The notes under the pieces are model-generated. The model worked only from the letters and a program-made list of their open reading frames with translations, had not been told where the DNA came from and made no database searches. Positions 1-64,000 of a stretch of 64,000 nt of DNA are shown piece after piece (position 1 is the first letter of the stretch; each line of letters opens with the position of its first letter). The position numbers and the translations under genes were made by a program. Source of the DNA: Sisyra terminalis (Eukaryota; Arthropoda; Insecta; Neuroptera; Sisyridae); NCBI GenBank assembly GCA_958496175.1, contig OY292280.1, positions 18,042,001-18,106,000 of the forward strand. The letters are read 5' to 3'.

Positions 1-1334
1 TTCCAAAGATATACGTAACAAATGCTTTTTATTTTTTGCATAGAGGTTAAGAATGGTTTAGTTTATAATATTCAACTTTAATTTAGTGAAGGAAAACATC
101 CCTTATGTCCTTTTTATGCACTAGAAAATTGTCCTTTTTGAAAGTTTGAAACGATATTGCGGGTGTCTTTTGGCACACAGGACAAAATTGTTTTCCTATT
201 ATATTTCACTTGATAGCCTTAATTCAGGATCCGTTGAGAAAACTAGACCTCATAATGAAAAGTCACCTTCTTTAAATGACCCAATATCAGTCGAATTTTT
301 TCGCTTAGACTTTCAACAATTTAATTTCCAGTTTCAATTTTCCAAAGATGTACTTAACAAATGCTTTTTATTTTTTGCATAGTGGTTAAGAATGGTTTAG
401 TTTATAACATTCAACTATAATTTAGTGAGGAAAACATCCCTTACGTCCTTTTTATGCATTAGAAAATTGTCCTTTTTGAAAGTTTGAAACGATATTGCGG
501 GTGTCTTTTGGCACACAGGACAAAATTGTTTTCCTATTATATTTCACTTGATAGCCTTAATTCAGAATCCGTTGAGAAAACTAGACCTCATAATGAAAAG
601 TCACCTTCTTTAAATGACCCAATATCAGTCGAATTTTTTCGCTTAGACTTTCAACAATTTAATTTCCAGTTTCAATTTTCCAAAGATGTACTTAACAAAT
701 GCTTTTTATTTTTTGCATAGTGGTTAAGAATGGTTTAGTTTATAACATTCAACTTTAATTTAGTGAGGAAAACATCCCTTACGTCCTTTTTATGCATTAG
801 AAAATTGTCCTTTTTGAAAGTTTGAAACGATATTGCGGGTGTCTTTTGGCACACAGGACAAAATTGTTTTCCTATTATATTTCACTTGATAGCCTTAATT
901 CAGAATCCGTTGAGAAAACTAGACCTCATAATGAAAAGTCACCTTCTTTAAATGACCCAATATCAGTCGAATTTTTTCGCATAGACTTTCATCAATTTAA
1001 TTTCCAGTTTCAATTTTCCAAAGATGTACGTAACAAATGCTTTTTATTTTTTGCATAGTGGTTAAGAATGGTTTAGTTTATAATATTCATCTTTAAATTA
1101 GTGAAGGAAAACATCCCTTATGTCCTTTTTATGCATTAGAAAATTGTCCTTTTTGAAAGTTTGAAACGATATTGCGGGTGTCTCTTGGCACACAGGACAA
1201 AATTTTTTTTCTATTATATTTCACTTGATAGCCTTAATTCAAAATCCGTTGAGAAAACTAGAACTCATATTGAAAAGTCACCTTCTTTAAGTGACCCAAT
1301 ATCAGTCGAATTTTTTCGCATAGACTTTCATCAA

Positions 1335-4150
1335 TTTAATTTCCAGTTTCAATTTTCCAAAGATGTACGTAACAAATGCTTTTTATTTTTTGCATAGTGG
1401 TTAAGAATGGTTTAGTTTATAATATTCATCTTTAAATTAGTGAAGGAAAACATCCCTTATGTCCTTTTTATGCATTAGAAAATTGTCCTTTTTGAAAGTT
1501 TGAAACGATATTGCGGGTGTCTCTTGGCACACAGGACAAAATTTTTTTTCTATTATATTTCACTTGATAGCCTTAATTCAAAATCCGTTGAGAAAACTAG
1601 AACTCATATTGAAAAGTCACCTTCTTTAAGTGACCCAATATCAGTCGAATTTTTTCGCTTAGACTTTCAACAATTTAATTTCCAGTTTCAATTTTCCAAA
1701 GATATACGTAACAAATGCTTTTTATTTTTTGCATAGTGGTTAAGAATGGTTTAGTTTATAATATTCAACTTTAATTTAGTGAGGAAAACTTCCCTTATGT
1801 CCTTTTTATGCATTAGAAAATTGTCCTTTTTGAAAGTTTGAAACGATATTGCGGGTGTCTTTTGGCACACAGGACAAAATTGTTTTCCTATTATATTTCA
1901 CTTGATAGCCTTAATTCAGAATCCGTTGAGAAAACTAGACCTCATAATGAAAAGTCACCTTCTTTAAATGACCCAATATCAGTCGAATTTTTTCGCATAG
2001 ACTTTCATCAATTTAATTTCCAGTTTCAATTTTCCAAAGATGTACGTAACAAATGCTTTTTATTTTTTGCATAGTGGTTATGAATGGTTTAGTTTATAAT
2101 ATTCTACTTTAATTTAGTGAAGGAAAACATCCCTTATGTCCTTTTTATGCATTAGAAAATTGTCCTTTTTGAAAGTTTGAAACGATATTGCGGGTGTCTT
2201 TTGGCACACAGGACAAAATTGATTTCCTATTATATTTCACTTGATAGCCTTAATTCAGAATCCGTTGAGAAAACTAGACCTCATAATGAAGAGTCACCTT
2301 CTTTAAATGACCCAATATCAGTCGAATTTTTTCGCTTAGACTTTCAACAATTTAATTTCCAGTTTCAATTTTCCAAAGATATACGTAACAAATGCTTTTT
2401 ATTTTTTGCATAGTGGTTAAGAATGGTTTAGTTTATAATATGCATCATTAAATTAGTGAAGGAAAACATCCCTTATGTCCTTTTAATGCATTAGAAAATT
2501 GTCCTTTTTGAAAGTTTGAAACGATATTGCGGGTGTCTTTTGGCACACAGGACAAAATTAATTTCCTATTATATTTCACTTGATAGCCTTAATTCAGAAT
2601 CCGTTGAGAAAACTAGACCTCATAATGAAAAGTCACCTTCTTTAAATGACCCAATATCAGTCGAATTTTTTCGCTTAGACTTTCAACAATTTAATTTCCA
2701 GTTTCAATTTTCCAAAGATGTACGTAACAAATGCTTTTTATTTTTTGCATAGTGGTTAAGAATGGTTTAGTTTATAATATGCATCTTTAAATTAGTGAAG
2801 GAAAACATCCCTTATGTCCTTTTTATGCATTAGAAAATTGTCCTTTTAGAAAGTTTGAAACGATATTGCGGGTGTCTTTTGGCACACAGGACAAAATTGA
2901 TTTCCTATTATATTTCACTTGATAGCCTTAATTCAGAATCCGTTGAGAAAACTAGACCTCATAATGAAAAGTCACCTTCTTTAAATGACCCAATATCAGT
3001 CGAATTTTTTCGCTTAGACTTTCAACAATTTAATTTCCAGTTTCAATTTTCCAAAGATATACGTAACAAATGCTTTCTATTTTATGCATAGTGGTTAAGA
3101 ATGGTTTAGTTTATAATATTCTACTTTAATTTAGTGAGGAAAACATCCCTTATGACCTTTTTATGCATTAGAAAATTGTCCTTTTTGAAAGTTTGAAACG
3201 ATATTGCCGGTGTCTTTTGGCACACAGGACAAAATTGATTTCCTATTATATTTCACTTGATAGCCTTAATTCAGAATCCGTTGAGAAAACTAGACCTCAT
3301 AATGAAAAGTCACCTTCTTTAAATGACCCAATATCAGTCGAATTTTTTCGCTTAGACTTTCAACAATTTAATTTCCAGTTTCAATTTTCCAAAGATATAC
3401 GTAACAAATGCTTTTTATTTTTTGCATAGTGGTTAAGAATGGTTTAGTTTATAATATTCAACTTTAATTTAGTGAAGGAAAACATCCCTTATGTCCTTTT
3501 TATGCATTAGAAAATTGTCCTTTTTGAAAGTTTGAAACGATATTGCCGGTGTCTTTTGGCACACAGGACAAAATTGATTTCCAATTATATTTCACTTGAT
3601 AGCCTTAATTCAGAATCCGTTGAGAAAACTAGACCTCATAATGAAAAGTCACCTTCTTTAAATGACCCAATATCAGTCGAATTTTTTCGCTTAGACTTTC
3701 AACAATTTAATTTCCAGTTTCAATTTTCCAAAAATATACGTAACAAATGCTTTTTATTTTTTGCATAGTGGTTAAGAATGGTTTAGTTTATAATATTCAA
3801 CTTTAATTTAGTGAGGAAAACATCCCTTATGTCCTTTTTATGCATTAGAAAATTGTCCTTTTTGAAAGTTTGAAACGATATTGCCGGTGTCTTTTGGCAC
3901 ACAGGACAAAATTGATTTCCTATTATATTTCACTTGATAGCCTTAATTCAGAATCCGTTGAGAAAACTAGACCTCATAATGAAAAGTCACCTTCTTTAAA
4001 TGACCCAATATCAGTCGAATTTTTTCGCTTAGACTTTCAACAATTTAATTTCCAGTTTCAATTTTCCAAAGATATACGTAACAAATGCTTTTTATTTTTT
4101 GCATAGTGGTTAAGAATGGTTTAGTTTATAATATTCAACTTTAATTTAGT
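1335..4150 (+). repeat. Duplicated multi-monomer segment in array 1, copy a
   Basis: The series of variant monomers in this stretch recurs at 6413-9228, offset 5,078 bp (15 monomers). Shared rare markers include the TTTTTTTTCTATTATA monomer, AATGAAGAGTCACC, TTAATTTCCT, GTCCTTTTAGAAAG, and CTTTCTATTTTATGCATAG. Only a few differences were seen by eye, such as AACTTCCC here versus AACATCCC in the other copy. The edges are approximate because neighbouring monomers are so similar. Confidence 0.8.
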
Positions 4151-5900
4151 GAAGGAAAACATCCCTTATGTCCTTTTTATGCATTAGAAAATTGTCCTTT
4201 TTGAAAGTTTGAAACGATATTGCCGGTGTCTTTTGGCACACAGGACAAAATTGATTTCCAATTATATTTCACTTGATAGCCTTAATTCAGAATCCGTTGA
4301 GAAAACTAGACCTCATAATGAAAAGTCACCTTCTTTAAATGACCCAATATCAGTCGAATTTTTTCGCTTAGACTTTCAACAATTTAATTTCCAGTTTCAA
4401 TTTTCCAAAAATATACGTAACAAATGCTTTTTATTTTTTGCATAGTGGTTAAGAATGGTTTAGTTTATAATATTCAACTTTAATTTAGTGAGGAAAACAT
4501 CCCTTATGTCCTTTTTATGCATTAGAAAATTGTCCTTTTTGAAAGTTTGAAACGATATTGCCGGTGTCTTTTGGCACACAGGACAAAATTGATTTCCTAT
4601 TATATTTCACTTGATAGCCTTAATTCAGAATCCGTTGAGAAAACTAGACCTCATAATGAAAAGTCACCTTCTTTAAATGACCCAATATCAGTCGAATTTT
4701 TTCGCTTAGACTTTCAACAATTTAATTTCCAGTTTCAATTTTCCAAAGATATACGTAACAAATGCTTTTTATTTTTTGCATAGTGGTTAAGAATGGTTTA
4801 GTTTATAATATTCAACTTTAATTTAGTGAAGGAAAACATCCCTTATGTCCTTTTTATGCATTAGAAAATTGTCCTTTTTGAAAGTTTGAAACGATATTGC
4901 CGGTGTCTTTTGGCACACAGGACAAAATTGATTTCCAATTATATTTCACTTGATAGCCTTAATTCAGAATCCGTTGAGAAAACTAGACCTCATAATGAAA
5001 AGTCACCTTCTTTAAATGACCCAATATCAGTCGAATTTTTTCGCTTAGACTTTCAACAATTTAATTTCCAGTTTCAATTTTCCAAAAATATACGTAACAA
5101 ATGCTTTTTATTTTTTGCATAGTGGTTAAGAATGGTTTAGTTTATAATATTCAACTTTAATTTAGTGAGGAAAACATCCCTTATGTCCTTTTTATGCATT
5201 AGAAAATTGTCCTTTTTGAAAGTTTGAAACGATATTGCCGGTGTCTTTTGGCACACAGGACAAAATTGATTTCCTATTATATTTCACTTGATAGCCTTAA
5301 TTCAGAATCCGTTGAGAAAACTAGACCTCATAATGAAAAGTCACCTTCTTTAAATGACCCAATATCAGTCGAATTTTTTCGCTTAGACTTTCAACAATTT
5401 AATTTCCAGTTTCAATTTTCCAAAGATATACGTAACAAATGCTTTTTATTTTTTGCATAGTGGTTAAGAATGGTTTAGTTTATAATATTCAACTTTAATT
5501 TAGTGAAGGAAAACATCCCTTATGTCCTTTTTATGCATTAGAAAATTGTCCTTTTTGAAAGTTTGAAACGATATTGCCGGTGTCTTTTGGCACACAGGAC
5601 AAAATTGATTTCCAATTATATTTCACTTGATAGCCTTAATTCAGAATCCGTTGAGAAAACTAGACCTCATAATGAAAAGTCACCTTCTTTAAATGACCCA
5701 ATATCAGTCGAATTTTTTCGCTTAGACTTTCAACAATTTAATTTCCAGTTTCAATTTTCCAAAAATATACGTAACAAATGCTTTTTATTTTTTGCATAGT
5801 GGTTAAGAATGGTTTAGTTTATAATATTCAACTTTAATTTAGTGAGGAAAACATCCCTTATGTCCTTTTTATGCATTAGAAAATTGTCCTTTTTGAAAGT
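3193..5900 (+). repeat. Dimeric higher-order repeat, 677 bp, about four units
   Basis: Two monomer types alternate strictly. One has GATTTCCTATTATA and CCAAAGATATACG; the other has GATTTCCAATTATA and CCAAAAATATACG, at monomers starting about 3532, 4209, 4886 and 5563. Lengths alternate 339 and 338 bp, giving a 677-bp unit repeated about four times almost without change. This is the pattern expected from recent unequal exchange in steps of two monomers. Confidence 0.88.
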
Positions 5901-6412
5901 TTGAAACGATATTGCCGGTGTCTTTTGGCACACAGGACAAAATTGATTTCCTATTATATTTCACTTGATAGCCTTAATTCAGAATCCGTTGAGAAAACTA
6001 GACCTCATAATGAAAAGTCACCTTCTTTAAATGACCCAATATCAGTCGAATTTTTTCGCTTAGACTTTCAACAATTTAATTTCCAGTTTCAATTTTCCAA
6101 AGATATACGTAACAAATGCTTTTTATTTTTTGCATAGTGGTTAAGAATGGTTTAGTTTATAATATTCAACTTTAATTTAGTGAGGAAAACATCCCTTATG
6201 TCCTTTTTATGCATTAGAAAATTGTCCTTTTTGAAAGTTTGAAACGATATTGCCGGTGTCTTTTGGCACACAGGACAAAATTGATTTCCTATTATATTTC
6301 ACTTGATAGCCTTAATTCAGAATCCGTTGAGAAAACTAGACCTCATAATGAAAAGTCCCCTTCTTTAAATGACCCAATATCAGTCGAATTTTTTCGCTTA
6401 GACTTTCAACAA

Positions 6413-9228
6413 TTTAATTTCCAGTTTCAATTTTCCAAAGATGTACGTAACAAATGCTTTTTATTTTTTGCATAGTGGTTAAGAATGGTTTAGTTTATAA
6501 TATTCATCTTTAAATTAGTGAAGGAAAACATCCCTTATGTCCTTTTTATGCATTAGAAAATTGTCCTTTTTGAAAGTTTGAAACGATATTGCGGGTGTCT
6601 CTTGGCACACAGGACAAAATTTTTTTTCTATTATATTTCACTTGATAGCCTTAATTCAAAATCCGTTGAGAAAACTAGAACTCATATTGAAAAGTCACCT
6701 TCTTTAAGTGACCCAATATCAGTCGAATTTTTTCGCTTAGACTTTCAACAATTTAATTTCCAGTTTCAATTTTCCAAAGATATACGTAACAAATGCTTTT
6801 TATTTTTTGCATAGTGGTTAAGAATGGTTTAGTTTATAATATTCAACTTTAATTTAGTGAGGAAAACATCCCTTATGTCCTTTTTATGCATTAGAAAATT
6901 GTCCTTTTTGAAAGTTTGAAACGATATTGCGGGTGTCTTTTGGCACACAGGACAAAATTGTTTTCCTATTATATTTCACTTGATAGCCTTAATTCAGAAT
7001 CCGTTGAGAAAACTAGACCTCATAATGAAAAGTCACCTTCTTTAAATGACCCAATATCAGTCGAATTTTTTCGCATAGACTTTCATCAATTTAATTTCCA
7101 GTTTCAATTTTCCAAAGATGTACGTAACAAATGCTTTTTATTTTTTGCATAGTGGTTATGAATGGTTTAGTTTATAATATTCTACTTTAATTTAGTGAAG
7201 GAAAACATCCCTTATGTCCTTTTTATGCATTAGAAAATTGTCCATTTTGAAAGTTTGAAACGATATTGCGGGTGTCTTTTGGCACACAGGACAAAATTGA
7301 TTTCCTATTATATTTCACTTGATAGCCTTAATTCAGAATCCGTTGAGAAAACTAGACCTCATAATGAAGAGTCACCTTCTTTAAATGACCCAATATCAGT
7401 CGAATTTTTTCGCTTAGACTTTCAACAATTTAATTTCCAGTTTCAATTTTCCAAAGATATACGTAACAAATGCTTTTTATTTTTTGCATAGTGGTTAAGA
7501 ATGGTTTAGTTTATAATATGCATCATTAAATTAGTGAAGGAAAACATCCCTTATGTCCTTTTAATGCATTAGAAAATTGTCCTTTTTGAAAGTTTGAAAC
7601 GATATTGCGGGTGTCTTTTGGCACACAGGACAAAATTAATTTCCTATTATATTTCACTTGATAGCCTTAATTCAGAATCCGTTGAGAAAACTAGACCTCA
7701 TAATGAAAAGTCACCTTCTTTAAATGACCCAATATCAGTCGAATTTTTTCGCTTAGACTTTCAACAATTTAATTTCCAGTTTCAATTTTCCAAAGATGTA
7801 CGTAACAAATGCTTTTTATTTTTTGCATAGTGGTTAAGAATGGTTTAGTTTATAATATGCATCTTTAAATTAGTGAAGGAAAACATCCCTTATGTCCTTT
7901 TTATGCATTAGAAAATTGTCCTTTTAGAAAGTTTGAAACGATATTGCGGGTGTCTTTTGGCACACAGGACAAAATTGATTTCCTATTATATTTCACTTGA
8001 TAGCCTTAATTCAGAATCCGTTGAGAAAACTAGACCTCATAATGAAAAGTCACCTTCTTTAAATGACCCAATATCAGTCGAATTTTTTCGCTTAGACTTT
8101 CAACAATTTAATTTCCAGTTTCAATTTTCCAAAGATATACGTAACAAATGCTTTCTATTTTATGCATAGTGGTTAAGAATGGTTTAGTTTATAATATTCT
8201 ACTTTAATTTAGTGAGGAAAACATCCCTTATGACCTTTTTATGCATTAGAAAATTGTCCTTTTTGAAAGTTTGAAACGATATTGCCGGTGTCTTTTGACA
8301 CACAGGACAAAATTGATTTCCTATTATATTTCACTTGATAGCCTTAATTCAGAATCCGTTGAGAAAACTAGACCTCATAATGAAAAGTCACCTTCTTTAA
8401 ATGACCCAATATCAGTCGAATTTTTTCGCTTAGACTTTCAACAATTTAATTTCCAGTTTCAATTTTCCAAAGATATACGTAACAAATGCTTTTTATTTTT
8501 TGCATAGTGGTTAAGAATGGTTTAGTTTATAATATTCAACTTTAATTTAGTGAAGGAAAACATCCCTTATGTCCTTTTTATGCATTAGAAAATTGTCCTT
8601 TTTGAAAGTTTGAAACGATATTGCCGGTGTCTTTTGGCACACAGGACAAAATTGATTTCCAATTATATTTCACTTGATAGCCTTAATTCAGAATCCGTTG
8701 AGAAAACTAGACCTCATAATGAAAAGTCACCTTCTTTAAATGACCCAATATCAGTCGAATTTTTTCGCTTAGACTTTCAACAATTTAATTTCCAGTTTCA
8801 ATTTTCCAAAAATATACGTAACAAATGCTTTTTATTTTTTGCATAGTGGTTAAGAATGGTTTAGTTTATAATATTCAACTTTAATTTAGTGAGGAAAACA
8901 TCCCTTATGTCCTTTTTATGCATTAGAAAATTGTCCTTTTTGAAAGTTTGAAACGATATTGCCGGTGTCTTTTGGCACACAGGACAAAATTGATTTCCTA
9001 TTATATTTCACTTGATAGCCTTAATTCAGAATCCGTTGAGAAAACTAGACCTCATAATGAAAAGTCACCTTCTTTAAATGACCCAATATCAGTCGAATTT
9101 TTTCGCTTAGACTTTCAACAATTTAATTTCCAGTTTCAATTTTCCAAAGATATACGTAACAAATGCTTTTTATTTTTTGCATAGTGGTTAAGAATGGTTT
9201 AGTTTATAATATTCAACTTTAATTTAGT
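6413..9228 (+). repeat. Duplicated multi-monomer segment in array 1, copy b
   Basis: Counterpart of 1335-4150 at an offset of 5,078 bp. Private changes in this copy include GTCCATTTTGAAAG near 7243 and CTTTTGACACACAGG near 8297. The dimeric run is shorter after this copy than after copy a, so the two copies have since changed in copy number. Confidence 0.8.
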
Positions 9229-10315
9229 GAGGAAAACATCCCTTATGTCCTTTTTATGCATTAGAAAATTGTCCTTTTTGAAAGTTTGAAACGATATTGC
9301 CGGTGTCTTTTGGCACACAGGACAAAATTGATTTCCTATTATATTTCACTTGATAGCCTTAATTCAGAATCCGTTGAGAAAACTAGACCTCATAATGAAA
9401 AGTCCCCTTCTTTAAATGACCCAATATCAGTCGAATTTTTTCGCTTAGACTTTCAACAATTTAATTTCCAGTTTCAATTTTCCAAAGATATACGTAACAA
9501 ATGCTTTTTATTTTTTGCATAGTGGTTAAGAATGGTTTAGTTTATAATATTCAACTTTAATTTAGTGAAGGAAAACATCCCTTATGTCCTTTTTATGCAT
9601 TAGAAAATTGTCCTTTTTGAAAGTTTGAAACGATATTGCCGGTGTCTTTTGGCACACAGGACAAAATTGATTTCCAATTATATTTCACTTGATAGCCTTA
9701 ATTCAGAATCCGTTGAGAAAACTAGACCTCATAATGAAAAGTCACCTTCTTTAAATGACCCAATATCAGTCGAATTTTTTCGCTTAGACTTTCAACAATT
9801 TAATTTCCAGTTTCAATTTTCCAAAGATATACGTAACAAATGCTTTTTATTTTTTGCATAGTGGTTAAGAATGGTTTAGTTTAAAATATTCAACTTTAAT
9901 TTAGTGAGGAAAACATCCCTTATGTCCTTTTTATGCATTAGAAAATTGTCCTTTTTGAAAGTTTGAAACGATATTGCCGGTGTCTTTTGGCACACAGGAC
10001 AAAATTGATTTCCTATTATATTTCACTTGATAGCCTTAATTCAGAATCCGTTGAGAAAACTAGACCTCATAATGAAAAGGCACCTTCTTTAAATGACCCA
10101 ATATCAGTCGAATTTTTTCGCATAGACTTTCAACAATTTAATTTCCAGTTTCAATTTTCTAAAGATATACGTAACAAATGCTTTTTATTTTTGCATAGTG
10201 GTTAAGAATGGTTTAGTTTATAATATTCAACTTTAATTTAGTGAGGAAAACATCCCTTATGTCCTTTTTATGCATTAGAAAATTGTCCTTTTTGAAAGTT
10301 TGAAACGATATTGCG

Positions 10316-10400
10316 GTTGTCCTTTTGCACTCAGGATAAAAAAATTTTCACTCCACTCCTCACGTAAGGACATTGTTTAATAATTTATTTATAAAGTTTA
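10316..10400 (+). repeat. Array 1 right edge: diverged satellite continuing into the block
   Basis: Beyond GATATTGCGG the sequence reads TTGTCCTTTTGCACTCAGGA and then a stretch ending in GGACATTGTTTAATAAT. It no longer matches the homogenised monomer, but it does match the reverse complement of the diverged satellite at 18420-18490, including TCACGTAAGGACATTG. The array therefore fades into an older version of the same repeat instead of ending at an insertion point. The same edge occurs at 28691 and 45301. Confidence 0.8.
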
Positions 10401-10614
10401 CGATTTTCGTGATAATTAACGATGGTTAACCCACGGTTTAGTTTGGTGAAAAATTTTCTTTTCTCGAATTTGAAATAGATTGTTATATTATCGTTTAATA
10501 CATTGTTACGAACCCGAAACTTTATCTGGATCGAAAACCATCCCTTATTTGATCCCTTGACGTTACAAACACTTGAAGTTTGATGATTTCTTCTGCCACT
10601 TTGATTGTCGATTT
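10401..10614. other. Block 1 spacer, no gene seen
   Basis: AT-rich stretch with no supported gene. It contains AAACCATCCCTTATTTGATC near 10540, which echoes the ACATCCCTTATGTCC element of the satellite, followed by TGATGATTTCTTCTGCCAC, which is matched at 19420-19435 in segment Q and, inverted, near 18075-18090. Confidence 0.6.
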
Positions 10615-10673
10615 CATCCCTTAAATGTGGTTTGTTTTCGGAAAAATTTGCACAGCATGTACGGATGGACTTA
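10615..10673 (+). repeat. Direct repeat DR1 (about 59 bp)
   Basis: CATCCCTTAAATGTGG through TTCGGAAAAATTTGCACAGC to GTACGGATGGACTT. It recurs at 11397-11455 with a few changes (ACGAGCTTGG, GCCCAGC, ATGAACTT), 782 bp downstream. The pair brackets the module carrying tRNA-like sequence A. Also present in blocks 2 and 3. Confidence 0.75.
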
Positions 10674-11247
10674 TATTTTTATGAAAAATTTCAAATAACC
10701 CATACAAATTACAAATTAAACCATAAAGCAGCCCTAAAATTACCCGAGAAATGTTATTAAATGCAACATTTATGCAACCATTTATTTTGTTTTTTACATT
10801 GGTGTAAGCAGATTGCCTACCAAACTATATGATTTTTCACGATATTTCTCATATTATTTCCTATGTTATTGTACAAATATAGTACAACAACAACAAAAGA
10901 GTTGAATATCTTATTGGAATTTACGAGAAAACTTATTTTGTTTTCTTTTTGCGGAATTAAATTCTTAAAGTTGATAGTTGGTTTTGATTTACTTTAAAGA
11001 AGAGCAGTACATATTTGTTCATACGACAACAATGCATTACCGTTTCTTAGAATTTTAAATATCGAAAAAAATGGGGAAAAACATCAAAATGTTACTATGA
11101 ATATTGACACATTTTCCGGAAGTATTATGGAGCAGCTATGGCTTCAATTTGTTTTGGAAAATTTCAAATATTTTGATCCCGAAAGAAAATTGAATTTTGT
11201 GATCTGAGAAATATTTATATATAAGTTTTTATTTAATGCAAACACGT

Positions 11248-11319
11248 GCAGTTGTAGCCGAGTGGATATGTTGAGAGAATCTAAAGCAACAATCTCCGGG
11301 TTCGAACCTCGAAAATGTC
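11248..11319 (+). pseudogene. tRNA-like sequence A (Leu/Ser-type boxes)
   Basis: A 72-nt stretch has an A-box-like TAGCCGAGTGG at 11255-11265 and a B-box GGGTTCGAACC at 11298-11308, spaced as in a tRNA gene. The T loop reads TTCGAAC and four of five T-stem pairs form. The acceptor stem is poor (about four of seven pairs) and the D and anticodon stems do not fold cleanly, so a functional tRNA is unlikely. GCCGAGTGG is typical of Leu and Ser tRNAs. Copies lie at 29622-29693 and 46233-46304, and a diverged minus-strand relative lies in Q (19300-19365). It may be a tRNA-derived SINE head or a degenerate tRNA; box-driven Pol III transcription is possible but inferred. Confidence 0.55.
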
Positions 11320-11322
11320 ATA

Positions 11323-11333
11323 TTTTTTTTTTT
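11323..11333 (+). terminator. T11 run after tRNA-like sequence A
   Basis: Eleven consecutive T residues begin four bases after the end of tRNA-like sequence A. RNA polymerase III stops at runs of four or more T, so the position suits a terminator. AT-rich DNA contains other T runs, so the case rests on position. The run is also present, slightly shorter, in blocks 2 and 3. Confidence 0.45.
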
Positions 11334-11455
11334 ATAATTTATTTATATTTTTTTAAGTCTAGAAATAATGCCATAACGTCACCAAATTGCCGCGGTCATC
11401 CCTTAAACGAGCTTGGTTTTCGGAAAAATTTGCCCAGCATGTACGGATGAACTTA

Positions 11456-12235
11456 AGTTTTCGATTGGCATGCCTTTATTTCATATTCAATTTCCTACTC
11501 AATTTCATCTCTTATGTGTGAAAAATCAAAAGCAGTAAGTAATTATATTTAATTTTTAAATTTATTGCTTATTTCTAACATTTCTTATGTATTGACAATT
11601 CGAATTGTTTAGAATTTTGAATTAAGACAACGCCAAAATGCGATTCGTATTTTGTTGGAAGCTATGAGTACATCTACCTGACTCACAGGTGGCACTAAAA
11701 ACTTAAGGTGGTTCAATTGACATACATGTCAAGAGTTCACACGTTCTAGCATAGGTGGAGATACGATACATGTCAATGCGACAGCTAATTTTTGAAAGTT
11801 ATTAGTTCATAATTGACTTTAGTTTTTCCAAATAAATTTAATATTTAATGTTATGGTTGTTTGATCTGATGGCCAATGTTACATTTTAACTTCATAAAAT
11901 CAAAATCGAACAAATAAATGAGAAACAGGTAATATTTATTGTAAAATTGTCGGTATGGGCGCAATGTTTATATGAGGTTATATGTACTTTCTGTTACTTT
12001 TGTAGATATTTTCCAACGTTTAACTAACTAATGAACGACAAAAATGAATTTTTAAAATATATTCAAAAATAATTCATACAGAGAAGAATCTAATCAAATA
12101 ATCTGCAAATGTAAGCCACTGGGAGTGCAGCTTAAGTATTGTGAATATCAGAAGAATATCTCAATCCACGGGATAAACAGGAAGATAATAAAAGATCAGG
12201 TTTTGATCACCGAATTAGGAATAAAAGCAACCTTA
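11456..12235. other. Block 1 spacer with weak splice-like sites
   Basis: No gene is supported. Donor-like sites occur at AAAGCAGTAAGT (about 11531) and AAACAGGTAATA (about 11927); acceptor-like sites at TTTTGTAG (about 12005) and AATTCATACAG (about 12080). An open frame after the last acceptor (about 12083) includes the segment CKCKPLGVQLKYCEYQ. In blocks 2 and 3 and the R arms it stops about 50 codons after the acceptor, while in this copy a change carries it on to 12310. Its 3' part overlaps a satellite relative, so I do not call it a gene. Confidence 0.35.
11676..11776. promoter_or_regulatory. Short dyad cluster (ACCTG/CAGGT and TTGACAT/ATGTCAA)
   Basis: Two dyads lie 26 bp apart: ACCTGACTCACAGGT (11676-11690) and TTGACATACATGTCAA (11717-11732). 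A further ACATGTCAA half-site is at 11768-11776. The group is kept in blocks 2 and 3 and, inverted with a few changes, in the R arms. Dyads of this size often bind dimeric proteins; no factor is identified. Confidence 0.3.
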
Positions 12236-12397
12236 ACCATGGTTGTAATTGAAAGTCCTCCTCATGGAGAGCTGATTTTTGCAATACAGTTAAGATTGAG
12301 TCAGTTTTAAATGGCAGCAATTTTCTACGAAAGAAAACCATCTCTTATATCCTTTTTATGTACTTGAAAATTGTCCTCTTTGAAACTTTGAAAAAAC
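12236..12397 (+). repeat. Diverged satellite relative inside L1
   Basis: This stretch follows the monomer in order: GCAATACAGTTAAGATTGAG (monomer GCATAGTGGTTAAGAATGG), then AAACCATCTCTTATATCC (monomer AAACATCCCTTATGTCC), then TTTTTATGTACTTGAAAATT and GTCCTCTTTGAAACTTTGAA. It breaks off before the GCGGGTGTC motif. It is far more diverged than any array monomer. Copies: about 30610-30775, 47221-47385, and inverted about 17037-17205 and 52034-52200. The upstream 80-100 bp may also be satellite-derived. Confidence 0.7.
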
Positions 12398-12572
12398 AGC
12401 CCTTATCAGGAAAAGCAATCTTGCAACTTTGTTAATAAATGCAGAAGTTTAGCAACCATTGTTTCATTATGGAAATTATGTAAATGGGCTGCGCCATATG
12501 TTCCCCAGTATTCAAGTTAATGTCCCTAGAAAGTATAGTTTGTTTAAATATTAATGAAATATATTTTTACAG

Positions 12573-12811
12573 ATCCAAATTACCAAGAAACTAAGGACCA
12601 AGACATTGTTTTTGCGCTGAAGAATGTATCATCATTTTGGGAGATAAATGATTGGTAAGTCGCTGTACTTTTGAGACCTCCAAATATTTTATTATTGATT
12701 TTTGATTATTTATTGATTTTTTCGTTCCAGAAGAAGCTGACCGATGACAACGGGGAAATATTCATTGGACTTGAGATGTTCATCATTTCCAAATGGACGT
12801 TTGAGGAATAA
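12573..12811 (+). pseudogene. Splice-bounded exon-like pair, L1 copy
   Basis: The first segment (12573-12654) follows TATTTTTACAG and ends at a GTAAGT donor; its one open frame includes DPNYQETKDQDIVFALKN. A 76-bp intron-like gap ends in TTTTTTCGTTCCAG. The second segment (12731-12811) has a 26-codon frame, KKLTDDNGEIFIG through KWTFEE, closed by TAA. Joined by the obvious sites, the two frames are out of phase and a TGA forms at the junction, so no intact gene results. Seven copies occur in the window. The second segment keeps its protein sequence across all of them with few, mostly conservative changes. I read it as the 3' end of a captured or degenerate gene; the family is not recognised. 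Confidence 0.45.
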
Positions 12812-13206
12812 ATGTGGATCGTTGGAGGATCATCAAGCAAACTCCTGTGGGATTTCATTTCCACAATTGATATCTACCAAAAAGATCACTAATGGATTTA
12901 CTACAACAATCTGTGCTGTAAATTGTGTTTTAATAATTCAGTGAATGTGAAGTGATAAAGTGGTTTAAGTGATAAATAGTGAAAATATCTGAAAAATCAA
13001 GAAAATTGTATTAACTTTATATTTCTATATGATTATAATAATTGATACTTTTACATAAATTATATAAACTATTGTAATAATGGAGAAAATAATATTATAA
13101 TTTATTATAAACTGAATTGATATTTAATATTAATAAATTTATTTTAATTGAATATATTTTTTCAATTCGTTTTTCCGCACCAATCCTCTTGAATTTTAAA
13201 TTTCAG
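12812..13206. other. AT-rich spacer, no gene seen
   Basis: After the exon-like pair come GATAAAGTGGTTTAAGTGATA-type short repeats (12955-12975; doubled in the R and L' copies), then strongly AT-rich sequence with TAATAAATTTATTTTAATTG near 13130, where AATAAA could serve as a poly(A) signal. A TTTCAG acceptor-like site ends the stretch. Confidence 0.4.
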
Positions 13207-13234
13207 AGTTAAGATACAAAGAAAAGTTAAGATA

Positions 13235-14017
13235 ATGCAACGAAGAGGTAAGTAAGGTAAGTTTAATATTATTCGATAGATTATCGAATAATTCGATAAA
13301 GCCAATATCGAAAAATATCTCAACTTTTTGAAGTCCTTATCGATTTTTCATTATATATAAATTTTAATTTTCTGAAGAAACTCTTTTGAAATACAAATTG
13401 GTTTTTGTCGACAAAAAGGATCAAGGATCTTAAAATGTTGCAATGTTTTTAGTAAAATTTTCCAACTTTAACATGGAGCAGCTATGGTTAAAAGGTTTTT
13501 GGAAAATTCCAACTCCTTCGATCGAAATATTTTTTCAATTTTCCACAAATCTCATAAGAATTGTTTATGTATGAGTTTTAAGGTCATTTACATATATCAT
13601 CTGATAGCCGAGTCGTCTTGGTCGCCGTTGCTGTTGTTCGGAGTCGAGGTCCCTGGTTCGCATCCCGATTGGTCCCGGATTTTTATAATTTCTAATAATT
13701 GATTTCTCTTCCTTACAGTTTATAATATAACTAATTAACATTAATTCCTCATTCCAGACATTGTATCATCGAAATATTCGATCGAACAGTTCCAACCTTT
13801 CGGGGTTCGAAATGATCGATCGATGATGCTATATATTTTTCATTTTATTTTTGCTCAATGGTTTTGTGACGTCACTCTTTTCATATATATGACGTCACAC
13901 ATACGTCGCCACCCAATGACGTCATTCCCGAAAAATTACCGAATTTTCGATTTTCGGGAAGTTGGACTCTGGGAATGGCTTAGTTACGTCACGGGAGGCC
14001 TAAAAAACATATCCTGA
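13235..14017 (+). CDS. Candidate two-exon small membrane-protein frame, L1 copy (hypothetical)
   Basis: Proposed coding parts are 13235-13247 (ATG CAA CGA AGA G, in a 41-nt micro-exon between TTTCAG and GTAAGT) and 13758-14017 (after CTCATTCCAG, with CTAATTAAC as a possible branch site). They join in frame to give 90 codons ending at TGA. Near residues 26-48 a hydrophobic run, MLYIFHFIFAQWFCDV and onward, could span a membrane. The 510-bp intron holds CGATA cluster 1 and tRNA-like sequence B. Of six full copies, five keep the joined frame (one has a 3-bp deletion) and one, in block 3, is frameshifted by a 4-bp insertion. Most differences change amino acids, which does not suggest purifying selection. 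No known family is recognised, and the second exon overlaps palindromic CRE-like sites, so a chance frame is quite possible. Confidence 0.22.
13274..13342. promoter_or_regulatory. CGATA/TATCG motif cluster 1
   Basis: Five CGATA motifs on either strand lie within 69 bp: CGATA at 13274, TATCG at 13282, CGATA at 13294, TATCG at 13306 and TATCG at 13338. In Drosophila, clustered CGATA binds the boundary factor BEAF-32, and DREF binds the related TATCGATA. Whether this organism has such factors is unknown. The cluster recurs in every L, R and L' copy. Confidence 0.35.
13598..13675 (+). pseudogene. tRNA-Leu-like sequence B, L1 copy
   Basis: GATAGCCGAGTCGTCTTGG at 13603 resembles the D-arm region of eukaryotic tRNA-Leu (GCCGAGTGGTCTAAGGCGCC). 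CCTGGTTCGCATCCC at 13652 is a near-consensus B box, with one mismatch to GGTTCGANTCC. Box spacing is about 6 nt longer than in a class I tRNA, in line with a long variable arm. The acceptor stem does not pair and the T stem is weak, so this is a tRNA-derived or degenerate unit. TTTTT follows at 13680-13684. It is a GC-rich island in AT-rich DNA, and the core looks identical by eye in all six complete copies (also 15740-15817, 20748-20825, 31972-32049, 48583-48660 and 50745-50822). Confidence 0.6.
13866..13924. promoter_or_regulatory. Cluster of three TGACGTCA palindromes
   Basis: Perfect 8-bp TGACGTCA sites lie at 13867-13874, 13890-13897 and 13917-13924, and a related TTACGTCA at 13984-13991. 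TGACGTCA is the classic cAMP-response element bound by CREB/ATF bZIP dimers. Three perfect sites in 58 bp is far above chance in AT-rich DNA. Other copies have lost one or more sites (for example AACGTCAC at about 21041 and GAAGTCAT at 32292). Confidence 0.4.
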
Positions 14018-14032
14018 AGTCAATTTTTTCGG

Positions 14033-14054
14033 TTTTTTTTTTTGGGGGGGGGGG
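14033..14054. repeat. T11-G11 homopolymer junction
   Basis: Eleven T are followed directly by eleven G. The same place in other copies has shorter runs (about 7-9 G), and the R arms show the complement C/A. The lengths are unstable, as expected from slippage; base-calling error in homopolymers is also possible. Confidence 0.8.
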
Positions 14055-14252
14055 ACCTCGAATTTTCGAATTTAGTGAAATGGGATTTCGGGAATGGCTT
14101 AGTTACGCTCCGAGAAGCCTAAATATCATTTTTAATTATATAATTTTTCATTTTTTGGCGAAAAATTTTTGGGCCGGTTTTCAAAAAAATCCCAAAAGTA
14201 GGCCTAAATTGGCGATTTTTTTCACTTTTTCCAACTTTAAAGCCATTTGTAG

Positions 14253-14317
14253 CGATAACTATCGATCGTAGGTTAACGATAATAGGCTCATTCGATAGCT
14301 CTTGAATTACTTTATCG
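14253..14317. promoter_or_regulatory. CGATA/TATCG motif cluster 2
   Basis: Five more CGATA motifs lie within 65 bp: CGATA 14253, TATCG 14260, CGATA 14277, CGATA 14293 and TATCG 14313, around a GTTAAC. A smaller group, CGATATCG and CGATA, follows at about 14510-14537. All sit near the palindrome centre and are therefore mirrored in the R arm. Confidence 0.35.
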
Positions 14318-14640
14318 AGGGTGTAAATTTGGTCCCGGAAAAGCTTAAGGGAAAAATTTTTTTTTTTCTACTCCTGAGAAATTTTATTTCGTCGACCAAA
14401 TGTACGTCGATTTTTTTCAAAAAAATGTTTGTCGAATTTCTCGATGAAATTCACACCATAGCTATATTACGTTACGATCGAAACAAAAATCCAATTAAAC
14501 CTAAAGTTTTCGATATCGTTAATGGTTTTTTCGATATTTAATATTCTCTTATTGTGCTATTCAAAAACAAATCTATTTTGTTAAAAAAAGGATCAAGGAC
14601 CTAAAAGTTTTCCAATGTGGATTCACATCTTTTCCGATCG

Positions 14641-14766
14641 TAACATGGAGCACCTATGGTTAAATTTTTTCCGGAAAATTCCATGAAAATCTTTCTGGTG
14701 ACCATTTGATCAAAAGATTTTATTGCAATTTTCCGGCAAAATTTTAACCATAGGAGCTCCATGTTA
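14641..14766. repeat. Palindrome core, orientation I
   Basis: 126 bp bounded by TAACATGGAG and CTCCATGTTA. Both ends hold the CTATGGTTAAA / TTTAACCATAG dyad, with unique sequence TGGTGACCATTTGATCAAAA between. The equivalent core in block 3 (49641-49766) has the same length but is the reverse complement of this one, with about four mismatches by eye. Confidence 0.85.
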
Positions 14767-15397
14767 CGATCGGAAAAGATGTAAGACCGCATTGGAAATT
14801 TTTTAGTTCCTTGATCCTTTTTTCAAGAAAACAAATTTGTATTTAAATAGCATTAGCTAGCACAATAGGTGAATTTTAAATATCGAAAAAACCATTTACG
14901 ATATCGAAAACTTTAGGTTTTATTGGATTTTTGTTTCGATCGTAACGTAATATAGCTATGGTGTGAATTTCATCGAGAAATTCGACAAACATTTTTTTGA
15001 AAAAAATCGACGTACATTTGGTCGACGAAATAAAATTTCTCAGAAGAGAAAAAAAAAAGTTTTTCCCCTTAAGCTTTTCCGGGACCAAATTTATACCATC
15101 GATAGAGTAATTCAAGCGCTATCGAATGAGCCTACTATCGTTAACCTACGATCGATAGTTATCGCTACAAATGGCTTTGAAGTTGGAAAAAGTGAAAAAA
15201 ATCGCCAATTTAGGCCTATTTTTGGGATTCTTCAGAATTTCTGCCGGAAAATTTTCGCCAAAAAAATGAAAAATTGTATAATTAAAAATGATTTTTAGGC
15301 TTCTCGGAGCGTAACTTAGCCATTCCCGAAATCCCATTTCACTAAATTCGAAAATTCGAGGTCCCCCCCCCAAAAAAAAAAACCGAAAAAATTGACT

Positions 15398-16179
15398 TCA
15401 GGATATGTTTTTTAGGCCTCCCGTGACGTAACTAAGCCATTCCCAGAGTCCAACTTCCCGAAAATCGAAAATTCGGTAATTTTTCGGGAATGACGTCATT
15501 GGGTGGCGACGTATGTGTGACGTCATATATATGATAAGAGTGACGTCACTAAACCATTGAGCAAAAATAAAATGAAAAATATATAGCATCATCGATCGAT
15601 CATTTCGAACCCCGAAAGGTTGGAACTGTTCGATCGAATATTTCGATGATACAATGTCTGGAATGAGGAATTAATGTTAATTAGATATATTATAAGCTGT
15701 AAGGAATAGAAATCAATTATTAGAAATTATAAAACTCCGGGACCAATCGGGATGCGAACCAGGGACCTCGACTCCGAACAACAGCAACGGCGACCAAGAC
15801 GACTCGGCTATCAGATGATATATGTAAATGACCTTAAAACTCATATATAAACAATTCTTATGAGATTTTTGGAAAATTGAAAAAAAATTTCGATCGAAGG
15901 AGTTGGAATTTTCCAAAAACCTTTTAACCATAGCTGCTCCATGTTAAAGTTGGAAAATTTTACTAAAAACATTGCAACATTTTAAGATCCTTGATCCTTT
16001 TTTTCGACAAAAACAAATTTGTATTTCAAAAGAGTTTCTTCAGAAAATTAAAATTTATATATAAAATAAAATCGATTAGGACTTCAAAAAGTTGAGATAT
16101 TTTTCGATATTGGCTTAATCGAATTATTCGATAATCTATCGAAAACATTGATTTTACCTTACTTACCTCTTCGTTGCAT
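15398..16179 (-). CDS. Candidate two-exon small membrane-protein frame, R1 copy (hypothetical)
   Basis: Minus-strand parts 16179-16167 (ATGCAACGAAGAG before GTAAGT) and 15657-15398 join in frame to 90 codons, as in the L1 copy. The acceptor before the micro-exon is TATATTACAG here. Amino-acid changes relative to L1 include QWFSDV for QWFCDV and TLIIY for TLFIY. The hydrophobic stretch is kept. It is independent of the L1 copy only to the extent that the arms have diverged; evidence of function is lacking. Confidence 0.2.
15740..15817 (-). pseudogene. tRNA-Leu-like sequence B, R1 copy
   Basis: Inverted copy of 13598-13675 with the same core from GATAGCCGAG to TTCGCATCCC. Downstream on the minus strand the L1 sequence CCGGATTTTTATAA is CCGGAGTTTTATAA here, leaving four T. 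It lies in the intron of the R1 two-exon candidate. Confidence 0.58.
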
Positions 16180-16618
16180 TATCTTAACTTTTCTTTGTAT
16201 CTTAACTCTGTAATATAAAATTCAAGAGGATGGGTGCGGAAAATCGAATTGAAAAAATATATTCAATTAAAATAAATTTATTAATGTTAAATATCAATAC
16301 AGTTTATAAAAAGTTACAATATTAGTTTTTCCATTATTACAATAGTTTATATAATTTATGTAAAAGTATCAATTATTAAAATCATATAGAAATATAAAGT
16401 TAGTAAAATTTTCTTGATTTACAGATATTTTCACTATTTATCACTTAAACCACTTTATCACTTAAACCACTTTATAACTTCACATTCACTGAATTATTAA
16501 AACACAATTTACAGCACAGATTGTTGTAGTAAATCCATTAGTGATCTTCTCGGTAGATATCAATTGTGGAAATGATATCCTTTATGAATTTGATGGATGA
16601 TCCTCCAAAGATCCGCAT

Positions 16619-16864
16619 TTATTCCTCAAACGTCCATTCGGAAATGATGAACATCTCAACTCCAATGAATAATTCTCCGTTGTCATCGGTCAGCTTCTTC
16701 TGGAACGAAAAGATCAATAAATAATCAAAAATCAATAATAAAATATTTGGAGGTCTCAAAAGTACAGCGACTTACCAATCATTTATCTCCCAAAATGATG
16801 ATACTTTCTTCAGCGCAAAAACAATGTCTTGGGCCTCAGATTCTTAGTATGTCTTGGTATGGAT
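16619..16864 (-). pseudogene. Splice-bounded exon-like pair, R1 copy
   Basis: The second segment (16699-16619) encodes KKLTDDNGELFIGVEMFIIS and on to TFEE, then stop. The first segment (16864-16776) still has acceptor and donor but is rearranged (CATACCAAGACATACTAAG) and its frame is broken by TGA. This is the more degraded version of the pair. Confidence 0.45.
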
Positions 16865-17036
16865 CTGTTAAAATATATTTCATTAATATTTAAACAAACT
16901 ATACTTTCTAGGGACATTAACTTGAATACTGGGGAACATATGGCGCAGCCCATTTACATAATTTCCATAATGAAACAATGGTTGCTAAACTTCTGCATTT
17001 ATTAACAAAATTGCAAGATTGCTTTTCCTGATAAGG

Positions 17037-17205
17037 GCTGTTTTTTCAAAGTTTCAAAAAGGACAATTTTCAAGTACATAAAAAGGATATAAGAGATGGT
17101 TTTCTTTCGCAGAAAATTGCTGCCATTTAAAACTGAATCATTCTTAACTGTATTGCAAAAATCAGCTCTCCATGAGGAGGACTTTCAATTACAACCATGG
17201 TTTAA
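17037..17205 (-). repeat. Diverged satellite relative inside R1
   Basis: Inverted counterpart of 12236-12397, including TTTCAAAAAGGACAATTTTC and GGATATAAGAGATGGTTTTC. Confidence 0.65.
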
Positions 17206-18050
17206 GTCGCTATTATGCCTAATTCGGTGATCAAAACCTGATCTTTTATTATCTTCCTGTTTATCCCGTGGATTGAGATATTCTTCTGATATTCACAATA
17301 CTTAAGCTGCACTCCCAGTGGCTTACATTTGCAGATTATTTGATTAGATTCTTCTCTGTATGAATTATTTTTGAATATATTTTAAAAATTCATTTTTGTC
17401 GTTCATTAGTTAGTTAAACGTTGGAAAATATCTACAAAAGTAACAGAAAGTACATATAACCTCATATAAACATTGCGCCCATACCGACAATTTTACAATA
17501 AATATTACCTGTTTCTCATTTATTTGTTCGATTTTGATTTTATGAAGTTAAAATGTAACATTGGCCATCAGATCAAACAACCATAACATAAAATATTCAA
17601 TTTAATTGGATAAACTAAAGCCAATTAAGAACTAATAACTTTCAAAAATAAGCTGTCACATTGACATGTATCGTACCTCCATCTATGCTACAACGTGTGA
17701 ACTTTTGACAAGTATGTCAATTGAACCACCTTAAGTTTTTAGTGCCACCTATGAGTCAGGTGGATGTACTCATAGCTTCCAACAAAAGTCGAATGCATTT
17801 TGGCGTTGTCTTAATTTAAAATTCTAAACAATTCGAATTGTCAACAAATTAGATTTGTTAGAAAAAAAAACAATAATATAAAAACTGAATTATGAACTTA
17901 CTGCTTTTGATTTTTCACACATAAGAGATGCAATTGACTACATGGAAACTGGTAAAAATTGAACAAACTTACAATGGAGAAATCCAAACAGAAAGTTTAA
18001 GTCCTCCCATTCAAGCTGTGCTAATTATTTCGAAAACAAAGCTCGTTTAA

Positions 18051-18923
18051 GAGATGAAATCGACAATCCATGTGGCAGAAAAAATCATAAAACCATCCAA
18101 TCTTCAATCGCCTGTAACACCGTTAAATAAAGGTTTTTTTCGAACCAATATCGCAATATCGATTCAAATTTTCAAAAAGGACAATTTTCGAGTGCTTAAA
18201 AAGGATATAAGGGATGTTTTGTTTCGCCAAAATTGAGTTGAATATTAAAGATTAAATCATCCTTAACCATGATGCAAAAAATCATAAGCATTGGTTCACT
18301 AGATCCTTGGAAAATTAAATTGGGAAATTAAGGAGGTGAAAACCCTTGCACCAAATTGGCTTGAAAAAAGGTCATTTTTGAGGGGTGACTTTTCCTTATA
18401 ACAGCTAATTTTCGCAACGGATTATTAAACAATGTCCTTACGTGAGATGTGGAGTGAAAAAATTTTTATCCTGTGTGCCACAGGACACCCGCAATATCGT
18501 TTCAAAGTTTCAAAAAGGACAATTTTCGAGTGCATAAAAAGGATATAAGGGATGTTTTGTTTCGCCAAAATTGAGTTGAATATTAAAGATTAAATCATCC
18601 TTAACCATGATTTAATTGGAAAAACATATAGGTAAATCATCGATCGATCAATCAATCATTTCCAAATGTCGAAGGCTATCGTTGATCGATTGAACACATG
18701 GTGCTAAAATTCGGAAACGAGGGTTCATGTTAAGAAGTGATAATGTGAGCCAACGTAAGTTAAAAGAAATTAAAACCAATTATTATGGTAGCAAAACATA
18801 TTGGGCTCATTCGCCAATCGAATTCGAAACCTCCGGTTCCAGCATAGCCGTCCAGTAAATCGTTCCGGAGAGTAGCAGAAATCTGCATATTTTCCGGTGA
18901 AAACGGAATAAAACTTACCTACT
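18051..18923. other. Segment Q, first half: no gene seen apart from the satellite relative
   Basis: From 18051 to about 18146 the sequence resembles, inverted, the region upstream of DR1 in L (TCGACAATCCATGTGGCAG). The inverted satellite follows to 18610. From 18611 to 18923 there is unrelated AT-rich sequence with an ATCGATCGATC cluster (about 18637) and a weak, degenerate tRNA-like patch on the minus strand at about 18795-18865. A 60-codon ATG frame (18054-18236) runs into the satellite relative and is not called. Confidence 0.5.
18147..18610 (-). repeat. Inverted, diverged satellite: about 1.4 monomers
   Basis: Read on the minus strand, the order is that of the array monomer: AATCCGTTGCGAAAATTAGC, AAAAGTCACC, CCAATTTAATTTTCC, AATGCTTATGATTTTTTGCA, TGGTTAAGGATGA, AACATCCCTTATATCC, GAAAATTGTCC, TTTGAATCGATATTGCG. 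The landmark CGCAATATCG occurs at 18152 and again at 18490, exactly 338 bp apart. Identity to the arrays is high in the CATCCCTTAT-to-GGTGTC segment and low elsewhere. It is opposite in orientation to every array. Copy at 53145-53608. Confidence 0.85.
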
Positions 18924-19170
18924 ATGAATAGGAACGATTGTTTGGTGAAATTGACACTTATTATTCTTTGGGTCTATACCGTCTATGCCCCAAAGGTAGT
19001 TGCAAACCTTTTCGAATTGAAAGTAACAACTTTTTACAGGAATAAAACACTTGCACTTACCATCGTTTATTTTTCAGAAAATCATCTGGAAAACGTCCGA
19101 AGAAATGCTGCAGGTACTGTACAAATTTATCAGAAAACAATCCTCATTTCCTATTGACATAAATAATTAA
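18924..19170 (+). CDS. Candidate small spliced frame with signal-peptide-like start, block 1 copy (hypothetical)
   Basis: ATG at 18924 opens a frame whose first 24 codons include LVKLTLIILWVYTVYAPK, a basic-then-hydrophobic start like a signal peptide, although the residues at the likely cleavage point are not ideal. At AAG|GTAGTT (18995/18996) a possible donor begins an 82-bp intron ending in TTTATTTTTCAG (19077). The second exon, KIIWKTSEEMLQVLYKFIRK and on, reads to TAA at 19170, 54 codons in all. Read without splicing, the same ATG gives 77 codons to 19157. A further donor-like CAG|GTACTG at 19113 leaves the 3' end uncertain. The block 3 copy is almost identical, so copies cannot show selection. 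No family is recognised. Confidence 0.3.
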
Positions 19171-19579
19171 ATGTTAGGTCTTGTTCATTTTTTGATGACT
19201 CCATTTAAAGATTGGTCCTCGAGTAGCTAGATACAACTGTAAGAAATGTATTTAAGCAATAAGCAGCGACCGGACACCATCTACGGATATCCTTCATATG
19301 GCAATTTCAAGGTTCGAACCCGGAGATTGTTCCCTCAACATACTTATCAGCCCGGCTACAAAGTCATCCCTTACCTATTTGACGAAGTTAGAAGCACTTG
19401 AATATTAAAGGGTTTGATGATTTCATCTGCCTCCAAATTGATGCACAATTTCATACCTTCAATGGGCTTTGTATATGGAAAAATTTGCACAGCATGTTTA
19501 ATGTGAAATGTAAAAAGTCCAGTGACGTTCCCACAAGTGTTAAATCTATGCTACATAGGTAAATGAAAAAGAATTGGAA
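19171..19579. other. Segment Q, second half: no gene seen
   Basis: Contains the minus-strand tRNA-like sequence at 19300-19365 and, from about 19365 to 19500, a plus-strand stretch related to L 10540-10660 (CATCCCTTACC, TGATGATTTCATCTGCC, AAAAATTTGCACAGCATGT). Similarity to L proper starts near 19580. Confidence 0.5.
19300..19365 (-). pseudogene. tRNA-like sequence A relative in Q, block 1 copy
   Basis: On the minus strand, TAGCCGGGCTGATAAG (A-box region) is followed by TATGTTGAGG, CAACAATCTCCGGGTTCGAA and a B box, GGGTTCGAACC. It shares GTTGAG and ACAATCTCCGGGTTCGAACC with tRNA-like sequence A of L but is about six bases shorter. No T run follows it. It is a second, older member of the same tRNA-derived family. 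Confidence 0.5.
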
Positions 19580-19714
19580 GTGACTTTTGTGTTAATAAAT
19601 GCAGAAGCAACCAATGTTTTCATTATGTAAATTATATGTTCCCCAGTACCTATACATGTTAATGTAGCTAGAAAGTATAATTTGTTTAAATAATTATAAA
19701 ATATATTTTTACAG

Positions 19715-19945
19715 ATCCAAATTACCAAGAAACTATGGACAAAGACATTGTTTTTGCGCTAAAGAATGTATCATCTTGTTGGGAGATAAATAATTGGTAA
19801 GTCGCTGTACTTTTGAGACTTCCAAATATTGATTTTTGATTATTTATTGATTTTTTCGTTCCAGAAGAAGCTGACCGATGACAACGGAGAATTATTCATT
19901 GGAGTTGAGATGTTCATCATTTCCGAATGGACGTTTGAGGAATAA
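19715..19945 (+). pseudogene. Splice-bounded exon-like pair, L'1 copy
   Basis: First segment 19715-19796 (frame includes DPNYQETMDKDIVFALKNVS), donor GTAAGT, 68-bp gap, second segment 19865-19945 (KKLTDDNGELFIGVEMFIIS and on to TFEE, stop). The phase conflict is the same as in L1. This copy lies downstream of the Q signal-peptide-like frame on the same strand, so the two could be remnants of one gene; phases do not join cleanly. Confidence 0.45.
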
Positions 19946-20384
19946 ATGCGGATCTTTGGAGGATCATCCATCAAATTCATAAAGGATATCATTTCCCCAA
20001 TTGATATCTACCGAGAAAATCACTAATGGATTTACTACAACAATCAGAGCTGTAAATTGTGTTTTAATAATTCAGTGAATGTGAAGTTATAAAGTGGTTT
20101 AAGTGATAAAGTGGTTTAAGTGATAAATAGTGAAAATATCTGTAAATCAAGAAAATTTAATTAACTTAATATTTCTATATGATTATAATAATTGATACTT
20201 TTACATAAATTATATAAACTATTGAAATAATGGAAAAACTAATATTGTAATTTATTATAAACTGTATTGATATTTAACATTAATAAATTTATGTTAATTG
20301 AACATATTGTTTCAATTTGATTTTCCGCACCCATCTTCCTGAATTTTATATTTCAGAGTTAAGATACAAAGAAAAGTTAAGATA

Positions 20385-21167
20385 ATGCAACGATTAGGTA
20401 AGTAAGGTAAGTTCAATATTTTTCGATAGATTATCGAATAATACGATAAAGCCAATATCGAAAAATATCTCAACTTTTTGAAGTCCTTATCGATTTTTCA
20501 TTATATATAAATTTTAATTTTCTGAAGAAATTCTTTTGAAATACAAATGTTGTTTTTTTCGAAAAAAGGGATCAAGGACCTTAAAATGTGGCCATGTTTT
20601 TAGTAAAATTTTCCAACTTTAACATGGAGCAGCTATGGTTAAAAGGTTTTTGGAAAATTCCAACTCCTTCGATCGAAATTTTTTTTCAATTTTCCACAAA
20701 TCTCATAAGAATTGTTTATGTATGAGTTTTAAGGTCATTACATATATCATCTGATAGCCGAGTCGTCTTGGTCGCCGTTGCTGTTGTTCGGAGTCGAGGT
20801 CCCTGGTTCGCATCCCGATTGGTCCCGGATTTTTATAATTTCTAAAAATTGATTTCTATTCCTTACAGCTTATAATATATCTAATTAACATTAATTCCTC
20901 ATTCCAGACATTGTATCATCGAAATATTCGATCGAACAGTTCCAACCTTTCGGGGTTCGAAATGATCGATCGATGATGCTATATATTTTTCATTTTATTT
21001 TTGCTCAATGGTTTTGTGACGTCACTCTTTTCATATATATAACGTCACACATACGTCGCCACCCAATGACGTCATTCCCGAAAAATTACCGAATTTTCGA
21101 TTTTCGGGAAGTAGGACTCTGGGAATGGCTTAGTTACGTCACTAGAGGCCTAAAAAACATATCCTGA
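20385..21167 (+). CDS. Candidate two-exon small membrane-protein frame, L'1 copy (hypothetical)
   Basis: Parts 20385-20397 (ATGCAACGATTAG before GTAAGT) and 20908-21167 join in frame to 90 codons. Differences from L1 include MQRLD for MQRRD, IYITS for IYMTS and VTRGL for VTGGL. Splice sites are intact. Confidence 0.2.
20748..20825 (+). pseudogene. tRNA-Leu-like sequence B, L'1 copy
   Basis: Same core as 13598-13675, with TTTTT shortly downstream (CCGGATTTTTATAA). Confidence 0.58.
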
Positions 21168-22114
21168 AGTCAATTTTTTCGGTTTTTTTTTTGGGGGGGG
21201 GGACCTCGAATTTTCGAATTTAGTGAAATGGGATTTCGGGAATGGCTTAGTTACGCTCCGAGAAGCCTAAAAATCATTTTTAATTAAACAATTTTTCATT
21301 TTTTTGGCGAAAATTTTCCGGCCGAAATTCTGAAGAATCCCAAAAATAGGCCAAAATTGGCGATTTTTTTCACTTTTTCCAACTTCAAAGCCATTTGTAG
21401 CGATAACTATCGATCGTAGGTTAACGATAGTAGGCTCATTCGATAGCGCTTGAATTACTCTATCGATGGTATAAATTTGGACCCGGAAAAGCTTAAGGGG
21501 AAAAACTTTTTTTTTTCTCTTCTGAGAAATTTTATTTCGTCGACCAAATGTACGTCGATTTTTTTCACAAAAATGTTAGTCGAATTTCTCGATGAAATTC
21601 GGAACCATAGCTATATTACGTTACGATCGAAACAAAAATCCAATTAAACCTAAAGTTTTCGATATCGTTAATGGTTTTTTCGATATTTAAAATTCACCTA
21701 TTGTGCTAGCTAAAGCTATTTAAATACAAATTTGTTTTCTGGAAAAAAAGGATCAAGGACCTAAAAGTTTTCCAACAAATGCTTTTTTTTTTTTGCATAG
21801 TGGTTAAGAATGGTTTAGTTTATAATATTCTACTTTAATTTAGTGAAGGAAAACATCCCTTATGTCCTTTATATGCATTAGAAAATTGTCCTTTTTGAAA
21901 GTTTGAAACGTTATTGCGGGTGTCTTTTGGCACACAGGACAAAATTGATTTCCTGTTATATTTCACTTGATAGCCTTAATTCAGAATCCGTTGAGAAAAC
22001 TAGACCTCATAATGAAAAGTCACCTTCTTTAAAAGACCCAATATCAGTCGAATTTTTTCGCATAGACTTTCAACAATTTAATTTCCAGTTTCAATTTTCC
22101 AAAGATATACGAAA

Positions 22115-24320
22115 CAAATGCTTTTTATTTTTTGCATAGTGGTTAAGAATGGTTTAGTTTATAATATTCAACTTTAATTTAGTGAAGGAAAACATCCCTT
22201 ATGTCCTTTTAATGCATTAGAAAACTGTCCTTTTTGAAAGTTTGAAACGATATTGCGGGTGTCTTTTGGCACACAGGACAAAAGTTTTTTCCTATTATAT
22301 TTCACTTGATAGCCTTATTTCAAACTCCGTTGAGAAAACTAGACCTCATAATGAAAAGTCACCTTCTTTAAATGACCCAATATCAGTCGAATTTTTTCGC
22401 ATAGACTTTCATCAATTTAATTTCCAGTTTCAATTTTCCAAAGATATACGAAACAAATGCTTTTTATTTTTTGCATAGTGGTTAAGAATGGTTTAGTTTA
22501 TAATATTCTACTTTAATTTAGTGAAGGAAAACATCCCTTATGTCCTTTATATGCATTAGAAAATTGTCCTTTTTGAAAGTTTGAAACGTTATTGCGGGTG
22601 TCTTTTGGCACACAGGACAAAATTGATTTCCTGTTATATTTCACTTGATAGCCTTAATTCAGAATCCGTTGAGAAAACTAGACCTCATAATGAAAAGTCA
22701 CCTTCTTTAAATGACCCAATATCAGTCGAATTTTTTCGCATAGACTTTCAACAATTTAATTTCCAGTTTCAATTTTCCAAAGATATACGAAACAAATGCT
22801 TTTTATTTTTTGCATAGTGGTTTAGAATGGTTTAGTTTATAATATTCATCTTTAAATTAGTGAAGGAAAACATCCCTTATGTCCTTTTTATGCATTAGAA
22901 AATTGTCCTTTTTGAAAGTTTGAAACGATATGGCGGGTGTCTTTTGGCACACAGGACAAAATTGATTTCCTATTATATTTCACTTGATAGCCTTAATTCA
23001 GAATCCGATGAGAAAACTAGACCTCATAATGAAAAGTCACCTTCTTTAAATGACCCAATATCAGTCGAATTTTTTCGCATAGACTTTCAACAATTTAATT
23101 TCCAGTTTCAATTTTCCAAAGATATACGTAACAAATGCTTTTTATTTTTGCATAGTGGTTAAGAATGGTTTAGTTTATAACATTCAACTTAAATTTAGTG
23201 AGGAAAACATCCCTTATGTCCTTTTTATGCATTAGAAAATTGTCCTTTTTGAAAGTTTGAAACGATATTGCGGGTGTCTTTTGGCACACAGGACAAAATT
23301 GATTTCCTATTATATTTCACTTGATAGCCTTAATTCAGAATCCGTTGAGAAAACTAGACCTCATAATGAAAAGTCACCTTCTTTAAATGACCCAATATCA
23401 GTCGAATTTTTTCGCTTTGACTTTCAACAATTTAATTTCCAGTTTCAATTTTCCAAAGATATACGTAACAAATGCTTTTTATTTTTTGCAAAGTGGTTAA
23501 GAATGGTTTAGTTTATAATATTCTACTTTAATTTAGTGATGGAAAACATCCCTTATGTCCTTTTTATGCATTAGAAAATTGTCCATTTTGAAAGTTTGAA
23601 ACGATATTGCGGGTGTCTTTTGGCACACAGGTTAAAAGTTTTTTCCTATTATATTTCACTTGATAGCCTTAATTCAGAATCCGTTGAGAAAACTAGACCT
23701 CATAATGAAAAGTCACCTTCTTTAAATGACCCAATATCAGTCGAATTTTTTCGCATAGACTTTCAACAATTTAATTTCCAGTTTCAATTTTCCAAAGATA
23801 TACGAATCAAATGCTTTTTATTTTTTGCATAGTGGTTAAGAATGGTTTAGTTTATAATATTCAACTTTAATTTAGTGAAGGAAAACATCCCTTATGTCCT
23901 TTTAATGCATTAGAAAATTGTCCTTTTTGAAAGATTGAAACGATATTGCGGGTGTCTTTTGGCACACAGGACAAAATTTTTTTCCTATTATATTTCACTT
24001 GATAGCCTTAATTCAGAATCCGTTGAGAAAACTAGACCTCATAATGAAAAGTCACCTTCTTTAAATGACCCAATATCAGTCGAATTTTTTCGCATAGACT
24101 TTCATCAATTTAATTTCCAGTTTTTAATTTTCCAAAGATGTACGTTACAAATGCTTTTTATTTTTTGCATAGTGGTTAAGAATGGTTTAGTTTATAATAT
24201 TCAACTTTAATTTAGTGAGGAAAACATCCCTTATGTCCTTTTTATGCATTAGAAAATTGTCCTTTTTGAAAGTTTGAAACGATATTGCGGGTGTCTTTTG
24301 GCACACAGGACAAAATTGAT
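22115..24320 (+). repeat. Seven-monomer higher-order unit, copy 1 (2,371-bp step)
   Basis: The seven successive monomers here are repeated in the same order at 24486-26690. Shared rare markers are GAAAACTGTCC, the GATATGGCGGG monomer, TTTGCAAAGTGG, the CACAGGTTAAAAG monomer, GAAAGATTGAAACG and TCCAGTTTTTAATTTTCC. I saw almost no differences between the copies by eye. Confidence 0.9.
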
Positions 24321-24485
24321 TTCCTATTATATTTCACTTGATAGCCTTAATTCAGAATCCGTTGAGAAAACTAGACCTCAAAATGAAAAGTCACCTTCTT
24401 TAAATGACCCAATATCAGTCGAATTTTTTCGCATAGACATTCAACAATTTAATTTCCAGTTTCAATTTTCCAAAGATATACGTAA

Positions 24486-26690
24486 CAAATGCTTTTTATT
24501 TTTTGCATAGTGGTTAAGAATGGTTTAGTTTATAATATTCAACTTTAATTTAGTGAAGGAAAACATCCCTTATGTCCTTTTAATGCATTAGAAAACTGTC
24601 CTTTTTGAAAGTTTGAAACGATATTGCGGGTGTCTTTTGGCACACAGGACAAAAGTTTTTTCCTATTATATTTCACTTGATAGCCTTATTTCAAACTCCG
24701 TTGAGAAAACTAGACCTCATAATGAAAAGTCACCTTCTTTAAATGACCCAATATCAGTCGAATTTTTTCGCATAGACTTTCATCAATTTAATTTCCAGTT
24801 TCAATTTTCCAAAGATATACGAAACAAATGCTTTTTATTTTTTGCATAGTGGTTAAGAATGGTTTAGTTTATAATATTCTACTTTAATTTAGTGAAGGAA
24901 AACATCCCTTATGTCCTTTATATGCATTAGAAAATTGTCCTTTTTGAAAGTTTGAAACGTTATTGCGGGTGTCTTTTGGCACACAGGACAAAATTGATTT
25001 CCTGTTATATTTCACTTGATAGCCTTAATTCAGAATCCGTTGAGAAAACTAGACCTCATAATGAAAAGTCACCTTCTTTAAATGACCCAATATCAGTCGA
25101 ATTTTTTCGCATAGACTTTCAACAATTTAATTTCCAGTTTCAATTTTCCAAAGATATACGAAACAAATGCTTTTTATTTTTTGCATAGTGGTTTAGAATG
25201 GTTTAGTTTATAATATTCATCTTTAAATTAGTGAAGGAAAACATCCCTTATGTCCTTTTTATGCATTAGAAAATTGTCCTTTTTGAAAGTTTGAAACGAT
25301 ATGGCGGGTGTCTTTTGGCACACAGGACAAAATTGATTTCCTATTATATTTCACTTGATAGCCTTAATTCAGAATCCGATGAGAAAACTAGACCTCATAA
25401 TGAAAAGTCACCTTCTTTAAATGACCCAATATCAGTCGAATTTTTTCGCATAGACTTTCAACAATTTAATTTCCAGTTTCAATTTTCCAAAGATATACGT
25501 AACAAATGCTTTTTATTTTTGCATAGTGGTTAAGAATGGTTTAGTTTATAACATTCAACTTAAATTTAGTGAGGAAAACATCCCTTATGTCCTTTTTATG
25601 CATTAGAAAATTGTCCTTTTTGAAAGTTTGAAACGATATTGCGGGTGTCTTTTGGCACACAGGACAAAATTGATTTCCTATTATATTTCACTTGATAGCC
25701 TTAATTCAGAATCCGTTGAGAAAACTAGACCTCATAATGAAAAGTCACCTTCTTTAAATGACCCAATATCAGTCGAATTTTTTCGCTTTGACTTTCAACA
25801 ATTTAATTTCCAGTTTCAATTTTCCAAAGATATACGTAACAAATGCTTTTTATTTTTTGCAAAGTGGTTAAGAATGGTTTAGTTTATAATATTCTACTTT
25901 AATTTAGTGATGGAAAACATCCCTTATGTCCTTTTTATGCATTAGAAAATTGTCCATTTTGAAAGTTTGAAACGATATTGCGGGTGTCTTTTGGCACACA
26001 GGTTAAAAGTTTTTTCCTATTATATTTCACTTGATAGCCTTAATTCAGAATCCGTTGAGAAAACTAGACCTCATAATGAAAAGTCACCTTCTTTAAATGA
26101 CCCAATATCAGTCGAATTTTTTCGCATAGACTTTCAACAATTTAATTTCCAGTTTCAATTTTCCAAAGATATACGAATCAAATGCTTTTTATTTTTTGCA
26201 TAGTGGTTAAGAATGGTTTAGTTTATAATATTCAACTTTAATTTAGTGAAGGAAAACATCCCTTATGTCCTTTTAATGCATTAGAAAATTGTCCTTTTTG
26301 AAAGATTGAAACGATATTGCGGGTGTCTTTTGGCACACAGGACAAAATTTTTTTCCTATTATATTTCACTTGATAGCCTTAATTCAGAATCCGTTGAGAA
26401 AACTAGACCTCATAATGAAAAGTCACCTTCTTTAAATGACCCAATATCAGTCGAATTTTTTCGCATAGACTTTCATCAATTTAATTTCCAGTTTTTAATT
26501 TTCCAAAGATGTACGTTACAAATGCTTTTTATTTTTTGCATAGTGGTTAAGAATGGTTTAGTTTATAATATTCAACTTTAATTTAGTGAGGAAAACATCC
26601 CTTATGTCCTTTTTATGCATTAGAAAATTGTCCTTTTTGAAAGTTTGAAACGATATTGCGGGTGTCTTTTGGCACACAGGACAAAATTGA
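24486..26690 (+). repeat. Seven-monomer higher-order unit, copy 2
   Basis: Counterpart of 22115-24320, offset 2,371 bp. After about 26690 the copies diverge (CAGAAACCGTTG here). Two monomers at 26645 and 27322 then share CAAAAATTTAATTTCCAATT, another 677-bp dimer step. Confidence 0.9.
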
Positions 26691-29621
26691 TTTCCTATTA
26701 TATTTCACTTGATAGCCTTAATTCAGAAACCGTTGAGAAAACTAGACCTCATAATGAAAAGTCACCTTCTTTAAATGACCCAATATCAGTCGAATTTTTT
26801 CGCATAGACTTTCAAAAATTTAATTTCCAATTTCAATTTTCCAAAGATATACGTAACATATGCTTTTTATATTTTGCATAGTGGTTAAGAATGGTTTAGT
26901 TTATAATATTCTACTTTAATTTAGTGAAGGAAAACATCCCTTATGTCCTTTTTATGCATTAGAAAATTGTCCTTTTTGAAAGTTTCAAACGATATTGCGG
27001 GTGTTTTTTGGCACACAGGACAAAAGTTATTTCCTATTATATTTCACTTGATAGCCTTATTTCAAAATCCGTTGAGAAAACTAGACCTCATAAAGAAAAG
27101 TCACCTTCTTTAAATGACCCAATATCAGACGATTTTTTTCGCATAGACTTTCAACAATTTAATTTCCAGTTTCAATTTTCCAAAGATATACGTAACAAAT
27201 GCTTTGTATTTTTTGCATAGTGGTTAAGAATGGTTTAGTTTATAATATTCAACTTTAATTTAGTGAGGAAAACATCCCTTATGTCCATTTTATGCATTAG
27301 AAAATTGTCCTTTTTGAAAGTTTGAAACGATATTGCGGGTGTCTTTTGGCACACAGGACAAAATTGATTTCCTATTATATTTCACTTGATAGCCTTAATT
27401 CAGAAACCGTTGAGAAAACTAGACCTCATAATGAAAAGTCACCTTCTTTAAATGACCCAATATCAGTCGAATTTTTTCGCATAGACTTTCAAAAATTTAA
27501 TTTCCAATTTCAATTTTCCAAAGATACACGTAACAAATGCTTTTTATTTTTTGCATAGTGGTTAAGAATGGTTTAGTTTATAATATTCTACTTTAATTTA
27601 GTGAAGGAAAACATCCCTTATGTCCTTTTTATGCAATAGAAAATTGTCCTTTTTGATAGTTTGAAACGATATAGCGGGTGTCTTTTGGCACACAGGTCAA
27701 AAGTTTTTTCCTATTATATTTCACTTGATAGCCTTATTTCAAAATCCGTTGAGAAAACAAGACCTCATAATGAAAAGTCACCTTCATTAAATGACCCAAT
27801 ATCAGTCGAATTTTTTCGCATAGACTTTCAACAATTTAATTTCCAGTTTCAATTTTCCAAAGATATACGTAACAAATGCTTTTTATTTTTTGCATAGTGG
27901 TTAAGAATGGTTTAGTTTATAATATTCAACTTTAATTTAGTGAGGAAAACATCCCTTATGTCCTTTTTATGCATTAGAAAATTGTCCTTTTTGAAAGTTT
28001 GAAACGATATTGCGGGTGTCTTTTGGCACACAGGACAAAATTGATTTCCTATTATATTTCACTTGATAGCCTTAATTCAGAATCCGTTGAGAAAACTAGA
28101 CCTCATAATGAAAAGTCACCTTCTTTAAATGACCCAATATCAGTCGAATTTTTTCGCATAGACTTTCAACAATTTAATTTCCAGTTTCAATTTTCCAAAG
28201 ATGTACGTAACAAATGCTTTTTTTTTTTTGCATAGTGGTTAAGAATGGTTTAGTTTATAATATTCAACTTTAATTTAGTGAAGGAAAACATCCCTTATGT
28301 CCTTTTAATGCATTAGAAAACTGTCCTTTTTGAAAGTTTGAAACGATATTGCGGGTGTCTTTTGGCACACATTACAAAAGTTTTTTCCTATTATATTTCA
28401 CTTGATAGCCTTATTTCAAAATCCGCTGAGAAAACTAGACCTCATAATGAAAAGTCACCTTCTTTAAATGACCCAATATCAGACGAATTTTTTCGCATAG
28501 ACTTTCATCAATTTAATTTCCAGTTTCAATTTTCCAAAGATATACGTAACAAATGCTTTTTATTTTTGCATAGTGGTTAAGAATGGTTTAGTTTATAATA
28601 TTCAACTTTAATTTAGTGAGGAAAACATCCCTTATGTCCTTTTTATGCATTAGAAAATTGTCCTTTTTGAAAGTTTGAAACGATATTGCGGTTGTCCTTT
28701 TGCACTCAGGATAAAAAAATTTTCACTCCACTCCTCACGTAAGGACATTGTTTAATAATTTATTTATAAAGTTTACGATTTTCGTGATAATTAACGATGG
28801 TTAACCCACGGTTTAGTTTGGTGAAAAATTTTCTTTTCTCGAATTTGAAATAGATTGTTATATTATCGTTTAATACATTGTTACGAACCCGAAACTTTAT
28901 CTGGATCGAAAACCATCCCTTATTTGATCCCTTGACGTTACAAACACTTGAAGTTTAATGATTTCTTCTGCCACTTTGATTGTCGATTTCATCCCTTAAA
29001 TGTGGTTTGTTTTCGGAAAAATTTGCACAGCATGTACGGATGGACTTATATTTTTATGAAAAATTTCAAATAACCCATACAAATTACAAATTAAACCATA
29101 AAGCAGCCCTAAAATTACCCGAGAAATGTTATTAAATGCAACATTTATGCAACCATTTATTTTGTTTGTACATTGGTGTAAGCAGATTGCCTTCCAAACT
29201 ATATGATTTTTCACGATATTTCTCATATTATTTCCTATGTTATTGTACAAATATAGTACAACAACAACAAAAGAGTTGAATATCTTATTGGAATTTACGA
29301 GAAAACTTATTTTGTTTTCTTTTTGCGGAATTAAATTCTTAAAGTTGATAGTTGGTTTTGATTTACTTTAAAGAAGAGCAGTACATATTTGTTCATACGA
29401 CAACAATGCATTACCGTTTCTTAGAATTTTAAATATCGAAAAAAATGGGGAAAAACATCAAAATGTTACTATGTATATTGACACATTTTCCGGAAGTATT
29501 ATGGAGCAGCTATGGTTTCAATTTGTTTTGGAAAATTTCAAATATTTCGATCCCGAAAGAAAATTGAATTTTGTGATCTGAGAAATATTTATATATAAGT
29601 TTTTATTTAATGCAAACACGT

Positions 29622-29693
29622 GCAGTTGTAGCCGAGTGGATATGTTGAGAGAATCTAAAGCAACAATCTCCGGGTTCGAACCTTGAAAATGTC
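29622..29693 (+). pseudogene. tRNA-like sequence A, block 2 copy
   Basis: Same boxes as 11248-11319. The 3' half of the T stem reads CCTTG instead of CCTCG, which keeps a G-T pair. A T run follows at about 29698. It again lies between DR1 (about 28990-29047) and DR2 (about 29771-29829). Confidence 0.52.
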
Positions 29694-30609
29694 ATATTTT
29701 TTTTTTTATAATTTATTTATATTTTTTTAAGTCTAGAAATAATGCCATAACGTCACCAAATTGCCGCGGTCATCCCTTAAACGAGCTTGGTTTTCGGAAA
29801 AATTTGCCCAGCATGTACGGATGAACTTAAGTTTTCGATTGGCATGCCTTTATTTCATATTCAATTTCCTACTCAATTTCATCTCTTATGTGTGAAAAAT
29901 CAAAAGCAGTAAGTAATTATATTTAATTTTTAAATTTATTGCTTATTTCTAACATTTCTTATGTATTGACAATTCGAATTGTTTAGAATTTTGAATTAAG
30001 ACAACGCCAAAATGCGATTCGTATCTTGTTGGAAGCTATGAGTACATCCACCTGACTCACAGGTGGCACTAAAAACTTAAGGTGGTTCAATTGACATACA
30101 TGTCAAGAGTTCACACGTTCTAGCATAGGTGGAGATACGATACATGTCAATGCGACAGCTAATTTTTGAAAGTTATTAGTTCATAATTGACTTTAGTTTA
30201 TCCAAATAAATTTAATATTTAATGTTATGGTTGTTTGATCTGATGGCCAATGTTACATTTTAACTTCATAAAATCAAAATCGAACAAATAAATGTGAAAC
30301 AGGTAATATTTAATGAAAAATTGTCGGTATGGGCGCAATGTTTATATGAGGTTATATGTACTTTCTGTTACTTTTGTAGATATTTTCCAACGTTTAACTA
30401 ACTAATGAACGACAAAAATGAATTTTTAAAATATATTCAAAAATAATTCATACAGAGAAGAATCTAATCAAATAATCTGCAAATGTAAGCCACTGGGAGT
30501 GCAGCTTAAGTATTGTGAATATCAGAAGAATATATCAATCCACGGGATAAACAGGAAGATAATAAAAGATCAGGTTTTGATCACCGAATTAGGCATAATA
30601 GCGACTTAA

Positions 30610-30775
30610 ACCATGGTTGTAATTGAAAGTCCTCCTCATGGAGAGCTGATTTTTGCAATACAGTTAAGAATGATTCAATTTTAAATGGCAGCAATTTTCT
30701 GCGAAAGAAAACCATCTCTTATATCCTTTTTATGTACTTGAAAATTGTCCTTTTTGAAACTTTGAAAAACCAGCC
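30610..30775 (+). repeat. Diverged satellite relative inside block 2
   Basis: Counterpart of 12236-12397, with CAGTTAAGAATGATTCAATT and AAACCATCTCTTATATCC. The upstream open frame of L1 is closed here by TAA (GCGACTTAAACC). Confidence 0.65.
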
Positions 30776-30946
30776 CTTATCAGGAAAAGCAATCTTGCAA
30801 CTTTGTTATTAAATGCAGAAGTTTAGCAACCATTGTTTCATTATGGAAATTATGTAAATGGGCTGCGCCATATGTTCCCCAGCATTCAAGTTAATGTCCC
30901 TAGAAAGTATAGTTTGTTTAAATATTAATGAAATATATTTTTACAG

Positions 30947-31185
30947 ATCCAAATTACCAAGAAACTAAGGACCAAGTCATTGTTTTTGCGCTGATGAATG
31001 TATCATCATTTTGGGAGATAAATGATTGGTAAGTCGCTGTACTTTTGAGACCTCCAAATATTTTATTATTGATTTTTGATTATTTATTGATTTTTTCGTT
31101 CCAGAAGAAGCTGACCGATGACAACGGGGAATTATTCATTGGAGTTGAGATGTTCATCATTTCCAAATGGACGTTTGAGGAATAA
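30947..31185 (+). pseudogene. Splice-bounded exon-like pair, block 2 copy
   Basis: Segments 30947-31028 and 31105-31185 with a 76-bp gap. The second segment encodes KKLTDDNGELFIGVEMFIIS and on to KWTFEE, stop. Splice sites are intact and the phase conflict is the same. Confidence 0.45.
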
Positions 31186-31608
31186 ATGTGGATCGTTGGA
31201 GGATCATCAAGCAAATTCCTGTGGGATATCATTTCCACAATTGATATCTACCAAGAAGATCACAAATGGATTTACTACAACAATCTGTGCTGTAAATTGT
31301 GTTTTAATAATTCAGTGAATGTGAAGTGATAAAGTGGTTTAAGTGATAAATAGTGAAAATATCTGAAAAATCAAGAAAATTGTATTAACTTTATATTTCT
31401 ATATGATTATAATAATTGATACTTTTACATAAATTATATAAACTATTGTAATAATGGAGAAAATAATATTGTAATTTATTATAAACTGAATTGATATTTA
31501 ATATTAATAAATTTATTTTAATTGAATATATTTTTTCAATTCGTTTTTCCGCACCAATCCTCTTGAATTTTATATTTCAGAGTTAAGATACAAAGAAAAG
31601 TTAAGATA

Positions 31609-32391
31609 ATGCAACGAAGAGGTAAGTAAGGTAAGTTCAATATTATTCGATAGATTATCGAATAATTCGATAAAGCCAATATCGAAAAATATCTCAACTT
31701 TTTGAAGTCCTTATCGATTTTTCATTATATATAAATTTTAATTTTCTGAAGAAACTCTTTTGAAATACAAATTTGTTTTTGTCGATAAAAAGGATCAAGG
31801 AGCTTAAAATGTTGCAATGTTTTTAGTAAAATTTTCCAACTTTAACATGGAGCAGCTATGGTTATAAGGTTTTTGGAAAATTCCAACTCCTTCGATCGAA
31901 ATATTTTTTCAATTTTCCACAAATCTCATGAGAATTGTTTATGTATGAGTTTTAAGGTCATTTACATATATCATCTGATAGCCGAGTCGTCTTGGTCGCC
32001 GTTGCTGTTGTTCGGAGTCGAGGTCCCTGGTTCGCATCCCGATTGGTCCCGGATTTTTATAATTTCTAATAATTGATTTCTCTTCCTTACAGTTTATAAT
32101 ATAACTAATTAACATTAATTCCTCATTCCAGACATTGTATCATCGAAATATTCGATCGAACAGTTCCAACCTTTCGGGGTTCGAAATGATCGATCGATGA
32201 TGCTATATATTTTTCATTTTATTTTTGCTCAATGGTTTTGTGACGTCACTCTTTTCATATATATGACGTCACACATTCGTCGCCACCCAATGAAGTCATT
32301 CCCGAAAAATTACCGAATTTTCGATTTTCGGGAAGTAGGACTCTGGGAATGGCTTAGTTACGTCACGGGAGGCCTAAAAAACATATCCTGA
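31609..32391 (+). CDS. Candidate two-exon small membrane-protein frame, block 2 copy (hypothetical)
   Basis: Parts 31609-31621 and 32132-32391 join in frame to 90 codons. Only a few changes from L1, such as PMKSFP for PMTSFP, which also destroys one TGACGTCA site. It spans the recombination zone between L-type and R/L'-type sequence. Confidence 0.2.
31972..32049 (+). pseudogene. tRNA-Leu-like sequence B, block 2 copy
   Basis: Same core as 13598-13675, followed by CCGGATTTTTATAA. Confidence 0.58.
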
Positions 32392-35300
32392 AGACAATTT
32401 TTTCGGTTTTTTTTTGGGGGGGGACCTCGAATTTTCGAATTTAGTGAAATGGGATTTCGGGAATGGCTTAGTTACGCTTCGAGAAGCCTAAAAATCATTT
32501 TTAATTATACAATTTTTCATTTTTTTGGCGAAAATTTTCCGGCCGAAATTCTGAAGAATCCCAAAAATAGGCCTAAATTGGCGATTTTTTTCACTTTTTC
32601 CAACTTCTAAGCCATTTGTAGCGATAACTATCGATCGTAGGTTAACGATAGTAGGCTCATTCGATAGCGCTTGAATTACTCTATCGATGGTATAAATTTG
32701 GTCCCGGAAAAGCTTAAGGGGAAAAACTTTTATTTTTCTCTTCAGAGAAATTTTATTTCGTCGACCAAATGTACGTCGACTTTTTTCAAAAAAATGTTTG
32801 TCGAATTTCTCGAAGAAATTCACACCGTAGCAATATTACGTTACGATCGAAACAAAAATCCAATAAAACCTAAAGTTTTCGATATCGTTAATGGTTTTTT
32901 CGATATTTAAAATTCACCTATTGTGCTAGCTAATGCTATTTAAATACAAATTTGTTTTCTTGAAAAAAAGGATCAAGGACCTAAAAGTTTTCCAACAAAT
33001 GCTTTTTATTTTTTGCATAGTGGTTAAGAATGGTTTAGTTTATAATATTCTACATTAATATCGTGAAGGAAAACATCCCTTATGCCCTTTTTATGCATTA
33101 GAAAATTGTCCTTTTTGAAAGTTTGAAACGATATTGCAAGTGTCTTTTGGCCCACAGGACAAAATTTTTTTCCTATTATATTTCACTTGATAGCCTTATT
33201 TCAAAATCCGTTGAGAAAACTAGACCTCATAATGAAAAGTCACCTTCTTTAAATGACCCTATATCAGTCGAATTTTTTCGCATAGACTTTCAACAATTTA
33301 ATTTCCAGTTTCAATTTTCCAAAGATATACGTAACAAATGCTTTTTATTTTTGCATAGTGGTTAAGAATGGTTTAGTTTATAATATTCAACTTTAATTTA
33401 GTGAGGAAAACATCCCTTATGTCCTTTTTATGCATTAGAAAATTGTCCTTTTTGAAAGTTTGAAACGATATTGCGGGTGTCTTTTGGCACACAGGACAAA
33501 ATTGATTTCCTATTATATTTCACTTGATAGCCTTAATTCAGAATCCGTTGAGAAAACTAGACCTCATAATGAAAAGTCACCTTCGTTAAATGACCCAATA
33601 TCAGTCGAATTTTTTCGCATAGACTTTCATCAATTTAATTTCCAGTTTCAATTTTCCAAAAATATACGTAACAAATGCTTTTTATTTTTTGCATAGTGGT
33701 TAAGAATGGTTGAGTTTATAATTTTCTACTTTAATTAAGTGAAGGAAAACATCCCTTATATCCTTTTTATGCATAAGAAAATTGTCCTTTTTGAAAGATT
33801 GAAACGATATTGCGGGTGTCTTTTGGCACACAGGACAAAATTTTTTTCCTATTATATTTCACTAGATAGCCTTATTTCAAAATCCGTTGAGAAAACTAGA
33901 CCTCATAATGAAAAGTCACCTTCTTTAAATGACCCAATGTCAGTCGAATTTTTTCGCATTGACTTTTAACAATTTTATTTCCAGTTTCAATTTTCCAAAG
34001 ATATACGTTACAAATGCTTTTTTTTTTTTGCATAGTGGTTAAGAATGGTTTAGTTTATAATATTCAACTTTAATTTAGTGAGGAAAACATCCCTTATGTC
34101 CTTTTTATGCATTAGAAAATTGTCCTTTTTGAAAGTTTGAAACGATATTGCGGGTGTCTTTTGGCACACAGGACAAAATTTTTTTCCTATTATATTTCAC
34201 TTGATAGCCTTAATTCAGAATCCGTTGAGAAAACTAGACCTCATAATGAAAAGTCACCTTCTTTAAGTGACCCAATATCAGTCGAATTTTTACGCTTAGA
34301 CTTTCAACAATTTAATTTTTAAGTTTCAATTTTCCAAAGATATACGTAACAAATGCTTTTTATTTTTTGCATAGTGGTTAAGAATGGTTTAGTTTATAAT
34401 ATTCAACTTTAATTTAGTGAGGAAAACATCCCTTATGTCCTTTTTATGCATTAGAAAATTGTCCTTTTGGAAAGTTTGAAACGATATTGCGGGTGTCTTT
34501 TGGCACACAGGACAAAATTTTTTTCCTATTATATTTCACTTGATAGCCTTAATTCAGAATCCGTTGAGAAAACTAGACCTCATAATGAAAAGTCACCTTC
34601 TTTAAATGACCCAATATCAGTCGAATTTTTTCGCATTGACTTTCATCAATTTAATTTCCAGTTTCAATTTTCCAAAGATGTACGTAACAAATGCTTTTTA
34701 TTTTTTGCATAGTGGTTAAGAATGGTTTAGTTTATAATATTCAACTTTAATTTAGTGAAGGAAAACATCCCTTATGTCCTTTTTATGCATTAGAAAATTG
34801 TCCTTTTTGAAAGTTTGAAACGATATTGCGGGAGTCTTTTGGCACACAGGACAAAATTTTTTTCCTATTATATTTCACTTGATAGCCTTAATTCAAAATC
34901 CGTTGAGAAAACTAGACCTCATAATGAAAAGTCACCTTCTTTAAATGACCCAATATCAGTCGAATTTTTTCGCATAGACTTTCAACAATTTAATTTCCAG
35001 TTTCAATTTTCCAAAGATATACGTAACAAATGCTTTTTATTTTTGGCATAGTGGTTAAGAATGGTTTAGTTTATAATATTCAACTTTAATTTAGTGAGGA
35101 AAACATCCCTTATGTCCTTTTTATGCATTAGAAAATTGTCCTTTTTGAAAGTTTGAAACGATATTGCGGGTGTCTTTTGGCACACAGGACAAAATTGTTT
35201 TCCTATTATATTTCACTTGATAGCCTTAATTCAGAATCCGATGAGAAAACTAGACCTCATAATGAAAAGTCACCTTCTTTAAATGACCCAATATCAGTCG

Positions 35301-35828
35301 AATTTTTTCGCATAGACTTTCATCAATTTAATTTCCAGTTTCAATTTTCCGAAGATGTACGTAACAAATGCTTTTTATTTTTTGCATAGTGGTTAAGAAT
35401 GGTTTAGTTTATAATATTCAACTTTAATTTAGTTAGGAAAACATCCCTTATGTCCTTTTTATGCATTAGAAAATTGTCCTTTTTGAAAGTTTGAAACGAT
35501 ATTGCGGGTGTCCTTTGGCACACAGGACAAAATTGTTTTCCTATTATATTTCACTTGATAGCCTTAATTCAGAATCCGTTGAGAAAACTAGACCTCATAA
35601 TGAAAAGTCACCTTCTTTAATTGACCCAATATCAGTCGAATTTTTTCGCTTAGACTTTCAACAATTTAATTTCCAGTTTTAATTTTCCAAAGATAAACGA
35701 AACAAATGCTTTTTATTTTTTGCATAGTGGTTAAGAATGGTTTAGTTTATAATATTCAACTTTAATTTAGTGAGGAAAACATCCCTTATGTCCTTTTTAT
35801 GCATTAGAAAATTGTCCTTTTTGAAAGT

Positions 35829-37850
35829 TTGAAACGATATTGCGGGAGTCTTTTGGCACACAGGACAAAATTGTTTTCCTATTATATTTCACTTGATAGC
35901 CTTAATTCAGAATCCGATGAGAAAACTAGACCTCATAATGAAAAGTCACCTTCTTTAAATGACCCAATATCAGTCGAATTTTTTCGCATAGACTTTCATC
36001 AATTTAATTTCCAGTTTCAATTTTCCGAAGATGTACGTAACAAATGCTTTTTATTTTTTGCATAGTGGTTAAGAATGGTTTAGTTTATAATATTCAACTT
36101 TAATTTAGTTAGGAAAACATCCCTTATGTCCTTTTTATGCATTAGAAAATTGTCCTTTTGGAAAGTTTGAAACGATATTGCGGGTGTCTTTTGGCACACA
36201 GGACAAAATTGTTTTCCTATTATATATCACTTGATAGCCTTAATTCAGAATCCGTTGAGAAAACTAGACCTCATAATGAAAAGTCACCTTCTTTAATTGA
36301 CCCAATATCAGTCGAATTTTTTCGCTTAGACTTTCAACAATTTAATTTCCAGTTTTAATTTTCCAAAGATATACGAAACAAATGCTTTTTATTTTTTGCA
36401 TAGTGGTTAAGAATGGTTTAGTTTATAATATTCAACTTTAATTTAGTGAGGAAAACATCCCTTATGTCCTTTTGATGCATTAGAAAATTGTCCTTTTTGA
36501 AAGTTTGAAACGATATTGCGGGTGTCTTTTGGCACACAGGACAAAATTGTTTTCCTATTATATTTCACTTGATAGCCTTAATTCAGAATCCGTTGAGAAA
36601 ACTAGACCTCATAATGAAAAGTCACCTTCTTTAAATGACCCAATATCAGTCGAATTTTTTCGCATAGACTTCCATCAATTTAATTTCCAGTTTCAATTTT
36701 CCAAAGATGTACGTAACAAATGCTTTTTTTTTTGCATAGTGGTTAAGAATGGTTTAGTTTATAATATTCAACTTTAATTTAGTGAAGGAAAACATCCCTT
36801 ATGTCCTTTTTATGCATTAGAAAATTGTCCTTTTTGAAAGTTTGAAACGATATTGCGGGAGTCTTTTGGCACACAGGACAAAATTGTTTTCCTATTATAT
36901 TTCACTTGATAGCCTTAATTCAGAATCCGATGAGAAAACTAGACCTCATAATGAAAAGTCACCTTCTTTAAATGACCCAATATCAGTCGAATTTTTTCGC
37001 ATAGACTTTCATCAATTTAATTTCCAGTTTCAATTTTCCGAAGATGTACGTAACAAATGCTTTTTATTTTTTGCATAGTGGTTAAGAATGGTTTAGTTTA
37101 TAATATTCAACTTTAATTTAGTTAGGAAAACATCCCTTATGTCCTTTTTATGCATTAGAAAATTGTCCTTTTGGAAAGTTTGAAACGATATTGCGGGTGT
37201 CTTTTGGCACACAGGACAAAATTGTTTTCCTATTATATATCACTTGATAGCCTTAATTCAGAATCCGTTGAGAAAACTAGACCTCATAATGAAAAGTCAC
37301 CTTCTTTAATTGACCCAATATCAGTCGAATTTTTTCGCTTAGACTTTCAACAATTTAATTTCCAGTTTTAATTTTCCAAAGATATACGAAACAAATGCTT
37401 TTTATTTTTTGCATAGTGGTTAAGAATGGTTTAGTTTATAATATTCAACTTTAATTTAGTGAGGAAAACATCCCTTATGTCCTTTTTATGCATTAGAAAA
37501 TTGTCCTTTTTGAAAGTTTGAAACGATATTGCGGGAGTCTTTTGGCACACAGGACAAAATTGTTTTCCTATTATATTTCACTTGATAGCCTTAATTCAGA
37601 ATCCGATGAGAAAACTAGACCTCATAATGAAAAGTCACCTTCTTTAAATGACCCAATATCAGTCGAATTTTTTCGCATAGACTTCCATCAATTTAATTTC
37701 CAGTTTCAATTTTCCAAAGATGTACGTAACAAATGCTTTTTTTTTGCATAGTGGTTAAGAATGGTTTAGTTTATAATATTCAACTTTAATTTAGTGAAGG
37801 AAAACATCCCTTATGTCCTTTTTATGCATTAGAAAATTGTCCTTTTTGAA
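35829..37850 (+). repeat. Trimeric higher-order repeat (1,013-bp step) in array 3
   Basis: The monomers at 35829 and 36158 recur at 36842 and 37171, offset 1,013 bp. Markers are CCGAAGATGTACG, TTTAGTTAGGAAAAC, CTTTTGGAAAGTTTG and TATATATCACTTG. The same pair appears again at 39545 and 39874, offset 2,703 bp (eight monomers) from 36842. Confidence 0.85.
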
Positions 37851-37853
37851 AGT

Positions 37854-39205
37854 TTGAAACGATATTGCGGGAGTCTTTTGGCACACAGGACAAAATTGTT
37901 TTCCTATTATATTTCACTTGATAGCCTTAATTCAGAATCCGTTGAGAAAACTAGACCTCATAATGAAAAGTCACCTTCTTTAATTGACCCAATATCAGTC
38001 GAATTTTTTCGCTTAGACTTTCAACAATTTAATTTCCAGTTTTAATTTTCCAAAGATAAACGAAACAAATGCTTTTTATTTTTTGCATAGTGGTTAAGAA
38101 TGGTTTAGTTTATAATATTCAACTTTAATTTAGTGAGGAAAACATCCCTTATGTCCTTTTTATGCATTAGAAAATTGTCCTTTTTGAAAGTTTGAAACGA
38201 TATTGCGGGAGTCTTTTGGCACACAGGACAAAATTGTTTTCCTATTATATTTCACTTGATAGCCTTAATTCAGAATCCGATGAGAAAACTAGACCTCATA
38301 ATGAAAAGTCACCTTCTTTAAATGACCCAATATCAGTCGAATTTTTTCGCTTAGACTTTCAACAATTTAATTTCCAGTTTTAATTTTCCAAAGATAAACG
38401 AAACAAATGCTTTTTATTTTTTGCATAGTGGTTAAGAATGGTTTAGTTTATAATATTCAACTTTAATTTAGTGAGGAAAACATCCCTTATGTCCTTTTTA
38501 TGCATTAGAAAATTGTCCTTTTTGAAAGTTTGAAACGATATTGCGGGAGTCTTTTGGCACACAGGACAAAATTGTTTTCCTATTATATTTCACTTGATAG
38601 CCTTAATTCAGAATCCGTTGAGAAAACTAGACCTCATAATGAAAAGTCACCTTCTTTAATTGACCCAATATCAGTCGAATTTTTTCGCTTAGACTTTCAA
38701 CAATTTAATTTCCAGTTTTAATTTTCCAAAGATAAACGAAACAAATGCTTTTTATTTTTTGCATAGTGGTTAAGAATGGTTTAGTTTATAATATTCAACT
38801 TTAATTTAGTGAGGAAAACATCCCTTATGTCCTTTTTATGCATTAGAAAATTGTCCTTTTTGAAAGTTTGAAACGATATTGCGGGAGTCTTTTGGCACAC
38901 AGGACAAAATTGTTTTCCTATTATATTTCACTTGATAGCCTTAATTCAGAATCCGATGAGAAAACTAGACCTCATAATGAAAAGTCACCTTCTTTAAATG
39001 ACCCAATATCAGTCGAATTTTTTCGCTTAGACTTTCAACAATTTAATTTCCAGTTTTAATTTTCCAAAGATAAACGAAACAAATGCTTTTTATTTTTTGC
39101 ATAGTGGTTAAGAATGGTTTAGTTTATAATATTCAACTTTAATTTAGTTAGGAAAACATCCCTTATGTCCTTTTTATGCATTAGAAAATTGTCCTTTTTG
39201 AAAGT
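37854..39205 (+). repeat. Dimeric higher-order repeat (676 bp) in array 3
   Basis: Monomers alternate between AATCCGTTGAG with TTTAATTGACCC and AATCCGATGAG with TTTAAATGACCC, at 37854, 38192, 38530 and 38868. All have the TCCAGTTTTAATTTTCC change and GATAAACGAAAC. Confidence 0.85.
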
Positions 39206-40220
39206 TTGAAACGATATTGCGGGTGTCCTTTGGCACACAGGACAAAATTGTTTTCCTATTATATTTCACTTGATAGCCTTAATTCAGAATCCGTTGAGAA
39301 AACTAGACCTCATAATGAAAAGTCACCTTCTTTAATTGACCCAATATCAGTCGAATTTTTTCGCTTAGACTTTCAACAATTTAATTTCCAGTTTTAATTT
39401 TCCAAAGATAAACGAAACAAATGCTTTTTATTTTTTGCATAGTGGTTAAGAATGGTTTAGTTTATAATATTCAACTTTAATTTAGTGAAGGAAAACATCC
39501 CTTATGTCCTTTTTATGCATTAGAAAATTGTCCTTTTTGAAAGTTTGAAACGATATTGCGGGAGTCTTTTGGCACACAGGACAAAATTGTTTTCCTATTA
39601 TATTTCACTTGATAGCCTTAATTCAGAATCCGATGAGAAAACTAGACCTCATAATGAAAAGTCACCTTCTTTAAATGACCCAATATCAGTCGAATTTTTT
39701 CGCATAGACTTTCATCAATTTAATTTCCAGTTTCAATTTTCCGAAGATGTACGTAACAAATGCTTTTTATTTTTTGCATAGTGGTTAAGAATGGTTTAGT
39801 TTATAATATTCAACTTTAATTTAGTTAGGAAAACATCCCTTATGTCCTTTTTATGCATTAGAAAATTGTCCTTTTGGAAAGTTTGAAACGATATTGCGGG
39901 TGTCTTTTGGCACACAGGACAAAATTGTTTTCCTATTATATATCACTTGATAGCCTTAATTCAGAATCCGTTGAGAAAACTAGACCTCATAATGAAAAGT
40001 CACCTTCTTTAATTGACCCAATATCAGTCGAATTTTTTCGCTTAGACTTTCAACAATTTAATTTCCAGTTTTAATTTTCCAAAGATATACGAAACAAATG
40101 CTTTTTATTTTTTGCATAGTGGTTAAGAATGGTTTAGTTTATAATATTCAACTTTAATTTAGTGAGGAAAACATCCCTTATGTCCTTTTTATGCATTAGA
40201 AAATTGTCCTTTTTGAAAGT

Positions 40221-42240
40221 TTGAAACGATATTGCGGGAGTCTTTTGGCACACAGGACAAAATTGTTTTCCTATTATATTTCACTTGATAGCCTTAATTC
40301 AGAATCCGATGAGAAAACTAGACCTCATAATGAAAAGTCACCTTCTTTAAATGACCCAATATCAGTCGAATTTTTTCGCATAGACTTCCATCAATTTAAT
40401 TTCCAGTTTCAATTTTCCAAAGATGTACGTAACAAATGCTTTTTTTTTTGCATAGTGGTTAAGAATGGTTTAGTTTATAATATTCAACTTTAATTTAGTG
40501 AAGGAAAACATCCCTTATGTCCTTTTTATGCATTAGAAAATTGTCCTTTTTGAAAGTTTGAAACGATATTGCGGGAGTCTTTTGGCACACAGGACAAAAT
40601 TGTTTTCCTATTATATTTCACTTGATAGCCTTAATTCAGAATCCGTTGAGAAAACTAGACCTCATAATGAAAAGTCACCTTCTTTAAATGACCCAATATC
40701 AGTCGAATTTTTTCGCTAAGACTTTCAACAATTTAATTTCCAGTTTCAATTTTCCAAAGATATACGTAACAAATGCTTTTTATTTTTTGCATAGTGGTTA
40801 AGAATGGTTTAGTTTATAATATTCAACTTTAATTTAGTGAGGAAAACATCCCTTATGTCCTTTTTATGCATTAGAAAATTGTCCTTTTGGAAAGTTTGAA
40901 ACGATATTGCGGGTGTCTTTTGGCACACAGGACAAAATTTTTTTCCTATTATATTTCACTTGATAGCCTTAATTCAGAATCCGTTGAGAAAACTAGACCT
41001 CATAATGAAAAGTCACCTTCTTTAAATGACCCAATATCAGTCGAATTTTTTCGCATAGACTTTCAACAATTTAATTTCCAGTTTCAATTTTCCAAAGATA
41101 TACGTAACAAATGCTTTTTATTTTTTGCATAGTGGTTAAGAATGGTTTAGTTTATAATATTCAACTTTAATTTAGTGAGGAAAACATCCCTTATGTCCTT
41201 TTTATGCATTAGAAAATTGTCCTTTTGGAAAGTTTGAAACGATATTGCGGGTGTCTTTTGGCACACAGGACAAATTTTTTTTCCTATTATATTTCACATG
41301 ATAGCCTTAATTCAGAATCCGTTGAGAAAACTAGACCTCATAATGAAAAGTCACCTTCTTTAAATGACCCAATATCAGTCGAATTTTTTCGCATAGACTT
41401 TCAACAATTTAATTTCCAGTTTCAATTTTCCAATGATATACGTAACAAATACTTTTTAATTTTTGCATAGTGGTTAAGAATGGTTTAGTTTATAATATTC
41501 AACTTTAATTTAGTGAGGAAAACATCCCTTATGTCCTTTTGATGCATTAGAAAATTGTCCTTTTTGAAAGTTTGAAACGATATTGCGGGTGTCTTTTGGC
41601 ACACAGGACAAAATTGTTTTCCTATTATATTTCACTTGATAGCCTTAATTCAGAATCCGTTGAGAAAACTAGACCTCATAATGAAAAGTCACCTTCTTTA
41701 AATGACCCAATATCAGTCGAATTTTTTCGCATAGACTTTCATCAATTTAATTTCCAGTTTCAATTTTCCAAAGATGTACGTAACAAATGCTTTTTTTTTT
41801 GCATAGTGGTTAAGAATGGTTTAGTTTATAATATTCAACTTTAATTTAGTGAAGGAAAACATCCCTTATGTCCTTTTTATGCATTAGAAAATTGTCCTTT
41901 TTGAAAGTTTGAAACGATATTGCGGGAGTCTTTTGGCACACAGGACAAAATTGTTTTCCTATTATATTTCACTTGATAGCCTTAATTCAGAATCCGTTGA
42001 GAAAACTAGACCTCATAATGAAAAGTCACCTTCTTTAAATGACCCAATATCAGTCGAATTTTTTCGCTAAGACTTTCAACAATTTAATTTCCAGTTTCAA
42101 TTTTCCAAAGATATACGTAACAAATGCTTTTTATTTTTTGCATAGTGGTTAAGAATGGTTTAGTTTATAATATTCAACTTTAATTTAGTGAGGAAAACAT
42201 CCCTTATGTCCTTTTTATGCATTAGAAAATTGTCCTTTTT
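40221..42240 (+). repeat. Four-monomer step (1,351 bp) in array 3
   Basis: The rare change CGCTAAGACTTTC occurs at about 40712 and 42065, in monomers 1,351 bp apart with similar neighbours (the preceding monomers both have a T9-10 run before GCATAG). The monomer at 41572 also shares CCTTTTGATGCATTAG with that at 36505, 5,067 bp (15 monomers) upstream. Confidence 0.7.
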
Positions 42241-45200
42241 GAAAGTTTGAAACGATATTGCGGGTGTCTTTTGGCACACAGGACAAAATTGTTTTCCTAT
42301 TATATTTCACTTGATAGCCTTAATTCAGAATCCGTTGAGAAAACTAGACCTCATAATGAAAAGTCACCTTCTTTAAATGACCCAATATCAGTCGAATTTT
42401 TTCGCATAGACTTTCATCAATTTAATTTCCAGTTTCAATTTTCCAAAGATGTACGTAACAAATGCTTTTTATTTTTTGCATAGTCGTTAAGAATGGTTTA
42501 GTTTATAATATTCAACTTTAATTTAGTGAGGAAAACATCCCTTATGTCCTTTTTATGCATTAGAAAATTGTCCTTTTTGAAAGTTTGAAACGATATTGCG
42601 GGTGTCTTTTGGCACACAGGACAAAATTTTTTTCCTATTATATTTCACATGATAGCCTTAATTCAGAATCCGTTGAGAAAACTAGACCTCATAATGAAAA
42701 GTCACCTTCTTTAAATGACCCAATATCAGTCGAATTTTTTCGCATAGACTTTCAACAATTTAATTTCCAGTTTCAATTTTCCAAAGATATACGTAACAAA
42801 TGCTTTTTATTTTTTGCATAGTGGTTAAGAATGGTTTAGTATATAATATTCAACTTTAATTTAGTGAGGAAAACATCCCTTATGTCCTTTTTATGCATTA
42901 GAAAATTGCCCTTTTTGAAAGTTTGAAACGATATTGCGGGTGTCTTTTGGCACACAGGACAAAATTTTTTTCCTATTATATTTCACTTGATAGCCTTAAT
43001 TCAGAATCCGTTGAGAAAACTAGACCTCATAATGAAAAGTCACCTTCTTTAAATGACCCAATATCAGTCGAATTTTTTCGCATAGACTATCATCAATTTA
43101 AGTTCCAGTTTCAATTTTCCAAAGATGTACGTAACAAATGCTTTTTATTTTTTGCATAGTGGTTAAGAATGGTTTAGTTTATAATATTCAACTTTAATTT
43201 AGTGAGGAAAACTTCCCTTATGTCCTTTTTATGCATTAGAAAATTGTCCTTTTTGAAAGTTTGAAACGATATTGCGGGTGTCTTTTGGCACACAGGACAA
43301 AATTGTTTTCCTATTATATTTCACTTGATAGCCTTAATTCAGAATCCGTTGAGAAAACTAGACCTCATAATGAAAAGTCACCTTCTTTAAATGACCCAAT
43401 ATCAGTCGAATTTTTTCGCATAGACTTTCAACAATTTAATTTCCAGTTTCAATTTTCCAAAGATATACGTAACAAATGCTTTTTATTTTTTGCATAGTGG
43501 TTAAGAATGGTTTGGTTTATAATATTCAACTTTAATTTAGTGAGGAAAACATCCCTTATGTCCTTTTTATGCATTAGAAAATTGTCCTTTTTGAAAGTTT
43601 GAAACGATATTGCGGGTGTCTTTTGGCACACAGGACAAAATTGTTTTCCTATTATATTTCACTTGATAGCCTTAATTCAGAATCCGTTGAGAAAACTAGA
43701 CCTCATAATGAAAAGTCACCTTCTTTAAATGACCCAATATCAGTCGAATTTTTTCGCATAGACTATCATCAATTTAAGTTCCAGTTTCAATTTTCCAAAG
43801 ATGTACGTAACAAATGCTTTTTATTTTTTGCATAGTGGTTAAGAATGGTTTAGTTTATAATATTCAACTTTAATTTAGTGAGGAAAACATCCCTTATGTC
43901 CTTTTTATGCATTAGAAAATTGTCCTTTTTGAAAGTTTGAAACGATATTGCGGGTGTCTTTTGGCACACAGGACAAAATTGTTTTCCTATTATATTTCAC
44001 TTGATAGCCTTAATTCAGAATCCGTTGAGAAAACTAGACCTCATAATGAAAAGTCACCTTCTTTAAATGACCCAATATCAGTCGAATTTTTTCGCATAGA
44101 CTTTCAACAATTTAATTTCCAGTTTCAATTTTCCAAAGATATACGAAACAAATGCTTTTTAATTTTTGCATAGTGGTTAAGAATGGTTTAGTTTATAATA
44201 ATCAACTTTATTTAGTGAGGAAAACATCCCTTATGTCCTTTTTATGCATTAGAAAATTGTCCTTATTGAAAGTTTGAAACGATATTGCGGGTGTCTTTTG
44301 GCACACAGGACAAAATTGTTTTCCTATTATATTTCACTTGATAGCCTTAATTCAGAATCCGTTGAGAAAACTAGACCTCATAATGAAAAGTCACCTTCTT
44401 TAATTGACCCAATATCAGTCGAAATTTTTCGCATAGACTTTCAACAATTAAATTTCCAGTTTTAATTTTCCAAAGATATACGAAACAAATGCTTTTTATT
44501 TTTTGCATAGTGGTTAAGAATGGTTTAGTTTATAATATTCAACTTTAATTTAGTGGGGAAAACATCCCTTATGTCCTTTTTATGCATTAGAAAATTGTCC
44601 TTTTTGAAAGTTTGAAACGATATTGCGGGTGTCTTTTGGCACACAGGACAAAATGTTTTTCCTATTATATTTCACTTGATAGCCTTAATTCAAAATCCGT
44701 TGAGAAAACTAGACCTCATAATGAAAAGTCACCTTCTTAAAGTGACCCAATATCAGTCGAATTTTTTCGCAAAGACTTTCAACAATTTAATTTCCAGTTT
44801 CAATTTTCCAAAGATATACGTAACAAATGCTTTTTATTTTTTGCATAGTGGTTAAGAATGGTTTAGTATATAATATTCAACTTTAATTTAGTGAGGAAAA
44901 CATCCCTTATGTCCTTTTTATGCATTAGAAAATTGTCCTTTTTGAAAGTTTGAAACGATATTGCGGGTGTCTTTTGGCACACAGGACAAAATTGTTATCC
45001 TATTATATTTCACTTGATAGCCTTAATTCAAAATCCGTTGAGAAAACTAGACCTCATAATGAAAAGTCACCTTCATTAAATGACCCAATATCAGTCGAAT
45101 TTTTTCGCATAGACTTTCAACAATTTAATTTCCAGTTTCAATTTTCCAAAGATATACGTAACAAATGCTTTTTATTTTTTGCATAGAGGTTAAGAATGGT

Positions 45201-46232
45201 TTAGTTTATAATAATCAACTTTAATTTTGTGAGGAAAACATCCCTTATGTCCTTTTTATGCATTTGATTGTCCTTTTTGAAAGTTTGAAACGATATTGCG
45301 GTTGTCCTTTTGCAGTCAGGATAAAAAAATTTTCACTCCACTCCTCACGTAAGGTCATTGTTTAATAATTTATTTATAAAGTTTACGATTTTCGTGAAAA
45401 ATTAACGATGGTTAACCCACGGTTTATTTTGGTGAAAAATTTTCTTTTCTCGAATTTGAAATAGATTGTTATATTATCGTTTAATACATTGTTACGAACC
45501 CGAAACTTTATCTGGATCGAAAACCATCCCTTATTTGATCCCTTGACGTAACAAACACTTGAAGTTTGATGATTTCTTCTGCCACTTTGATTGTCGATTT
45601 CATCCCTTAAATGTGGTTTGTTTTCGGAAAAATTTGCACAGCATGTACGGATGGACTTATATTTTTATGAAAAATTTCAAATAACCCATACAAATTACAA
45701 ATTAAACCATAAAGCAGCCCTAAAATTACCCGAGAAATGTTATTAAATGCAACATTTATGCAACCATTTATTTTGTTTGTACATTGGTGTAAGCAGATAG
45801 CCTTCCAAACTATATGATTTTTCACGATATTTCTCATATTATTTCCTATGTTATTGTACAAATATAGTACAACAACAACAAAAGAGTTGAATATCTTATT
45901 GGAATTTACGAGAAAACTTATTTTGTTTTCTTTTTGCGGAATTAAATTCTTATAGTTGATAGTTGGTTTTGATTTACTTTAAAGAAGAGCAGTACATATT
46001 TGTTCATACGACAACAATGCATTACCGTTTCTTAGAATTTTAAATATCGAAAAAAATGGGGAAAAACATCAAAATGTTACTATGTATATTGACACATTTT
46101 CCGGAAGTATTATGGAGCAGCTATGGTTTCAATTTGTTTTGGAAAATTTCAAATATTTCGATCCCGAAAGAAAATTGAATTTTGTGATCTGAGAAATATT
46201 TATATATAAGTTTTTATTTAATGCAAACACGT

Positions 46233-46304
46233 GCAGTTGTAGCCGAGTGGATATGTTGAGAGAATCTAAAGCAACAATCTCCGGGTTCGAACCTTGAAAA
46301 TGTC
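46233..46304 (+). pseudogene. tRNA-like sequence A, block 3 copy
   Basis: Same boxes as 11248-11319, with CCTTG in the T stem as in block 2, and a T run downstream at about 46308. Bracketed by DR1 (about 45601-45658) and DR2 (about 46382-46440). Confidence 0.52.
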
Positions 46305-47220
46305 ATATTTTTTTTTTTATAATTTATTTATATTTTTTTAAGTCTAGAAATAATGCCATAACGTCACCAAATTGCCGCGGTCATCCCTTAAACGAGCTTG
46401 GTTTTCGGAAAAATTTGCCCAGCATGTACGGATGAACTTAAGTTTTCGATTGGCATGCCTTTATTTCATATTCAATTTCCTACTCAATTTCATCTCTTAT
46501 GTGTGAAAAATCAAAAGCAGTAAGTAATTATATTTAATTTTTAAATTTATTGCTTATTTCTAACATTTCTTATGTATTGACAATTCGAATTGTTTAGAAT
46601 TTTGAATTAAGACAACGCCAAAATGCAATTCGTATTTTGTTGGAAGCTATGAGTACATCCACCTGACTCACAGGTGGCACTAAAAACTTAAGGTGGTTCA
46701 ATTGACATACATGTCAAGAGTTCACACGTTCTAGCATAGGTGGAGATACGATACATGTCAATGCGACAGTTAATTTTTGAAAGTTATTAGTTCATAATTG
46801 ACTTTAGTTTATCCAAATAAATTTAATATTTAATGTTATGGTTGTTTGATCTGATGGCCAATGTTACATTTTAACTTCATAAAATCAAAATCGAATAAAT
46901 AAATGTGAAACAGGTAATATTTATTGTAAAATTGTCGGTATGGGCGCAATGTTTATATGAGGTTATATGTACTTTCTGTTACTTTTGTAGATATTTTCCA
47001 ACGTTTAACTAACTAATGAACGACAAAAAAGAATTTTTAAAATATATTTAAAAATAATTCATTCAGAGAAGAATCTAATCAAATAATCAGCAAATGTAAG
47101 CCACTGGGAGTGCAGCTTAAGTATTGTGAATATCAGAAGAAAATCTCAATCCACGGGATAAACAGGAAGATAATAAAAGATCAGGTTTTGATCACCGAAT
47201 TAGGCATAATAGCGACTTAA

Positions 47221-47385
47221 ACCATGGTTGTAATTGAAAGTCCTCCTCATGGAGAGCTGATTTTTGCAATACAGTTAAGAATGAGTCAGTTTTAAATGGC
47301 AGCAATTTTCTACGAAAGAAAACCATCTCTTATATCCTTTTTATGTACTTGAAAATTGTCCTCTTTGAAACTTTGAAAAAACAGC
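47221..47385 (+). repeat. Diverged satellite relative inside L3
   Basis: Counterpart of 12236-12397 with AAACCATCTCTTATATCC and GTCCTCTTTGAAACTTTG. Confidence 0.65.
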
Positions 47386-47557
47386 CCTTATCAGGAAAAG
47401 CAATCTTGCAACTTTGTTAATAAATGCAGAAGTTTAGCAACCATTGTTTCATTATGGAAATTATGTAAATGGGCTGCGCCATATGTTCCCCAGTATTCAA
47501 GTTAATGTCCCTAGAAAGTATAGTTTGTTTAAATATTAATGAAATATATTTTTACAG

Positions 47558-47793
47558 ATCCAAATTACCAAGAAACTAAGGACCAAGACATTGTTTTTGC
47601 GCTGAAGAATGTATCATCATTTTGGGAGATAAATGATTGGTAAGTCGCTGTTCTTTTGAGACCTCCAAATATTTTATTATTGATTTTTGATTATTTATTG
47701 ATCTTTTCGTTCCAGAAGAAGCTGACCGATGACAACGGGGAATTATTCATTGGAGTTAAGATGTTCATCATTTCCAAATGGACGTTTGAGTAA
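47558..47793 (+). pseudogene. Splice-bounded exon-like pair, L3 copy
   Basis: Segments 47558-47639 and 47716-47793. The second frame ends one codon early (KWTFE, then TAATAA) and has GVKMF for GVEMF. Confidence 0.43.
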
Positions 47794-48219
47794 TAAATGT
47801 GGATCGTTGGAGGATCATCAAGCAAATTCCTGTGGGATATCATTTCCACAATTGATATCTTCCAAGAAGATCACTAATGGATTTACTACAACAATCTGTG
47901 CTGTAAATTGTGTTTTAATAATTCAGTGAATGTAAAGTGATAAAGTGGTTTAAGTGATAAATAGTGAAAATATCTGAAAAATCAAGAAAATTGTATTAAC
48001 TTTATATTTCTATATGATTATAATAATTGATACTTTTAAATAAATTATATAAACTATTGTAATAATGGAGAAAATAATATTGTAACTTATTATAAACTGA
48101 ATTGATATTTAATATTAATAAATTTATTTTAATTGAATATATTTTTTCAATTCGTTTTTCCGCACCAATTCTCTTGAATTTTATATTTCAGAGTTAAGAT
48201 ACAAAGAAAAGTTAAGATA

Positions 48220-48858
48220 ATGCAACGAAGAGGTAAGTAAGGTAAGTTCAATATTATTCGATAGATTATCGAATAATTCGATAAAGCCAATATCGAAAAA
48301 TATCTCAACTTTTTGAAGTCCTTATCGATTTTTCATTATATATAAATTTTAATTTTCTGAAGAAACTCTTTTGAAATACAAATTTGTTTTTGTCGATAAA
48401 AAGGATCAAGGAGCTTAAAATGTTGCAATGTTTTTAGTAAAATTTTCCAACTTTAACATGGAGCAGCTATGGTTATAAGGTTTTTGGAAAATTCCAACTC
48501 CTTCGATCGAAATATTTTTTCAATTTTCCACAAATCTCATGAGAATTGTTTATGTATGAGTTTTAAGGTCATTTACATATATCATCTGATAGCCGAGTCG
48601 TCTTGGTCGCCGTTGCTGTTGTTCGGAGTCGAGGTCCCTGGTTCGCATCCCGATTGGTCCCGGATTTTTATATTTTCTAATAATTGATTTCTCTTCCTTA
48701 CAGTTTATAATATAACTAATTAACATTAATTCCTCATTCCAGACATTGTATCATCGAAATATTCGATCGAACAGTTCCAGCCGTTCGGGGTTGGAAATGA
48801 TCGATCGATCGATGATGCATTATATTTATCATTTTATTTTTGCTCAATGGTTTTGTGA
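48220..48858 (+). pseudogene. Two-exon small membrane-protein frame, L3 copy, frameshifted
   Basis: Micro-exon 48220-48232 and acceptor at 48742 are intact, but the ATCGATCG run has an extra four bases at about 48803. The joined frame leaves the common frame and ends at TGA 48856-48858. Further changes downstream (a 2-bp insertion near 48868, TATATATATGACTTC) confirm decay. It shows that loss of the frame is tolerated in at least this copy. Confidence 0.35.
48583..48660 (+). pseudogene. tRNA-Leu-like sequence B, L3 copy
   Basis: Same core as 13598-13675 even though the flanking sequence is the most changed of all copies. CCGGATTTTTATATTTTC follows. Confidence 0.58.
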
Positions 48859-49640
48859 CGTCACTCATTTTCATATATATATGACTTCACACATACGTCA
48901 CCACCCAATGACGTCATTCCCGAAAAATTCGAAAAATGAACGAATTTTCGGGAAGTAGAATTCGGAGAATGGCTTAGTTACGTCACGGGAGGCCTAAAAA
49001 ACATATCCTGAAGTCAATTTTTTCGTTTTTTTTTTTGGGGGGGGACCTCGAATTTTCGAATTTAGTGAAATGGGATTTCGGGAATGGCATAGTTACGCTC
49101 CGAAAAGCCTAAATATAATTTTTAATTATATAATTTTTCATTTTTTGGCGAAATATTTTTTGGCCGGTTTTCTAAAAAATCCCAAAAGTTGGCCTAAATT
49201 GGCGTTTTTTTCACTTTTTCCAACTTTGAAGCCATTTAGAGCGATAACTATAGATCGTAGGATAACGATAGTAGGCTCATTCGATAGCTCTTGAATTACT
49301 CTATCGATGGTGTAAATTTGGTCCCGGAAAAGCTTAAGGGAAAAAACTTTTTTTTTCCACTCCTGAGAAATTTTATTTCGTCGACCAAATGTACGTCGAT
49401 TTTTTTCAAAAAAATGTTTGTCGAATTTCTCGATGAAATTCACACCATAGCTATATTACGTTACGATCGAAACAAAAATCCAATAAAACCAAAAGTTTTC
49501 GATATCGTTAATGGTTTTTTCGATATTTAAAATTCACCTATTGTGCTAGCTAATGCTATTTAAATACAAATTTGTTTTCTTAAAAAAAAGGATCAAGGAT
49601 CTTAAAGTTTTCCAATGTGGATTCACATCTTTTCCGATCG

Positions 49641-49766
49641 TAACATGGAGCTCCTATGGTTAAAATTTTGCCGGAAAATTCCAATAAAATCGTTTGATCA
49701 AATGGTCACCGGAACGATTTTCATGGAATTTTCCGGAAAAAATTTAACCATAGGTGCTCCATGTTA
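49641..49766. repeat. Palindrome core, orientation II (inverted relative to block 1)
   Basis: 126 bp bounded by TAACATGGAG and CTCCATGTTA. It reads GAGCTCCTATGG at the left and CATAGGTGCTCC at the right, whereas block 1 has GAGCACCTATGG left and CATAGGAGCTCC right. The unique middle, GATCAAATGGTCACC, is the reverse complement of the block 1 middle. Confidence 0.85.
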
Positions 49767-50395
49767 CGATCGGAAAAGATGTGAATCCACATTGGAAAAC
49801 TTTTAGATCCTTGATCCTTTTTTTCAGGAAAACAAATTTGTATTTAAATAGCATTAGCTAGCACAATAGGTGAATTTTAAATATCGAAAAAACCATTAAC
49901 GATATCGAAAACTTTAGGTTTTATTGGATTTTTGTTTCGATCGTAACGTAATATAGCTATGGTGTGAATTTCATCGAGAAATTCGACAAACATTTTTTTG
50001 AAAAAAATCGACGTACATTTGGTCGACGAAATAAAATTTCTCAGAAGAGAAAAGAAAAAGTTTTTCCCCTTAAGCTTTTCCGGAACCAAATTTATACCAT
50101 CGATAGAGTAATTCAAGCGCTATCGAATGAGCCTACTATCGTTAACCTACGATCGATAGTTATCGCTACAAATGGCTTTGAAGTTGGAAAAAGTGAAAAA
50201 AATCGCCAATTTAGGCCTATTTTTGGGATTCTTCAGAATTTCGGCCGGAAAATTTTCGCCAAAAAAATGAAAAATTGTATAATTAAAAATGATTTTTAGG
50301 CTTCTCGGAGCGTAACTAAGCCATTCCCGAAATCCCATTTCACTAAATTCGAAAATTCGAGGTCCCCCCCCCAAAAAAAAACCAAAAAATTGTCT

Positions 50396-51174
50396 TCAGG
50401 ATATGTTTTTTAGGCCTCCCGTGACGTAACTTAGCCATTCCCAGAGTCCTACTTCCCGAAAATCGAAAATTCGGTAATTTTTCGGGAATGACGTCATTGG
50501 GTGGCGACGTATGTGAGACGTCATATATATGAAAAGAGTTGAGCAAAACCATTGAGCAAAAATAAAATGAAAAATATATAGCATCATCGATCGATCATTT
50601 CGAACCCCGAAAGGTTGGAACTGTTCGATCGAATATTTCGATGATACAATGTCTGGAATGAGGAATTAATGTTAATTAGATATATTATAAGCTGTAAGGA
50701 ATAGAAATCAATTATTAGAAATTATAAAAATCCAGGACCAATCGGGATGCGAACCAGGGACCTCGACTCCGAACAACAGCAACGGCGACCAAGACGACTC
50801 GGCTATCAGATGATATATGTAAATGACCTTAAAACTCATACATAAACAATTCTTATGAGATTTGTGGAAAATTGAAAAAAAATTCGATCGAAGGAGTTGG
50901 AATTTTCCAAAAACCTTTTAACCATAGCTGCTCCATGTTAAAGTTGGAAAATTTTACTAAAAACATTGCAACATTTTAAGTTCCTTGATCCTTTTTTTCG
51001 AAAAAAACAACATTTGTATTTCAAAAGAATTTCTTCAGAAAATTAAAATGTATATATAAAAAAAATCGATAAGGAAATCAAAAAGTTAGGATATTTTTCG
51101 ATATTGTCTTTATCGTATTATTCGATAATCTATCGAAAAACATTGATTTTACCTTACTTACCTCTTCGTTGCAT
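50396..51174 (-). CDS. Candidate two-exon small membrane-protein frame, R3 copy (hypothetical)
   Basis: Minus-strand parts 51174-51162 and 50652-50396 join in frame to 89 codons. It has a 3-bp in-frame shortening (QWFCSTLFIY), so the frame survives. Splice sites are as in the other copies. Confidence 0.2.
50745..50822 (-). pseudogene. tRNA-Leu-like sequence B, R3 copy
   Basis: Inverted copy of 13598-13675 with an unchanged core. Downstream on the minus strand the run reads CCTGGATTTTTATAA. Confidence 0.58.
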
Positions 51175-51613
51175 TATCTTAACTTTTCTTTATATCTTAA
51201 CTCTGAAATATAAAATTCAAGAGGATGGGTGCGGAAAATCGAATTGAAAAAATATATTCAATTAAAATAAATTTATTAATGTTAAATATCAATACAGTTT
51301 ATAAAAAGTTACAATATTTGTTTATCCATTATTACAAGAGTTTATATAATTTATGTAAAAGTATCAATTATTAAAATCATATAGAAATATAAAGTTAGTA
51401 AAATTTTCTTGATTTACAGATATTTTCACTATTTATCACTTAAACCACTTTATCACTTAAACCACTTTATAACTTCACATTCACTGAATTATTAAAACAC
51501 AATTTACAGCTCTGATTGTTGTAGTAAATCCATTAGTGATTTTCTCGGTAGATATCAATTGTGGAAATGATATCCTTTATGAATTTGATGGATGATCCTC
51601 CAAAGATCCGCAT

Positions 51614-51859
51614 TTATTCCTCAAACGTCCATTCGGAAATGATGAACATCTCAACTCCAATGAATAATTCTCCGTTGTCATCGGTCAGCTTCTTCTGGAA
51701 CGAAAAGATCAATAAATAATCAAAAATCAATAATAAAATATTTGGAGGTCTCAAAAGTACAGCGACTTACCAATCATTTATCTCCCAAAATGATGATACT
51801 TTCTTCAGCGCAAAAACAATGTCTTGGGCCTCAGATTCTTAGTATGTCTTGGTATGGAT
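51614..51859 (-). pseudogene. Splice-bounded exon-like pair, R3 copy
   Basis: Second segment 51694-51614 (KKLTDDNGELFIGVEMFIIS and on, stop); first segment 51859-51771 carries the same rearrangement as R1 and is not open. Confidence 0.43.
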
Positions 51860-52033
51860 CTGTAAAAATATATTTTATTAATATTTAAACAAATTGTAAT
51901 TTTTTAGGGACATTAACATGTAGACTGGGGAACATATGGCGCAGCCCATTTACATAATTTCCATAATGAAACAATGATTGCTAAACTTCTGCATTTATTA
52001 ACAAAGTTGCAAGATTGCTTTTTCTGATAAGGG

Positions 52034-52200
52034 CTGTTTTTTCCAAGTTTCAAAAAGGACAATTTTCAAGTACATAAAAAGGATATAAGAGATGGTTTTC
52101 TTTCGCAGAAAATTGCTGCCATTTAAAACTGAATCATTCTTAACTGTATTGCAAAAATCAGCTCTCCATGAGGAGGACTTTCAATTACAACCATGGTTTA
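52034..52200 (-). repeat. Diverged satellite relative inside R3
   Basis: Inverted counterpart of 12236-12397, almost the same as 17037-17205. Confidence 0.62.
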
Positions 52201-53144
52201 AGTCGCTATTATGCCTAATTCGGTGATCAAAACCTGATCTTTTATTATCTTCCTGTTTATCCCGTGGATTGATATATTCTTCTGATATTCACAATACTTA
52301 AGCTGCACTCCCAGTGGCTTACATTTACAGGTGATTTGATTAGATTCTTCTCTGAATGAATTATTTTTAAATATATTTTAAAAATACATTTTTGTCGTTC
52401 TTTAGTTAGTTAAACGTTGGAAAATATCTACCAAAGTAACAGAAAGTACATATAACCTCATATAAACATTGCGCCCATACCTACAATTTCACAATAAACA
52501 TTATCTGTTTCACATTTATTTAATTCGATTCTGATTTTATGAAGTTAAAATGTAACATTGGCCATCAGCTCAAACAACCATAACATAAAATATTCAATTT
52601 AATTGGATAAACTAAAGTCAATTAAGAACTAATAACTTTCAAAAATAAGCTGTCACATTGACATGTATCGTACCTCCATCTATGCTACAACGTGTGAACT
52701 TTTGACATGTATGTCAATTGAACCACCTTAAGTTTTTAGTGCCACCTATGAGTCAGGTGGATGTACTCATAGCTTCCAACAAAAGTCGAATGCATTTTGG
52801 CGTTGTCTTAATTTAAAATTCTAAACAATTCGAATTGTCAACAAATTAGATTTGTTAGAAAAAAAAAACAATAATTTAAAAACTGAATTATGAACTTACT
52901 GCTTTTGATTTTTCACACATAAGAGATGCAATTGACTACATGGAAACTGGTAAAAATTGAACAAACTTACAATGGAGAAATCCAAACAGAAAGTTTAAGT
53001 CCTCCCATTCAAGCTGTGCTAATTATTTCGAAAACAAAGCTCGTTTAAGAGATGAAATCGACAATCCATGTGGCAGAAAAAATCATAAAACCATCCAATC
53101 TTCAATCGCCTGTAACACCGTTAAATAAAGGTTTTTTTCGAACC

Positions 53145-53608
53145 AATATCGCAATATCGATTCAAATTTTCAAAAAGGACAATTTTCGAGTGCTTAAAAA
53201 GGATATAAGGGATGTTTTGTTTCGCCAAAATTGAGTTGAATATTAAAGATTAAATCATCCTTAACCATGATGCAAAAAATCATAAGCATTGGTTCACTAG
53301 ATCCTTGGAAAATTAAATTGGGAAATTAAGGAGGTGAAAACCCTTGCACCAAATTGGCTTGAAAAAAGGTCATTTTTGAGGGGTGACTTTTCCTTATAAC
53401 AGCTAATTTTCGCAACGGATTATTAAACAATGTCCTTACGTGAGATGTGGAGTGAAAAAATTTTTATCCTGTGTGCCACAGGACACCCGCAATATCGTTT
53501 CAAAGTTTCAAAAAGGACAATTTTCGAGTGCATAAAAAGGATATAAGGGATGTTTTGTTTCGCCAAAATTGAGTTGAATATTAAAGATTAAATCATCCTT
53601 AACCATGA
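53145..53608 (-). repeat. Inverted, diverged satellite in Q, block 3 copy
   Basis: Same as 18147-18610 at offset 34,998 bp. CGCAATATCG lies at 53150 and 53488, again 338 bp apart. Confidence 0.84.
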
Positions 53609-53921
53609 TTTAATTGGAAAAACATATAGGTAAATCATCGATCGATCAATCAATCATTTCCAAATGTCGAAGGCTATCGTTGATCGATTGAACACATGGT
53701 GCTAAAATTCGGAAACGAGGGTTCATGTTAAGAAGTGATAATGTGAGCCAACGTAAGTTAAAAGAAATTAAAACCAATTATTATGGTAGCAAAACATATT
53801 GGGCTCATTCGCCAATCGAATTCGAAACCTCCGGTTCCAGCATAGCCGTCCAGTAAATCGTTCCGGAGAGTAGCAGAAATCTGCATATTTTCCGGTGAAA
53901 ACGGAATAAAACTTACCTACT

Positions 53922-54228
53922 ATGAATAGGAACGATTGTTTGGTGAAATTGACACTTATTATTCTTTGGGTCTATACCGTCTATGCCCCAAAGGTAGTTG
54001 CAAACCTTTTCGAATTGAAAGTAACAACTTTTTACAGGAATAAAACACTTGCACTTACCATCGTTTATTTTTCAGAAAATCATCTGGAAAACGTCCGAAG
54101 AAATGCTGCAGGTACTGTACAAATTTATCAGAAAACAATCCTCATTTCCTATTGACATAAATAATTTAATTTTAGGTCTTGTTCATTTTTTGATGACTCC
54201 ATTTAAAGATTGGTCCTCGAGTAGCTAG
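53922..54228 (+). CDS. Candidate small spliced frame with signal-peptide-like start, block 3 copy (hypothetical)
   Basis: Parts 53922-53993 and 54076-54228. It is the same as the block 1 copy up to IDINN. There AATTAAATG in block 1 is AATTTAATT here, so the stop is lost and the spliced frame continues as LILGLVHFLMTPFKDWSSSS to TAG, 74 codons. The same change improves a TTTAATTTTAG acceptor at about 54175. Without splicing the frame is 77 codons to 54155. Family not recognised. Confidence 0.3.
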
Positions 54229-54297
54229 ATACAACTGTAAGAAATGTATTTAAGCAATAAGCAGCGACCGGACACCATCTACGGATATCCTTCATAT

Positions 54298-54363
54298 GGC
54301 AATTTCAAGGTTCGAACCCGGAGATTGTTCCCTCAACATACTTATCAGCCCGGCTACAAAGTC
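54298..54363 (-). pseudogene. tRNA-like sequence A relative in Q, block 3 copy
   Basis: Same as 19300-19365 at offset 34,998 bp, boxes unchanged. Confidence 0.5.
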
Positions 54364-54577
54364 ATCCCTTACCTATTTGACGAAGTTAGAAGCACTTGAA
54401 TATTGAAGGGTTTGATGATTTCATCTGCCTCCAAATTGATGCACAATTTCATACCTTCAATGGGCTTTGTATATGGAAAAATTTGCACAGCATGTTTAAT
54501 GTGAAATGTAAAAAGTCCAGTGACGTTCCCACAAGTGTTAAATCTATGCTACATAGGTAAATGAAAAAGAATTGGAA

Positions 54578-55750
54578 GTGACTTTTGTGTTAATAAATGC
54601 AGAAGCAACCAATGTTTTCATTATGTAAATTATATGTTCCCCAGTACCTATACATGTTAATGTAGCTAGAAAGTATAATTTGTTTAAATAATTATAAAAT
54701 ATATTTTTACAGATCCAAATTACCAAGAAACTAAGGACAAAGACATTGTTTTTGCGATAAAGAATGTATCATCTTGTTGGGAGATAAATAATTGGTAAGT
54801 CGCTGTACTTTTGAGACTTCCAAATATTGATTTTTGATTATTTATTGATTTTTTCGTTCCAGAAGAAGCTGACCGATGACAACGGAGAATTATTCATTGG
54901 AGTTGAGATGTTCATCATTTCCGAATGGACGTTTGAGGAATAAATGCGGATCTTTGGAGGATCATCCATCAAATTCATAAAGGATATCATTTCCCCAATT
55001 GATATCTACCGAGAAAATCACTAATGGATTTACTACAACAATCAGAGCTGTAAATTGTGTTTTAATAATTCAGTGAATGTGAAGTTATAAAGTGGTTTAA
55101 GTGATAAAGTGGTTTAAGTGATAAATAGTGAAAATATCTGTAAATCAAGAAAATTTAATTAACTTAATATTTCTATATGATTATAATAATTGATACTTTT
55201 ACATAAATTATATAAACTATTGAAATAATGGAAAAACTAATATTGTAATTTATTATAAACTGTATTGATATTTAACATTAATAAATTTATGTTAATTGAA
55301 CATATTGTTTCAATTTGATTTTCCGCACCCATCCTCATGAATTTTATATTTCCGAGTTAAGATACAAAGAAAAGTTAAGATAATGCAACGATTAGGTAAG
55401 TAAGGTAAGTTCAATATTTTTCGATAGCTTATCGAATAATACGATAAAGACAATATCGAAAAATATCTTAACTCTTTGATTTCCTTATCGATTTTTTTTA
55501 TATATACATTTTAATTTTCTGAAGAAACTCTTTTGAAATACAAATGTTGTTTTTTTCGAAAAAAAGGATCAAGGACCTTAAAATGTTGCAATGTTTTTAG
55601 TAAAATTTTCCAACTTTAACATGGAGCAGCTATGGTTAAAAGGTTTTTGGAAAATTCCAACTCCTTCGATCGAAATTTTTTTTCAATTTTCCACAAATCT
55701 CATAAGAATTGTTTATATATGAGTTTTAAGGTCATTACATATATCATCTG
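54578..55750 (+). repeat. Partial direct copy of L (L'3), truncated by array 4
   Basis: Follows L'1 from 19580 to about 20754 and stops at ATATCATCTG, just before the TAGCCGAG of tRNA-like sequence B. It keeps the micro-exon (ATG at about 55383, donor GTAAGT), CGATA cluster 1 and the exon-like pair but has lost everything downstream. The break differs from the one used at 21776 and 32996. Confidence 0.87.
54713..54943 (+). pseudogene. Splice-bounded exon-like pair, L'3 copy
   Basis: Segments 54713-54794 and 54863-54943, near-identical to the L'1 copy (TKDKDIVFAIKN in the first segment). Confidence 0.45.
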
Positions 55751-55974
55751 AAAATTGTCCTTTTTGAAAGTTTGAAACGATATTGCGGGTGTCTTTTGGC
55801 ACACAGGACAAAATTGATTTCCTATTATATTTCACTTGATAGCCTTAATTCAGAATCCGATGAGAAAACTAGACCTCAAAATGAAAAGTCACCTTCTTTA
55901 AATGACCCAATATCAGTCGAATTTTTTCGCATAGACTTTCAACAATTTAATTTCCAGTTTCAATTTTCCAAAGA

Positions 55975-58050
55975 TATACGAAACAAATGCTTTTTATTTT
56001 TTGCATAGTGGTTAAGAATGGTTTAGTTAATAATATTCTACTTTAATTTAGTGAAGGAAAACATCCCTTATGTCCTTTATATGCATTAGAAAATTGTCCT
56101 TTTTGAAAGTTTGAAACGTTATTGCGGGTGTCTTTTGGCACACAGGACAAAATTTTTTTCCTTTTATATTTCACTTGATAGCCTTAATTCAGAATCCGTT
56201 GAGAAAACTAGACCTCATAATGAAAAGTCACCTTTTTTAAATGACCCAATATCAGTCGAATTTTTTCGCATAGACTTTCATCAACTTAATTTCCAGTTTC
56301 AATTTTCCAAAGATGTACGTAACAAATGCTTCTTATTTTTTGCATAGTGGTTAAGAATGGTTTAGTTTATAATATTCAACTTTAATTTAGTGAAGGAAAA
56401 CATCCCTTATGTCCTTTTAATGCATTAGAAAATTGTCCTTTTTGAAAGTTTGAAACGATATTGCGGGTGTCTTTTGGCACACAGGACAAAATTGACTTCC
56501 TGTTATATTTCACTTGATAGCCTTAATTCAGAATCCGTTGAGAAAACTAGACCTCATAATGAAAAGTCACCTTCTTTAAATGACCCAATATCAGTCGAAT
56601 TTTTTCGCATAGTCTTTCAACAATTTAATTTCCAGTTTCAATTTTCCAATGATATACGTAACAAATGCTTTTTATTTTTTGCATAGTGGTTAAGAATGGT
56701 TTAGTTTATAATATTCATCTTTAAATTAGTGAAGGAAAACATCCCTTATGTCCTTTTTATGCATAAGAAAATTGTCCTTTTGGAAAGTTTGAAACGATAT
56801 TGCGGGTGTCTTTTGGCACACAGGACAAAATTGTTTTCCTATTATATTTCTCTTGATTGCCTTAATTCAAAATCCGTTGAGAAAACTAGACCTCATAATG
56901 AAAAGTCACCTTCTTTAAATGACCCAATATCAGTCGAATTTTTTCGCATAGACTTTCAACAATTTAATTTCCAGTTTCAATTTTCCAAAGATATACGTAA
57001 CAAATGCTTTTTATTTTTTGCATAGTGGTTAAGAATGGTTTAGTTTATAATATTCAACTTTAATTTAGTGAAGGAAAACATCCTTTATGTCCTTTTTATG
57101 CATTAGAAAATTGTCCTTTTTGAAAGTTTGAAACGATATTGCGGGTGTCTTTTGGCACACAGGACAAATTTTTTTTCCTATTATATTTCACATGATAGCC
57201 TTAATTCAAAATCCGTTGAGGAAACTAGACCTCATAATGAAAAGTCACCTTCTTTAAATGACCCAATATCAGTCGATTTTTTCGCATAGACTTTCATCAA
57301 TTTAATTTCCAGTTTCAATTTTCCAAAGATATACGAAACAAATGCTTTTTATTTTTTGCATAGTGGTTAAGAATGGTTTAGTTTATAATATTCTACTTTA
57401 ATTTAGTGAAGGAAAACATCCCTTATGTCCTTTATATGCATTAGAAAATTGTCCTTTTTGAAAGTTTGAAACGTTATTGCGGGTGTCTTTGGCACACAGG
57501 ACAAAATTTTTTTCCTATTATATTTCACTTGATAGCCTTAATTCTGAATCCGTTGAGAAAACTAGACCTCATAATGAAAAGTCACCTTCTTTAAATGACC
57601 CAATATCAGTCGAATTTTTTCGCATAGACTTTCAACAATTTAATTTCCAGTTTCAATTTTCCAAAGATATACGTAACAAATGCTTTTTATTTTTTGCATA
57701 GTGGTTAAGAATGGTTCAGTTTATAATATTCATTATTAATTTAGTGAGGAAAACATCCCTTATGTCCTTTTTATGCATTAGAAAATTGTCCTTTTTGAAA
57801 GTTTGAAACGATATTGCGGGTGTCTCTTGGCACACAGGACAAAATTTTTTTCCTATTATATTTCACTTGATAGCCTTAATTCAAAATCCGTTGAGAAAAC
57901 TAGACCTCATAATGAAAAGTCACCTTCTTTAAATGACCCAATATCAGTCGAATTTTTTCGCATAGACTTTCATCAATTTAATTTCCAGTTTCAATTTTCC
58001 AAAGATATACGAAACAAATGCTTTTTATTTTTTGCATAGTGGTTAAGAAT
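55975..58050 (+). repeat. Six-monomer higher-order unit in array 4, copy 1 (2,031-bp step)
   Basis: The series repeats at 58006-60081. Shared rare markers: GTTAATAATATTC, CACCTTTTTTAAATGACC, CATCAACTTAATTTCC, AATTGACTTCCTG, CATAGTCTTTC, TTTCTCTTGATTGCC, GAGGAAACTAG, AACATCCTTTATG and GTGTCTTTGGC. The copies differ at very few sites (for example TTTTTTAAAG at about 58134). Confidence 0.9.
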
Positions 58051-60081
58051 GGTTTAGTTAATAATATTCTACTTTAATTTAGTGAAGGAAAACATCCCTT
58101 ATGTCCTTTATATGCATTAGAAAATTGTCCTTTTTTAAAGTTTGAAACGTTATTGCGGGTGTCTTTTGGCACACAGGACAAAATTTTTTTCCTTTTATAT
58201 TTCACTTGATAGCCTTAATTCAGAATCCGTTGAGAAAACTAGACCTCATAATGAAAAGTCACCTTTTTTAAATGACCCAATATCAGTCGAATTTTTTCGC
58301 ATAGACTTTCATCAACTTAATTTCCAGTTTCAATTTTCCAAAGATGTACGTAACAAATGCTTCTTATTTTTTGCATAGTGGTTAAGAATGGTTTAGTTTA
58401 TAATATTCAACTTTAATTTAGTGAAGGAAAACATCCCTTATGTCCTTTTAATGCATTAGAAAATTGTCCTTTTTGAAAGTTTGAAACGATATTGCGGGTG
58501 TCTTTTGGCACACAGGACAAAATTGACTTCCTGTTATATTTCACTTGATAGCCTTAATTCAGAATCCGTTGAGAAAACTAGACCTCATAATGAAAAGTCA
58601 CCTTCTTTAAATGACCCAATATCAGTCGAATTTTTTCGCATAGTCTTTCAACAATTTAATTTCCAGTTTCAATTTTCCAATGATATACGTAACAAATGCT
58701 TTTTATTTTTTGCATAGTGGTTAAGAATGGTTTAGTTTATAATATTCATCTTTAAATTAGTGAAGGAAAACATCCCTTATGTCCTTTTTATGCATAAGAA
58801 AATTGTCCTTTTGGAAAGTTTGAAACGATATTGCGGGTGTCTTTTGGCACACAGGACAAAATTGTTTTCCTATTATATTTCTCTTGATTGCCTTAATTCA
58901 AAATCCGTTGAGAAAACTAGACCTCATAATGAAAAGTCACCTTCTTTAAATGACCCAATATCAGTCGAATTTTTTCGCATAGACTTTCAACAATTTAATT
59001 TCCAGTTTCAATTTTCCAAAGATATACGTAACAAATGCTTTTTATTTTTTGCATAGTGGTTAAGAATGGTTTAGTTTATAATATTCAACTTTAATTTAGT
59101 GAAGGAAAACATCCTTTATGTCCTTTTTATGCATTAGAAAATTGTCCTTTTTGAAAGTTTGAAACGATATTGCGGGTGTCTTTTGGCACACAGGACAAAT
59201 TTTTTTTCCTATTATATTTCACATGATAGCCTTAATTCAAAATCCGTTGAGGAAACTAGACCTCATAATGAAAAGTCACCTTCTTTAAATGACCCAATAT
59301 CAGTCGATTTTTTCGCATAGACTTTCATCAATTTAATTTCCAGTTTCAATTTTCCAAAGATATACGAAACAAATGCTTTTTATTTTTTGCATAGTGGTTA
59401 AGAATGGTTTAGTTTATAATATTCTACTTTAATTTAGTGAAGGAAAACATCCCTTATGTCCTTTATATGCATTAGAAAATTGTCCTTTTTGAAAGTTTGA
59501 AACGTTATTGCGGGTGTCTTTGGCACACAGGACAAAATTTTTTTCCTATTATATTTCACTTGATAGCCTTAATTCTGAATCCGTTGAGAAAACTAGACCT
59601 CATAATGAAAAGTCACCTTCTTTAAATGACCCAATATCAGTCGAATTTTTTCGCATAGACTTTCAACAATTTAATTTCCAGTTTCAATTTTCCAAAGATA
59701 TACGTAACAAATGCTTTTTATTTTTTGCATAGTGGTTAAGAATGGTTCAGTTTATAATATTCATTATTAATTTAGTGAGGAAAACATCCCTTATGTCCTT
59801 TTTATGCATTAGAAAATTGTCCTTTTTGAAAGTTTGAAACGATATTGCGGGTGTCTCTTGGCACACAGGACAAAATTTTTTTCCTATTATATTTCACTTG
59901 ATAGCCTTAATTCAAAATCCGTTGAGAAAACTAGACCTCATAATGAAAAGTCACCTTCTTTAAATGACCCAATATCAGTCGAATTTTTTCGCATAGACTT
60001 TCATCAATTTAATTTCCAGTTTCAATTTTCCAAAGATATACGAAACAAATGCTTTTTATTTTTTGCATAGTGGTTAAGAAT
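58006..60081 (+). repeat. Six-monomer higher-order unit in array 4, copy 2
   Basis: Counterpart of the preceding unit, offset 2,031 bp. It ends where TTATAATATTCTAATTT replaces the marker of copy 1. Downstream, the monomer at 60173 (CCTTTATTCCGAATCC) recurs at 63560, a ten-monomer step of 3,387 bp. Confidence 0.9.
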
Positions 60082-63000
60082 GGTTTAGTTTATAATATTC
60101 TAATTTAATTTAGTGAAGGAAAACATCCCTTATGTCGTTTATATGCATTAGAAAATTGTCCTTTTTGAAAGTTTGAAACGTTATTGCGGGTGTCTTTTGG
60201 CACACAGGACAAAATTTTTTTCCTATTATATTTCACTTGATAGCCTTTATTCCGAATCCGTTGAGAAAACTAGACCTCATAATGAAAAGTCACCTTCTTT
60301 AAATGACCCAATATCAGTCGAATTTTTTCGCATAGACTTTCATCAATTTAATTTCCAGTTTCAATTTTCCAAAGATATACGTAACAAATGCTTTTTATTT
60401 TTTGCATAGTGGTTAAGAACGGTTTATTTTATAATATTCTAATTTAATTTAGAGAAGGAAAACATCCCTTATGTCGTTTATATGCATTAGAAAATTGTCC
60501 TTTTTGAAAGTTTGAAACGATATTGCGGGTGTCTTTTGGCACACAGGACAAAATTGTTTTCCTATTATATTTCACTTGATAGCCTTAATTCAGAATCCGT
60601 TGAGAAAACTAGACCTCATAATGAAAAGTCTCCTTCTTTAAATGACCCAATATCAGACGAATTTTTTCGCATAGACATTCATCAATTTAATTTCCAGTTT
60701 CAATTTTCCAATGATGTACGTAACAAATGCTTTATATTTTTTGCATAGTGGTTAAGAATGGTTTTGTTTATAATATTCAACTTTAATTTAGTGAAGGAAA
60801 ACATCCCTTATGTCCTTTTTATGCATTAGAAAATTGTCCTTTTTGAAAGTTTGAAACGATATTGCGGGTGTCTTTTGGCACACAGGACAAAATTGATTTC
60901 CTATTATATTTCACTTGATAGCCTTAATTCAGAATCCGTTGAGAAAACTAGACCTCATAATGAAAAGTCACCTTCTTTAAGTGACCCAATATCAGTCGAA
61001 TTTTTTCGCTTTGACTTTCAACAATTTAATTTCCAGTTTCAATTTTCCAAAGATATACGTAACAAATGCTTTTTTTTTTTTTTGCATAGTGGTTAAGAAT
61101 GGTTTAGTTTATAATATTCAACTTTAATTTAGTGAGGAAAACATCCCTTATGTCCTTTTTATGCATTAGAAAATTGTCCTTTTTGAAAGTTTGAAACGAT
61201 ATTGCGGGTGTCTTTTGGCACACAGGACAAAATTGTTTTCCTATTATATTTCACTTGATAGCCTTAATTCAAAATCCGTTGAGAAATCTATACCTCATAA
61301 TGAAAAGTCACCTTCTTTAAATGACCCAATATCAGTCGAATTTTTTCGCATAGTCTTTCATCAATTTAATTTCCTGTTTCAATTTTCCAAAGATATACGT
61401 ATCAAATGCTTTTTATTTTTTGCATAGTGGTTAAGAATGGTTTAGTTTATAATATTCAACTTTAATTTAGGGAAGGGAAACATCCCTTATGTCCATTTTA
61501 TGCATTAGAAAATTATCCTTTTTGAAAGTTTGAAACGATATTGCGGGTGTCTTTTGGCACACAGGACAAAATTTTTTTTCTATTATATTTCACTTGATAG
61601 CCTTAATTCAAAATCCGATGAGAAATCTAGAACTCATAATGAAAAGTCACCTTCTTTAAGTGACCCAATATCAGTCGAATTTTTTCGCTTAGACTTTCAA
61701 CAATTTAATTTCCAGTTTCAATTTTCCAAAGATATACGTAACAAATGCTTTTTATTTTTTGCATAGTGGTTAAGAATGGTTTAGTTTATAATATTCATCA
61801 TTAAATTAGTGAAGGAAAACATTCCTTATGTCCTTTTTATGCATTAGAAAATTGTCCTTTTTGAAAGATTGAAACGATATTGCGGGTGTCTTTTGGCACA
61901 CAGGACAAAATTGTTTTCCTATTATATTTCACTTGATAGCCTTAATTCAGAATCCGTTGAGAAAACTAGACCTCATAATGAAAAGCCACCTTCTTTAAAT
62001 GACCCAATATCAGTCGAATTTTTTCGCATAGACTTTCATCAATTTAATTTCCAGTTTCAATTTTCCAAAGATATACGTAACAAATGCTTTTTTTTTTTTG
62101 CATAGTGGTTAAGAATGGTTTAGTTTATAATATTCAACTTTAAATTAGTGAGGAAAACATCCCTTATGTCCTTTTTACGCATTAGAAAATTGTCCTTTTT
62201 GAAAGTTTGAAGCGATATTGCGGGTGTCTTTTGGCACACAGGACAAAATTTTTTTCCTATTATATTTCACTTGATAGCCTTAATTCAGAATCCGTTGAGA
62301 AAACTAGACCTCAAAATGAAAAGTCACCTTCTTTAAATGACCCAATATCCGTCGAATTTTTTCGCATAGACTTTCATCAATTTAATTTCCAGTTTCAATT
62401 TTCCAAAGATATACGTAACAAATGCATTTTATTTTTTGCATAGTGGTTAAGAATGGATTAGTTTATAATATTCAACTTTAATTTAGTGAGGAAAACATCC
62501 CTTATGTCCTTTTTATGCATTAGAAAATTGTCCTTTTTGAAAGTTTGAAACGATATAGCGGGTGTCTTTTGGCACACAGGACAAAATTGTTTTCCTATTA
62601 TATTTCACTTGATAGCCTTAATTCCAAATCCGTTGAGAAAACTAGACCTCATAATGAAAAGTCACCTTCTTTAAATGACCCAATATCAGTCGAATTTTTT
62701 CGCATAGACTTTCAACAATTTAATTTCCAGTTTCAATTTTCCAAAGATATACGTAACAAATGCTTTTTATTTTTTGCATAGTGGTTAAGAATGGTTCAGT
62801 TTATAATATTCATTTTTAATTTAGTGAGGAAAACATCCCTTATGTCCTTTTTATGCATTAGAAAATTGTCCTTTTTGAAAGTTTGAAACGATATTGCGGG
62901 TGTCTCTTGGCACACAGGACAAAATTTTTTTCCTATTATATTTCACTTGATAGCCTTAATTCAAAATCCGTTGAGAAAACTAGACCTCATAATGAAAAGT

Positions 63001-64000
63001 CACCTTCTTTAAATGACCCAATATCAGTCGAATTTTTTCGCATAGACTTTCATCAATTTAATTTCCAGTTTCAATTTTCCAAAGATATACGTAACAAATG
63101 CTTTTTATTTTTTGCATAGTGGTTAAGAATGGTTCAGTTTATAATATTCATTTTTAATTTAGTGAGGAAAACATCCCTTATGTCCTTTTTATGCATTAGA
63201 AAATTGTCCTTTTTGAAAGTTTGAAACGATATTGCGGGTGTCTCTTGGCACACAGGACAAAATTTTTTTCCTATTATATTTCACTTGATAGCCTTAATTC
63301 AAAATCCGTTGAGAAAACTAGACCTCATAATGAAAAGTCACCTTCTTTAAATGACCCAATATCAGTCGAATTTTTTCGCATAGACTTTCATCAATTTAAT
63401 TTCCAGTTTCAATTTTCCAAAGATATACGAAACAAATGCTTTTTATTTTTTGCATAGTGGTTAAGAATGGTTTAGTTTATAATATTCTAATTTAATTTAG
63501 TGAAGGAAAACATCCCTTATGTCGTTTATATGCATTAGAAAATTGTCCTTTTTGAAAGTTTGAAACGTTATTGCGGGTGTCTTTTGGCACACAGGACAAA
63601 ATTTTTTTCCTATTATATTTCACTTGATAGCCTTTATTCCGAATCCGTTGAGAAAACTCGACCTCATAATGAAAAGTCACCTTCTTTAAATGACCCAATA
63701 TCAGTCGAATTTTTTCGCATAGACTTTCATCAATTTAATTTCCAGTTTCAATTTTCCAATGATATACGAAACAAATGCTTTTTATTTTTTGCATAGTGGT
63801 TAAGAATGGTTTAGTTTATAATATTCTAATTTAATTTAGTGAAGGAAAACATCCCATATGTCGTTTATATGCATTAGAAAATTGTCCTTTTTGAAAGTTT
63901 GAAACGATATTGCGGGTGTCTTTTGGCACACAGGACAAAATTGTTTTCCTATTATATTTCACTTGATAGCCTTAATTCAGAATCCGTTGAGAAAACTAGA

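Follow-up and report, generated by a model that had tools for sequence, protein, structure and literature searches.

The palindromic blocks that interrupt the satellite arrays of this region bear related satellite sequence at their edges, and the reading that probably accounts for them is that the right (R) edge varies in copy number, while the satellite now adjoining the left (L) edge, S, was joined there by exchange within a conserved sequence box rather than by growth of the L edge itself. The stretch of DNA analysed, hereafter the window (64 kb; C7:18042001-18106000), belongs to a genome of 376.6 Mb in 11 contigs and contains four head-to-tail arrays of S, with a 338/339-bp unit, and three blocks in between (Table 1). 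Block 1 runs from the L edge through the L flank, outer arm, a fragment F and inner arm to a centre at ~14700, followed by the R arm, and beyond this lie Q, then X, then a third, shortened inner arm that leads into the next S array. Block 2 is the L half alone. No tRNA was found in the window, and none of its sequence reached the gathering score of an Rfam family.

Table 1 Satellite arrays, palindromic blocks and satellite-related features of the window (positions in the window).
Feature	Position	Strand	Basis or remark
Block 1	~10342-21773
Block 2	~28717-32993
Block 3	~45327-55750
S array, adjoins block 1 L edge	1-10299	+	TRF period 339; 30 full monomers
S array, adjoins block 2 L edge	21774-28673	+	TRF; 20 full monomers
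S array, adjoins block 3 L edge	32994-45284	+	TRF; 36 full monomers
S array past block 3	55750-64000	+	TRF; 23 full monomers
E1, Q-type part of L-edge boundary monomer, block 1	10300-10384	+	77/85 to Q, 58/85 to S consensus
E2, Q-type L-edge remnant, block 2	28674-28759	+	nhmmer profile
E3, Q-type L-edge remnant, block 3	45285-45369	+	nhmmer profile
L flank, common to R flank	10528-10679	+	flank comparison
~716-bp stretch	10680-11395	+	66-bp direct repeat at its bounds (87.9%, block 2 coordinates)
Palindrome, L arm (+) / R arm (-)	11396-18057	.	self-inverted BLAST match, 6730 columns, 92.8% identity
F, older satellite fragment (118 bp), L arm block 1	12276-12393	+	nhmmer E 1.5e-12
F, block 2	30650-30767	+	E 4.4e-13
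F, L arm block 3	47261-47378	+	E 2.5e-13
F, R arm block 1	17044-17161	-	E 1.1e-14
F, R arm block 3	52040-52157	-	E 4.2e-14
R flank, immediately inside Q	17992-18147	-	97-100% identity in 30/30 Q loci fetched
Q, 1.36 Q-type satellite copies, R-arm edge	18152-18607	-	nhmmer, array-monomer profile, E 2.5e-89
Qa	18269-18606	-	Qa vs Qb 114/117
Qb, partial	18152-18268	-
Q, second copy, block 3	53150-53604	-	E 2.5e-89; same as block 1 copy
X, non-satellite, outside Q	18611-19376	.	adjoins Q in 30/30 loci fetched; shortened in L009, L021
Third, shortened inner-arm copy, runs into following S array	19590-21773	+	BLAST of block 1 against window

Compared in 200-base bins, the arms of blocks 1 and 3 are mostly 93-100% identical, with a minimum of 81.5% at the centre, while the six bins over 17942-19141, the strip that holds Q, are identical at 200/200 each. 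The near-identical core points to a recent duplication of the block, and the copies of Q in the two blocks were treated as one datum because this strip does not differ between them. Over the whole comparison (10342-20754 versus 45327-55751), the single-copy stretch at ~17942-20341 is 99-100% identical and the arm bins span 81.5-100%; ectopic conversion among the multi-copy arms would explain why orthologous arms diverge more than the core. The palindrome centre (14600-14810, 49600-49810) is itself a near-perfect inverted repeat, and two S arrays meet the inner arm at CCTAAAAGTTTTCC, ~90 bases before that centre. Within 21774-28716, monomer similarity scores cycle with a period of ~2371 bases, equal to seven monomers, which suggests a higher-order repeat.

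The original prediction described the sequence outside the R arm as a strongly diverged, minus-strand form of the satellite with a landmark spacing of exactly 338 bp, and these features are all present. Q follows the monomer through profile positions 1-456 in both copies, a match that is not due to chance, and is ~75% identical to S; 18152-18273 recurs at 18490-18611, exactly 338 bases on, with 97.5% identity across 122 bases; and Q adjoins the R arm, with the R flank and its homology to the L flank starting at ~18147, a few bases from the inner end of Q. Qa shares a mean of 74.7% identity (73.1-75.7%) with the 109 full S monomers, which are on average 96.7% identical among themselves. At the L edge, the satellite ends ~268 bases earlier in repeat phase than at the R edge, and ~140 bases of other sequence precede the flank common to both sides; the two flanks differ by ~29% over 168 columns. 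A continuation of diverged satellite through 10385-10580 gained no support: the array score there was 38.4, and 200 shuffles run for that comparison had a mean of 36.6 and a maximum of 54.8; against Q, the same stretch scored 51.8.

The short satellite pieces at the L edges, designated E, are of Q type and meet S abruptly. In block 1, the boundary monomer is S-type to phase ~101 and Q-type from phase ~124. Of the edge sequence first named for testing, 10316-10400, the Q-type character was borne out for 10300-10384. Over the 85 edge columns, E agrees with Q against S at 20 sites and with S against Q at 1, and E is no nearer to the S consensus (58/85) than Q is (63/85). E also carries the Q/T state at 21/23 sites diagnostic between S and T, where T denotes the Q-like satellite of long C7 arrays and R-edge arrays (consensus from 26 T monomers). 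The last full monomers ahead of the three L edges have identities of 0.985, 0.967 and 0.985 with the S consensus, inside the spread of the full set of 109 (0.950-0.997), and S monomers hold at most 4/92 T states; there is thus no gradient from Q to S at the L edges. Divergence of end-of-array monomers where homogenisation is lacking was reportedly treated by McAllister and Werren in 1999. End monomers do diverge from inner ones in this genome, both in E beside S and in UE beside a third subfamily, U (see below), and both of these end pieces are Q-type. The grouping of E with Q and its Q/T states speak against descent from the adjoining S lineage, while approximately unbiased (AU) tests leave trees with E and S together standing.

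Phylogenetic trees were built with 109, 28, 22 and 11 S monomers, the second of them rooted on D35b, an older satellite relic on C4; 26 T monomers were included in the 28-S and 22-S trees and 13 in the 11-S tree, which was made without the two monomers of L026 and without partial edge rows. The 109 full S monomers derive from BLAST cutting, while the site counts over the 85 edge columns, at the 82 differences between Q and S and with F as outgroup rest on 84 monomers found by fuzzy motif, an incomplete set. In the 109-S tree, the full S monomers (109/109) formed a single clade that excluded Q, E and F (support 100/88), so that Q lay outside every array monomer of the window as predicted, with no nesting among them, and the L-edge remnants grouped with Q (95/96), again as anticipated. 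S was likewise one clade in the 28-S tree (98/99), and a Q/T clade was separated from S at 100/100 in both the 22-S and 11-S trees. AU tests did not reject joining E to S (p = 0.40, 0.107 and 0.102 in the 109-S, 28-S and 22-S trees), the edge pieces being short, nor joining Q to S (p = 0.197, 28-S tree), and the groupings of E and Q are therefore read from site counts and branch support. In the 28-S tree, the decayed edge rows Tedge36 and Tfar36 fell inside T, so that T, Q and E did not form a clean clade (AU p = 0.359).

One rival view makes Q a recent duplicate of the S arrays in this window that has since decayed. Q does have the unit length and order of the arrays, but differs from the S consensus at 82 sites, of which the 84 S monomers hold on average 0.79 in the Q state, and its copies in blocks 1 and 3 do not differ. 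Such an origin is scarcely credible on this evidence, and the tree and the existence of Q/T arrays elsewhere rule it out. With E grouping with Q, the L edge is of Q type, unlike S, and this speaks against an origin of S by growth of that edge.

Elsewhere in the genome, R edges were found in several states of growth. A search with Q returned at least 48 matches (from 40 scored of 1326 candidates), 44/48 of them on C7 between 16.29 and 22.71 Mb; among the matches listed, Q-bearing copies lie on C4, C6, C7 and C8. In all 30 loci fetched, which are those most similar to the Q of the window and hence a biased sample within a partial census of R and L edges, Q has the same neighbours, namely X, R flank, outer arm, F and inner arm. 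Q is present at 1.36 copies in 24 of these loci and at 2.36 copies in 6. In 6/6 of the latter, the copy number change is in register and the extra monomer is a chimera, with the Qb state at 72 and the Qa states at 99 and 106, as would be left by one unequal exchange between Qa and Qb; a reverse deletion could also have left the chimera, and the markers fit a change between 1.36 and 2.36 copies in either direction.

Longer R-edge arrays were also encountered. A 24-base pattern common to Q and E occurs 769 times (449 and 320), and among the matches listed are arrays at C7:3.640-3.670 Mb (+) and from C7:3.723 Mb (-). A 24-base satellite motif was absent from the viral contigs and from the bacterial and archaeal genomes scanned, sets from which records of the window's own genome may have been left out. 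The long Q-type arrays on C7 have a period of 339-340, and the T consensus matches Q at 325/338 positions and S at 246/338. In L038, a homologue of the R arm (86-90% identical to window 14601-18036) has a T array in the place of Q, with T repeats still present at C7:3745000, or ~64 units if unbroken. Other R edges carry at least 7 Q-like copies (L052) and ~15 or more (L049+L053), each reaching the end of the sequence read, and ~1.25 copies (L054), with no further match in the 3.5 kb fetched. The phase of the R junction is 117 in L049 and in the Q of the window, and 115 in L052 and L054. No S was found at any R edge read. The loci read outside the window upheld the existence of short edges; the expectation that the R edge had stayed unexpanded was not borne out as a general rule, given copy numbers of ~1.25, at least 7, ~15 or more and ~64 at other R edges and of 2.36 in 6/30 Q loci.

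The Q of the window could be what was left when a once-long R-edge array of Q type contracted to 1.36 copies. The close match of Qa and Qb (114/117), far closer than that of Q and S, indicates late tandem duplication or homogenisation, the junction phase of the long arrays in L049 and L052 is nearly that of Q, and the 1.36 and 2.36 states both occur. Against contraction, Q lacks states that are fixed or nearly so in T arrays; for example, column 124 is T in 26/26 T-array monomers, but Q shares its state there with S, E and those older relics that were shown. Q was also placed below the Q/T array monomers (90/87 in the 22-S tree and 63/90 in the 11-S tree, neither starred) and, in the 11-S tree, sat at the base of Q/T on a zero-length branch, a weakly supported position, and one block, at 14.42 Mb, is short at both edges. 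Contraction thus appears rather unlikely, and the same data weakly suggest that the Q of the window is near-ancestral for the Q/T subfamily. The ancestor-like status first proposed for Q may accordingly be kept for the Q/T arrays, on the same weak support, but not for S.

On C7, listed Q copies are all on the minus strand from 16.29 to 18.47 Mb and all on the plus strand from 20.18 to 22.71 Mb. Similarly, among the first 100 listed of 123 L-edge junctions, the orientation flips between 18.55 and 20.09 Mb, with one exception at 20.30 Mb. Among the matches listed, C7 16.3-22.7 Mb is therefore a megabase-scale inverted arrangement of blocks.

The L edge also exists in a bare state. The junction was sought with a spanning 34-base pattern, which occurs 123 times (43 and 80), and six L edges outside the window were read. 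Four of these, at C7:3.716, 11.984, 14.254 and 14.418 Mb, consist of a single 178-bp half-monomer of Q type (phases 9-186; 168-169/178 identical to Q, 94-95%) and have no array. Each is preceded by a non-satellite sequence, P, of which the other three copies are 90-99% identical to the first over the part compared. The 716-bp stretch at 10680-11395 is absent from these four L arms, in which L flank 295 runs straight into outer arm 3 (L046, L047, L048 and L051+L057). Reading through showed that the paired bare L and R edges belong to the same blocks, giving four complete palindromes without N: L046+L055+L038, L047+L058+L050+L052, L048+L056+L049+L053 and L051+L057+L054, with ~64, at least 7, ~15 or more and ~1.25 R-edge copies, respectively. 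The palindrome at 11.98 Mb contains a repeated inner-arm piece. Three of the four bare-L blocks thus have a grown R edge, the mirror image of the blocks in the window, and the fourth, at 14.42 Mb, is short on both sides. Growth at a single edge therefore does occur, with unlike subfamilies at L and R. Collapse of arrays in the assembly may affect bare or short edges.

The two remaining L edges carry arrays of different subfamilies. The one at C6:0.92 Mb carries S, with a boundary of the same kind as in the window, and is the first among the matches listed for an S 25-mer with 4973 exact matches (1815 and 3158). The other, at C6:1.43 Mb, has at least 30 copies of U followed by a boundary monomer that is Q-type at phases 2-186. 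Next to S as well as next to U, the L flank contains the 716-bp stretch, and the S- and U-bearing edges may accordingly share one array-bearing L ancestor.

The original prediction held that short L and R edges predated the palindrome and that the L edge itself was amplified into S while the R edge stayed at ~1.4 copies. Parts of this account stand. Short satellite edges exist on both sides, as bare L half-monomers, as short R edges and together in the 14.42-Mb block; a unit of ~338-340 bp is common to S, Q, T and U and so most simply predates the S arrays; Q lies outside all full S monomers; the divergence between S and Q is similar to that between the L and R flanks; and the AU tests leave E with S standing. 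However, E matches S no better than Q does, and the bare L edge lacks phases 187-338, with unrelated DNA before it, and so could not by itself supply the 338-bp unit of S. In addition, a Q-type L edge may carry either S or U, and R edges have expanded elsewhere. Amplification of the L edge into S is thus improbable, and the claim that S is the expanded L edge was not upheld. Because the divergence of the L and R flanks matches that between S and Q, S may instead represent an old lineage of the L side, with Q-type sequence having later replaced its edge.

The blocks themselves may be, or derive from, a foldback-type transposon with arms ending in satellite, in which case the satellites would have been seeded by transposition. 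The window palindrome and the four complete palindromes are of this form, their long inverted arms bearing tandem repeats at the outer edge, Q-bearing copies lie on C4, C6, C7 and C8, and the Tetris element provides a precedent (PMC4079207). Two loci, L033 (C4:25001-35000) and L034 (C7:6592001-6602000), contain block cores with Q and no S array in the 10 kb read. The sharing of the outside sequence P by four L edges, however, resembles segmental duplication rather than independent insertion, and the longest stop-to-stop frame listed for block 1 is 115 aa. Such an origin is unlikely on balance.

The third subfamily, U, combines Q-like and S-like segments in a mosaic. Compared with Q, it has 5/109 differences in phases 0-111 and 39/108 in phases 165-276; compared with S, it has 20/108 in phases 0-111 and 5/109 in phases 165-276. 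At 89 diagnostic sites, its S and T states fall into 20 runs, against a shuffled mean of 41 (0/20000 shuffles as low), and 28/28 further U monomers share the same pattern. Such a structure suggests that Q-like and S-like satellites exchanged segments and that the product was then amplified. Alternatively, U may preserve an older form, with the later changes in S and in Q/T falling in different segments. In phases 0-110, 8/8 older relics with data over most of that interval hold more T than S states; in phases 111-275, D35b has 26 S and 11 T states and the other relics are mostly T.

The divergence between Q and S is itself uneven. Their least diverged 60-nt stretch holds 3/82 differences (permutation p = 0.0015), and in columns 101-120, inside the interval of the S-to-Q switch at the L edge (phases 101-124), Q equals S at 20/20 positions. 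The CENP-B box core motif is NTTCGNNNNANNCGGGN; the best match to it is 7/9 in both S and Q, and a match of at least 7 was found in 67/300 shuffles of S, which places it at chance level.

Older pieces of the family occur both inside the blocks and beyond them. The five F copies, one per arm and no part of the original prediction, are on average 73-75% identical to S and 75-79% to Qa. Isolated, diverged satellite pieces were found in L035:3370-4096 (C4), L036:194-447 and 2003-2241 (C7), L039:941-1410 and L040:884-1353 (C7), and L041:1329-1671 (C3), suggesting that the satellite family is older than S, T and U. With F as the outgroup, 7 sites are unique to S and 5 to Q, a rate test that is weakened because F may be no true outgroup, as it falls with Q/T/E on the D35b root (85/85, 28-S tree). 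With D35b as the outgroup, S agrees with it at 28 sites and T at 17. Neither test favours S as the faster lineage.

Under the preferred reading of R-edge variation and L-edge exchange, the block would be a palindromic repeat element with satellite at both outer edges. Its R edge would be a true Q-type tandem, whose copy number varies from one genomic copy of the block to another, probably through unequal crossing-over, and the Q of the window would be that edge in a short form, placed at the base of Q/T or close to it. The L edge would originally have been just the 178-bp half-monomer of the Q-type subfamily, to which S, a sister subfamily, was presumably joined by homologous exchange, most likely in the conserved box at phases 101-124. 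After joining, S would have multiplied and been homogenised along with the blocks across what may be a pericentromere-like part of C7. A broader version of this reading makes the block a two-ended seed, in which either the R edge grows Q/T or the L half-monomer captures S or U through the box, and the block and array then spread together over several megabases of C7; we regard this extension as possible and hold it tentatively.

Several known systems resemble parts of this arrangement. Tetris, a foldback transposon of Drosophila virilis, carries TIR-220 repeats in its inverted arms, with few repeats in some copies and kilobase arrays elsewhere; the bulk of the repeats lie on short branches and those of one complete element on long branches, and two near-identical alleles differ by one repeat, for which unequal crossing-over was proposed (PMC4079207). 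Tetris is the nearest case of inverted-arm repeats turned satellite; it differs in that the two palindrome edges here bear unlike subfamilies and one L-adjoining array is a mosaic. The nearest case of conserved palindromic inserts in a satellite is that of the Tribolium madens TmSat1/TmSat2 cassettes, which lie in the major satellite, show macro-dyad symmetry with an inversion point and conserved transition zones, and oscillate in copy number inside (PMC13081366). The Tribolium cassette is satellite, whereas the palindrome here has non-satellite arms, satellite at its edges and a 118-bp relic inside.

The edges themselves also have counterparts. Mollusc satellite arrays end at abrupt junctions with decayed end monomers and pieces swapped for unrelated sequence, and divergence at array ends from a lack of homogenisation is presented there as established (PMC5139131). 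The L edge here is similarly abrupt, with parts of a monomer replaced, but its end monomer is also of another subfamily, in contrast to the decayed end monomers of that account. In Meloidogyne, conserved boxes are described as sites of array rearrangement at junctions of divergent monomers (PMC3694981), which is like the conserved short box found here where divergent monomers of one family meet; the difference is that the CENP-B box core is not above chance in S and Q. The literature searched gave no match for a 338-340-bp satellite of such make-up and no palindrome with different sister satellites at its two edges in mirror-image states.

How satellites begin and how they switch is usually unreadable, as long arrays wipe out their own history. 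In this one assembly, the R junction is present at ~1.25, 1.36, 2.36, at least 7, ~15 or more and ~64 copies, and the L junction as a bare half-monomer or next to either of two other subfamilies, S and the mosaic U. The presence of each junction in many states makes the order of steps, with the edge first, growth later and capture by exchange, open to testing. If the block does act as a two-ended seed, the identity of an array would depend on the edge that is active and on capture through the box, and not on the edge sequence that was amplified.
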